Source: Ectocarpus siliculosus
Lineage: Eukaryota; Sar; Phaeophyceae; Ectocarpales; Ectocarpaceae
Direction of reading: 5' to 3'
Assembly (NCBI GenBank): GCA_000310025.1
Contig: FN649733.1
Location: forward strand, 180,778 to 244,777
DNA length: 64,000 nt
Shown: in pieces, positions 1-64,000 of the stretch
Layout of the letters: the number at the start of each line of letters is the position of its first letter
Numbering within the stretch: position 1 is the first letter of the stretch
Made by a program: the position numbers and the translations under genes
Notes under the pieces: generated by a model
The model's input: the letters and a program-made list of their open reading frames with translations, nothing else
Databases searched by the model: none
What the model was told of the DNA's origin: nothing

Positions 1-620
1 CTTCTCAACAAAAGTTAATATGCCCGTGTCCGGTGAAGCTGTTAAGCCACGAACACATCCCCCCAGGGTTGCCATCCGTGTCATCAGCGCTGTGCTTGCT
101 AGATCGAAACAAGCAGGTCATCGGCTCATTTCGCGATGCCAGTTTCCTTAGGCATTTTCTTCCTCATAAATTTGGGCGCAAAGGATTTATGCTCGAGGGG
201 AGATTCGGACCCCGGGCATTAGCTTTTGTTGAGAAGCACGATAACCACTAGACCACTAGTCTAGTCAGCGGGTGAGAGGCACGATAACCACTAGACCACT
301 AGTCAGCGGGCCCGCTGACTAGTGGTCTAGTGGTTATCGTGCCTCTCACCCGCGGACTAGACTAGGGGTCTAGTGGTTATCGCGCTTCTCAACAAAAGCT
401 AATGCCCGGGGTCCGAATCTCCCCTCGAGCATAAATTCTTTGCGCCCGAATTAATGAGGAAGAAAATGCCTAAGGAAACTGGCATCGCGAAATGAGCCGA
501 TGACCTGCTTGTATCGATCTAGCAAGCACAGCGCTGATGACAGGGATGGCAACCCTGGGGGGATGTGTTCGTGGCTTAACAGCTTCACCGGACACGGGCA
601 TTAACTTTTGTTGAGAAGCA
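1..620. repeat. Large palindromic (inverted) repeat with tRNA-like arms, continuing past the window edge
   Basis: Bases 1-310 are repeated in inverted orientation at 311-620, with the axis between 310 and 311 (GCGGGCCCGC). The arms match apart from a few substitutions and indels. Each arm carries a segment that reads, outward from the axis, GTCTAGTGGTTATCG, then CTTCTCAACAAAAG, then GGGGTCCGAATC. The first resembles a pol III A box from a tRNA D arm and the last a B box from a T arm. About 190 bases of non-coding filler follow, ending in an inverted copy of the tRNA-like head. The simplest reading is a tRNA-derived SINE or foldback element inserted twice head to head. The left end may lie outside the window. 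Confidence 0.75.
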
Positions 621-689
621 CGATAACCACTAGACCACTAGTCAGCGCTGACTAGTGTGGTCTAGTGGTTATCGTGCTTCTCAACACTC
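609..689. repeat. Second, smaller palindrome made of the same tRNA-like head
   Basis: The segment around 609-646 (TTGAGAAGCACGATAACCAC and onward) is repeated in reverse complement at 647-689, with AGTCAGCGCTGACT at the axis. It is the head of the larger element at 1-620 repeated back to back, so that element is flanked by further inverted copies. The right edge at about 689 abuts the reading frame of the endonuclease fragment, which marks it as an insertion boundary. Confidence 0.75.
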
Positions 690-1010
690 CCCCTTTCTAC
701 CAGGATGTAGTCGAGGATCGAGTATTCATTGCAAACTGCCCTTTGCCTGGTGAACTCCGGCTTATCGCATTCCCTCCTACCGTTCAACACCATCAGCTCG
801 TTGCTTCCCAAGAATTCAAGCAACCTCACTCCGTTGTCATTCACTTTGTCTTCTCCGTGCTGCCCGATCGTCTGTCCTCTACTGGAAGCTTTCCCTACTC
901 TGGAGTTGAAATCGCCCACCATGACAACTTCTCCCTTCCTACTGAGCCTCTGGACATCTTCCCCAATACGTCCAAAGTTCTCCTGCGCCTTGCTTGCGAC
1001 TTGGGGGGGG
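690..1010 (-). mobile_element. Endonuclease/exonuclease/phosphatase (EEP) domain fragment, probably from a non-LTR retrotransposon
   Basis: On the minus strand the frame contains MVGDFNSRVG (about 890-922), then NDNGVRLLEFLGSNELMVLN, and ends SILDYILVER at about 700. This is the normal order of the C-terminal half of the APE-like EEP nuclease used by non-LTR retrotransposons: GDFN with catalytic Asp/Asn, N-x-N-G, then the S-x-x-DY block. Upstream, AQENFGRIGEDVQRL fits the helix before GDFN. The frame appears to break near a run of C residues at about 1,005-1,013, and the fragment is cut at about 690 by the palindromic element. No reverse transcriptase is visible nearby, so this is a dead piece. 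A host EEP gene is less likely because of the truncation. Confidence 0.6.
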
Positions 1011-1853
1011 GAGGTACTTGTGATACAACCACACCATCCCGAAACTACGGCGACGGAACGCTACTTGGTGTAATGGGTAAGTTCGTGTGCCGACTCAAGT
1101 ACGGCATTGTCAGCCAGACAAGAGATGATTCACTGGAATAAGACGTGAAGGGACAGCAGTTCAGATCACCCAGTCACATGGGATGGGGGAGGGCGCAAAA
1201 CGCCGCGAGTGCACACGTTATTGGCATTCTACGTAAGAGCATCACGACACGAGCCTGGGGGACAAGGAGCGAAAAAAACAGATCCTTCGCGCGTGGCGAG
1301 CTAAAGTCTCTTTGTTCTTTGCGCTAAATGTGCTTGTGTACTTTACGAAACAGGCGGGAATTACACTTGTTTAGCCGTAATGTTACTGATTCCATTGCTT
1401 CGAGGACTTCGTTCTGTTGCGACCCCTTGGATTTTTCGCGCTTTTTCCCATACATTAACAATAAAACCAACCCATGGCACGTCCAGTTTGTCACAGCAAA
1501 CGCGAGGATGATGACCAGCTTCTGGTTCATCCTTGTAAAGCGTATAGCCTGGGTCGGCGAAAACTCGGCATGGCTCTCCGTCCCGGCATTGTGAAGACTA
1601 CGAATGTACGACATGCGTTTAAATCAGTATCCCCAACTTGGTACCCCCCTTCCTTTTCTTCCGGGGGAAAAAACATTCATCCGCGGTGCCTATCTACAGT
1701 TACGGTAGTTAGGCTAGATCACCAAACGTTTGGACGATGCGTGTATCTACCCCGGCCTAACTGTTTTCTGGGGTTAGGGGGGCTCGACGGGGACTCAGTA
1801 TTGAGTAGACTACAACCTCTTTTCGATGTTTGGCAAAGTGTTAAATGGTTTCC

Positions 1854-4800
1854 TTATCGCTTCGACAAGCGTTGCGTGCCATTTAAAACTGAGGCAAGTT
1901 TACACCCGTCTCTCACCTCTATTCTTTCCCCCACGACGTGTAGGCAGTGCAGGCAACGCTCTAAGAATGCCATCTTCTCTAGCTGCTTGTCGTTCATGTC
2001 GGGAATTCGACTTCGCATCGTCTGCTTACACCTGACGAAACGGTGGGTGAACCCGAAGGAGTCGAAAAAGAGAATGCAGGTTGCTGGAAGGGAGTTACAG
2101 TACATCGACCCCCCCCCCTCTCCCCAACAAAAAGTGTACCGTGTGCTCGCCCGAATAATACCAGTATTCGACCGAAGGCAAGTATAGGGGAGTCAACCAG
2201 GTTCTAGGCCGCCAGTGGTCTGCTTTCAACAAACATTGGCCCCATACTTATGCGGCGGGAAGCATGCAAAGTGTGTGAGACCTCTGTCTCCTGGTTCACC
2301 TCCTCATCTGGAGTTGGGCATCCACGTACGATTTTGGTATGTTAGGTTCACTGGCTGGCATCGTTTTCCCGGAGCACCTGGAAATAGAGTACAACACGAA
2401 ACGGTACGATCTTACCTCGCGTGAAGGTTGCTGATGGCCAGCATGACTTGGCCGGACTCCCTGCACACCCCCATCACCCGCTCTCCTTCCTGTTCGCTCT
2501 TGTGCTCCTCTCTCTTGACGGCCCCCCTTATCTGCTCCAACTCCATCTGCTTCTCGTTTAGGGAAGAATTGGTCACCAGAACTTCATTTTGCTTGTCCTG
2601 CCTGAAACCGAAAACGCAAGGAGGTCGGTGAATGACCGCATGCGTACATGTTCAGCACCCTGCGCACGAAAGCAGATTATCTATTTAACACTGCTGCATA
2701 CCGTCAGCTCTGAGCCACACTTCTGTAGCTCCAAAGCTCCCACATATTTTTTCATCAGCGTTGAATCGCCGTAGCATGCATGTGCACAACAAAACGAGAC
2801 GCACGAAATGTCCTGTGGGAATCCTATAGAAAATACTAGTGGGTACAATAGCGCGGAAGACAAACAGAAACTCTCCAACTCCCTCAACAACCGAACAAGT
2901 GCAACCACTCAGCTCATACAGCGTCTTGAAAATCGAGAGGTACTGCATACAGTTTTAGTGATGACCCTCGCGGCTCCGCCCTTCGTCCGCCGTCATCCCC
3001 CCGTCGTGGACGAACGATGTACCAATGCTATCTATGGTTACATATTTTGCCTCAAACGAAAATCACCTTCACATATTCCTAAAAACTGCTAAAAGTAACC
3101 GAGGGCCGGAGCTGTCTACAGGAAAAACCTGGGAATATCGTTGAACTTTGCACAGTTGGGTGGCCCATCACATGGCCGAAAACCAACCGTATGAAAAGGA
3201 TGTTGATCCTCTTCTCGGGGCGTTTTGGAACGATCTCTTCATTGGAACTTCTGATGGCTTTCTTTGTGTTCGAGAGAAGCGAAAAGTTATCGAGCGCGAG
3301 AGGAAACGTTACCCGTAAACCCACAATGCTCAACGTACAATCCGGCAACGCCTGGAACTTTACCCCTCCTCCAGAGGAAAAACTTCTCGATATATAACAT
3401 GATGAGACACCAACACACCTGTATTGCTGCATCTCAAGACGTCCTTTCTCGTAGCTGGTGTCGTGCTCCTCGCACAGCTTCATCAAGTCGAAGTTCGCAT
3501 CTCGTAGCGTTTTGAATCTGTGTATTGTTGCACAAAATTAGAAGTAAACGTCATCAATCCGACCATTCAGCCCTAACCAACCCTATCATGCATTCGGATC
3601 GTTTATGACACGTCTCCTGTGCCAGGAAGTTTCAAGAGGTCGAGGAAGGAATGAAACAAATGGTAACTGACGCGTGGCGAGGGGTGTGTCCCCGGAGGTC
3701 ACTGGCCTAGTCGGTAGGCCACCAAGGTACCGTAGTCGAAAGAACACCATGCAGCTAAGAATACCTGTTGAGCAAGTCGCTGATCTCGTCTCTCTCCGGG
3801 TCGGCTGCGGAGCTGCTTCCCTTCAGGTAATCCTCGTACCTTTTAAGCCGAAGTCGTCGCCCCTCCAGCTTAGCTTCCTACAAGGCAAAAAACGACACGA
3901 ACCCCTCTAGTCTAGGTCTCACATACATTCATTCCATTTCTCAACTCTCGCAGGGAGCAAAAAGGTCAGGTCAACTAAAGAAGAGTCGGGCAATTACCAA
4001 TTGTTAGCAGTAGCTGTACATTGAAGTCGCCGTCCACCATGTGTAACAATGGAATCTGAGACTTGATGTCGGAACGCTTGATGCCAGTGGATCGTATCAT
4101 ATCTGTTGATATAGCTATCTGAAAGTGTTGCATCTATTTACTACCGTATTTCCCTAACGATAGTTCTATCGTGGAGCAGCTGCGAGAACATAAAAAAAAA
4201 CTCTTTCGTAGTCTCCCCCGGCATCCGGCAGTACGCGTATATAATGCGTCGCGTCAGGCGCGCAATGTTAGGTCTAAGGGCACGCAAGGTTCATCTACAT
4301 ATTTTGGGTAGGTGGGCGTTAATCTACCGGGCTGAAGGCGTCGCCGCATACGCGTACCACATTCGATCTTCAGTCTCCACCCCATGATGCCACAAGGCCG
4401 GCTACCGATCGCAAGGAGGGTGAAGCCCCACGCATCGTATGTGTTTCTCCAATTGATGCACCCAAGATGGAACACACAAATGGAACCCAGGAATTTCCAG
4501 GAGCCCAAGGTGTTGACAGTAGGTATGTGTTGGAGAGTCAAAATAAACGTTCGCGTAGGGCTGACGGCGGACCTACAGTACATTGAGTATCGACATTTTT
4601 CACTCTCGCTGTCGCAAGATAACCTTGCCTCCGCCATTGCCGAGGACAATTCCTTCTCAAGTTTTCGGAGCTCCGCCGCCTGTTGGTCCAAGATTCGGCG
4701 TTCCTGCGTCAATAAGTTGGAGGGTAACCACCGAATGGTGAACGTATAGGGTTAGTGTACCGACAAGCAACCAGCGCCTAGTCTTCCCTAGAGAAGCGAC

Positions 4801-7115
4801 CGGCAATGGCCAGCATGGCCGGTCCAATCGCCCAGATCTGCGAGTATTGTGAGAAGAGGCTGTTCGTGATAGTTGCTGCTGTGTGTCGACAGAGTAACGT
4901 AGAACAGTTCAAATGACGGGGCTGCGGTGCTCACGCACCCAGCTTACTCCACTCTGCTACCCTGTCTCTCGACCCAAGGTCTCATCAATACAACATCTTT
5001 CCCCCAGAAGCCACGAGTTTACCAACAGAGGCAAACCATCCAGCTGCTTTAAACTATTTAACGCTTATTGTGGCTGGCACATGGGCTTCCCTAAAAAAGG
5101 CTATTTGTGTTGCAACAGTTCCGAAAATCATGCGAATCGATACACCTTGCTGGATGTAATGCATAGAACGTTTCGTCGTACCCTGACGGGTGTGCACCGT
5201 CCGGCACACTCACAATTGTACCCAATACTAGACTAGTCTACCTCTACTTCCGGCAGGAGTCCAGCACCGTACAGTGACATCGAGTCGACTAGCACCTCTA
5301 AGGTTTTCGCACAGACTACATAGCGTTCACCAGTGCCTGGATAAGAAGGCCAAAGAGTAGAGGTAGGTTCATGTTCCATCGCCACCGTTACCACCGTCAA
5401 CCGTGGGCGGTCTGTCGTGTGGTAGAGTGTTTGTAGACGAGGAACTACTGCGGATCTATAGTAACTTCGTCTTCGTCAATGCGAAGGTTTTGTGCCGCGG
5501 ATTCTGCCTCTCTTCCTAATAGTTTTCATTGTTCGTGTTGAGGTAAAGTACTGTAGTACTGTATTATAGTAGGTTGAGCCTCGTGACGGTCGTGTGCTTA
5601 GTGGGCGGGCCTTGTTGAAACACACTAACTTATGATTCATAACCACGAATGAAGTGTTATGTACCCACCTGCTTGGCTTTGGCCTCTGCTCTAATCCTCT
5701 TTGCGTCGTTCTCTTGGATGAACTTCTCGAACTTCACCACCTGCTCTCGCATGTCAACTTGCTTCTGCTCGAACTCCGCCTGCCACGGGCCCGACGGATT
5801 GTACACAACGTTCTTTCTTATTTGAGACCCGCCCTTTGTAGAATATGCTTATGTATTACCAACGACCGGTCGTTCGTACGGTGCTTGCCTTCTATTGCCT
5901 ATGCTATGTAGACGAACACGGCTTGCTTCAACATCCATCCATCTATGGCGGACATGACGGGGGTGCAGCAAACGCACTCGTATTCTGCTTCCACCAAGCA
6001 AGACATACTCCGATAATATCCGCGCAATCTGAGCCCAAACAACGTGGACAATGATTAACCCGTTTGTACACCGACTCCTTCACGGTCAACGCGGGAAAAG
6101 GACGACTGAACCTTTCGCGGGATAAACATCAAGGCCAAAACAATGCAGGAGAACGGAAGGAGAACAAAAACATTTCAATATTATCTCCCCTGGCCCAGGC
6201 TGATGCGCCCAGATGATACACCGAAAGGTGTAAAAGTAACCGCCCAGAAGGAAAGGGATGGCATGCTTGTACACAGGAGCATGTTGCTGGCACTGAGTCA
6301 GCCACACTTATTACTACCAATTAGCTCCTTTCCTCCGCAGATTTGTTGCCGTCCCGTTCTGTATTTACCTATGTGTACAATGTAGCAGTTTTAACGTGTT
6401 CCACCTCTGTGTACATGTGTAGTTCTAGACGTTGTCTTTTCGCAAACCTACCTCGCGCTGGTCGCAGTTGTCCATGCGGGTGTTATACTCATCTTTCATG
6501 AACTCAAGCGCATCGTCCACCTGTTGGGATGGCATGGCACACACGATGTCCACACGAAGCATACGGCGAGGACCGTCCGCAACCACGCTCGGTATATTTT
6601 TAAGTAGCAGACGTAATGCAACATCTGCGTACTCCCAGCGGCACCAACGACCCGCACTGTACGCAGCGAGTGGTATAACCGAACAAGTGTACATACTATT
6701 GTGTACGGGTACCTGTTAACTACAATGAAGTGACGGCAGTATGCGTACGAGAGGATGTGCAGCTGCGTAGTCTACACGTAGCACTTTCTTTGAACGACGT
6801 TGTCTCTGTGGACGAAAAAACCACGACCAACCGCCGTAGACTCACCATTGATTGTCACACGGAGCAAATCAGCACAACATCGATGAGAGACCAGCACACA
6901 AAACGCATTGGCGTTATATATGCGTCATTTCTACAAAGCCGTGGACAGACCTCGCGCATCTCCTTCTTTTTCTTGAGGAGTAGTGTGGACTGGCTCGTCT
7001 GCGCCACGCCAGCCACCATCTCCTCGAGCTGATCCGCGTCGACGGCATCTTCTGCTTGGCCGCCCCTTCTCTTGCCCTTCTGCGTCAGAAATACCCCCTC
7101 CTCCTTGTTGGCCAT
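1854..7115 (-). CDS. CCDC42/CFAP73-family axonemal coiled-coil protein (DUF4200), 8 exons, about 331 residues
   Basis: Exons on the minus strand: 7115-6951, 6520-6452, 5779-5669, 4703-4629, 3877-3765, 3517-3419, 2601-2416 and 2031-1854. Together they give an uninterrupted frame of 332 codons including the stop. The start is the ATG at 7115 (MANKEEG). Residues from about 45 onward are almost continuous coiled coil. The family hallmark is in exon 3: KFEKFIQENDAKRIRA, matching the KF-x-KFL-x-EN-x-AKR-x-RA block of CCDC42, CFAP73 and Chlamydomonas MIA-type proteins. RLRLKRYEDYLKG and EISDLLNRF in exon 5, spliced to TLRDANFDLM in exon 6, also fit in order. The length suits the family (about 300-320). 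Known members sit in the axonemal inner-dynein-regulating MIA complex or in sperm tails; a flagellar role here is inference. Exon 4 needs a GC donor (GAG|GCAAGG at 4629). An alternative end would use the GTGAGA donor after 1917 and a further exon. Confidence 0.85.
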
Positions 7116-8409
7116 AGCTGAATTGCTATCGCGATGTCTTCACTGCTGTATCACCCTCTACGTGTGTGCTGCCGGCTTGCTGCCCTCGTTGGAGAACAAG
7201 AGAACCGAGGAGATCAAGTGAACATGGACTTCCAGACACGTACGGTTTCATCGCAAAACCAAAACGCACTTTGATTTGAAACCCGGGGACGGGGAACGCG
7301 GGGTTTGGTTTAAGCCCGTCCTCAAGTTGCCGTCCTGCTTTGTGGTGATAGGGTTTCGTCAGTATGCTTACTGCCTCGCGGTCTTCCGCATCTTTCATGT
7401 ACGTACGGGCTGGGCGTATGGTGTTAGATATGTTGCTATTCGCGACGCCAATTAAAATGCTGAACTTCGCCGTTGTCCCCTGGATCCGGTGCTGTTATCC
7501 TTATTGGTATGTGGAGCCGCAGTCACACGTGCCGGACTTTTTCTCGAAACATGCCCAAACAAGGTGGAAAACAAACAAATCGTGCGGAGGGATGTAGCAA
7601 CTTCGACTTCAAGCTCGACGAGGGACGTGAGCGGCTGAACGTATTTTCATTAGTCAGCCCGTTAGCGCGGCCGTTGCAAAAAAACAAGAAGACACATGGA
7701 CTACAGAGCACCATACGAGATCCATAATAGGCCGGCAAAATAGCTCTAGCAGGCACACCACTTGTGCATTCGCCTCAGCAGGAAGAAGACTCCGCCGTCC
7801 GTCTTTGCTCGGGTCCAAAGAGGCAGTTTTCTCTCGTTGGAATGGAGAACGTGCGATGTCGTGAACATGTTTGCTTGTATAGCAGGTGGGAAGCTCTACG
7901 GCTACTTGAAGTACATATGTCCTTGCAGTACCGTACATCGTGAGACAGTATCGAGGGCGATGAGAGTTCCAATGATTCACAGTATCGATACAGGCAGCCA
8001 AAACAAGCAGTTCCCACAGGCAGCCAAAGCATACCACACGTTCGTGTCGCACCTTCTCTGTTGTGCCCTTCAGAAGGGTGAACATGCGCACGAATGCATC
8101 AATCCCGAGGACAAAACAGGCCAATCGACCATAAAAGCACTAATGTATCCTCGTCGATCCGTACACGGTACGAGGATTTTTGTGGGCACCCCACATCGTG
8201 GCACTGTTTGCTTAAAAGATATATGCATGAACAGTAGTTTCCGTCCAACATAGGCGCACCAAACCTCGCAGTCGAGCTCCTCCCCTATTTAGCAGCTCTA
8301 TGACAAACCTAACCCTATCGACAGAGAAAAGAAAACCACATGCAAGATCGAGAGCCTATGAGCGTACATCCGCCAGGGCCACCCACCCACTCACCAACCT
8401 ACCAGTGGC
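7116..8409. other. Intergenic stretch between two minus-strand genes; no gene recognised
   Basis: About 1.3 kb between the start codon of the CCDC42/CFAP73-type gene and the last possible exon of the repeat-array gene. Several open frames of 75-160 codons occur on both strands but overlap one another, show no domain signature and lack credible splice junctions. It presumably holds the promoter of the downstream flagellar gene, but I see no specific element. Confidence 0.5.
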
Positions 8410-8415
8410 TCAGCG

Positions 8416-8562
8416 AATAAGCACGGCAATCATGCCGATATATTCACAGAACATGGGCGACAGGTCCTCATAGTCGCCGAATGTATGTTTCACTGCGTTT
8501 GCGTGTAGAGCGACAAGATCATCGACCCGGTCCATTTTGGCAAACGCACCTGATCTTTGATT
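8416..8562 (-). CDS. Possible extra or alternative last exon of the repeat-array gene
   Basis: After an acceptor (GATCAG at about 8563-8568, minus strand) the frame reads AFAKMDRVDDLVALH followed by AVKHTFGDYEDL and ends in a TGA near 8416. The AF...DDLV.L..A.K pattern is the second half of the helical repeat that makes up the neighbouring gene. The exon would start with two bases of a split codon, so it needs a donor leaving one base. The exon at 8869-8702 cannot supply it because it runs into its own stop. It may be an alternative 3' end, the remnant of a longer array, or a chance match. Confidence 0.4.
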
Positions 8563-8701
8563 ACCAGCCGCCGTGCTTCCTATACAATATTCCGTGCAAC
8601 TAGGCTGTGTGCCTCGGTGGTTTGTACACAATACAGCGGCCTACTTTGCACTACCAGAATATCTACGAGCAGTGCTCTCCATGGCGCCATCCCTGCATAG
8701 C

Positions 8702-11700
8702 TCAGGTGAGCCTCTTGAGCGTGTCGACAAGTTCGGACATGTCATTCTCGTTCTTGTAGACATCGAGGGCAGCAAACACGACGGCGTCCTTGCTACGGTA
8801 TCTATCCATGATCACCACCGCCTGCGCCTCACTCATCACACCCACGCGCTCGAGCTGCTGGAGCAACTCCTGCAAATGTGAAAGAACGCGGGGTGCTGTT
8901 GTGCTGCTGCCATGTATAATTCGAAACACGAACAACGTCGTATCATGTGTGAGCTAACCACCAAATGCACATGATACCACGAACTCGGCTCGGAATCCCG
9001 TTGGTGCCGCTTTTTGGGTGGATCGTGTATTCTCGTTCACGTTGTTATGGCATCGCATATCCCTGAAAGGTGAACATCAGCCAGACTAGCTGCAGAAAGC
9101 AAGACACACCGCCGAGAGCGATTGGGGACAGCACAAAAAAACAGATGCTGCTGTACCACATTTATGCGTACCGCAGGAATATTGAAGTTTGCCCTCCGTG
9201 CACACTAAATGCTACGCTAAGCCGAATGGGCAGCTCGGCACCTGGAAGAGTCCTGCCTTGCCATCGAGCGTGAAATCGATGTTTCTTGTCTCTTCTCCCG
9301 AATTTGCAGTAGCAACGTCATTGTTGCTATCGCAGGAATTTTCGCCCATCGCCCTTGAGGCGTCAGGAACCTGGACAGGGGCAGTGAAGGCGAACTGCTA
9401 AGCTCAATCAGTCCCACCGAAAGGCCCGTTCACGGAGAAACACACACTAATTTGGGTTGTCGTCGCGGACAGATAAATACTCGAGTATGCATAAAACGAT
9501 ACAGTTCTGCAGCACACAAATTCAATGCAAACATCGCGCCATCCTCGAATGAATGTCGCGACTCCCCAACCCCCATAGGGGCCCTGCCTAGGCTACAAGC
9601 CTAATAGTTGGAGTCGGAAATACTGCACCGGCATTCGCGGAGTTACATCCCCTTAGCCTCGTCGTCGACAATGATGAATAATTACGTGGGTACCAACTGA
9701 GGCCAACGACATGGCCAGCAGACACTATCCGCAATACGTAGATATAACAGGCACCGGTGCCTCTAATAAAAGTCGGCGACGACTATTTGTGTGAGGGCAT
9801 GGGAGACGAATGCGCCCGGAACGCCCCAACCTTGACCTCTGTCATGCAGGCACAGATGAAGAAATGTAAGGCCAGATGTATCACTGTTGTATGCATCATG
9901 ACTAAGCAGGACCAGAATCCCTCCTTGTCTTGTCGGTAAAGGGCTCAGTATAGTTAAGTCACGTTGTATTCTTCCGATCAAGCAGGCGTTGCAACAAGCG
10001 GAAAAGGACCCACACAGAAAGTTACACGCTTGTCTTGCCTGTCCAGTCAGTCTAGACTCATGCTCGCGCTCCAGAACCAGCCTAGCCACTCTGGCAAACG
10101 TGTCTTCCAGCTCTTGAGCGTCCGAGTCCAGCCTTCGCAAACAAACATCAAGCGGCCATGTACCCCATGGGATGTTTTTCGATGAGACACGAGTTGAACC
10201 CGACAGGGCACACATACGCACATTTGGAAGCGCTTGAAAAAGTTGTCGTCCGATACATAGCAGGAGGCAGGAAGGTCACATCAACAGTGGTTCTCGTGCA
10301 CGGTTGCATGTGCCACGAGAGATGAGAGTAGTGCCTGGCCAACATCGTCTAAGCACACGCGACAAAGAGAGTCGGAGAAAAGAGGCGAGCTAGGATAGAG
10401 TCAATGTGTTCCGTCTTGCCGCTCATAAAAGACGCCTGCTTTGCCGTGCAGACACTCCCATCACATACGGGGTCCAAGTATCAACTCGAAATACCATGAT
10501 ACTGCGCAGGGACAGACCAGCGTCACTCCAGAAACGCAAATTTCGTCCCGCGGCACGCCAACCAACCTAAAGAGCTCCAGGGCCCCTTTCATGTTGACGT
10601 CCCCATTGGCAATCGCTAGCCGAAGCGCGGCAGCTTCGCTCTCGTCGAGCCCCATGCCGTCCACGATGCTGACAACATTCTCTGCTACCACAGCATCAGC
10701 ATCACTGCCTCCATCTTCGCCCATCTCAATGTTTGCTGCATTGTTTCCACTATCAAGCCTGGCGCTGCCATCACTGTCCTCGGAAGTTGCGGCATCATCA
10801 TTGGCGTCAGGAAGGGGCTGCAAGATCTGTGTGAGGAGCTGCGATGAGTTGGAGCGGCCGCCATCTGGGTGCGCTTCCATGGTCAGCATCGCCGGAGCAA
10901 TAGGCGGCGCACTAGATTGCAGGGCCGGCCAACGTCGGGAAGGGAGCGCGGCGGTACCAGAAGCATACGAAAAGTTCCCAAACACGAAGGGTAAGTCGTT
11001 GGCCATCGATGCTGCTGCTATTGCCATTGTCACTCTGTCAATACCCCGTTGTATATGCAAGGTGCTGATCCCAACCCTATTCGCGGGATATATTTTTTCC
11101 AATGCGTCGGCGGCATCTGTTGACAAGAGCTAGTACGGAAGCGCGGTTGATCAAAGTTGCAACAACCCAAAAAAATGAATCCAACGGCGAAAACCTTCGC
11201 AATGGACGAGACATGGCGGGGATGCAGCGAAGGGCATGGCAAGAATACCATGCCGCGGCGCAATTTCTGTACGACAAAATCTAGGCCATAACAGTCAGCA
11301 AACTTGCCACCTTGAACCCGTGTCTGTATCGTTACACTCACTCTTGCAGAATGGTCTTGATGGCTTCCACCAGAGAGGATACATCCTTGGACGAGTCAAA
11401 CGCTTCGAAAGCCGCCAAAGAATTGGGGTCCTGTATTCGTAAGTATGCCAAAGTGAACAAAGTTGTTTGAGGTGGAGAAGCACCATTGTTCGTATACTAC
11501 AGAGAGGAAACGGTAAGGCGACGCGCTTTCATGGAAGCGCAGCAACATATTGAAAACGCGGCAATAGCAACACCAGAAGCATGAGTCCTCGTGTTGCGTT
11601 CGTGCAGCATCGGAAGCCGCAGCCTATCACGCGGGCGACGACATGACGTCAGCCCTGAATGCGATGGGAAGTTGCGAGTCGCCGTAGGTTCCACGAGTAG

Positions 11701-14700
11701 AGCATCGTGAAAACCATGGTAGTAATTCTTGGAGTTTTGTAATCCAAATACCAAGCCCATTGTCGAAGCCTGGGATACACCACCAATGTGCCTCAAAACA
11801 CATACCTCCTGAGCAAGAAGCAAGAGCAGCCGTGTAGCGTCGGAGGCTGTCAGCACCTTCGTATCGTGCATCAGGAGCACCACCCGCTCTCGCCGGCGCT
11901 GCTTCTCTTCTTGAGCGCGTGGTTCTTCCATTCCACCGACTTCTTGTTCGCCGCCTTGCGTTCCCACGATTGCCATGAGAGCACTCACCAATGCGCCAAC
12001 ATCCTGTACCTCGCCGAATTAACGCGAGAGAGACCACAGACGGTGCCGCACTCTTCATCCGCTTGGGGACTTCATGTTTGCACACACTCTAGAAGCATCA
12101 GAGCTGATACAGCAAGTTCAAGTTTGGCAATGGCAAAAAAAACACCGGACGTTGCTACATTCCCAAGGACAAATTCTGATACGCCTCGGCAAAGATCGTG
12201 GTTCACAGTATTCTCTACAATTACATTTGCACGGCCAGCGGCAGCCTCACGCCAGTAAGGAGGCATCACCACCTTGTGTGTGCAACTATCATCGGTGGCA
12301 TCCTCGACTAGCCACACTATCATCACCTTCATGTCATAGTGGCCGCAAGGTATCGCGCAAGTAGGGAACCAAGACCGGACACTCTAAAAAGACAGCCGAA
12401 GGAGGCATCATGTTTGTTTCGAGACCCGGAGAAAACCCTCTGGCGCTTTTTGTCACATGGTACTCTACACACACCGTGGCGAGATTAACGAGTCTTAAAA
12501 TGAGGTATCATCAGACACCAGGAGCTACCTGCGAAGCGGCGTAGTCCTCGTAGGCTTGAATTACTGGGGGGTATTTATTCTCGATCAGCTTGGCGAGCAA
12601 GGCCGCCTCTTGAGCACCGATGCTCTTGTCTCCGGCCATGCAGTCGGCCAGCTCCTGCACATGCCATGCCACGAGCACATAAGGGAAACGACAATGACGG
12701 CACCGCTTATCAGTTCTCGCTGGGCAGCACATAGCAGGTGCATACTCCAACAGCAGTGGCGGCTGAAATTTCTAGTCAGGTACATGTGGCGGTGTATACG
12801 TCATTTTCCAGCCACGGCCTACGGCTAGGCACAGGTTTTCTGGACAACGACAACAGGGTTTTATACGGCCTATGACGTTTGGCAGGTGTGCGAGTATCAT
12901 TCAAGCATGATGGTTGTGTGTTTCCGAAGGAAGGAACTTGCGCTTTCCTTTCCTCTCCGCTACGTGCAAAATAGGCACGATGTAACTCATGACCGTGCTA
13001 GAGAAGGCACGCCTCACCATGAGCTCCACCATCGCCCTATCGTCGGAAACTTCGTTCTCATTCTCCTCTTGTCGTTCTCCATCCAATCTTTCCTCTCCAT
13101 CTTGCTCACTGTTGTTCTCCTCTTCCTCTTCATCGTCCTCTTCCTCCTCCTCTTCCTCTTCCTCATCCTCGCCTTCCCGGTCTTTTCCGTTTCTTTGAGA
13201 ACATACCGGACAAACAACAAGGTCACAAAACACTTTGACTTGATTAGACACTTGATTGAATTCCCCTTCCAATAGTGGGTGTATGGAAACCCAGCGGGGG
13301 GGACGGCGAATGTGTGGGATTCGTGTGAGTACCTGCGCAGCGTCAGGTTTAGGGTTGCGTTGCTCCAGTGTAAACTTTCCTCGCGAATACACTGGGCTTG
13401 GTTGTACCGTATTGTGCCGCGGCGCATTGGCTAATGGCTGCCGCGGCGACAAACAAGTTCAGTCACGACGTATCGGGCGGGCGAATACGATTCTTTCAAG
13501 CAGCGGGAGAAAGGTGCCGTGGGCTTTCTGCGTGTGGATTCTCGGCCATTCTTGAAATAGACTGCCGGGTGTGATTTTGGGTAACGATAAACCTTACCCT
13601 AACCCTAGCAGCTGCGTGACTGCGCCAAGCCTGGACTGACCTCTTGAGCATCTCCGCCTTCGCAATACCAGCAAACGCGTTCAGCAGCCTATCCCGGTTG
13701 GAGCTCCCCTGGAGTGAGAAGCAATGCCAAATGACATGAAAAAAATCAACGGGCGCATCCATACAACACAGCCCAACAAGACATGCTAAGCCATGCGCGG
13801 CAATGGGTCGGGAAAGAAAACGACACGGTACGTTGTCAGACAGACACGGTAAATCACGCTGCACTCTGACCGGAACGGGTCGGTCCTAAAGCGACAGGTT
13901 TCCTGGCCGACGGTAGCAACAGTGAGAAGGCGGAGAGTCCCTCGGCCGCCGTGGAGCTCATGAAGGACATGACAAGACGACGTTGGCAGCTCTATCCATA
14001 AAATCACTACACGGTGGAATGAGGGAATGCGACGAAATCCAAATATTCATACATATCCACGTGTGCTCACCTCGAATTCCTCCAGCGACTTCAGGATAGC
14101 TTGAGTGCAGCCGGGAGAGGGGGTCGCTAGACAGAGGGCCTCCTCACGAGAAACCTGAATGTGTTGCCAATGGCCGGCACGTGGGGTTATTAGGCACAGC
14201 CGTTTCTGAAGAAGAATATATGGTACGAAGCTCGATCGCAGGGAAAAATGGATGTCCTAGGTCCGCCCCGAGCAACCTGCCTTGACGAGCTGCGACGTGC
14301 ACCGCGTCAAACAGAAACCGAGACGATGCTTGCTCGAGACGGGGCTGAGAGCATCAACTCCGACACTGTGTACACGTGGCGAAGTGAAATAGATTTGCGA
14401 CCAAACGTTGCGCACGTGGGCGAGGTATTGCAGCGGTCACCTAAACCCGAACTTCAAGCAATCTGCCAACACTTCCTAAACAACCACCAACGCTGTGCGG
14501 TACATACTGGTTGCACCGGCTCATCGACCATGCGCCGAAAGAAGCCGGCCAGTGTTCACTCGCCTTGTTGCTTTGCAACAGAATTTGCGCTGATTGCGTG
14601 GCGATGGCATTCACAGCCGCCGACATGGACTTGCGAAGCTCTGCAGTCGACGCCACGGCGGCTCTCGCAGCACTCGTGCCAGACGACGGAACAGACGAGC

Positions 14701-17700
14701 GCGCATTCGCCGGCAAGGTCCTTGCACTGATGAGCGACAGGATTTGCGCAGAAGGTAGCAGAAATGATATAACAACCGAAATAGCGGCCTTGTTACCGGG
14801 TCCACCCGACGAGACAGCAGAGATGTACCTCACAGAACGAACCAGGCTCGTCTACTACGTATCCAATTCCTACAGTGGGGTCCTGCAGGCAGAATAAATT
14901 GAGTGGGGCAACATGCAGCACCGCGTTGCGCACCTGAACGGGTTGCTCATAGTCGTGGACAACGGGAATGGCGTGGTGCCAGCCACCAAACAGTAGCATA
15001 GCACACATTGACTCACGGTAGGAAGGGCCTGACAGCTAGCCGCGCGATGCGCACGAGAGAGTCTATGGCATCTTCTTCCCCCCCCCCTGTCGTGTATACG
15101 CCCCACGCAGCGTGCACCAAGTCCTGAAGCCGACCACTCTCGCCGTTCAAGCCGCTCTCAAAGGCTGCACAGATCACCTGCATGGTGTGAGGTAGCCAAC
15201 GTTATCTCGAACCAGGCGTGGTCTCGCAACTTTGGCCAGCCCCTTGAAATCGGTGGCTGCAAGATTGATCCTTGAAGGTAACGTCGCCGTAAGCCCTATT
15301 AACCTCTCGGTAGGCCGGCTTACGAATCGTCGAGAGCAATATACGACTTACAACGCGCCCCATGTCTGCCCGTGCTGGATTCGAAAATACGGTTTGGGAT
15401 GATACCACAGAATAACGCGACGTACTTCGTTCAGGAGCAGCTATCAATATTTCCGTGCTGTAACATTCCTTGGCGATGTGATCCTCACCCTTGCATCGCA
15501 CATGTCCATCATATCCTTTTGCACCGCCAACGTTACAAGCCTCTGGAACTCCATGAGAGCCGCTGCCCGGTCCGCTCCTTCGCCCACGCCGTCCTCGTCC
15601 GCCGTAGTCGCACCAGAATCGCGTGTAGGTGCACCCACCCGGCAGGCCCGTCCACCTTTTCCCCGAGTATCATCGAGACCGGCGGCAGCAGCGCTTTCGG
15701 CAGCAGTGGCCGCTGCAGCGCTGGCTTTGCGAGTTACCTGCAGGCGTTGGGAGGACCCAGCGACCTGGCCGGCGTTTCCAGACTCCTGTTCACCTCGCGA
15801 CCCTGACTGTCCTGCGACACGTCCCGTCTTCCACCCGAGAAGGAGAGAGATTGGGCGGGACGAAGCCGTGGTGTTGCTGTCCTCTTGATGTGGTCCGATT
15901 AAAACGACGAACGACTTTGGTGGTCAAACCCTTAACCAAGCGTTGACAAGCGAAAACGCCATGACCTGCTTCAACGTAACCAAATGATAACCTTCCCATG
16001 ACATGTGACGGTGGCGGAACAACAGCCCCCAAGGGCGCCAACGTGTTTCGCCCGACCGAAGATTCGAGACGCAGCGATTCACAATGTGAGGGTAGCGAAA
16101 GGCCTAACCCGAACATGTCCAATGTCTTACTGGCATGACAGGAACCACTTGCAGTGATTCACAACATGTCGGCTGGAGTCAGCCCACTATGCAGGGTAGC
16201 ATCAACAGGGCGCAGTACAAACCAGCCACCTCCGCGAAACAAAGGACCAGGCCAATACTCAAAGCCGAGCATGGTCACGGGTGATTCAAACGCCATGGTT
16301 TTGCCCCTGACTTCTGGCTGCAGACATACCTCGAAGCGAGCCGCACGGGCAACGGTATCGTACAGCTCCGCCGCTTTCCCATTCTCCCGAAAAAGCTGCA
16401 AATTCACCGAGAAATGCACGAGAGGAGAACGATCTTTCACTCGATGTGAGCAGCAGCATGAGCTAGTATGGGGCGACTGGTAGCACAGGGGAACAACAGC
16501 ATCGCGAGGACTATCGAGATCAAATGTTGGGTCACGAGGACCCACATCAAATGTGTAGTGATTGGCAAATACCTAAAAATTTCCTTGAAGCCGACCCCAG
16601 TCCCTCAAGAAAGGCCTAGTCACTTGAGCGAGAGAGTCCTTCAGCAGAGACGTATTTACCGGTCCTCTCCCCCCACCAACTAAAGCGAAAAAGCCTATAC
16701 CACCGCCGCCACCGACTGCGTTGTGCTTCACCTAATTCCTCGAGTATGCAAAAATACGCTCACAACCTTTCGTCCAGTTTCGAAGAACCGCGCGAAAGCA
16801 ATAATCAACAAATGTCCACTGTCGTGCCGGGCATTCAGGCTGAACCACGAAGCACGGAAGTAACCCTTTTAGCTTCAACATCAAGTGCAGACGGAAGGGC
16901 GGTTTATGTGCACACCTTGAAAGCCGCGACCAGCACGGGGTTCTCTCTCGAGATCATTGTGTTCAGCACGCTCGCCTCCCGGGGTCCCAGCAGAGACTCG
17001 TTGGTGAGGTTAGTGGCTACTTTCAGGATGGTGGCCTGCATGGCATCGTGGTCTGCCTCCGTCTTCAAGACGTCATTGTCGTCGTTGTCGTCAGCAGCAG
17101 AGACTGCAGCAACAGCAGCTGGTTTCACGGCGCCGTCTTGAGCCCCGCACAGCTGAGGTTATTCAAAGACCAATAAAACCAAGACGGGGGTGCTGCTGAT
17201 TTTGAGGCCTGACTGGGGCCCTACGGTTGTACTTGAAATTGCCCCGCATTTTGCAATCGGTGTGTACGACCCACAAGCACGTCTCCTCTCGTAGGTCGGC
17301 TGGTTCAGCACGATTCATGCCGTCAAATGGGATGAATAGAACCCGTTATTAAAGAGCCAGAATTTTTCGGGGATATCTACATGCCAACTGAACCACCCGC
17401 CGCGGCCGGCCGGCGTATGAGCAGCACGATATCCGCGGCACCAAACACAAGAACGCATGCCGTCTATTCCGTCTCCACGGACAAGCAAGCGTTGATTTGA
17501 TGCGCATATACGATGGCGCAATTGTTCTTTCCTAAGGACCTACCTGTTTGAGCGACTCGGCCAAGCGCACAGGGTCTTGATCCTCTTCGTACACACCGAA
17601 AGCATCTGAAACAGCTTCGTTAGACACCAGGATCAGGTTCTGCAGGTACACGAGCTGTTCGTCGTCCACCTGCAAAGGAAAGGAAATAGCTTAGGCTTCA

Positions 17701-20700
17701 GCAATTCGTACACAAATGCTCTTCGCCGGAAGACGCATTTTATTGCCATTAGGACAAGAATAATCGACGATGAATAGCAGTAACAGCAGCAGCCGCAACA
17801 GCGACAACCACCAGACGGTCGAATTAATTATCACCCCAATGCAGCACCATTTCGACATGAGAAAAGTCCAGATTGTTTTTTATGCACCCATGGCCGTCTC
17901 GTTGCTCTAATCTAGCCCACCAGAGCTTGACAAGAAAAAAACATAGCGCATGGCACGGCGAATGACGTAAATGGCGCAAATTCGCTCCTTGGTGGTCTGA
18001 GCGGTTGCAGTGCTAGTTTCGGGGAATTAGATGCATGGCGACAGAATACAAGAGCACACAGAGTAACGTCGAATATGTAACACAGAGTAAGGATTGCGCG
18101 TGTATGGAGGGTGGTTGGTCGACGGACTTTGCACACAACGAGTTCACCGAGAAAATTATCGTCATCACGGAGGAAGAGAGTCGCATGAACCAGCTGCAAC
18201 GACGCCGACTAACTCCGTCTCGAACGGTACCGATCGAACATTGGTATCACAAATCTCGCGGCTTCGAACAAATTATTGGTGTGTAGAGCAGATCGTGCTT
18301 AGGGCGAGAAAAACCCTCATATATCGGTACCGCAACAGCCCCGCATACCGTTTTTCAGGAACACCGCGGTGAGCCAGGTATATTGCGTAGACGACGTGTA
18401 GCAGGAGAAAGCGGCTATGCATTTAAGTCGCGTTGTTTCCACGCAACGAAAAGGTGGAGCAGGCAAGCACCATTGTGGCAGTAACAGTTAAAAAGTGGCA
18501 GAGTTAGTAACCACGATACCTCGTCGGCCTGCTGAAGCACCTCTACCATGTCCAGCATCTCTCGCTTCGCTTCCAGCAGTCGCATCCCCTGCTAGCAAAA
18601 TCATCGCCACCACCCGCGAAAAAGCATTAATCGGCATCGTGTGTGCTATCATGTCACACGGCATTCACGCATGGATTTCGTACGCATGGGCGACACACAC
18701 AACAAGGAAAACAGCGGACAGATGGATTCAAAGACAGAAGAAAACGTAGAGGCCGACACGCGCGATATATCTTGATTGATGCGCTATGCCCTGTACTGCA
18801 CAGAAATGTGGGAGGCCGGACATGCATGGCGCTGCTGCCGATACACAGGAGTTCCCGCTTTCGTCGAAGGTTGCATGCTGTCGAATTCCTACTTGCACAT
18901 GGGTCACTGAATTCATGCGGAGAAGGCAATTATGTGCTCATGTCACGCGGCAGATGAGTACGCCCTTGGGTTCGTCAAATCGTTTGGATTAACTGATACA
19001 TATGTAAATAGCAAAACTGCACGGACACGTAAGTGGACGCACTACCACAACAGAGTACAGCTGAAGCAATGTTAGCAATACCTGTGGGCTGCCTCTTCTA
19101 TTGCTTGCGATATCCTTGAACAGCGCCGACAGGTAGTCCACGTCTTGGCTACGTAAGGCCACGGCGAAAGCGGCGTTGATTACGGCATCCCCAGCCACAG
19201 CACTGTTCTCCAGGGCAGTTCGGTCGTCTTCCGCCAGCAAGCCCTGAAACACACACATGTAACGTTTAGTAGCAGCCCTTGTTGGATGCCTAGCGCAACC
19301 GCAAGTACATGGTGGAGTTGGGTCCAATCTGTAGGTATACATGGTACCACGATTTATGACGATATGGGCTGCTGATTTAGCACCCGATGTTTGATCGCGA
19401 CCAAAGGCCAGGCTGTCAATCATGAATACGGACCTTTGTTGGGCACCACGGCATCTGTACGCAACCAATCGGCATGACTTTGCCCGTGCAGGTTCTGGGA
19501 AGAATTTCCCGGGAAGAAATTTTCCGGGAGACGAAGACGAGACACTCGGACAACCACCACACATTACATCTGTACAAGCGGCCTAGCGGCATCTTGGTGG
19601 GGATTTCTGTTGATATCGATTCATTCCCGTACAAGAAGAAATAACAAACCCAACATGAGAAATAACAAGAAGCGCAGGTAACAACCGATTCACAGCAGAG
19701 TATTTGAAGCAATACTCCAGGCCCTCCCGTAACGTGTCGTAGTCTGCCTACACACTAGAGCAGGGGGTCTTGTTGTCAACTTGACTATTCTCGACGGTGG
19801 ATCCTACATTGAAAGTCATGCGACGGATGAACGCCACGATCCTCGCTTTATCGCCCATCCCCTTCGCTTCGCCGTCCTCATCCTCCTCGACATCCTCTTC
19901 CTCTTCGCCAGGCCTCCACCCCTGTTTTTCTGTTTCTCCCTCTGCCCCCCAAAGCGTCCCACAAGCTGACTTTTGACCACCTCCGGCGCCTACTCCGATT
20001 GCTTCAGCGGATGAGAATGCGGTGACAGAGATTGGTGAGGCGCCACCCAGTGGAGACCCTGTGCGAAAATGATCAAAAACCGATTTCCGATACAAACAAC
20101 AAGCGACAGCCGGTTAGCGACAACTCTACGCTAGGGTGGACACGAATATTGCGCAGCCCGATTGCTTGACAACAAGCTCCTGAAGGATTTCAAAAGGTTT
20201 TACATAATGTCGATAGCAGTACACTGCCGCTAACTCCGAAACACCGAAAGATGCCCATGCAGCCAAAACACTTTTGCAGCATTGGAGTACGGTTGCAACG
20301 AACAATATACCCCGGGACATTGGTCGTACGATGAAACAAAGTGTCGGGAGTTGCCCTTATTCCTCGCCTTTGAACGATTGCACATCTGAGGTCTGACCGG
20401 GTCATGCGGAAACTACAAGTTGGCAGATCTACCATCTCTTGTCATGTTTCGGTAGTTCTGCACACAAATTTGTGCTGTGCGTCGGCGGACACGCAGACAT
20501 GCATCGACCAATCTTGTACAGAGCCCATGGACTCGTCCAGGCGGCACAACATGGGAGAAGAAGTCTCCAAAACGAACGCTTTCCTTTCTTCTGGGAAACG
20601 TGTTATTCCACTTCCCCAGTTTTGCCGCCACACATAACTACGTCAAGACCTTTGACACCGCTTGTGCACTTCACGCAGACCACGGTTTGCTTTGATACCT

Positions 20701-23146
20701 GCAAGAGGCTGCAACGCTTTCGCATACTACCAGGTTGGGGGTGCAGGCGGACGAATATCAGGCCCGCACAATCTAAAACCCAGTGACGAAGCCCAGTCTG
20801 GGCATCAAACATCACGCGTCTTTGGTTCCACATCAGCAATGCCAATCTTTAGGCAAAGGTAACCTGTAGGGCCGGAAAAGACAGGATACCCATCCCAACC
20901 GTCGCACGAGGGAATATCCAAAACGCAGTATTTGAGCAGCACACCCTTCAGTCTACTGATACAATTCATGTGACGAAGCACATCAGGATTTCAGCGCCCA
21001 GGTTCGGGTCGAACGAGAGCCCACAGCCATATCTCTACTTCCGGTGAACGTTTAAACGACGTCACAAATCCTCTAGATCAGGTTGGAAAATTCCGGTTCT
21101 TCATGATAGCTGGAGCTGTTGACAAACGGCCATGTGTTCAGAGAGAAACACACAACCCAGGGGCGGCTACAAGAGAACAAGCGGGCGATTGGACTGAAGG
21201 GCGTACCACATGCGGGACGAAATGCACCCACGTGTTTTCTGTCGTCAGGAAAGAAATAACACACTGTACCTTGGGTTGGAGTCGAGGGTATTCCGGGATG
21301 ACTTTTGTTCCTCTTCCAGGAGACTTCCTTGTCACTCAAGAGTAGGGAATAGCTGCGATCCCCGAGCATCTGCCAGGCATCAGGCACCGGTCATCTGACG
21401 TTCATCTACAGTGCAGCCTTGGTCTATTCACTCACGAGTGAATCCAAGTACCAACAGCACTGCCGTTGGCATAGCTGACAGGTGGTGTGAAGCTTACGAG
21501 AATATCACATTCTTTGTAGAGAAGACAGGCCTTGGGTGCCATGCGTTGAGCCGCCAGAACGCTGTCAACAGAACCGTGTCAGGGGTGCGTCGAGGACAAC
21601 TTCACGCGTAACCTGATTGCTAGTATCTGTCGTTGAGCGCGTGACCACGACCTCAAGAACGCACCGCAGCACAGCAAAGCGTAGCACGCAGCAGAGGATG
21701 CGTTGGCAAACCAGGCTCGGGAAGCGGAACCATGCGCTTGTTTGAAACGATACCCATTGCTTGGTTTTCTCGGCATTTACCCGTCATATTAGTTCCCCCC
21801 TTCCCTGGTACCTCTTCCTCCCCTGTCTGGGTGACTAGATCAGTTGACACATAACGATCACCCCCGGCCCGCGACCAACTCCAGTATCAGTTCTGCCGCG
21901 GATTGGGAATCCGTCGTACCGCAGGCGGGTCCTCGCTTGGTGTTTTTTTCTTAACCGTCTATCCTGGCGCCAGTCTACACCTTTTGGTATATACTTCATG
22001 GGACCGATCTCATGGGTCAGCCGATGGTCACACACAGGGTAGAAACTAAACCAGCTATTCTTTGTTCTTCACCCTTATGTCCCACCGCACCCCCGGTGGT
22101 GCCTTCGATTTCTTACGCGAGGGACAAGCAGTCAGTCCCTACCCTTTTTGTGCATACTGCTGTACCCCCGAACTATGTAGTTAATCGCTTACCGCCGCAG
22201 AAGTGTACTTTTCTCTCTCCCGAGAGAGATATACACCCACACTGCTGCAACATGTAGTTGGTTTACGAGGTCACCCACTCTACGGTATCCACAATGTATC
22301 TTGGTGGATCTAGATCACGGAGTACCAATGCCCTATTGCTACAACTGGAGTTGATTGATACACGTGGTATCAGTATAGCACCAAAAGGAGATTTACCTCT
22401 GGTGAATCACCAGTGACAACAAACAAGCCGAGAACCCACACGTCCTAGACATAGGCCCGATATCAAGGCATCGGTAGCTAAAGCAGTGTGCACGAGGGTT
22501 GGAGCTCACTTGGATATACAGCAGTACACAGATACGGCGGTTGCGGCTTACAATCAACTTTGCAGGCGAGTGCAGCAACACACCAGTCTACCCGTCAAGG
22601 ATGAAAACGACTATATATCAATCTTCCATGTGTACCTGCGGCGCTCGGCAGGCCAAGGACAAGGGTACGACGACTCCGTGCTCGTGTTTCAGTCCAGAGT
22701 CATCGGAAGCGGGGGCTAGGAGGCCCACGACATGCTGTCGCAGCTCGAATGCTGCCTGAAGCAGGCTGTTTCACCCGAGAGAGAGACAGACGCCGAGGGC
22801 AAAGAAAAATGGTACATAGTGTTCGTAGACATGTCTTGCTAGCCATGATTCTCGAGTCCGAATCCGCAAACGGTGTTACCAATCAATCCCTCCCCCCGGC
22901 CCCCACCCCCCCTCTCCTTCTCTCTCTAGCTCTCCGAAGATGAAACGTTAGCTTAATCCCACCGACGGCCTTGGTACGGATCCGTGAAGGAATGCGACTG
23001 GTGTGGTATGTACACTTGTCTACAGGGTGTAGAGGGCAGTGTGTCCGCGCTTACCGTGAAAGTTCTGTTGGATTCAATCCGTTGAAAAGAGCTACGAAGT
23101 GGGCATGCTCTCCGTGTGTAACCCGAACAACCTTGGCTTGGTCCAT
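8702..23146 (-). CDS. Large multi-exon protein built of about a dozen degenerate ~45-residue helical repeats; family not recognised
   Basis: Minus-strand exons: 23146-23055, 22765-22636, 21612-21575, 21561-21498, 21369-21270, 20058-19808, 19747-19686, 19243-19082, 18588-18520, 17669-17544, 17152-16916, 16395-16330, 15737-15489, 15177-15034, 14154-14071, 13708-13641, 13192-13018, 12654-12529, 12003-11806, 11430-11342, 10911-10567, 10132-10039 and 8869-8702 (stop TGA). Every junction agrees in phase except 19686/19243, where a small exon is probably missing. The start is the ATG at 23146 (MDQAKVVRVTHGEH). The product is about 1,040 residues with no signal peptide or membrane segment. The repeat looks like L-x3-EA-x2-L-x(9-12)-VLAAFEVY-x4-D-x3-L-x3-L-x2-I, for example DPNSLAAFEAFDSSKDVSSL (exon 11430) and AALDVYKNENDMSELVDTLK (exon 8869). 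Acidic linkers separate groups of repeats. An intron often falls just before or after the AAFE helix. Function is unknown; an alpha-solenoid scaffold is inferred from pattern only. Confidence 0.75.
10039..10132 (-). CDS. Repeat-array gene: exon completing the GALELF repeat, with a GC donor
   Basis: The previous exon ends ...GALELF plus AG at 10567. This exon supplies the missing base after GCGAAG| and continues LDSDAQELEDTFARVARLVL, giving a complete repeat across the junction. The exon ends ACTGGACAG|GCAAGA, a GC donor of the usual strong type, leaving phase 0. That matches the phase-0 start of the last exon at 8869. No GT donor in the right phase is available. Confidence 0.7.
10567..10911 (-). 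CDS. Repeat-array gene: long exon with acidic linker and one repeat
   Basis: The exon opens after CAATCTAG| in the phase required by the preceding exon (one base completing a split codon). It encodes a Ser/Ala/Asp-rich linker with the acidic stretch MGEDGGSDADAVV, then the repeat core GLDESEAAALRLAIANGDV and GALELF, ending at TTTAG|GTTGG. An antisense frame of 230 codons on the plus strand is a shadow of this exon. The acceptor is the only one found in the correct phase, but it is not a strong consensus. Confidence 0.65.
13018..13192 (-). CDS. Repeat-array gene: Glu-rich linker exon
   Basis: After TCTCAAAG| the exon gives NGKDREGED followed by an almost pure Glu/Asp tract of about 20 residues, then further Glu/Asp/Asn/Gln sequence to DDRAMVELM|GTGAGG. 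The plus strand is correspondingly TCC/CTT-rich. The one-base start completes the codon left by the exon at 13708-13641, and the phase-0 end fits the exon at 12654. The acidic tract separates repeat groups and is expected to be disordered. Confidence 0.7.
19686..20058 (-). CDS. Repeat-array gene: acidic linker exon and following short exon
   Basis: The exon at 20058-19808 starts after CGCACAG| with two bases that complete the codon left by the exon ending at 21270. It encodes a Gly/Ser-rich stretch, then GEEEEDVEEDEDGEAKGMGD and KARIVAFIRRMTFN, ending at AAT|GTAGGA. A short intron of about 60 bases ends TGTGTAG|. The next exon, 19747-19686, reads ADYDTLREGLEYCFKYSAVN and ends at CG|GTTGTT. 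That end phase does not fit the next recognised exon (19243), so either the donor is wrong or a small exon of about 20 codons between 19,250 and 19,680 was missed. Confidence 0.6.
21498..21612 (-). CDS. Repeat-array gene: two exon pieces separated by only 13 bases
   Basis: After AATCAG| the frame gives VTREVVLDAPLT and the first two bases of a codon (21612-21575). Thirteen bases, GTTCTGTTGACAG, follow. Then one base completing the codon and VLAAQRMAPKACLLYKECDI (21561-21498) lead to a strong donor CTC|GTAAGC. Joined, the pieces form a normal repeat. Read straight through, the frame hits a stop (TGA) inside the 13 bases. The interval begins GT and ends AG, but it is far below the size handled by ordinary spliceosomes. 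It may instead be a frame-breaking insertion. Confidence 0.6.
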
Positions 23147-23414
23147 ATAGTGGGTTAGCCCCTTCCCTCTGTCCGCGCCGGCGGACGGAGGCACGTGACG
23201 TGTGTGGAGAAAGCAACTACCATCTACATCGGAGCTCGCACGAGAGAGAGTCGTTTTTGGCTGACCAATCACAGTAATATGCGGCGGGATAGCTTCTCGG
23301 GAAAACAGTAGAAACAACAGGCATGCGTCGCGTGAGCAGCAGCAGCAGGTGAGCAACGCCAAACACTAGACGCCCAAACACGCATTTTGTGTCTCTCTTG
23401 CCCACCGCAGCGCC
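23147..23414. promoter_or_regulatory. Short head-to-head intergenic region, candidate bidirectional promoter
   Basis: The start codons of the minus-strand repeat-array gene (23146) and the plus-strand esterase gene (23415) lie 268 bases apart, facing away from each other. Within the interval are an inverted repeat GTCCGC-GCCG-GCGGAC at about 23,171-23,186 and CACGTGACGTG at about 23,192-23,202, which overlaps an E-box/G-box-like and a CRE-like core. CCCACCGCAG directly before the ATG at 23415 could also be a splice acceptor of a 5' UTR intron. Promoter function is inference from layout. Confidence 0.45.
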
Positions 23415-26400
23415 ATGGAAATCTACATCTTGGCAGGACAGTCAAACATGGCTGGGCGAGGCAACTGTGAAGAGTTGCCGGCCCGGTACCAGTCCAACGA
23501 TAATGGTGAGTGCAAGCAGCTGCATGTTTGCCAATGCGTGCAACATGTCTGTACCTCCTGATGCCTTGCGACCTCAGGAGGGGGAGGTCCTGCCTGTTGA
23601 GGGTTCGGAAACGGCTTCATCGTGCGGCCGTCGGTGCTCCGTATGTATTGTTAAAGAGCCTGAAGATACTCCTCGACGGGGACGAACTCCTGCACGGGCC
23701 CGCCTTGCGGTACTTTTCCAAACTCCCTCGTACATTCCAAATCTCACGCATTACCCTTACGTTCCAAATCTCACGGGGTTGTCAGTTCTGCTGTACAGTG
23801 TACAGTAGTACGAGGCCGGAGTGGGGGCCTTCCACGTCCTCGGGATTGCCGTGGGGGGATGCCATGAATGTACGAGGGAAGGGGTGTAAAAGGCCGCAAA
23901 CCAGAGGGACCCTTATTGCATGACTGACTCGCGGGAAAGTGTTGTATACATACCCTCAAGTACAGCAGCTCAACTGCTGTTTACGAAAAATAAGAACAAA
24001 GGACTAGAGTACTACTGTAAGAAAATACAGCTCAATCTCAGCCACAATGTAAGAAACGTCCCAATAAGAAACATGATCGATCGTGCGATACCCCATTACA
24101 TACTCCGAGTACGAGACAACTGTTGCTGGGGGAGTGTGTCCAACAAGAAACGTCCCACCAACCACCCCCATACCGAGCTGAACAGCAGTGTTTTTTTTCT
24201 TACGAGGGGGAGAAGAGTGATTATTGTCGCGGGTCCCCACGCCTCCGAGCTAGCTACTCCGCGCCTCCGCCGGCTGCTTTCCCGCTGCTGCATGAGTTTT
24301 GGTGTTTTTTTGTATTCTTAGCCAGAAACAACAAAAAAGAAATAAGAGAATCAGGAGGATGCGAATAAGAAACGCGTTGTAAGCAAACGAATGACTTCGG
24401 CTGGTCCTTCGACCCAAAGTATGGGATTGAGCCTCGACCCGATTTTAACGTTTCTTATCTCCGGGCCCGTACTGTATGCATAGTCTACATGTATATGCAT
24501 TGCCTACGGTTGGGGCGAGGTAATCAGCCGCGTGGTACGTTAGCAATAGCGATCGACACCAACTGCTGTAGTCTAGACTACAGCGCTTACTCTGCGATGC
24601 TCGTTGACAGTATGTAGCATACCGTACCAGTAGAGCGAGGAGCCCCGCCCACACAGCGCGCCTTGGTGTAGCTAGGTGCACAAGGCACAGACGTGCGGCG
24701 AGCGCGAAGAGGTGCGCTTCTGTGCCGGGGGGAGACGGCCCCTGTTGGTTCGTACACAAGAAGAAAAGTGAACAATCGTTAGTCAGCGGAAATATTCACA
24801 CTACACAGACAGCAACACGCTGCCAAGCACCGGCCCCTGAGCCCCGCCGTGAACACATGTGGCTCCAAGCCAATACGGGTAAATACGTAGTTTGTTTTTC
24901 TGTTGATGCCACGCACTGGCGAAGAACTTCATTTTCACCTCACTTGGCATAATTCAAACTCGCGTTTCTAGTTCCTTGGTACAGTGAAGGGCCCTCAATA
25001 ACGCCGGCACGTGCCCGGCGCATCGACCGGCGCTATTCAGAGGAACCGCGCTGTTCAATGCACAGAATGACTTGGTGATTCAGGCTGCGCTCGGCAATTT
25101 CACCGGCGCTATACAGGGCCGTCGGCACTAATTAACCGGCAATATTGACGCCCCCCCCTGCTGTACTTCGTGTTTATTTGGCTATTCCTGTCCGGAACCA
25201 TGGTTCAGGAATATCCACGGAAGTGTCGTTGGTATTTCAAACTCTGCTCCCGTTATCTTGGCGCGGAAAGAATCCGATAAATGGCTGTTCCGTGGTTAAT
25301 GTTCCACAAATACGACGTCTACTGTATTCCGACTGTGTGCACACCTTGGTGTGCGCGCACACATATACACCACTGCGACACACTCCACACGGCACGTTGT
25401 TGTAGAGGAAGAAAAATTCGAGACACGGGTGACCTACATAACCACTACCTGCTGCCAGTGAACTGGGGTGAATACGCACGTCTGCGCATAGGCTATGGTG
25501 TGGGTGGGATGTGTTTCAACGAAAAGGTAGAGCGACCGACACACACAGGCACAGCGAGCGTGCGCCTTTCCTTCTCTCCGACTGGGCAGCTGAAGTACCG
25601 CATGCACGTATTCTGGACGGACAACAAGACACGCGGCGCACTGTAGCAGACACAACACAGACGAGGCACACACCACCTGCGACTTTCAGGAGATCCCTCT
25701 CGCGGTAGTTGCTTATACTGGTGACACAATAACGAAGCCTCGATGAACCCCTGGCCGAAACATGCAGCCGATTTTGGAGCAAGAGAGAGGATATGGATGA
25801 AAGAGAGACTCATGAGGAGGACTTCTTGCGTGCTCACGGTGCCCGAAGAGGTCCGGGGCTGCGGGTCTACAAGAGATTGTCCTCGCCCCGTGGGTTGAGG
25901 GCTTGGGTCCGTTCTCTGTCGTTCTTTGCCTTTGGCCGAGATTGTCAGCTGCTACTACAGTACATGCAGATGGAAGAAGCGGCTGACGGGTGGAGCCGTT
26001 GGGTTTCTAGGCGGAGTGTTGGTTGCTGTGCTGCTGTTGCTCATCATCGGCGATATCTCACGCAGGAGGAGGGGCGGAACCACCTCCGAAGTAGAAGCCA
26101 CACTGGCTTGCATGCACGGTAGCTGTTCGCGGTAGCAGCCGGGGGCTGTTTCGGCACCGGTGTGTGTTGTACCCTCGTGCGAGCTACCTTCCCTCACGGG
26201 TGGAGGTACAAAACGCTAAGGGTCCTTCCCGGATAACTTTGTAATCAGGCCAAAACACCCCTCTGAATATTTATGTCGGAGCAAAGATCCACCCCGAAAT
26301 TCCCGAACCATGCTCCACAAGGGGGTTTAGCATACTCTTTGTCGCACCCCACTTTCCCGTTGGTTCCAAGTCCTGTAGTCGTCACGGACACACATACGCG

Positions 26401-29400
26401 AATCGTCGTGATTTCCAAAGTGATCAGAATACATCGTTAGGTTTGGGTGGCGCCTATCGATTGCTGCGGTCGGCCTCAACTGTCGACCCTAGATCTGGGA
26501 TGTGCTAGAAGATTCGTTTGTCGTTGACGCTACCCAAGAAGAAACGTAAGCCGAGGTTCCCTGGTGCGCATAGTGCAGGGTCAAAGTTTAACTTGATGTA
26601 TGCATTAGAGACACCCGGCTTCTCCCGCTTGCACGTGAGCGCTCCGTGAAATATATTTTGTTACCTCTGTAAGTACTCTGGACGCGGGGACCTACTGCCC
26701 TCAACCTCCTCAGTCCTTAGCAATGAGTATTTCGTGTTGTACGCGCGGGATGTGCCTCATAAAATGATGAATTCGTCAACAAATAATGGTTGAAAAGTTC
26801 GTGGACAAAATTCGTCCTCGTGTTTTGAAAACGGTGTTGTGGGTAGTGAACGTTTTTTTCCCTGCAGATATATGCTGTAAGCAATCGTCAACAACGGCGT
26901 TGTCAAATGTCGGAAACGAGCTTGTGTCGAATAAGGCGGCACAACTCTATCGTCACGAAATCATACCACCTAGAGCGAGGACAGTCCCTCCCTACAGAAA
27001 GAATGGAACGCAGTGCTTCACTAAAAACTGCGTCACAAACAAAAGTACTTGAGAAAAATCTACCCCCCAGGCGGAATCGGGGCATTGTCATCGTCCGCAC
27101 ACTGTACTGTACTCAGTAGTTTTTGCCGACCAGATGAACCCTACGCCACGCCCGGGAGGATGAGGAGGACATTACCCAGCAAACACCAGCAAACTTACTC
27201 GAAGCACATTACAACGATTTCTATGCAAGAACATGAGTCCATGGTGTCCTGGGCAGCACTTTCTCCACGCTCTTCTTCTACAATGGCTTAAAGTTTTTTG
27301 TCGGGTATGTCACCAGCGAGGCAGGCATCCCTCTCTCATCCAGAACCTTGGCTGTTGGACGATTACGAGTGTTTCGCCTTGTGTCTGCCTCGGATACCAG
27401 CTACTTTCATGCAGAAACGTTCACGCATGTGCTCATCGCTAAATACCGTTCACCACCATGCAGTGATGTGCTTCAACGCGAGAGGGGACTGGAGACCAGC
27501 GGTCGAGCCACTACATCGAGACATTGATCTTCGCAAACAACACCGCTGTGGAGTTGGCCCGTCCCTGGTAAGGATCTTAACTCTATGTACGCTACCAGCA
27601 ACCGCCGAAAGAAACGAGCTGGCGTGAATGCGGTGAATATGTAGGTAAAGATACCGTGAGATAGTGCGACAACATTGAGAAGGGATGATCCAGTCAAGCG
27701 CTGTGTTGTTTTATCATGGTCGTTGTAGTAGCAGCAGCTGTGGCAACAACTGCGGTAGAAGCAGCGAACAACAACGTGAGACTTCTCGTTGTGGACTATG
27801 TAGCCCGCAGACCTTTCGAACGTATGTAGATGTGAGTTGGCGCTGAACGTTACCACCAGAACATAGTTTTGCTTGCGTTGTAGATGTTGACTATCGGGCA
27901 GAATGGCATCAATCGAATGCCTTCGCCTCTCATCCCTCTTGTTCACCTCACTCCCCCCAAAGGTTTGCGTCTGTGCTTTGCTCGAGCTCCGGAAGGCCTA
28001 TTCGTCGCGGTCTCCTCAGAGCCCAACCATCGGGCTCGTGCCGTGCGCCATTGGGGGTGCATCGCTAGATGAGTGGCAGAAAAGTTACGAAGGTGGGACC
28101 CGTAGAACTTCTGCGCGGAGTTGGTTCACTAGTTTTGTCCCGTAGGAAGCGAACACACTCGATTGGTACGAAATCTTGACGCAGGAGCTGCTGTCGTCTT
28201 TCCTGCCCCGCAGGTGGTGGTTGCAAATTTGTTCACCACCGGTTAGCCCGCCTTCAAACATGAGGCCAGGTCAACGGACTCGGGGTGAAGTGGGGCTTGC
28301 ATCGTCTACACTCTCTAAAGGGTGCAAAGATACACTTTAAACAGGCGTGGCACCACGAGATGTTCCGTACAAACCGTGGATAATTTATCAAGACTCGACC
28401 TCGCCCAACATATTTTGTTTGAGAATGCTTCGGTTCCGATGTATCGTAATCTACCAGACCGCGACCTGTTGCTGTCCCAGCGCAGTAAGTTAGCCGGCCT
28501 CTGCCCCTATTTCGCATGCTAGTCACGATACTGTCGCTTGCTTGGCCATCCACAGGCGAAGTAGGTGATTGTGAGCTACCTACACGACACGGTGAGGTCC
28601 AGGGAAACCAGCCTTGGGGGTATAAACCAGGCTCGAAAAATTTGTTCGGAGCGATGTCGGCGAGGGTCGACGAAGCATTGAAGGCGGCGCCGGAAGGTAG
28701 CCATCTTGGTGGCATGCTCTGGTACCAGGTAAGCAGGAGGACGTTCTCAGACTGCTGTGATGGTATTTGGCAATATGGGACCCACGCGGCCATATTGTGC
28801 ATCTCGGGCCTTGCACCTACGGGAAGTGCAGATTCACGGGATTTGCGGAACCACACCTCGCGTGATACGTAGTTTTATCCCGGGGAAGATGATCGCTCTG
28901 CTTTGGCACGAACGAGCTTCCGCGCTGCAGCGCCGATACGCATCGTGCGCTAGAGGAATTTCGGTTGGAGGCACTGGTGGGGAGATCCTTGACCACTAGA
29001 GTAGTACATATTGACGAGAATGGTGCAGGTCCGTCTCACGCGCCCAGCATAGGCACAGCAGTCCTTTCGAGTGTGTCTCACAGCACGGTGATGGCACCAC
29101 TGCGGCCACGGGGTATCCAGCGATTTTCTCTGCGTGCATTCGTTGTGCGGGAGCCGAAACATACATCTTCCGAACTTGGAGAGAAGGAGATTTGGAGGTG
29201 TGGGTGCGGCAGTCGTGTTGTGTCCATCCGGCGGGCCGGGAGCGTGGCATATCGTCATTGTTGCGAGAACTGGAACACGGTTGGCAGCGGGCGGCAGAGA
29301 CGTGGCAGTTGGGGTCGGCGCAAGGCATGTCGGAGGGAAGATCGAGGAATAGCAGCTTGTCAGCTGTCTTGATTGTCCGGGTCCTTTTCGCAGAGCCCAT

Positions 29401-31741
29401 AGCCTGTACTTGAAGGGGCCTGCCCAATTGAGAGAGGGTTTCACTCTTAGGACATGTGCATCGCAAAGTGAGTTGTTACCTCGCTTCCGCTCCTGGCCTA
29501 GTAGACAGCGCTAGTTCGTGTGTACACAGAGGGAAGAGAGTGCTGAACTCTTCTCGCATACAAAATCGAAGGCACAGTACCGCAGGAGGGGAGGGTAGAG
29601 AGGGGCTCTTCTGTGTGACCACGGTTGGAGTAAACGGCACTAGTGCTGTGAGGGCTGATTTGAAGTGAAGACAAAAAAAAAAGCGCTCGTCGCGACTTCG
29701 CGAACTCAAAGTAGGGGAATTAGGAGCAACTGCAGCCCTCCATCCGGGAGGACGGTTTTGGGACAACCCCAAAGAGGGATATGATTGTTAACTAACATGT
29801 CTGCAGTGCCTTCAGATGTAAAGTTGGCATCAAACACGGCACACATGTGGGCCCGACGGCTGAAGCGATGGGTGAACAGTAGAGTGTAGGCGTTGCCTCA
29901 CGGCGGCACGCCTGGTCCAGCGGGAAGAGGTATGGAGAGGATGGGCCAGCACACAGTGTGACGCGATGTTTTTCGAGCTTGACACTTGAGGGAATGACGA
30001 GAGCTACCGGCGAGTGCAGACGCTCATGCCGAGCCACCAATAGAAGTTATCTAGTAAAGCGAAGATGCGGGAAGTCCTGAGATGGCATAAGGAGTTAGCG
30101 TGGCAGTTTTGATGATCCAAGGGCGCATGATAATCAGGACATTGCATTATTTTTGGCATGCCGTTCAATAGATGGGCTAGTCGTTCTGACGACGGTCGCA
30201 CTGAAGAAGATGCTGCAGAAATGGGCAGGTCGTTGTAGGTTGCTGTGCTACTGTAAAATATAATTGTGGCTCTTATGAGTGAAGACGCGGCTCCTGTCGG
30301 CTAGCTCGCGGGTTTCCGAGAAGAAAGGGCGTTGGTGTGTCGGCGTACCACGAAAACTATTCTCCCTGAGAGTTGACGGCTTGTCGAGAATCACGTATTG
30401 CATGAGGTGCCGGCATGCAGCTTCGTATTGATGCTCGCGATGCGAGTCAGTTGTGATGATATTGGGCAGAGCGGTACGCACCCGACCATTGCATGTATGT
30501 AGCAGATATCGAACGTGGGTATTCTCTCTCTTGGATTCCCTCGAAACCACGTTGGTTTTAGCTTTTGTCGCTTCGCTCGCTTGCGTGGTGACCACTCAAT
30601 AGCACGGGACACATTGCCCGGGCTATCTCAACAACTAAATTTCAACTGACAATATACTTCAAGAGTAAATTCGCGTGGATCCCGGGCTACTCGCTTACGT
30701 GGGCACGAAAGCAGATGTACCCGCCCCATGATGATGTCCATATCCTTGAACACAAGATATGTTGCATCGTGCTGCTTGCACTTGTAGCGCCGACTTTAAC
30801 CCTGAAAATATCGATGGACACGTTGTTGTGCTCTCGGTACTTTCTAAGACTTCAGTTTGAGTACAATTTTATTGATACTTTGCTGAAGCAATTCGCTCGG
30901 ACCACGCAAGCGGTGATTTGGAGAGTCTCCGATTACTACATCGTGTGCGTATTCGCGCCCGTATTCCTGTGTCCTTGGCAATTCTTCTAGAATATTCTCG
31001 CTTGGCTCGTGACTGCTTTCGTTCTGCTGGTTTTCGACGACGGCAGGGTGAAACGGATGCGGCGAAAGAGGACCGTGCTGAAACGTACGGCGATCGCTTT
31101 CAGACGCTGATCGAGGACGTCAGGGGCTTGGGATATCCGGATCTGAACATATTTACGGTTGCTGTCACCGGCACGACAGCCCGTCTTCCATACCTCCAAC
31201 AGGTGCACCCTTGTCTGGCGTTGCTGACGATCTGATTACTTCACCTGCACTGCTTGAGACAACTATCCGCACTGTATTGTACTCTTCGTCTTTGCGAAGA
31301 TGGTTTTCCTCGTGTTGAAGTATTCTCTTTTGGAAGGACTCGAATCACAATTCGTACGTCACTTTATGAACTGAACTCAAATTGCCCCATGTGCCTCAGC
31401 AACAGAGATGGAAAAAAGAGCAGAGAACCTGTGAAGCAGCGCAACAACCCAACGACCCGCCGTTTGGCAGTTACCAGTTGCTGCTGTGACGTGGCCACAC
31501 CACATGCGAGCTAACCTGCTAGTGATGCGCAAGCCAAACACAAACATCGCGCCTGCTAGTATTGTCTGTGCTGTGAGATGCTGAATCGAGCACATGGAAC
31601 CGAAGGCCGCTACTTACTCTGTGCGTATGTATGAGATTCTACAACATTCGGGAGTGTACCCTACACCGTAGACACCCCGATATTTTGTCAAATTCAGCCA
31701 TGTGCAACAACGATGTGCAGCCACCGTCCGTGGGATTTGTG

Positions 31742-31787
<46 letters not shown>

Positions 31788-34084
31788 GTCTCCCTGTCTC
31801 CCTGTCTGTCTGTCTGTCTCTGTCTCTCTCTAACGCGGTGCGGGACGGCGTGTGGGGTGTGTGGGATTGGGGCCACACGGGCTAGCGCCGTGTGTGCGAG
31901 TCCACCTCGTTTCGAGAACTTGGGTTCCGTACCACCCGAAGACGGATTTGAAAGTAACCAGTCTATCCGGGATTGAGCCAGACAATTATATGTAATAAGT
32001 GGACCGGCGGAAAATCTTTTATCACTGCATCAAAGAAAACACTCTTTTAATCGTTCCGTCTTAGAACTGAAAATGAACCGTTCTTGAGATCCGATCGTTC
32101 TTTAAAGAAACAAATCCATACCATCTTCTCTTCACGTATCGAACACAACTCTTTCACCGCCCTGACGTGTCAAGGGTGTCGATGACCTTTGCCCCAAGAA
32201 TGTTGTGTTGAGGTTGATGGTTTCCGAAGTTTCACAATCGTTAATTTAGTCATTGAGCCGCGCCAACCCCCAGGTGGAAAGGACCCCAGGCAGGGATCCA
32301 GGTTTCTTGTTTGTGCACACTTTCACTCGAGGCCCTCCCATTCCTACCTTCGTTGTTTTATTTCGAGTTGCTTCATCATTATCGGTTTCTAGATCACCAA
32401 GGGTGGAGAGAGAGAAAAAGGGGGTAAGAACCGGCGCTAGAAACACCCCAACCTCGCGCCTCATTCCCCCATCCTAAACCTGTCTCTCTCTTTCTCTCTG
32501 CTCGCAAGTCAACTATTGTATCCAGCAGGGGACTCCGACTACTGCTACTGCACGCGGGGGTCTGGAATGACCAAGTCCCCAAATGGTACTCGACCATTCA
32601 ACCACGTCATCCACAATATACCCCTAACAAATTCTAGATACCTAGCCAAAGGAAATAAGGGATTCATGCCACTTCCGTTCCCCCACCTTCGAAAGAAAAG
32701 GGGTGGGTTGGCGGGAAAAGACCCTACTTCCTGTGGCCACCTGTCTGTGTTGGCCAGTGCCTCAATCCTTCGGCGTGCTCACGTACTCCGAAGTCCTCTC
32801 TCGCGCTCACGAGCGCAACAACCGACGACTACGGCACACGTGTGCTCTCTCCATTGGTGTCCAAAGATTCGGGGGGCACGCGAAATGCGCTCTACATGTA
32901 TGTGGCCCCGGTTTTCCAACAAAGATTGCATTCCAACTCTTGCGTTCCAGCAACAAACGTCAGTTTATTCCGTTTCCGACAACAAACTTAGCTTTTAATA
33001 CCTCAACGAAACCATAGCTGACAAACCATGTTTTCCTCAAGCTTTCCCCAGAAACGTTCCTTGTCTGCCCAGTCCTCCATAAGAAAACCAACAATTCGCC
33101 AGCATCAAGATGCTCCGTGTCGTTCCACCTGTACTACACGCCAATATCAACGCCGTAACATACTCCAGCCCCGCCCAAAAATGAACCTCAACTCCAGCGT
33201 GACTGTTTGAAACCCAAGGAATAAATACCCTCAACTGACCGCGTGTCTGAATCTGTATTTGGCGCGGCACGCGGTTGTGTAGTGTGCCGCAGAGAGACGA
33301 GCGATTGTTATTTTCACGTGTGTTTTCTTTCCTGATGTCCTGATTTGTGTTCTCTCGTGGGCATCGTTCCTGTCTAGTAGGTTCGAGATGCGCAACTTTT
33401 TGCGGGGTCTTCGACGGGAATCGCTGGCGTATGGGTTACGGATACCTTTGGCCTACCCATGTTTCCTGATGGGTTGCATTTGGTGACCAAAGCACAGGTG
33501 AGTCCTCCGCTCTGCTTGTGCCCCGTGTGACTCCCAATGCCAACTGAAACTGTTGTGCACACTTACAGGAATGGTCTTTGTTGCTCTTGCTCCTGGATCG
33601 TTGTCCGGGCGTTCATAGAAACATGGCGGCTTCACCCACTTTCGCCCTCGATCCGAGGGGATAGACTGCAGTTTCGGCTGACGACAATAATGACACATGC
33701 CCCGTCGATGCTCCGTGCTTCCTATGGGAAATACAGCGCCTTGAAGCTGCGGTTCCGGCTTCTCCCCTATACCAGGACAGGCCGCGCGCGAGCTTGAGCT
33801 AGCATGTTACCTGAAAAAATTATCCTGTACCCCGCGACTGCGTGAAGGTAGAACTGGGCGAACGTATGGCTCTTCAGATCTTCACCGCAACGGCAGCCAG
33901 TGCGCCAGAAAGGGAGAATGCTCGAGCCGCAACAGATGACCCAACCAGGGGTTGGGCCATAGAAGATGCAAGGGTTAGCAACGCCGAGAACGACTTGAGC
34001 TGCATAGTTGCAGCGACGAAATCCAAGAGCGCAAGCAAGGATGGAACCATTTCACAGGTGCGGACGTCCCGAGACGTATGCTAA
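23415..34084 (+). CDS. SASA-domain (DUF303, CE6-like) carbohydrate/sialate O-acetylesterase, 7 exons, 335 residues
   Basis: Exons: 23415-23505, 27464-27567, 27963-28092, 28556-28728, 31047-31202, 33381-33497 and 33848-34084. The lengths sum to 1,008 bases, exactly 336 codons with the TAA stop, and all phases match. Family blocks appear in order: IYILAGQSNMAGRG at residues 3-16 with nucleophile Ser10; GDWRPAVEPLHRDID and GVGPS at 38-64; IGLVPCAIGGASLDEW at about 88-103; GMLWYQ joined to GETDA at 161-171; and VRDAQ...DTFGLPMFPDGLHL at 219-252 with the catalytic Asp248/His251 pair. Length and order fit plant-type CE6/SASA esterases, which remove acetyl groups from polysaccharides or sialic acids by a Ser-His-Asp mechanism. 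There is no signal peptide at this ATG, so the enzyme looks cytosolic unless an upstream coding exon exists. The 4-kb first intron carries repeats. A donor-like CAG|GTGCGG at about 34,058 leaves an extended product possible. Confidence 0.9.
23985..24376 (-). repeat. Dispersed repeat, inverted copy of the element at 39.8-40.15 kb
   Basis: Read on the minus strand this stretch shares, in the same order, CATCCTCCTGATTCTCTTAT, a GTTCAGC...GGTATGGGGGTGG-type block, TTTCTTATTGGGACGTTTCT and GGCTGAGATTGAGCTGTAT with the plus strand at 39,797-40,150. The copies differ by scattered substitutions and indels. Both contain short open frames that are shadows of the repeat. It lies inside the first intron of the esterase gene. 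No terminal repeats or target-site duplication are clear. Confidence 0.65.
31739..31832. repeat. (CT)n microsatellite with CTGT interruptions
   Basis: A run of CT dinucleotides broken by TCTTTCT, then CCCTGTCTCCCTGT and CTGTCTGTCTGT units, inside an intron of the esterase gene. The long Ser/Leu or Arg/Glu frames across it are artefacts. Confidence 0.9.
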
Positions 34085-36133
34085 AATCAATTACCATTGA
34101 CTACTGCTCTGCGCACCATTTGTTGCCGTCCTCGTTTGGACGTTCGCCCTCCGTCACGCAAGGCAACGGGTTCGCACATTCGCTTTCCACCGAGTGCACT
34201 GAAGTTTGACACATTATGCCGCCGTTCGTCGAAGTAAAATACTGCAACGAAGCTTCTTGGACCATGTCTTTGGCGAGAGGCTCTTACTCTAGTCACCCCC
34301 CAGCCTTGGCTCATGAGCCTAGTTGGGTTATCACAATTCTGAAGCTGTAAGCTTCAACCTCTCCGACCTAAATTCAACTTTGTCGCAAACCGACCGACCC
34401 TCTTATTCCGATTCCCCCACCGTTTCTCAAAAGCCGATCTCGACCTATGGCGCACGGTTTGTAACATCTCGAGTATGCCTCGATAGGGCGTCCGAAATCA
34501 TGGCCAGTCGCCAAGTTTGTTCGATTTCCGGATGTAGTAGCGTACGTCACAAGTGTGCAGCCATGTACGACCGTGCGCGCTGATTTCTGTCGCTCATTGT
34601 TTGTCACCTTGTTGAATGGCCTGTTTTAAAAATGTTGAATCTCATCGAGGGATTCAGATGAATGGATTCATTCGTTGCGAAAGTCTATGCCCACAAAATT
34701 GTGAAATATCAAACGTACATCAGAACCCAAACGGCATTATCATAACCACAGAAGATGTTCCTCTTCGTTGGATAGTTTTTTTATGCCTTTTGAGGTATAT
34801 ACTTTTTTGCGCAACCAATGTATTTTTTAGCGATATGTTTCCTTCGGGTACTTGACCTGTGGCCACGCTTAGAAGGTATGTGACTGACTGGCTGAGCAGC
34901 GACCGGGACGACTGTCTACAATGTCACCACAGCGAATGGTGACGGGCGAATCACCATACCCTTTCTCTTCCACAGACAAGAGTCCGCGGTTGATTAGCAA
35001 CGGGATTATCTAGTCCGCGGTTGTTCCACAAGCATCCGTAGTTTCTTTTTTTGTTTCCATCCGCCATCGGGTCGTGATGTGTCCACAACGCAGTGCGCTC
35101 AGCCAGCAGCTAATTAAACCCGCTCAAAAATATGTCAGCTTCAGACAGGCAACGCCGACGATGCTCGTCGCGGTGATTTATCACATCGGAACCATGGCTT
35201 TGCCTCAAAATCAAACGCAACATCTCAAGCAAGGAAAAGAGCCAAATAGAGCTGCTCTTGGTATTTAGCTCTTTGGGACTTGCCAAGACCCCGAAACGTT
35301 GTTTTTTGTTTTCGTTTTGGAAGTGGAGAATGTTCGCACAAAGTTTGATGATGAAGTTCAGTTTGTAAAACGGAGCGTATGTTACAACCGGTCGCGCCGA
35401 CGGTTCAGTTGGTAACCTTCTGGCGCTCAGATTGTGGGTTCGATTCTCTCTGGAGTGAAACGTGAACAATTTAGGATTGGAAATCATATAGTCGAGTACA
35501 CATAAATACGGAGAAGGAACTGTTGAGCCGCTCTCACATTGACTCTTGGAGGGAAGCATGACAGCGAGAAAGGTGGAGAGGAAAAAACTTTTTGTGTTCA
35601 ACTTCCTTTTATGTGATCCCAGCTGGCACGTCAAAGGTTTACCGAAAGACGTAGATTGGTAAGAAGAATAGATGGGACGAAAACACAACCACATGTTCGG
35701 ACGAGGGCACGTGTGAAGCAATGATATTTTTGGTGTGTGTGTTGCTCTTTCTTTGACTCTTCTGGCTGCTCATTCGAGAACTGCTTTGTCTGGGGAGTGT
35801 GCGCATATCGCATTGGGAGGTGTACACTGTACATCGATACCTTGGCTTGAGCTGGGCTTGAAAGCATTCCTTTGTTTCCTGTCCTCGGATGTTTGCATCA
35901 GCAATGGCTTCCTAGGTTCGGGCGAGGGTATTTGCCAAGCATTCGGTGTGTGTTTCCCAAAGGGAGTGTCATAGCGATTCATTTTGGCTGTCACGTCTCG
36001 GGCGTCGCTAATTTTTTGAATTTCGGCCCCCTTCCATGGACCTTGATATTTCCCGCTGGCACTGACATCGTTTAACCGGTAAGCGTTGTCGATGCAATTG
36101 CAATATGGCCTTCCGCATTCTTGTTTAATTCAG
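34085..36133. other. Gap between esterase stop and first recognised methyltransferase exon
   Basis: About 2 kb. It must contain either the start of the methyltransferase gene or, if the two genes are fused, a long intron. I found no exon upstream of 36134 with both a family match and matching phases. Open frames at 34,616-34,855 and 35,735-35,974 are AT-rich and hydrophobic and were not accepted. Confidence 0.5.
35382..35462 (+). repeat. tRNA-like sequence, probable SINE head or tRNA relic
   Basis: GGTTCAGTTGGTAACC forms a perfect D-arm-like stem of four pairs with a TCAGTTGGT loop and serves as an A box. GGGTTCGATTC about 25 bases later is a good B box. The anticodon and acceptor stems do not pair properly, so it is not a functional tRNA. 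It lies in the gap between the esterase and methyltransferase coding exons. Confidence 0.4.
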
Positions 36134-36976
36134 GTGCATTTCCGCTCCTTTGCGAAGCTTCTCTTTTTCCTCGAGCCGCGTCCTACACCAGATGACCGAT
36201 TATTGGTGCTCGGATACGGCGCGGGAGTGTGCGTCTTGACGGCAGCTCTGCTCTACAGTCTGCGCCAGATACAAGGGATATGCGCAGCGGAGGTATGTTT
36301 CAGATTGCCCCGCGGGTCGGTCCGTCTGTCGTTTTTTGGTTTGCTGCTGCCCGCCCTTGGTTCGGAAGGCACGTGTAGTCGCTTTCGCAATGATCTGCTA
36401 GTGCACTCTGCGCTGCCAGAACTTTTCACCTCGACGACACTGCCCAGTATGAAACCAGTGAACCATTGTATCTTACCGCATTGCAACACTTGGGAATGAT
36501 TGCAATATCCGTCGCCAATAGGCGTTGTCCACCGGTCTCCCTGATTTTTTGCTGCCGTCTCTGTATAGGGAGGCATCGACGAAGCGCACACCCTTTTTCC
36601 CGTGTACTCGGGCGGCACTCCCGCAGTCGCCAGTGGCTCAGATGAGCAGGAAGGTCCAAAGTCGAGCCTAACGCCTCCTTCGAACATCGACCTGCTTGAG
36701 GGCGAAGTCGCTGAGGCACGCTGGGACGATGCAACTCTCGTCTACGCCGCCTCTTGCAATTTTGATGAGAACGTCATGTTGGACGTGGCAAGGCGATGCC
36801 GCGGATCAAGGGATTGCAGGCGGGTGATTACTCTAGGCAAGCCGCTGCCTGCAGTTCAGTTGCGTCAGAGGGAAGAGGGAACGGTTGTGAACGGGGAGTT
36901 CAAAGTCGTGTGGCAGTGCCAGGTGGAAGGATATCGGGGTGGCACAACGGTGGCGTTTGTACACCACCGTGTATAG
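36134..36976 (+). CDS. Class I SAM-dependent methyltransferase, possibly DOT1-like; last two exons only
   Basis: Exon 36134-36292 (after TTTAATTCAG|) gives 53 residues, with DRLLVLGYGAGVCVLTAALL aligning to the first beta strand and glycine loop of Rossmann methyltransferases, then QIQGICAAE|GTATGT. Exon 36569-36976 (after CTGTATAG|) adds 135 residues: an Asp/Glu/Ser-rich insert, then ARWDDATLVYAASCNFDENV. That resembles motif IV of DOT1-like enzymes (W-x-x-A-D-x-V-Y-x-N-S-x-x-F-D). RRVITLGKPLP follows, and a final strand GGTTVAFVHHRV ends at the TAG. The N-terminal exons are not identified. The loop lacks the usual acidic residue after the second strand (GIC in place of GIE/GVD), so cofactor binding may be changed. 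Assignment beyond class I methyltransferase is tentative. Confidence 0.6.
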
Positions 36977-38093
36977 CCACTAGCGTAATAGAACGGGTAG
37001 GTTTGGATGTGTTCTCAACAATTGCCTGTTGTACGTTGTCACGGCCTTGTCCCTCCCTGCATAAACCCTCTCGTTGCTGCATGGCATATCCGGTGCTTTG
37101 GTGGCGAGAAGCGAAGCCGTCATGCGGGTGCGGTCGGTGATCCCACGCACACTACTGTAGGCGTTCGATAGGTTGGGTCCTTTATTGTGTTCGACTGGAT
37201 TTTTCGACAGCTCGTGTCAGCTACTCAAGATTGTGTTTGTCTCATACCTTGTTCTTCACTGTTGGGAGGGGGCCTTTTCGAGGGTGCTTACGCGCCTATG
37301 CTGTGGTTAAGCCTGTTAAGCGTGTAGGATCAGGCTAGGCCATGAGTGTCTTACCCTTTGCCAATGCCTCATGGCATTAATAGTTTTGTCAGGATCATTG
37401 AGCAGTACCGAATTGCGGTGCTTCTAGAGCGGAGTCCACACCACCCGTCAAACGATATGCATAGATTGTTTTACTTTTCTACGAGTCCTAAACACACATG
37501 ATGATTGAAGTATGTGGAGCGGAGAAAAAAATGGCGACTAGAAAAACCGGCACCTGTATCTACGGTTAGGGTTACCCAGAAGGCATCCCAAATTCCCAGG
37601 GCTCGCCGGGGATGCCTATGGGGTCCCTGGGGTGCAAGTGGTGCACCCAGGGATCGAGCTTAGGGTCTATGCTGCTGGCACGGGATATTTTTCTTATCAC
37701 TCTTCTCGCACACCCCGTTTGGCGTCGTCTACACGGCATGTATGTGCATCACGTCTCCACAAGGAGCCACCTCCGTGTTCTAACCTCCCACTGCCGTGGG
37801 GTTTGAATATTCCCAAGCTCTCGCTTGGGTCTCTCCAGACCAAAAGCTTTTTTGTCGGTGTCATTTTCATTAGCATAGCCCACCCCTTGCCCGGCCGGGC
37901 CTCAAAAGCCGATTTCGAGCTACAGCACACGATGTGCGGCAACCGAGGGATGACTCGGTAGGGCATCGCAAATCATGACGCCTCCCCGAGTTTCAGCAGC
38001 TTCCGGCCACTACAGCAGACAAGAGGCATCGTTGTATGCTTCGCCCTGTTGTGCGGCCGTTGAACAGACAGAACGGGTCCTCTTCGCGAGAAA

Positions 38094-38147
38094 TAGTCAT
38101 TCCACGTAGCAAGCGAGAAATAGTCGTTCTACGTAGCAAGCAGGAGG
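38094..38147 (+). repeat. Short tandem repeat, ~26-base unit, two copies
   Basis: GAGAAATAGTCATTCCACGT plus AGCAAGC is followed directly by GAGAAATAGTCGTTCTACGT plus AGCAAGC. Confidence 0.8.
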
Positions 38148-38968
38148 GGTCGGTCCACGAAATAACGGGCTGACAAGTTTCAGTTCATGTTGTGGAAGTC
38201 GTGCGGCGCGCTCCTGTGTGCGAGCTGCATTTGTGCGAGTTCATGTGTGCGACCTGCGTCTCCATCGGGGCGTCTCTGGAGGAGCTGAGTTCTCTCCCTG
38301 GTAGCAGTATGCATCCTCTCTCGGGCAGCGGTGTTGCTGCTTCCGCTTGTTTTTCACCCATCAGGGACCGGCCAGTTATGGTTGTTAGTTTTGTTGTTGC
38401 CTTGTTCGGAACCAACCGTGGTTTGTTTCCTTTTGAGTGAGTCAGGACTGCTGTGCTGCTGTAGGCGGCGGGAGTTACATAGTTGCCTTTCTGTTACCCT
38501 GTTGCCCCTGCTCTTCCTCCAGTACATGCGCGACGCTTCGTGTGGTGTGGTGTGCTGCTGCTGCTGTGTTGTTACCTACAGTACAACGGACTTTTCATAC
38601 TGTCTGGCTCAGTAGTTTTGATCTATCTGTCGTATGCATTGATAAACAAATCTTCCGAATACGGTTGACATCGGGTGGGTGCCCCGTCAGACAGAGTTAG
38701 CGACATATGGATTTGACATCGCGGGCTACCTTCCATGACAAGAGTACGGCTGTACGCCAGGTCCACTACGACGAGGACAAGCCCTTTCCGTCCGTTCTAC
38801 GACGGGAACAAGCCCTTCCCGTCCGTTGGGTAGCCTCCGTCCCTCTTCTCTCCTGCCTAGCGTTTTTCTTTCTTCGTTGTGCTTACAACGAAACTCAAAC
38901 GCGTCTTTGGGGACCGCGGGTCCTACAATGGACATTCCGCCGTTTCCTACTAGTTAGTTAACTGTTAC

Positions 38969-39090
38969 GGTTTTCGGGGTCCGGTCCGCGTGATAGATTT
39001 GCTTATTCGTCGGACCAACTAATAGGATTTCGGGGTCCGGTCCGCGTGATAAATTTGTATATTCGTCGGACCCATCGCCCAAGAAATTGC
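38969..39090 (+). repeat. Tandem duplication of a ~60-base unit
   Basis: TTTCGGGGTCCGGTCCGCGT, then GATAGATTTGCTTATTCGTC and GGACC, is repeated about 58 bases later with three or four changes (GATAAATTTGTATATTCGTC). Nothing nearby explains it. Confidence 0.8.
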
Positions 39091-39256
39091 GTGCGAACCA
39101 GGATATACACATGGACGTATCCCAGCCATGGTCAACAACTGTTGTCTGGTGCACGGGTACCTAGTTTGGTGCCCGTCGAGGCCCGCGACTCTGCGCTCCA
39201 GCGCGACCCCAACACCGCCCGCAGCGTGAAGAAGCGCAAGCTCAGCCTCAGCCAGT

Positions 39257-39305
39257 AGGAGGAGGAGGAGGAGGAGGTGGTGGTGGAGGAGGAGGAGGAG
39301 GAGCA
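39257..39305 (+). repeat. (GGA)n-type microsatellite
   Basis: AGGAGGAGG units interrupted by GGTGGTGG at the centre. The antisense strand gives a Ser/Leu-rich shadow frame. Confidence 0.85.
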
Positions 39306-39796
39306 CAGCAACACGAGGCTGTCCAAGACGACGAAGACTCCTAGAGGTTAGCGTTTGTGCAAGATTGATGGGTGCAGACACCACCCTTCACATCAACCGT
39401 CCTGTTTTTAGTCACACACTCTTCCTCTTGTTTCTTTTCGCGCGCTTCTTCTTGTTGACGTTGCCGGTTTATGAACACTATGCTATCGACACCAGCCTTC
39501 CTCGTTACTTTTTATAGAGGGTTATAGGGGTTTCTTCACACTCGTCCTCTTGCAAAATTTTACGACTGGAGACTCGAACCGGAAACGTTCACCTTGTCGA
39601 GTGGGCAGGTAACCATAGATGCCTTCACATGAGGCAGAGGACAACTTCGTGACATACATACGCACTTTAGTACCTTCAACGCATACTTTTTTACTGGCTG
39701 TACGGGCCCGCAGATCAGACACGTCAAAATCGGGTTGAGCCTCAATCTCTTATTTGGGTCCAAGGACCAGCCGAAGTCGTCCATTATCTTAAAACG

Positions 39797-40150
39797 AATT
39801 TCTTATTCCTTTAGACTGTCGCACATCCTCCTGATTCTCTTATTTCTGGTACTTCGTATGCATATTTTATTCATTGGCTAGTCTACATTGTAAGACATGC
39901 GTCGCATTATAGACCAGAAAGAACTCTCGGTGTGGCGAAAATAACCGCTCTCCCCTACCCTCCCCCCTACAGAGATACTGTTGTTCAGCAAGGTAGGGGG
40001 GTGGGAGCACGGAAGGAGCAGCTACCCTTTGTTTCTTATATCTTGGGGGTATCGCGCCGTCATGATTCTTATTGGAACGTTTCTGATGTCGTGGCCGAGA
40101 TTGAGCTGTGTTTCTTAGCCCTTTTCCCTTACCTTTCGCAAAATGTTGCG
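39797..40150 (+). repeat. Dispersed repeat, plus-strand copy of the element at 23.99-24.38 kb
   Basis: It shares CATCCTCCTGATTCTCTTAT, the GTTGTTCAGCAAGGTAGGGG block, TGATTCTTATTGGAACGTTT and GGCCGAGATTGAGCTGTGTT in the same order with the minus-strand copy. Frequent TTCTTAT motifs occur throughout both. The two copies are clearly diverged. Confidence 0.65.
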
Positions 40151-42555
40151 CCTATTTTTCTTAACAGAATTTTTCTAAACTGCAGGTCCGTTCTGTACTC
40201 GATTTACTTCTTTCCGGTCTTCCTCTTTCGGGAACATCCGTATGTCATCGGTGTGTTCCGGTTTCTTCGCAGGGACGCCATCCTCCAACCAAAGCGAGCG
40301 TCTTCGGCTGCAGCACGGACTCGTTTGACGCCTGCGGCCCGGACGGCAAAAAAACAGAAAGATCAGGAAGCTGCTGCTGCCAGAAGAACTGGGGGACCGC
40401 TCCCCTTTGTACCTATCGTTACGACCCCTCCAGTGTTAGCATGCGACAGCCCAGAAGGGAGGATCGACGGCCATGACCGCCCCCTATGCTCCGTCTCCCA
40501 GTCAGTCACGTCGCGACATGTGTCTAAGCCCATCGGGCGACCTGAGCCCCCCAGGCAATATGTCTATCAGTCCCTCGGGCGACTTCTGTATCAGCCCTTC
40601 TGGCCGCACTTTTTTGCTTCCAGGTCTACTAGTCTACGCAAGTTGAAGTAGGCATGTTTCTTCTTAGGGGTACTGTGTGTGTTGCTGTTTCTTTTCTGTC
40701 GACATCGTTTCAAAGGTCTCCCCTAAGATTTTCTTTCCTGCGGCGGCGTTGTCTCGTAAGTGCCTGTATGCTCTGTAATTGTTTTCTCTTGCAAGTGCCG
40801 TGTCGTCCATAACACTCACGCAATAAGATAAAACAACACGCGAGCTTTGGACGAGCAATGCTGACGATATTCGTCCGCTTGCTTTGAACAGCAACCAACG
40901 GGTCGGGCTATTCCGGAGGAACGGGCGATGTAACTCTCGATTGAAGGATAATGCACGGGAGAGGACGTTCGTGGGGCGACAAAAAAGCCACCGGGACAGA
41001 TTTAACTTGGCGTCCGCCAATCAGCTGTCTCTATTTAACTTGGCGCCTACTTGGCGTCTTGTCTTTTTTCGAATACTTTTGGCAAATACGCCGCTTTTTC
41101 TTCTGCGCGCACCGCATTCGAACCAACCAGTTCAGAGACCGACACACATCAGGCGGGAGCCTGGGCGCTGCAACTGGCGCAAACCAGACGCCATCAGCAG
41201 CAGAGACCACTCTGGTCTCTATGTGCACGAAGTTTCGCATTGTCAATCCACACTGAGTGTCGATGACGATCACGCTGCAGCACCCGCCAGAAGAGCTACA
41301 GCGAGGAGAGAGAGGGAGATCGCACAAACACGCACGCACGCACACACACGCGAACCGTTTCTGTCTTTGATCCGGAGAATAGGTTGGTCTCCCCCATGCC
41401 GCCCCCTCACGGGGTCCAAGTTAATGGTATTTAGAATTGTTCTTGGTTTTCACCCGCACTGAGACTGACGTCTTTTCAATATTCAGCCGGTTAGCGAGGT
41501 CGATGCTAATAATAAAATCACACAAAAGCATGCATGGGTATCATCTGCACGCCCGTCCTCTCGCCAGAACACTTCAAGTAACGTGATGATGCTCTGGCAC
41601 CTCCGCGTTGTTGTTTTTCGCCCTCTTGACTTCATCTATCGGTAGGTTCTTTGGCGTGAACACCCCACCCAAAGCAATCGCCATCAATCATCCATCCCGA
41701 CGCGTCGGTATGTTGACAACCCGCATGACAGAATGTATGCACGGCGATTTCTTTGCTGCCCCGGTGACGGCATCTTTGCTCTGGTGTCTCCTTTCCTTCA
41801 TTGATTCATTGAGTGAGGTGCAACATTTGAAAGCGTGTGGCCCACAGATGAATGGGTTTCACCGTGTATTGGCGGGCTTCCCTCGCGTAATTAAACTCCT
41901 AAAAGCTCTGTCCCGGTACATTCAAAATTTGCCGTTCGTGGCTCCTTTTTGAGGGAGTTGGTCTGCACCACCCGCTATTCTCCCGGAAGAGAGCAAAGCA
42001 ACAGCATGCGCTGCTGTCCAAAGAGATAAATAGTCAGGTGAGTCTTCACGCGGTCGTCAGGAATTGTTCGCGTCTCTTTCCCATTGCACCACTCACCTTT
42101 GGCTGTTGCAAATGCTTTTCATGCGTTGGCGGGGTTTCATCCTGGGTCTTCTGCCACCAAAACCAAACAGACATACATCCAACCGCCAGGTCAATTTGAA
42201 AGAGGGGGTTGTCCAGATATTGGGGAGATGTGACCATTTGTAGTCTAATGCCCAACAAAGGGGTCAATCATGTCACTTTTGCAGCTGAATCTACAGTGTA
42301 ACAAAATCAACACAAACAAAATAGGGCTGCAAAAACTGTCCACATGTTATTCAAACACGGTAACCAACTTCAACTCTGTGCTCGGTGCGGCCCCACAACT
42401 ACTCAATACAGTGGTGCCCGATATAGATTCCCGTTGCAAGTACATCGCGTGGGGAATGCTTGGCACAAAATTGGCCCTCTTCGCGTTGTTATTCAGGGAC
42501 CTGTTTATGTTTAGCTGAAATTTGAATGCACTACAGTTAACTCCCGCACATAATA

Positions 42556-42706
42556 ACCGCTTATTTTGCATGAGGCGCGATGCTTGTTGGCTGCCTCGAA
42601 CCGAGCACTTGTTCTTGTGTTCAAGGTTCTTAGTTCGAGCATCCGCCGATGAATAGGCGGGGTTCCTCTTATTCTGTCCGTCGAAGGCCCCATGCAGAGG
42701 TGTAGA
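42556..42706 (+). repeat. Dispersed repeat, first copy (second at 57.97-58.13 kb)
   Basis: Both copies contain CGATGCTT(G/A)TTGGCTGCCTC, a TTCTTGTG or TTCGTATT segment, GAGCA...CG...GATGAATAGGCGG or GATAAACGG, and GGGGTTCCT followed by CTTATT and a GTC/GACGAGG stretch. They match over about 140 bases in the same orientation, with roughly a quarter of positions changed. Confidence 0.6.
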
Positions 42707-43344
42707 TCGAGGAATTGACAGCTGCGACGCAATTGCCTCGTGGACCACTTTTTCGTTCAACACTCCCACAGATGACCCGATGATCATGCCATGCACAAGG
42801 TGGCAAGCTCCGCCCAACACCGAGCTCGAGCGGATGATACGGTATGTTGCGATGGTCCTACCGTAGTGTTTGTAATGTCGCCGCACCACTTTTCCGAACG
42901 GCAACACTTTTCGTCGAGAACCCGCCACATTGTTCACCGCCATGCGCCGCTGCGCCGTTGCACCACACGATCACACGCCATCACCAAGCTGCAGCAGCAG
43001 CAGCCGCGGCAGCGGTGGCACGAGGAGAGAGAAGGAGAGAAAGAGAGAGAACCGGGAGAACAAACTGCACCAGAATGAACGGGTGAGCGTCTCTTTCTCG
43101 GTGTACTTAGGTCTGCATCGGGACGCAGTTCTTGTCGGGAACGCGCATGGCTTTAAGGGTGACATTACATTACAGGCATCCCTGCATCGCGCGAGCGTAG
43201 AAAGTGTAACAGGCTGTTCGTACGAGGCGCCATGAGATGTCAACTCACTTGGGTTACAATATGGAACCTTGTGTGCGATCGGTTCTCGTGCCACATTTCG
43301 GGAGACCTTGGGCGAGATAACACCCCCCCGTGTTTTTTATTTTT

Positions 43345-43776
43345 ATTTTTTCTTAATATGACACAACGAATCCATCTCTATCATAGAAAAGAGTCTGAGA
43401 CGGATTAGCAATGGATTCATACTACACGTCAGAAAGTACCTGTATGTCTACGATTTCCCAGACAGCATACAGGGACATTTCCCCTATTGCCCGCAACCTC
43501 CCCGTTCCGATAAGTGCCAGTTTGGGCATTCTCGGCTGCACTCGCTGCTCCGCCATCCCAAAACACGTTTTGGGGGCGTGCTCAGAAATCGTGCCAGCCC
43601 CTGTGAGGGTTTTGCAAGTGGTACATACCATGCAATTTCCATAGCGATTTGACCCTAATGCGGCCTAAAGCGTTAGAACCAAACTTGTACGAGCGTGCGA
43701 CTGATTCATACAGCAGTTTCCAACTTTTCTGTGATAGAGATGGATTCGTTGTGCCATAGTAAGAAAAAAAAAAAAA
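43345..43776. mobile_element. MITE-like element with ~45-base terminal inverted repeats
   Basis: The left end reads TTTTTTCTTAATATGACACA, then ACGAATCCATCTCTATCATA and GAAAAG. The right end at about 43,728-43,774 is its reverse complement (CTTTTCTGTGATAGAGATGG, then ATTCGTTGTGCCATAGTAAG) with only a few changes, followed by a poly-A run. The outer ends are A/T homopolymers, so the exact borders and the target-site duplication are unclear. The right part of the interior is shared with the 1-kb repeat also present at 52.76 kb, but that copy lacks this right-hand inverted repeat, so the element is nested or mosaic. Confidence 0.65.
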
Positions 43777-44590
43777 AAAAGGGTCTGGGGCCATCCGATC
43801 ATTTCACGACCTTTTGGATGGTTGGTTAGTCTTGCAGCACATCGGTGTATCCGTCGTTAGGACATTTTTGGAGGAATATCCTGCAACTTGGCACACGGGT
43901 ATGTCACGCTCATGTTCACGTGTTTCCACAAAGAACGACGCATTAAACAAAGGTGCCTGTGTACGGTGATGAGAGATTGTGTTTTTCTGAAAGGGGTGGC
44001 ATTTTTTCTTTACATAGACTATAGCAAGAAAAAAGCTGCTTAAATGTGCCCCGAAAAAGTCAGGAAGGCTTGTGAACGAACAATTGACAATCCCAGGTAA
44101 TGCCATTTTGCACGGGGTGCGTCTGTACGTACATGCGTCTATTGAATCCCAGGGGACTGGGGCCCATTGCACCGACTAGCCACCAGATCACACGCCAACA
44201 CTTATGCCCAACAAGTAGCCTATTTTACTGACTGTCACAACTGCTTCCCGCTTAAACCGTGATCGGTGCCTCGATACACCAGGGCATCTATGCGGCACTT
44301 AGGTCGGGAAGCAAGCGTTCCCGCCAACAACCGACTCAGGCGCGATTGCATTATAGTGCTTTCTGCTGCTGCTGCTGATGCTGCTGCTGCTTGCTTTTAT
44401 AGGTTAGGTCACGGCGAGACAAAGAGAGGTCCAAGAGACACAGATTGATATGCTTGTAGACAGCGCGACTGCTGTTAGCTACACGAACACACGCTGGGTC
44501 GGCTGTTGTTTTAGTCGCCTTTTCAAGCCGGAAGAGAGCTAACCCATTAAGTGGAGGGCAACGGCCAATACCCGTCACTGAGAGAAACAG
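43600..44590 (+). repeat. ~1-kb dispersed repeat, first copy
   Basis: It shares with 52,765-53,865, in the same order and orientation: GCGATTTGACCCTAATGCGG; GCGACTGAT(T/C)CATACAGCAG; CCGATCATTTCACGAC; a GGTGTATCCGTCG block; GGGGTGCGTCTGTACGTACA; ATGCGTCT...CCCAGGGG; CCCATTGCACCGACTA; TGCCTCGATA(C/T)ACCAGGGCA; CACGGCGAGACAAAGAGA; and CGCTGGGTCGGCTGTTGTT. No coding capacity is seen. A non-autonomous transposon or LTR-like element is possible. Confidence 0.8.
44360..44394 (+). repeat. (CTG)n microsatellite
   Basis: CTGCTGCTGCTGATGCTGCTGCTGC inside the 1-kb repeat. It is absent from the copy at 52.76 kb, so it expanded after the copies separated. Confidence 0.8.
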
Positions 44591-46240
44591 AGATAGGCGT
44601 TGGCACCCGCTCGTTAGGCTAACCAGCAGGAGGAACTGCTGTACATGGGAGACACTGGCAATGTCTTCGTTGTCTTGTGTTTGTTTGATGCGTACTGAGG
44701 TTGGGTCTGTGTTTGTACGTAAGTTGCAAAAACGTTTATCGGAAGAGAGACAGGGTATTGTAACAACTTTTTCTTTTTGTGAGGCGAGAGGAGATAGTCA
44801 AGACTTACGAGAGTGAGGCACAACATACACACAAAACACACACCCGGGCGCTGCTACACACCACCGTTGGTGTACTGCTGTACACCTCTGTTTCGTGTGC
44901 TGTCACTGCCGTACACCTCTCTACAGTTGTGCGAAGGTCTAGTGAGCATTAAAGTATTTCCCTGGTAGTCTCGCCATCTATCACACGCTTTTGTGATCAA
45001 CGAACGAACGGCTTGAGACCGGGCCGAGTCTTGCTGTTGTTGACCACCACCTCCTCTGTGAATAACCTAACCCCAGAGCTCAACCTTGTAGCCGACGGCA
45101 GGTATATACCTTTTTCAGGCAAGAACCGAAAAGGAATATTTATCTCCCTCTATATGTCATTTTTCATCCACGGGCCCCTTTGACCACTTGTTCCTGCTCA
45201 CGTCTGTGCTAACAGCCTGATAAGCATGAACCAGGGTGAAGCATCGCTCTCCGCCGACCCCAGTGGGCGCGGGGAGCATAAGGTGATAGATGTTGAGTAG
45301 GTCTGCGAGAACGGCTGACGTGTGCTACGCGGCTATGGTCGATGCTGTCAATCATTTACATGTAGTTCGGGACCTCGCGACCATTTCGTTTCGTGGGTAA
45401 TGAAAAAAACTTCGTGTTCAAAGCATTCGTCCAATACAACCAAGGCACGCGTCACCAACCCATCCTTCATTCGGTACGTCAATATGTAGTCGATACATCT
45501 ACTTATTTCGTGGAAGTTTTGAAGATAGGGACGATTGAAGTATGCATAACTTGATGCATTACTGCTGTTGGAAGAAGAAGTACATGTAACCCGAGAAATG
45601 AAAAAGAGGGCAGCGCGATATACAGCATAGTTCGAGTACATAGCACCGTGGCCACCACGGGGATGAACCGAAAGAAGAGTCAGTACTTCATACTAACTAC
45701 ACCCCTTAAAACTATTACTCCAAGTAGTGTGGAAAATGTGCGATATCTCTGGACTATACAGCATACCTACACACAAACACACGAACAACAACCAACACAG
45801 GAGATGTGGACAAGCACTCTAGACATGGGGAAATACACGACAAAAAAGGGCAACAAGTACGGCCCAGAATTGGGGGTGGGTCAACGCTACACGCGACACC
45901 CCGACTACTACTCCACAACGACCCATTTTAGTGTTGTTGGAAAAATAACGTGTATTTAAAGTGATCAAGCTGAAGATTGTATATGCAGGGCTGGTGTACA
46001 GCAGTAGTTTCCAGATTGGTGTGCTGGGCGCACAACAGCGGCCGCAACAGTTGCCCCCCCTGCTTTCGTTGTGATGAATCGGGACACGCACCAGACCATA
46101 GCAGTAGGGTGCTTTGTCTCGTGTCATGCGGAGAGTTATTTCGCGACAAGGAAAACGTTGCTGTCGCGTACTGCTGTATCAAGTGCGGTGCTGCTGTAGA
46201 TATGCGTACGTGTGTCCAAAGGTGTGCTTCAACCTCAGTT

Positions 46241-46812
46241 GGCTTGCGTTAGGTCGGCAAGTACGGCCGACGAGCGCTGCACGTCTATCCTCAATGCTGT
46301 CAATCAGTTGCGACGTGTGTCGGCCTTTATCATGCGACTGCGCGTGATTGAACGTGTGTGTTTCACCGGTAAAATGATCTGTTGCTGTGCGTGCTGCTGC
46401 TGCGCAAAGCAGCGTGGTGATGTGGATACGTGCGTGCTATGAAAGCACCAGGGAAACTACCTAAAGCTGCGCTACCGCTATTTGGCTTGCGGTAGGTCTA
46501 CAAGTACGACCGACGTGTGCTGCACGTATATGCCCAATGCTGTCAATCAGTTGCGACGTCCATCGGCCTTTATCATGCGGTTGCGCGTGATTGAACGTGT
46601 GTGTTTTACAGGAAAAGTGATCTGTTGCTGTGGGTGCCGCTGCGCGGTATGGATACGTGCCTCCTGCGAAGCCTGCGCTGCATCCCATTGGCTTGCGCTA
46701 GGTCCACAAGTACGGCTCTGTTGTACTGTCAATCGTTTTGCGACGTGTGTCGGCCTTCTTCATGAAAGATGCGCGTGACTGACGTGTAGTCTATGTTTCG
46801 CAGGAAAAAATA
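46241..46812 (+). repeat. Tandem array of a ~205-240-base unit, two full and one partial copies
   Basis: Units begin with GGCTTGCG(T/G)TAGGTC at 46,241, 46,483 and 46,690. Each contains AAGTACG(G/A)CCGACG, AATGCTGTCAATCAGTTGCG, TCGGCCTTTATCATGCG, GCGTGATTGAACGTGTGTGT and, in the first two, TGATCTGTTGCTGTG. The third copy is shortened. A further degenerate piece at about 45,292-45,360 (TAGGTCTGCGAGAACGGCTG, then GATGCTGTCAATCA) suggests the array once extended to the left. Confidence 0.8.
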
Positions 46813-48536
46813 AATAGGGGACTCTTTTTCTAGTTTGTCAAAATCGAGGGTTCTGTGAAACGCCGAACAACGACGACCATTTATGTCTGTACTATGGCAT
46901 CATTAACATGATGTACCTTGTTTTGTTTTCGATTGGTTCCCCGTCGAAAATAAATGGTTCGAGCAAAAACAAATGCCCCGCCACGTCCCACCTTGCCGTT
47001 ACACGTCGATTCGCCTTTTCTGAGCAGTAGAAGCCGCAGTCGCAGCCGCGTTGGCGTCATCCCAAGCTGCGCTCGCATCAGCAGCAGCAGAAGCAGTAGC
47101 AGCAACAGCAACATCAGCGGTGGCAGTAGCACGGGGGGGAGAGGGGAGGAGAGAGAACGGGGAGTAGAATCTCCACCAGGGTGAGCGTTCTCGGTGATAT
47201 GCGTCTGCAGAAAGCAGACAGTTTGCAGGCTGCTCAGGTATATCCATTGGCTGGTGTGCAGAATACAAGCAGCGGTATACACCAGTCTCGGAACGAAGAG
47301 ACTGCAAAAATGTCGTTGGTACTCACTGGCTCCGGGCCCATTTTGGATTTGATTATGATGAAAGGGGTTTATCACACGGGGCACGTGCGCGCTTGTGCCC
47401 AGCTCAAAACAAGACAACACTAATGACAATAACCCTTGTGCCTGGCCCCTGGATCTCCGTCTCGGCCGCCGCCGAACTACATATCTCAACGGGCCATGCT
47501 GGCAGTCCCGCGTGCGTATCCTACATATATCCTTACGTTAGAACATATAGGCTACTACGTCTAGATGGCTGACTGTGAATGAGCTAGGCTGTAAGTATTG
47601 TTGGGTGTCACCGTAGGCTGTAAGCATTGTTGCTGCTACCCCATATTGCTTTGTTTTTGACAGCGAACATACAAGTGGTACATGCATGCGTCAACTACTT
47701 GTGCGTATACTGCACACCACACACTCAGTCATAGATAGTCCCAAAAAGCGTGTGTTCTGTGAGCGCTCCTGTCTCCACTTAGGTGGTGTCTTGATTCTCT
47801 GATACAGGGCGCTGATCTCACGAGGCACGCGCATGTAAAATATAATACGGCTCTTTTCACCATATTAGCATAGCCACAATGCGCAGAAAGAATGTATGTT
47901 CGTAAGGACGCCCCCAGAGCTGTGCAGCATCGTCACTGAAATATGATTACGCTCAAAACAATGTTCCACATCTGGGTGACTTGTGTATCGAATTTACGAC
48001 ACCGAAATGTTGAATACAGGCACGACACCACTCCTACGACGCTGATGTGCATTCTGTATTTCTCTGAATTTCAATCCGCATGCCGCATGTTGAAGCCACA
48101 TGCATGTGTACCAACGTACGAAGACTCCCACCTCCACCTCCACGGTCTCGACGGTCTGCTTTGCCAAACCTCAGGATGGAAGATGAGAAGGAGGAGCAGG
48201 AGGAGGAGGACAATGGCGAAGAAAAAAAGCAACAAGATCCTTTTATTCCTGCCCCGGACCCGTGGCCGGTGAGTTAGTAAGGCATAAGCCGCCAAGATAG
48301 TGAATGCTTAGGAAACTTAAATTGTGCGGACTACCCAGGCCCAGGCCTGTACTAGAAAAGGCGGGGTAATGAGCCGCGGGGTAGCCGACCCAATACGTTG
48401 CAGTAGTCCGTGTATCTGCGATGCTTTTTGCGGTGGCGAGTGCAAGTCAATGATATTCAATTAGGATTCGAGCCAACAACGAAAATGTTAATAAGAAAAG
48501 ACTCTCGCAAAACGAATGACCGTTGGTGTGCATACG

Positions 48537-48763
48537 GTACCGTAGGTGACACAAGATACCACACCCTGGACCTATTTTCAAAGCTTGGTTGCTCCACACC
48601 ACAAAGAATGGCGGTGGGGAAAATGGTGGTGTGGGAACCGTCTCCTTCTCGTCCAGAGCGTTCCGACATCTCGCTGGGATTAAGCATCCCCTTCGTCGTG
48701 GGAGATTTTGGCTTTAAGAATCGGCACAGGGTGTGTGGCATGTTATGTCACCTACGGTAGACC
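48537..48763. mobile_element. MITE with ~33-base terminal inverted repeats and a candidate target-site duplication
   Basis: The left end TACCGTAGGTGACACAAGAT, then ACCACACCCTG, is matched by the reverse complement of the right end (CAGGGTGTGTGGCATGTTAT, then GTCACCTACGGTA). Direct repeats GTGTGCATACGGTA lie just outside or overlapping both ends, at about 48,525-48,538 and 48,766-48,779, as expected for a target-site duplication or recombination scar. The interior has no coding capacity. Confidence 0.7.
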
Positions 48764-48971
48764 AGTGTGCATACGGTATACATTTGCATACGTTCCCCTA
48801 CCGATTTAGTTTTTTGGTGGTTTCTTCGCACAGAGTGACGCAGCAGCAATTGTAAAGCTATTCCCCGCGAGCCGTGTGTATGCTACGTCTTGTGTGGTGA
48901 CTAAGACCGACCCGGGGGCTGTAGGACGCTCAGGAGTTCCGAGCGCGAGAGTCTGGCACAGCCTAAAAAAA

Positions 48972-49446
48972 CAGTGATGTAAGAAACCCGGGCTCGACCA
49001 TGCAACCGACCGGTTATACCCGAAAATCAGCATTTGATGCAACCTACCGGTTATAACCGCGACCAACCGGGGGGGGAAACGTCCCATCCACGGAGTGTTG
49101 AACAATGTATTTACCTATTTTTTGTTCGTTTGAAGCCGCGCTCGAGGCATGCGATACTGTGCTGTAATGCCGTAGGTGTGCCTTTGAGGGTCACTGCTGC
49201 TGCTATGCCTGTTCATCTCCTATGCTTTCTATGTTTGGGGTGTTTGGGCTGGTGGCCGGTTGTTGTGTGTCGTGTGTGTGTTGGCGGCCCTGGCGAGCCC
49301 CGGGCGAAAGGGGGCCCCGCACTGGAGAAAGGGGGGCCCGCATATGAGGGGGGCCCCGAGGTAAGAAAATAACCCGGAAAATCCGTGGTCCCTACCCGCA
49401 CACTTTGCAACCGGTTATAACCGGCACCAGGTTTTCTACATCACTG
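48972..49446. mobile_element. MITE-like element with CAGTGATGTA termini
   Basis: The left end CAGTGATGTAAGAAACCCGG and the right end GGTTTTCTACATCACTG are inverted repeats. Subterminal CCGGTTATAACCGG-type palindromes lie near both ends (about 49,005, 49,045 and 49,410). The interior carries GGGGGCCCCGCA-type repeats. Size is about 475 bases. No transposase frame is present. Confidence 0.65.
49285..49365. repeat. GGGGGCCCC-type short tandem repeat
   Basis: Three imperfect units of about 22 bases, each with GGGGGCCCC or GGGGGGCCC followed by GCA and (C/A)TGAG. The units are strongly self-complementary. They lie inside the MITE-like element. Confidence 0.6.
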
Positions 49447-50111
49447 AACAAAAATACGCCGCGTCTGCTGAGATCAGCATCTTTGTATTTCTGTTGCCCC
49501 AGGCACAGGTGTGAATCATCGATGATCCCTCCCTACACACCGAAGAAACAGCGATGACAATGACATCCGCCACGAGCTGTACGTGTGGTTTCCTTCCCTT
49601 GCCAGTGCTGTCTTGCCCCTTCCAGCGGTGTTGCGTGTTTGGCTGGGTGCTTCCCCTGTTTTTCCTGGCTTGAACCAAGCAACTACGTGTGTGCGTGTGG
49701 GAGATCTCCGTTTTTTTGTTTCTCTATTACCTCTCTACAACTCCCCGCGGGGAAAGGGGTACAAATATCCTATGATTTTGGGGACAAATGCCTGTCAAGC
49801 ACGGGCATCTGTTGTCGGACGCGACGAAACCGGTGTGACGAAGATTGTCCCAATTTGCTCCCTCCTCACCAGCCAGAAGATCGTAAATCGGCGCTCTAAA
49901 GACCTCGTTCTGGTCGAACAAAGGCGGTTATTTTCGGACGGTCCATAATAAGGCTGAAATCGCCGAACGGCCCCTACATCGCGTTGGTTGGAAGAGCCAG
50001 ATATGTAGAGCCTATTTTCCCCTCCTGGGGGTGATGGGCAAAAACGTTGGGAGACAAGAGAGCTTGCGCGAGAGTCGGCCACCTCGAAGAATTTAGCCGT
50101 GATGCCAAGCG

Positions 50112-52016
50112 ATGCAAGACTCCTCCAGTAGGGCGGTAGTCGCAACAGAATCTCAGGAGGAAACACAAGAGCGAGTGGCCGCTAACGACCCTTCTTCCAA
50201 TGCCCAGCCGCGAGAGGTCTTCAACTCTGGAGATGGCGAGGCAGACCAAGCGCGGGGCGGTGGCCTAGGGGACACATCTTCTAGTTCTAGATACAGCTCT
50301 GACGACAAGGATATAGGCGAAGACAGCGACCCAGCCAGAGAATCTCTGCCACGAGGGGATTCCCAGTGGCGCCCTCGGAGGAAGGCCATTACGGTCAGGA
50401 GTAATCTTCTCCTGTCTCAAGATGCTTCAAGCAACGGCGAAGGCGGTAGTAGGGTGAGCCAAAGCAGAGGCACTGTGAGGCACCAACCGGAAGATCATGA
50501 CAGTAGAGGCCCTGCGCCACAGCGTGCAAGAGTAGACTGGGATAATGAACCAAGAGGTCATACCTCAGGCAACGGACAGGAAGACGATGACGTCAGCGAT
50601 GCGTTGTTGAGCTCGTCCGTGGGCAATCAGAGGGGTGGCGCGGCTTTCCCCGAGGCAGATGGCGTGGCTGAATTTGACGACGCTCCTAGTGAGATGCCTT
50701 GTGGGGCCTACAGTTTTGACGGTGCTTTTGGCGGTGTGGCGACGCCCCCCCCGGAAGATGGTGTAGAAGAACATGAGGACAACGTGCAGGATATGAGGGA
50801 TGTGGACGTTAGTCATGTTGTAGGCCTTGACGGTGGTGTGGAGGAGGCGAAAGGAGAAAGATGTACCGAGGATCCGGGAAACGTTGTTGGCACTCCCGAG
50901 GGTACCGTAGACGAGCGCCTGTGGTGCCGACAGGATGGATTTCCCTATTCTGTCGATGGAGTTGGTGACGATGGTAGCGGCGGTGACTTAGTGATTGCCG
51001 GTGCAGGCGCGAGCGCCGCCGGCGTTCACCGGTTGAAGAGAGGAAGGACATGTGAGCAGGGACCCGTTCAGGATACACGGAAGCTCGACAGCGCGACATT
51101 GCAGGTTGGCCTTAGGGCGATGGATGTCGGGGGGTCTCGTTTTCATGATGGTGGTGGCGCTGGTGACACGTCCCCCGACGGAGAAGGCTTGGCACATCCT
51201 CGGTACAATGGACGGGACACGACTGTGCGGCGGTTAGGCCGTGCGATATCGTATGGCGGTGGTGCAGACGACCCCGGACCGGAGGGAAATGCTAAGTATC
51301 CGTGCGAGGGTGGTGTTGATGGCAGTGGTAGTGGTAGCGGAGATAGTTGTTGTCGTGTAAACGGGAGCGACTCTGGTGGACATGGTATGGAGACAGGCAG
51401 GACAGAAACCACGTCCCCTAGCGACCGGGGGGTGGAGGGTGGCAGTATCCAGAGGGGGTATAGATCGCGGGGGCGAGGTGAGGACCAGAGGGGAGCTACG
51501 CCCAGGATGGCTTGTGAGGCATTGCTGGTCGGCTGTGGGGATGGCCTCAAACTTAATGACAACATGGTACGAGGCAGTGAGACTGCAGGTAGAGCTAGTG
51601 TGAGGGGCGGAAGCAGTGCGAGTGAAGGTAGAGCTAGTGGCCGACCTCGATTTGGGCTCGCAAGGCCCGGGGAAACGGGGTCAGGGTCAGCCGCTGGAAG
51701 CAGCTCCGTACGTGTTCCCAGGGTCAGTTTGGAACCCCAAAGTACGATTAGGCTGCATGGAGCGGGCGTCAATGTCGCCGCGGCGTACGCAAGGTCTCAG
51801 TTCAAAGCAGACGCAATCCGGAAGATGGGCAGTACAGTGGCCGTACGACGGAGGAACGAATTTGGGCGTCGTACGGGACTGACGTGGTCGGTTCTGCCTG
51901 ATGGCATGGGGGGGACACGATCAGGAGGCAAGCTCTGTCCTACGCCGGATGCCGTATTTGAGGCGATATGGGAGAAGTATGGGAGTGCGTGGGAAAGCTT
52001 CGTGTTACAAAAGTAG
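50112..52016 (+). CDS. 634-codon single-exon ORF; low-complexity acidic/Gly-rich protein, function unknown
   Basis: The ATG at 50112 opens a frame of 634 codons ending in TAG at 52016, by far the longest in the window. The N-terminal ~100 residues are Ser/Asp/Glu/Gln-rich. The middle is rich in Gly, Asp and Val with many GGV/DGGG and DDV stretches. The C-terminal ~80 residues look more ordered, with LTWSVLPDGMGGTR and VFEAIWEKYGSAWESFV. I see no catalytic motif, zinc knuckle, signal peptide or membrane segment. The absence of introns, unlike every recognised host gene here, and the repeat-rich setting suggest a transposon-borne gene such as a gag-like or accessory ORF. Codon-level selection cannot be judged by eye, so it may also be an expressed orphan gene. 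Confidence 0.5.
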   Translation: MQDSSSRAVVATESQEETQERVAANDPSSNAQPREVFNSGDGEADQARGGGLGDTSSSSRYSSDDKDIGEDSDPARESLPRGDSQWRPRRKAITVRSNLLLSQDASSNGEGGSRVSQSRGTVRHQPEDHDSRGPAPQRARVDWDNEPRGHTSGNGQEDDDVSDALLSSSVGNQRGGAAFPEADGVAEFDDAPSEMPCGAYSFDGAFGGVATPPPEDGVEEHEDNVQDMRDVDVSHVVGLDGGVEEAKGERCTEDPGNVVGTPEGTVDERLWCRQDGFPYSVDGVGDDGSGGDLVIAGAGASAAGVHRLKRGRTCEQGPVQDTRKLDSATLQVGLRAMDVGGSRFHDGGGAGDTSPDGEGLAHPRYNGRDTTVRRLGRAISYGGGADDPGPEGNAKYPCEGGVDGSGSGSGDSCCRVNGSDSGGHGMETGRTETTSPSDRGVEGGSIQRGYRSRGRGEDQRGATPRMACEALLVGCGDGLKLNDNMVRGSETAGRASVRGGSSASEGRASGRPRFGLARPGETGSGSAAGSSSVRVPRVSLEPQSTIRLHGAGVNVAAAYARSQFKADAIRKMGSTVAVRRRNEFGRRTGLTWSVLPDGMGGTRSGGKLCPTPDAVFEAIWEKYGSAWESFVLQK

Positions 52017-52764
52017 TGTGAGAGCGTTCACTAGTTCATCTCTCATCTCTTTTGGCTTCGTTCTCTGTTCGCGAACGCTGGGCGACTCATGGAGACTTGG
52101 GCTCTGTTCCTTGGTCTTCTCTCTCTCGTCTCGTTGTCTCTCGTCCTGGGTTAGGGAAATCACTTTGTCACGTGGCTTGATTAGAGCCCGGCAAACATCC
52201 CCTGGTGGTTGAAGACCTCCAACAGCTCTGCGCCATTTTTGGTAATATAACTGGTTGTGTTGTTCGTGTCGCGGGTTTTGGGTTGGGCACGGCGTGCGTG
52301 TGCCTCTTGATCCGTGCTCGCGTTCTTGTTCGCGGGGATAAATCGAGTCGTTTCTTGTCGCACACATTCCTGATGGCCTTGTCTTCTAGGTGCGGGCGAC
52401 CCGTGCTCTGTTTCACGGTCCCACCAGCGAGATTCCGTCCCCACCCAGAGCGTCCTTCGTCCCTCCGTACCCATGCTTCAGTCTGGGTAACATCCCCCAG
52501 AAGCGAACGAGTGGCAGGTGCCACCTCTGTTGACAGTGAAGTCCGTTTGGTTGTTGGGATTCAGGGTCGCGGGTAAGTGACCATGTGAGCGTGCCTTGTC
52601 ACCACTGTTGCTGTTCTTGTTTGCGCCCATGCTGAAGTCTTTTTATTCGGCGGTACTCTCGTGTGGTGGCGGACGAGACTCTGCTGGTCACCTCGTCGAT
52701 GGTTGGCTTAGCGGAAATCGTCTCTGGAAGGCTGCATGGCATGCCTGAGCAACCACGGGCCATT

Positions 52765-53865
52765 GTTAGTGTATTGCAGGTGGTTCATATGCAACTTCCG
52801 TAGCGATTTGACCCTAATGCGGAAAGTGTAGGCGTTCAGGCGTGAAAGTCATTCTCACCTCACCGCAGAGCAACCAAACTTTTAGAGAAGCTTGCGACTG
52901 ATCCATACAGCAGTTTCCAAATGGGTCTGGGGGCCGCCCGATCATTTCACGACATTTTGGGTGTCTTATGGTCGTGAAGTGGTGTTTACACATGGGTGTA
53001 TCCGTCGGTAGGATATTTGGAGGAATGTCCTGCTGCTTGGCGCAAGGGTGTGTCATGCAGATGTTGACGGGTTTCCACAAAGAAACGAAACATATCGAAG
53101 CCCTTGGTGACTGTTTGCGACAAAGAGGCACGTTGAGATGAGATTTTGCGTTTTAGCAACTTTGATTTTACCCACAAAATATCTGCTTGTTAGAGACACC
53201 CCGAAAAATTCAGGTACGCGTGTGAACAAACAACTGATATTCCTAGGTCGTGCTTTTTTGCACGGGGTGTGTCTGTACGTACATGCGTCTTTTAACTCCC
53301 AGGGGTGCTGTACAGTAGGGAACCTCTTAGTACGGGACCCATTACGCTGAGAGTGCAAGGGGGACCGGCGCGCGAGGGAACCTCTGTTGGCTTTGCAGCA
53401 GCGGAACTTTTGCCGTAGGGAGCACCTTCTTCCCATGCACGAGGGGAGTTTCTGCATTGGGGAACCTCACCCCCCCCCATGCCGGGGGACAGCTGCATAA
53501 GGGAACTGCGGAGCCCAATGCACCGACTACAGTACAGTAGCCAACCATTCACAAGCCAACACTTGTGCCCAACAAGTGCTTCCTGCTCAAACCGTGATGG
53601 GTGCCTCGATATACCAGGGCATCTGTGCCTAACCTGGGTTGGGGAGCAAGCGTCCCCGCCAATACCCGACGCTAGCTCACGGCGAGACAAAGAGACACGA
53701 GAGAGACACAGATCGATATGCTTGTGGACAGTGTGAATCCTGCTGCTGTTAGCTACGCATGAACACACGTTGGGTCGGCTGTTGTTGTTGTCGCCTTTCC
53801 ACTCCAGAAGAGAGAAAGGAAGCAAGTGGAGAGCAACGGCCAAAACCCGTCACTGGGAGACACGC
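52765..53865 (+). repeat. ~1-kb dispersed repeat, second copy
   Basis: This is the direct-orientation copy of 43,600-44,590; the shared blocks are listed there. It lacks the terminal inverted repeat block and poly-A present at 43,728-43,780 and the CTG run, and it carries an extra ~190-base minisatellite at about 53,300-53,515. Open frames across it are in different phases from those in the other copy, which argues against coding. Confidence 0.8.
53300..53515 (+). repeat. Degenerate minisatellite inserted in the 1-kb repeat
   Basis: Repeated GGGAACCTC/GGGACC(C/G)-type cores at intervals of about 30-40 bases (near 53,320, 53,334, 53,363, 53,376, 53,458 and 53,505). They lie between CCCAGGGG and CCCAATGCACCGACTA, which are only about 10 bases apart in the copy at 44,150. 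Confidence 0.6.
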
Positions 53866-54122
53866 CCAGGGTTAGGTTGTTATTGGTTTAACGTTTGGGG
53901 CATCCGACAATCAGTGAAACGTAGGTACTGGTAGAGCAGTAGGTGTGTGTGTCTTAATACGACAGGAACATGCAACCGAAGGCGTTACCGTCAGCTGGTG
54001 TTGAGCGTTCGTTTTCTGGTTGAACCCTGCAGCCGATAGAGGCCTTGTACAATAATTCGGGTTTGTGAACGTGTTGACGGAACCACGTCGCCTTCCTTGT
54101 CCTGCCGGATAGATTTCGACGG

Positions 54123-54800
54123 GTGACGCGGCGAAGTCTTGTTGTTGTGCGTGCTATTTCGTGTTACGTTCAGAGTTACTTGCAGGTGGTGTGTTTTGTT
54201 TTTGTTTGGTGGGCCTTGGCTGGAGCGGCTTGTCTATCATTGTCACGGATCTGTAATCGGTGCAACAGCTTGTGCCCCCGTTTTTGTTGTTTGCCGGTCT
54301 CGCCGCAGGGGGAGTCTAACGAACACCCCGCAGTTGTCCTACGCGTCAACCTTCGACGGGATGCAGGTCAAGCAGCTCATCTGCCCGAAGCCTGCGACCG
54401 CCGCTGGCATCTCCGTGCCTGGGACCACTGCGGCAGCAGCAACGGTAAAGCCGCCCCTCGAGGGCAGAGTAAGGGGGAGGGGGGCCTCGAGGGTGGAGGA
54501 GACGTGGGGAGGATGATTCGATGTGAGGGAGAGGGAGACACGTTCGTCTGCATGAGCCTGGAGGTGAACAACATGCTCGGGGTGTGTGTGTGGGTGCCCT
54601 CGAGAAGTCCACGGAGAAGGAGATTATCGAGGGGTACAGTACGCTTCGGCGTGGCGTGGCGTGGCTTGGTGGGAGCAACAGGTTCAGAGGTTTGTAGTGC
54701 AACATCGAAAGGCGGAATTTTCTTGCGGGATCCCGGTGATGACGTGGCGTGGGGGGGGCGAAGGTTGATTGCTGCGGGTCTGCTTGTGAGAGGTGTGTAA
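54123..54800 (+). other. Open frames of uncertain status
   Basis: Two overlapping plus-strand frames cover this stretch. After GTCTCGCCGCAG| at about 54,309 one frame reads SYASTFDGMQVKQLICPKPA and could be an exon, with an Ala/Gly-rich end. No domain, partner exon or conserved repeat supports it. I record it only as a candidate. Confidence 0.2.
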
Positions 54801-54916
54801 AAAGGAGAGGTAGATGTTCGCGCGGTATGTCTCTCTGTTCTGGAACTGCAGCCTTGTGGTGAGTGACTGCATACAGCTACAGCCGAGTCTTGCGACAATT
54901 TTCCGATCTACGAGCC

Positions 54917-54985
<69 letters not shown>
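54917..54985. repeat. (TC)n microsatellite
   Basis: About 33 almost perfect TC dinucleotides. The Ser/Leu frames across it are artefacts. Confidence 0.95.
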
Positions 54986-54989
<4 letters not shown>

Positions 54990-55889
54990 TCGTGTCGGAG
55001 TATTTCGCCACTCGTGAGTTTGTAGACGTCGTGGTACTTCATAATCGCCAACTGTACCTAGAGCCCTTCATGACAGACGTGTGATGGGCTTGGGCGTGGC
55101 GTGGCGTGGCTGCCCCGCGGGGTTTGCTCTCGAGGGCGTGAAAATAAGTCAAAGTTATTCCCTGACCCGCTGGGAGCGAATATATTACTGCGGGTCGACT
55201 CTGGTTTTCTTGTGTTGCAAATCAGTCCCGGGCGGCAGCAAACAAGTGTGAATTCCCAGCAGTGGCTGGTGTGGTACGGCCACGCTTCTTTCTCACCTAT
55301 CGGTAGTAGGCTTGGTCGTATCGATGCATGTATTTTCTAGTGGGCGATAGAGCGTCTTCTTTTTCACAACAGCGGGTCGTATTATGGCTGCCTGTTGTTG
55401 GTGCTGTTGTTGTTGTTGTTGTTTTTGTTTTGGCACACCTTCGCGTTGACGTCGGCGTGCCTCTGAAACGTCCTGGGCTAGTCGCTGCAGGTCTCCACGC
55501 AAGCTTACAGTACCTTCTCTCACCCACATGCCCCCGTCTTTACGGTGCGATTGTTGTACCATCGGACTTGGCTTGCCGAGAGCGCGTGGAGGCTACGGGA
55601 CGACGCCGGCCGGAGGACGCGAAGGTAAGAGTCGACTGATAGCCGATACAACGCCACAAATATTCATGCCGCGGAAATTGAGGTCGACCAGTATTGCTTG
55701 GGTGGAAGGTGGAAGTGCCCGGCCGTGTCTATGTGAGCGAATATCGCAACCTTTGCCCGACAGCGGGTAGGTCAACGTTGCACGATGCAACAAAGAGGGA
55801 GACGCCAAGCGTGTGTGCTCGTTTCGAAAAATTATTGGGAAGTATGCTTTAGCAGCTTGGTACATAGGTACAGTGTTGTCAATTAAACG

Positions 55890-57032
55890 GAGCCCTCGTC
55901 GCCAGTGCTGTCGCCCACCGTTACTAGCCCAGAGCCTCCGGTCGCGCCGCCCACGGCTGCCGAGGATGCTGACCTCCCCGACTGTGTGCGTTCATTCTCG
56001 AATGCTGATTATGCTCGGGAACAGCTGTCGGAGAGTGAGTGCGTGGCGGCTATACATTTTCTATCCTTGGGATCCCGGACGGTTTTGCCAGATACTATCT
56101 GGGATTCCTTGTATTGTGCGCGGTGGCTAGCATTGTCTGATGTCGTCGCCCTCGCGTCTAAAACATGCCTGCACACGACGGATGATAGTACGAGGTTGTT
56201 GGTGAGAAATTCCGCTCCATTACCCATCGGCAGTTCGGGCGGGCGTACCACTCGCCTCCCACCTTCGAGGACTCTGCGGATATACGTGCCCATGTTGTTG
56301 CGGCCTTCGGTTTTGCAAGCATGCCACGCGACCGCGTCTTTCCACCTGGGCACCGCTCGGACCTCACGTATGTTGGAGCGTTTTTTCCGGTGGATTGGTA
56401 TGGATTTCGCTGTTCGTTGGTGGATTCGGTATTGTTTAGTTTGCCACGGGCGCAAGACTTCCCCGCAAACGTTATCGTTGGCCTACGCTCCCTCTGCCCC
56501 TCCCTAGTGGGCCGGGTATTGTAGTGAGCGTCGATTGTTTCGGGCCGCTGCCGGTCACGTCTCGTGGGAATGCATATAACTTTTGTTTTCAGATCGTTTC
56601 AGTCGCACGGCGGCTATGTATGCCATGCCACTACTAAGGCGGAATCTACCGCTAAGGGAACGATCAACAATTATTCAACTGGTACATAGCGTTATGGCGT
56701 TGTGGGGTTGTCCGTTGATTCTTCTTTCGGATAACGGTATGCATTTTTGTTCCAAGCTGTCCATGGCTATTTACGATATGATGAAGATTAAGAAAATCAC
56801 CACCAGCTCGTACCACCTCCCCACAAACGGCGGGGCCGAGCGCGTTCACCACAACATGGTTCAAATGCTAGCTGTTGTGGTCAACGACCACCAGGACGGT
56901 TGGGATGTCCATCTTTCTCATGTCGAGTTCGCCTCTAACAACTCGGCGAAAACTGCCACAGGCTTGGCGCCGAATGAAGTGTATATTGGACGGCTACCCC
57001 CGTCTGCCACGTTCTGTTTTGGACTACCCTAG
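55890..57032 (+). mobile_element. Ty3/gypsy-type integrase remnant, frameshifted
   Basis: Three consecutive frames together make an integrase. The first (to 56,507) carries the zinc-binding region: HATASFHLGTARTSRML, then RYCLVCHGRK, the HHCC finger. The second, about 56,521-56,582, carries VSVDCFGPLPVTSRG with the first catalytic Asp. The third, 56,583-57,032, carries SDRFSRTAAMYAMPL, LILLSDNGMHF with the second Asp, and YHLPTNGGAERVHH with the catalytic Glu. At least two frameshifts separate the blocks, so the gene is dead. Downstream the chromodomain and LTR are not evident, and a MITE lies immediately after. No matching reverse transcriptase is seen upstream. Confidence 0.85.
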
Positions 57033-57072
57033 CGTGGGTGGCCACCAACTTTGCTGTCTCTCCCGTCGGATA

Positions 57073-57322
57073 GTTAGGGCCGTTTTAAACATAGCACTTT
57101 TTTCCAAGTATTTGGAATGTTTCCAAATTTGGAAACTTTTCAAAGCGAGTTCGAAGGCAATAACTTTGGAAACTTTCCGAAAATGTGGAAGCTACCATTC
57201 CAAAGTTTTGGGGCCCTGGTCTCTTCCAATTTTTTGGAAAAATCTCCAAAGTTTTCAATGACTTTCAAATTTTTGGAATTTCGAAATTTGGGAAAAACAG
57301 CTATGATTAAAACGGTCCTTAC
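57073..57322. mobile_element. MITE of ~250 bases with TTTGGAA-rich interior
   Basis: The left end GTTAGGGCCGTTTTAAACAT and the right end GCTATGATTAAAACGGTCCT are inverted repeats of about 23 bases with four or so changes. The interior is dense in TTTGGAAA, TTCCAAA and CCAAAG motifs in both orientations and could fold extensively. It sits within 50 bases of the end of the gypsy integrase remnant. Confidence 0.7.
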
Positions 57323-57969
57323 CACACGGTCTTGGATGCTCCTTGTAGTTCTTGGTGTTTGCAAAAACAACGTACTCGTGACCTGACCAACCCTCCCACG
57401 GATGATGGCGTTACGTCGCAGACGTCCGGCGTCGTGGCGCACCTGACCGTCGCCCCATCCGGATTGGTGCTTTGATATATTGCCACCTACGGGCCGCTAC
57501 ATTGTCTGTGCATTGTGCATGTATGGTACGCCGTGGTGCGCTAGGGCATGTTTGAGTGGTGTGAGTTTCTATTATCGTTGCAATAGTCATCCTGACCTTC
57601 GCGTTTTTCGCTACGACTGTACCACGTTTTGATTCCCGCTGATTTCGTCGTCGGCGACGTGATTCTCAATATGTGGTGTGGGGATGGTTTGGAGAAACTT
57701 TGTCGGGGATGAACCATTTTTCTCCGATGCTAGCGCGTTTTTTGGTGCTTGGTATGGAAAGTCGCATCTTCGATCTTAATTTTAGGTTTGAGTATTGGTG
57801 CGGAGATAAAGTCTCTGCATCTACGACTTACCAGAATCGGCGAATGTATTGGAGCACCTACTGTAGTGTATAAGCGTTGTACGAGCGCTGTATGAGCGTT
57901 GCATGAGCACGTAATGGGTATTTTAAAATTTCGTTGGATACAGATACAGATGGTGTGCGCACTTAAGAG

Positions 57970-58130
57970 CCGCTATTTTGGCCGAGGCTCGATGCTTATT
58001 GGCTGCCTCAAATTGAACGCCTGTTCGTATTTCCAAAGATCTTATTTTGAGCAGGCATATCCGTACGATAAACGGGGTTCCTGTTCTTATTTCTACGACG
58101 AGGGTCCCTTTCAGAGGACACAGTTTTTCT
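57970..58130 (+). repeat. Dispersed repeat, second copy (first at 42.56 kb)
   Basis: CGATGCTTATTGGCTGCCTC, then TTCGTATTTCC, TATCCGTACGATAAACGG and GGGGTTCCTGTTCTTATT, match the copy at 42,556-42,706. A further weak resemblance lies at 59,395-59,520, with CCTGTTCTTAT and GAGCACGTGTTCCTATG. Confidence 0.55.
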
Positions 58131-58313
58131 TTTTCTGGGTGGATTCAACCTGACACTTGGGAGCAGCGTGTTCATAAAACAGAGTATAATAATATAACGT
58201 CACTCAACAGAGACCTCTGAAATCGACGTACCGCAGCTTCCGCGACCACGATAGGCTAGAAACAAAAACAGACGTGGCATCGCCTGAAATAATGATGCAT
58301 CTGAGCAAACACG

Positions 58314-58721
58314 TTGAAACATTTAGAGGTCCACAAGGGTCACGTTCGGCGTGATTGTCCTCCCCGCTCTAACGCCCGTCGTAGCTACACTGGCCGGACT
58401 TCCTCCCTGCTCTACGTCGCGCTCCCTTCAAGGAAGGTCCACGACCCTACCGCACCCGCATCTCAACTGTGCTTGTCCAACGGCTCGAAATGCGCACACA
58501 CGGTAGTCGTAAAGGTGGCGGGTACGCTGCTGAGACGGCCGAGTGATCAGCTCATCAAACCAGCCCATCCTCAGTTGAACGAGTACTCCACATGTGCAGC
58601 AACGGACTGTCAAGAGCACGGGTCTAGACGCTTGAATTCGAAAACCGGTCGGTGCGACGAAGGAAGAGGTGTCGGCATGCTTTCGTCGCCCCCGCGTCGA
58701 CTCGATGGCCTCCCATTCTGA
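58314..58721 (+). pseudogene. Possible gag zinc-knuckle fragment
   Basis: The frame starts near HKGHVRRDCPPRSNARRSY, which resembles the second half of a CCHC zinc knuckle (C-x2-C-x4-H-x4-C) followed by a basic tail. The two upstream Cys residues are missing or mutated. A retrotransposon gag fragment is plausible with the gypsy integrase 1.3 kb upstream on the same strand, but evidence is thin. Confidence 0.25.
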
Positions 58722-60014
58722 CTTCGTGAGCAGTTGCCAGCTGTGACATGTTTTCTGATGACCTCTAAGGGTCGATCACGAATGACACCTTGTCCTTGCA
58801 ACTTTGACAGCTGGCCGAGCTTCTTTAACGTTTCAAGGGGTAAAGACATTCCTGTGCATGGCACGCAGCGTGACAGGCACCCCAATGTCACGCGACGAGG
58901 GGTATGCCTTGTACACAAAGCTAAGCACGTACCCCCCCTCCGCACCGACGAAGGTAACATGTGAACGCGGCTCCGAGTGTTAACACCGAGTTCATGTAGT
59001 TGCGGAATGTCTGGGCTGGGAAAAGCAGAAGAAAGATACAGGGAGATGTTTGAGGCATAGAATAGCTAGGAGAGAAAGGTAGCTGTACTGGGGCATAGAA
59101 TGCGGGTTGAAGAGGCGGGAAGTGACATCGAGAGGATGAATAGGCTAGGGAAAACAAGGTTGAGACATGTATTTTAGCAAAGTAGGAAGGAACGATTGGC
59201 TATCGGTCTTCGGTCCTGTGGGAACAATGCTCCGTCCTAAGGCATGCCAAACATGAGGGTGTCCCCCCCCCCCCCCTCCGCACCAGTATTATTTGAAACG
59301 GAGATCCCCCTCCTCGTGGCTGATCTGAAACTGCAGGTGAGTGGGGCCACCGGAGTCACCCCTCACAACCTTCATGAGAGTTCTTATCTTGCAGCCGCCG
59401 CGTTGTGGGGGCCTGTTCTTATCTGTAAGCGCTTTGTCAAATCACAAATGCGGGTTCTTGTTCGAAATACTACGTCGGAACTGAGCACGTGTTCCTATGA
59501 CCAAGTTCTAAAGTTTTGAAGTTTTCGAGGTCGCATTTCTTAACTGCGAAGTTCTTGAGTGCGAGCGCCATCGGTATTTGGCGTCGTCATGGGGTAGACC
59601 ATGGAAATAGCTTGAAGGGGGATTAATATCCCAGCCTCGCTCCCGCACTCTCCGAGTGAGCGCTGAACGGACCTGGTGTAAGAAGGTTGAAACAAGAGAT
59701 CAAACAACAACTGTGGGTACCCGGTGCTAGGAGCAGACTTTGTTTCCTCCATAGCATTGTGAAAGTAAATACAAAAATCTTCTGGTAGTGTCGGATTCCG
59801 AAATAACCGTCCGTGGCAATGGGAATGGCGCCACACCATGGAAAGGCCACTGGCACAACACCATACCTTTCGATGGCAACTTCAATTCTCATCATCATGC
59901 CGACAACAATTACTTGGCAGTTCTTCTCTGGCCCTGCGTCTTTCGTTGTAGGGAAGGTCATCCGGCTCGAAACTCTTGCTCTCTTCCACGCCATGATGCC
60001 CTCCCGCTGTTTTG

Positions 60015-60016
<2 letters not shown>

Positions 60017-60045
<29 letters not shown>

Positions 60046-60066
60046 AGACAGAGAGAGAGAGAGAGC
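60017..60066. repeat. (GT)n(GA)n compound microsatellite
   Basis: About 15 GT units followed by GAGACAGAGAGAGAGAGAGA. Nearby ACACACACACACAGACAC (about 60,092) is an inverted partner. Confidence 0.9.
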
Positions 60067-61329
60067 ATAATAGTCAGACTGAAACAGAAGACACACACAC
60101 ACAGACACGGAGAGTAGAAGAGCAGAAGAAGCAGGGTGCAAAGCAAGACCGTTTGGTGGGATGTACATCATCTGCGCTCGGGATGGAGGGTCGATTCGTT
60201 TGTTTTCCCGTCTCTCTATGGCCAGTAGCCAGGTCTTCTTACATGCACGCAGGGAAACTTCAGCCAAATTATTCTTGTGCCATGCAGTCCCAACGGCATC
60301 AGGAAAGCAGAGAGAGCCAATGCAGCCACACAAACCTCAAGACGATTACATAAATTTTTCCGAGGGCAGGAACACGCGGTATCCATGAGACGCTTTTTTC
60401 GGACTTCAGTCGACGCCGAATCAGTTCTTTCATCATGTCACGCGATATTAGACATTAAGGAATAATAAAAACACACACAGAAAGACTACCCATTCGAGAT
60501 ATACCCACAGTCGGACGGGATGTGGTGGAGTCTTTTCATGATTTTAGAGCGGACGTGTGTGGGGTCGTTTTTTGAATTTTCGCCGCGTATCGAGCGAACC
60601 GTTTATCGTCGCCATACGTGATTTTGGTGATAACTTGGGGTCAGCCATCAAGAAGGGGGTAACGCCGTCGTCCCACTGGTGGTAGCCTTTGAGAACTCTG
60701 TTGTTTCAGGCGGAAAGTGCGAACATTGACGACACCGGACTTCAATCCCATGTGAAATAGACAGATTGCCTCACGACCATCATTGCTTGCGACTTTACAT
60801 CGGGCTCGGCCCAATATTTTCAATAGCACATCCCTCTTCCGTCTGCCGTTCCACATGCATGCATGCTGCACTTCAGTCTTTCGACATACCTGTTGCAACA
60901 ACAAGAAGAAGCCTACTGCGCTATGTGCGTGGGTTACCGAGATCTTTCTGCACCCGAGGAGGAACGAGGCGCTCGTCCTCGATTGCTGTGTGCGTCTCGC
61001 CACCTTGTTACATGTCATGCATCCGTTTTATCTGTTTGTTTTTGTTCTGTTGTAAGACTATTTTTAATAAGTAAATACAGAGGCGAACCGCTGTTGCAAA
61101 GAACAAACACCGCATCTCGTTGTCTATGCCCACAGGTGAAGGCTGTGCGTCGCTGTCCAACTTCATCTTTTCGCGACCCTGTGGTACGCAAGTACAACTC
61201 GAAATTCGCAATACCCTCTGGCGGCGGAACCCTAGACTATTTCATTCGTTCATTACTCAGAACGAAAAAATATCTTCTGCGACGGAACGGATTACCGAAA
61301 CGTGCGGGACCCTTTTTCGTCCATCGAAC

Positions 61330-61430
61330 GCGGTCATCTGCGACGGGAGGAATCACACCATCGATCGGCCGTCTAGTTACTACTTGAGGCTTTAGATGCC
61401 TGACACGTTACCACAACAGCCACGCACCGC
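61330..61430 (+). repeat. Diverged duplicate of 62,022-62,105
   Basis: GTCATCTGCGACGGGAGGAA followed by TC, then GCGCTAGTT/GTCTAGTT and a CATCTCATCACAAC or CACGTTACCACAAC stretch, occur in both places. The hairpin element lies between them. Confidence 0.55.
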
Positions 61431-61634
61431 TCGACAAAGACAATCACCTGGAGCTCCAAGAACTGCTGCTGTGTAGTTCCGGTGGAAACGCGATCTCGCG
61501 AACGTTAGGTAAGAAACCCGAAACGCTGTGTATGTGCTCTCCGTGCAGCGGCCATCGCTCAATACGATTCGTGCGCCGCTACACGAGTCTCCTACATACA
61601 TCAACAACGAGCAGCCGAGTCTAACATCATGACG

Positions 61635-61874
61635 GTACACAGGTGGACGTCCACCCCCCTTCCCCAAAATGTCGGATGCCCTCGCCCCCTTGTGGAGGCC
61701 TTGACAAGGTCGAACACCTTGGAGAAGACAACCAAGGCCTCAAAAGGGGAGAAGTCTAGGTATTTTTTAGGCCTTGGTTGTCTTCTCCAAGGTGTTCGAC
61801 CTTGTCAAGATCTCCACAAGGGGGCGAGGGCATCCGACATTTTGGGGAAGGGGGGTCGACCTCCACCTGTGTAA
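61635..61874. repeat. Near-perfect hairpin (foldback) element, ~106-base arms
   Basis: Left arm 61,635-61,740 begins GTACACAGGTGGACGTCCAC and contains CCCCAAAATGTCGGATGCCC and GGTCGAACACCTTGGAGAAG, ending AACCAAGGCCT. Right arm 61,769-61,874 is its reverse complement with only a handful of changes. The loop is about 28 bases and includes AAAAGGGGAGAAGTCTAGG. A transcript across it would fold into one long stem. It may be a foldback transposon or a small-RNA precursor. Confidence 0.85.
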
Positions 61875-64000
61875 CCTAACAAAATGTAGGCTTCGGTATT
61901 TCTGCCAATCTCGGCAGTGCGCCTTTTGCCGTCCTCCCTGCCAAGGATATGATGCTGGCCGATACATTCACCCAGGGCGCCCATGCCCTTGCGCCGTCGC
62001 ATGTGTAACAATCTAACGTCGTCATCTGCGACGGGAGGAATCGCCCCATGAGCCATCCTGCGCTAGTTTAGACCCCTTACATCTCATCACAACAAGCGTG
62101 CGCCACCCAAAAATAAAGCTCATCATGAGAAGCTCGGGGTTAGGGTAAGGGCTAGGGTTTTTAGCCGGTTTCCTTCGTACCCATGCCAAAGCAGAGCATC
62201 TACTGTAGTGTTTACAAGCACCAGAATTGCTTTGTTTGAAACCATCTGGTCGCCGGTTGAAGGGACACTTTCCCAAGGCATGAAACGGAGTAGGCCAGTA
62301 GAGGTAAGAGCCTCGGCATTTTGCCCGATTTTTTGCCTGCAGGCAGTGTTTTCGGTCTGTGGAGGGCATGGGTGCATGGCTTATTTGCGTACCCATGCCC
62401 ACCCATGTGTGCATAAAACTTAATTTTTCCGGAGTAATATATTTTAGTCTGCATCACGCCAACGAAACCAACAAGCAACGTAGAGACCGGTCTATTACGT
62501 GCAAGAGAGTCGTTGTATGATACATTAGTGTGTCACCTGTTGAACACAAGCTCACCGCAGAACTACAAAGTGACCGTACCACATGGTCGTGGAGGTTTGC
62601 GGAGGCAGGTAATATTGGTTCTCCGGCTGCCCAACAGGACTGACTTCGGGTCGTTGTCAAGTTGCAAATAATTGCGTGCAGCAAGCAGGAAAAAAAATAA
62701 AATGGGTGTGTGCACACCGACGCACGCTTCCAACTTCCTCGAACACATAACACACCACCCCGCGCTGAGCCAGCCCAACCCTAGCAAAAATTATCTTCCC
62801 ACCCTACCTGTTTTGACAACCTCTTGAACTCGACAATCCAGCACTTAGGGCAGCAGTGGCCCCAGCGTGGAGCAAAGGAACTGTAATCGATCCTGGTCGA
62901 CGGAGAGAGGTGAGAATTTTCGATTTCAGGGCGTATCATTTCATTCATTCCAAAATTTTCTCCAAAGCTCCGAAGTTCAGAGGATTCCTCCAAATTGTTG
63001 GACACAATTGGAAGCAACCGACCGAGTTGCTTCCAAATTCATACAAGGCCTGCCTCCGGGGTGGGGTAAAAAAAGAGACCACCGCGGCCGGGGGTGGTGA
63101 TACAAGACCACGCAAAACATGTTAGACTCATATTATGAACAGGTATACATTAGTGTTGGCTCTGGTCGTGAGCAATGGAGGCTATTCGGGTGTTCTTTTC
63201 CCTTCTGTTTCCTGGCGGCTGTTCGACTTGGAGAGTCTTTCATGTTCTTTCAACTTTCAAGCAGCTAGCTGCATTCTTTTCTTTCTTTCTAGCACAGCGG
63301 TAGCAGGTAGAACAGCGAGAACACCTTGCTTGGTCACAGGTATCCGTATGACAGCAGTTCGAAGCGCACACACATCTGCTGTACTCCTGGTTGCGCATGG
63401 TGGAGGAACACAATGAACACGCCCGCCCGCGAGAAAGGTCTGAACTGCTCTTCTTCGAGAAGCGGGTAGGCCATTCAAGTACTGTAGCAATCAAGAGGTG
63501 GGACGCCGTTTTGGCTCGAAGCGCGGCTGATTGATGGTTCGAGGTTAGCTGTCTGTCGGTCGGTCCCATTTGCCCTCTCTTCAACTGAGAACAACAACTG
63601 CCGCCTGTTTGTTGGTTTCTCTTTTCTACTGCTGTTATCGACTCCCACGTTTGTGCCGCTGTGCTGCTGCTGCTGTTTTATTCTGCTGCTCGGGTGTTAG
63701 CTGATCATATTGCATTATTACACCTCCTCCCTGGCTCTCACCCTTCGTGGGGCACAGTGGCCAACAAACGCTGTGGCACATACTGCTGTAGCTAATGAGC
63801 ACCCACGACCCGCAGCAGCACAGCTTGCACAAAGTCGGAACGTTGGACCGAACATAGAGAACGACGTTATATGAACGCAGAACAAATAGACTTAGTAACG
63901 ACAATAACATAGTTCTGCACCCAGGTCGCTGCGGGCGTGAGTTCCTGTCGACATATAGCAGTATTCTTTTGTCGTTATCCACCCGTCATGTGTTCCCCCC

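Follow-up and report, generated by a model that had tools for sequence, protein, structure and literature searches.

A multi-exon gene encoding a large acidic protein with a degenerate repeat predicted to form four-helix domains, a candidate multivalent scaffold

The closest described systems for the protein analyzed here are small helical domains. In passages of PMC7614096 and PMC7788954, the VEL domain and the harmonin-homology hub domain are presented as interaction folds, and head-to-tail polymerization by the VEL domain is shown in the former. PMC7614096 also names the four-helix domains of Zuotin/ZRF1 and DAXX as the nearest relatives of VEL. Part of PMC7618248 describes the VEL domain as conserved through the green lineage, and part of PMC8048344 describes the harmonin-homology domain (HHD) as five helices bundled compactly within some 70 residues. 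Here, we describe a minus-strand gene in a window of 64,000 nucleotides (the whole stretch of DNA that was analyzed) whose product carries a degenerate helical repeat. We read this product, with a probability of roughly 0.5, as a large acidic multivalent scaffold built of an unnamed four-helix domain.

Exon borders were placed by eye from the sequence, with phase fit as a partial guide. For the twenty exons running from 20058 to the TGA at 8702, each of the 19 junctions has matching phase (phase 0 at 15 of them and phase 2 at 4), although this agreement alone is no independent test because the borders were partly fitted to it. With two further exons at the 5' end, which are in phase with each other, 22 exons were placed in total:

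E1, 23055 to 23146, minus strand: 5' exon with candidate start ATG at 23146; donor ACG/GTAAGC; in phase with E2; no repeat-profile match
E2, 22636 to 22765, minus strand: 5' exon reading LLQAAFEL, a doubtful helix 3 fragment (profile score -2.6); phase fits E1
Ea, 19808 to 20058, minus strand: acidic linker; followed by the 60-nt intron with an in-frame TAG
Eb, 19694 to 19747, minus strand: U1 helix 1, by alignment
Ec, 19082 to 19243, minus strand: U1 helices 2 to 4; profile match; three helices predicted by AlphaFold2
Ed, 18520 to 18588, minus strand: linker and U2 helix 1
Ee, 17544 to 17669, minus strand: U2 helices 2 to 4; six-frame profile E 2e-17, with U2 itself in the profile; leave-one-out 0/2000
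Ef, 16916 to 17152, minus strand: acidic linker and U3 helices 1 to 3
Eg, 16330 to 16395, minus strand: U3 helix 4
Eh, 15489 to 15881, minus strand: low-complexity linker and first part of U4, placed by open frame and phase; its start makes this the least certain internal exon
Ei, 15017 to 15177, minus strand: remainder of U4, a unit weak in leave-one-out (48/2000 shuffles)
Ej, 14564 to 14726, minus strand: linker and U5 helix 1; GC donor
Ek, 14071 to 14154, minus strand: U5 helices 2 and 3
El, 13641 to 13708, minus strand: U5 helix 4
Em, 13018 to 13192, minus strand: strongly acidic linker (the 59-residue linker before U6 is 56% Asp + Glu)
En, 12529 to 12654, minus strand: U6 helices 1 to 3
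Eo, 11806 to 12009, minus strand: U6 helix 4, charged linker, U7 helices 1 and 2
Ep, 11342 to 11430, minus strand: U7 helices 3 and 4
Eq, 10567 to 11034, minus strand: most of the 118-residue linker and U8 helices 1 to 3
Er, 10039 to 10132, minus strand: U8 helix 4; GC donor
Es, 9242 to 9370, minus strand: linker
Et, 8702 to 8869, minus strand: last exon, complete U9 and stop TGA; four helices predicted by AlphaFold2

There is no internal stop in the spliced 20-exon frame, which comprises 1,094 complete sense codons, or 1,095 residues when the split first codon is counted; read in its other two sense frames, the spliced sequence meets 37 and 42 stops. G+C content at codon positions 1, 2, and 3 was 0.663, 0.449, and 0.635 in the spliced exons and flat in the introns (0.509, 0.516, and 0.501). 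Several repeat units became whole only once exons were spliced. Given the codon-position signal and the units completed by splicing, both of which are independent of phase, the gene appears to be real: a spliced, multi-exon gene whose single frame encodes some 1,095 residues or more is well supported. An exon search between 22636 and 20058 (2,577 bases) gave no convincing set, so the protein length of at least 1,095 residues is a lower bound and the 5' end is incomplete. An earlier note on this DNA, made from its letters, had proposed a spliced gene of about 23 exons and about 1,040 residues with a phase chain broken once. The large, spliced protein and the chain were borne out, and its size and exon number are revised here. 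Over the 19 junctions from 20058 to 8702 we found no exception: the exon ending at 11342 joins straight to the exon starting at 11034 in phase, and the break seen earlier, which came without an exon list, may stem from a short open segment near 11118.

GC donors open 2 of the 19 introns (after 14564 and after 10039), a share that seems high. The intron from 19807 to 19748 on the minus strand is 60 nt long, a length divisible by three, and contains a single in-frame TAG, so it could be misread; it is far below the gene's other introns in length. That the locus is a pseudogene, or an artefact of choosing open segments, is very improbable: the by-eye borders, the 2,577-nt gap, the TAG in the short intron, and the two GC donors are what such a reading would draw on, whereas the unbroken phase chain, the codon-position signal, and the completion of units by splicing all speak against it.

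Upstream of the candidate start lies a plus-strand SASA (PF03629) carbohydrate-esterase gene, matched at 23415 to 23507 and 31044 to 31205. From the ATG at 23146 it is 269 bases to the start of the first of these stretches, which makes the two genes a divergent pair; PMC7784034 reports tightly spaced pairs of this kind to be common in Ectocarpus. Three more SASA matches were detected on contig C2 of the same genome. The light-harvesting family PF00504 has at least 87 matches in this genome, counted per exon, as in a photosynthetic eukaryote. Genome size, introns, and gene layout suggest that the host is probably a brown alga. Elsewhere in the window we observed the following:

665 to 1060, minus strand: probable LINE-type remnant, seen as a fragment of an endonuclease-reverse transcriptase (PF14529, E 9.9e-5, below cut-off)
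50103 to 52016, plus strand: open frame of 637 residues, Gly/Asp/Ser-rich, with no Pfam match at E 0.01
55890 to 56504, plus strand: probable remnant of an LTR retrotransposon, with an integrase zinc-binding domain (PF17921, E 1.1e-11)

Nine repeat units were found in the assembled part of the protein. The degenerate helical repeat reported earlier was thus recovered in nine copies rather than at least 11; these counts omit the doubtful fragment in E2. Each unit was scored in a leave-one-out test against 2,000 shuffles of itself, which control for composition and not for general helical pattern. Unit positions (borders set by hand), the number of shuffles reaching each score, and the linker to the next unit were as follows:

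U1, residues 86 to 150: 27 shuffles; linker of 17 residues
U2, residues 168 to 224: 0 shuffles; linker of 38 residues
U3, residues 263 to 322: 0 shuffles; linker of 107 residues
U4, residues 430 to 502: 48 shuffles; linker of 44 residues
U5, residues 547 to 610: 36 shuffles; linker of 59 residues
U6, residues 670 to 728: 1 shuffle; linker of 25 residues
U7, residues 754 to 809: 0 shuffles; linker of 118 residues
U8, residues 928 to 987: 0 shuffles; linker of 52 residues
U9, residues 1040 to 1095: 0 shuffles

An earlier eight-unit version of the test (whose U4 to U8 are the present U5 to U9) gave, in present numbering, 0 for U2, U3, U7, U8, and U9, 1 for U6, 8 for U1, and 13 for U5. When the eight-unit profile, built from hand-cut units, was run over the window in all six frames, which hold 2,438 open segments at least 15 residues long, matches at E <=0.01 fell only inside the exons of this gene; since the units themselves made the profile, only the silence outside the gene is informative. 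U4 was added, and U1 and others were lengthened, only after this search and the eight-unit test. On these results the repeat is real, with U2, U3, and U6 to U9 strong and with U1, U4, and U5 plausible from position and pattern. One leucine was invariant in the eight-unit alignment and no column in the nine-unit alignment, in keeping with the earlier impression of almost no invariant residues. Intron positions shared between units, examined as a test of exon duplication, were not significantly enriched (2 exact coincidences versus 0.81 expected, P 0.17; 3 within one base versus 0.98 expected, P 0.07). Several of the linkers are acidic, as had been suggested from the letters, or Ala/Gly/Ser-rich, with disorder judged from composition alone, and the net charge count of the protein (K+R minus D+E) is about -94.

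No profile in Pfam-A or NCBIfam matched the assembled protein or its units over a cut-off; NCBIfam is built for prokaryotes, and HMMER filters drop most matches above about 0.1. HEAT, ARM, TPR, and IQ were absent among the Pfam-A matches listed, in keeping with the earlier view of an unrecognized family. The best of these matches, CtsR_C (E 0.038), was rejected as below cut-off, as were TylF (E 0.18) from the same scan; CDC45 (E 0.073), ORC_WH_C (E 0.18), DED (E 0.21), and four weaker rows for the assembled protein; TylF (Pfam, E 0.13) for eight units; and the NCBIfam rows for eight units (E 0.033 to 0.14). An EF-hand reading of the AF-x-V-Y-x4-D motif was also rejected: no such profile was listed to E 10, and the loop is too short, the gap between helices 3 and 4 by eye being about four residues too few for the 12-residue EF-hand loop. 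Two profile searches of the PDB returned 7 sequences (best E 0.00099) and 20 sequences (the seven best at E 7.6e-5 to 8.5e-4). These were designed or engineered helical repeats and TALE-type proteins, and they were discounted because such scores sum weak matches of repetitive chains; no stretch passed on its own. Cactin (E 2.3), the single row of a single-sequence PDB search, was likewise set aside.

Protein queries for the nine units (U1 without helix 1) found no second copy of the gene in the genome (189 Mb, 492 contigs) and one chance-level match elsewhere (E 0.96); such queries work on single exons and may overlook distant copies. A search with U9 through viral contigs and prokaryote genomes yielded 76 and 273 pattern stretches, respectively, with 0 relatives among them. 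RAC_head (PF16717) had no match in the genome, and control genomes likewise had none, so this result is uninformative. Six repeat motif strings were found in none of the papers searched. Orthologues in other algae are expected. The gene would define a four-helix repeat unrecognized by Pfam-A and NCBIfam, in a protein otherwise filed as "hypothetical."

U9 is the sole unit encoded whole by one exon, and AlphaFold2, supplied with 12 aligned pieces of the window, each from one exon, predicted it to be a compact four-helix domain (pLDDT 93.5, pTM 0.72) with helices at 2 to 8, 14 to 25, 29 to 41, and 44 to 54. The U1 exon without helix 1 was modeled at modest confidence as three helices (pLDDT 72.1, pTM 0.40), and Foldseek gave no match to this partial model at E <=10. 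The copy carried by the last exon is thus predicted to fold by itself into a four-helix domain some 55 residues long, and we infer that the remaining copies fold like it. Given linkers of 17 to 118 residues and a U9 that closes alone in the model, the units look like beads on a string and not a continuous solenoid. The repetitive alpha-solenoid envisaged earlier is not supported. As an account of the whole protein, an adaptor whose tandem helical repeats stack into one superhelix in the manner of HEAT or ARM proteins is quite unlikely: the repeats are indeed tandem and helical, but linkers of 17 to 118 residues, several of them acidic or Ala/Gly/Ser-rich, part the nine units, U9 is modeled as a domain by itself, and no HEAT, ARM, or TPR solenoid profile appeared in the Pfam-A list to E 10 for the assembled part.

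Structural searches place the predicted fold as a small helical bundle of a common kind. Foldseek returned 25 PDB matches to the U9 model at E <=10, all above E 1 and 0 at E <=0.001. Viral models, searched by fold, yielded 22 matches at E <=10 and 0 at E <=0.001. The top PDB row was RTEL1 HHD2 (E 1.8, TM 0.48), and the VEL domain of plant VEL1 ranked eighth (E 3.1, TM 0.63). A second structural aligner applied to 28 chains ranked VEL1 VEL first (Z 5.7 and rmsd 2.5 across 55 residues, against Z 3.4 for the entry that follows), although for helical bundles a Z under about 13 may reflect merely a common arrangement. Neither the Zuotin/ZRF1 nor the DAXX domain appeared in the rows for these 28 chains, which excludes nothing. 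The leading place of RTEL1 HHD2 by E-value would suit an array of alpha-alpha-hub-like beads, of harmonin-homology or RST type, that bind short helical motifs of a disordered partner. We regard such an array as unlikely, since E 1.8 is not significant and the second aligner gave RTEL1 HHD2 a Z of 2.4 over 43 residues. The earlier suggestion of an undescribed protein class is supported in part: no library family passed a cut-off and no second genome copy was detected, but the modeled fold is a common helical bundle that aligns best with plant VEL.

By fold, then, the unit resembles VEL in the models, and we do not claim family membership. Were the gene to encode a true VEL protein, each chain would carry nine VIN3_C polymerizing domains and could assemble head to tail with itself. 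The first place in the second aligner is consistent with this, as is an L-x-D-T motif in helix 4 common to VEL and three of the nine units (U3, U8, and U9). Several comparisons argue otherwise. Alignment of units with VEL by hhalign was not significant (E 0.17 over 1 column and E 0.13 over 7 columns, the VEL side combining two PDB sequences with one consensus sequence). Shuffles scored equal to or higher than VEL1 and VIN3 under the unit profile in 461 and 237 of 5,000 cases, respectively, and in the reverse direction 176 to 1,580 of 2,000 shuffles equaled or bettered the nine units under the VEL profile. VIN3_C (PF23380) was unlisted by hmmscan for the assembled protein (E <=10) and for eight units (E <=1), and a genome-wide search with it gave two matches, both below cut-off and both on other contigs. 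In VEL, a basic pair in helix 2 and an isoleucine in helix 3 form head and tail, whereas no conserved basic pair was seen in helix 2 on inspection of the sequence alignment of the nine units. In VEL proteins, PHD and FN3 domains precede the VEL domain, which lies at the C terminus; a Pfam scan of the 1,094-residue assembled part and the 74-residue 5' piece detected neither. With the Z of 5.7 also lying in the range that may reflect a shared helical-bundle arrangement, a true VEL protein is improbable.

Literature on the VEL domain in brown algae, stramenopiles, diatoms, or Ectocarpus was absent among the matches listed. Part of PMC7784034 reports Ectocarpus to be without Polycomb complexes. 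Conceivably, an alga that is not of the green lineage, and is perhaps Polycomb-free, could carry nine tandem VEL-type head-to-tail polymerizing domains in a single chain, a polymer linked in advance that would build condensates for some role outside Polycomb silencing; we consider this picture improbable. If the likeness to VEL reflected true homology, the polymerizing fold, described as conserved through the green lineage, would be older and in wider use.

The reading that we favor is the large acidic scaffold. Its linkers may hold the domains apart as a string of beads, and the surface on offer would differ from bead to bead, since the nine units have no invariant residue and their consensus positions are mostly Leu, Ala, and Ile plus one Asp. 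Many weak contacts could then gather several partners, or several copies of the protein itself, and the protein might act as an organizing scaffold or condensate builder, a mode likened to that of small helical hub and polymerizing domains such as the alpha-alpha-hubs and VEL. That the nearest structural neighbors among the chains compared are interaction folds (the polymerizing domain of VEL and, more weakly, the harmonin-homology hub) was counted in favor of the scaffold. If the beads polymerize or act as hubs, the protein would be a scaffold that organizes assemblies; a brown-algal host would place it in a lineage whose complex multicellularity evolved apart from plants and animals.

Among known systems, the VEL domain of VIN3, VRN5, and VEL1 (PF23380 VIN3_C; PDB 7o6v and 7o6w) is, like the U9 model, a compact four-helix domain, but its similarity to the unit in sequence and profile is not significant. 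The harmonin-homology domain and the alpha-alpha-hubs (RTEL1 HHD2, PDB 7wu8) are small all-helical interaction domains, a build that the unit would share; here the match is weak. The alpha-solenoids of the HEAT, ARM, and TPR families likewise consist of tandem helical repeats, but theirs are stacked and contiguous, whereas the repeats of this protein are predicted to be four-helix beads joined by long linkers.
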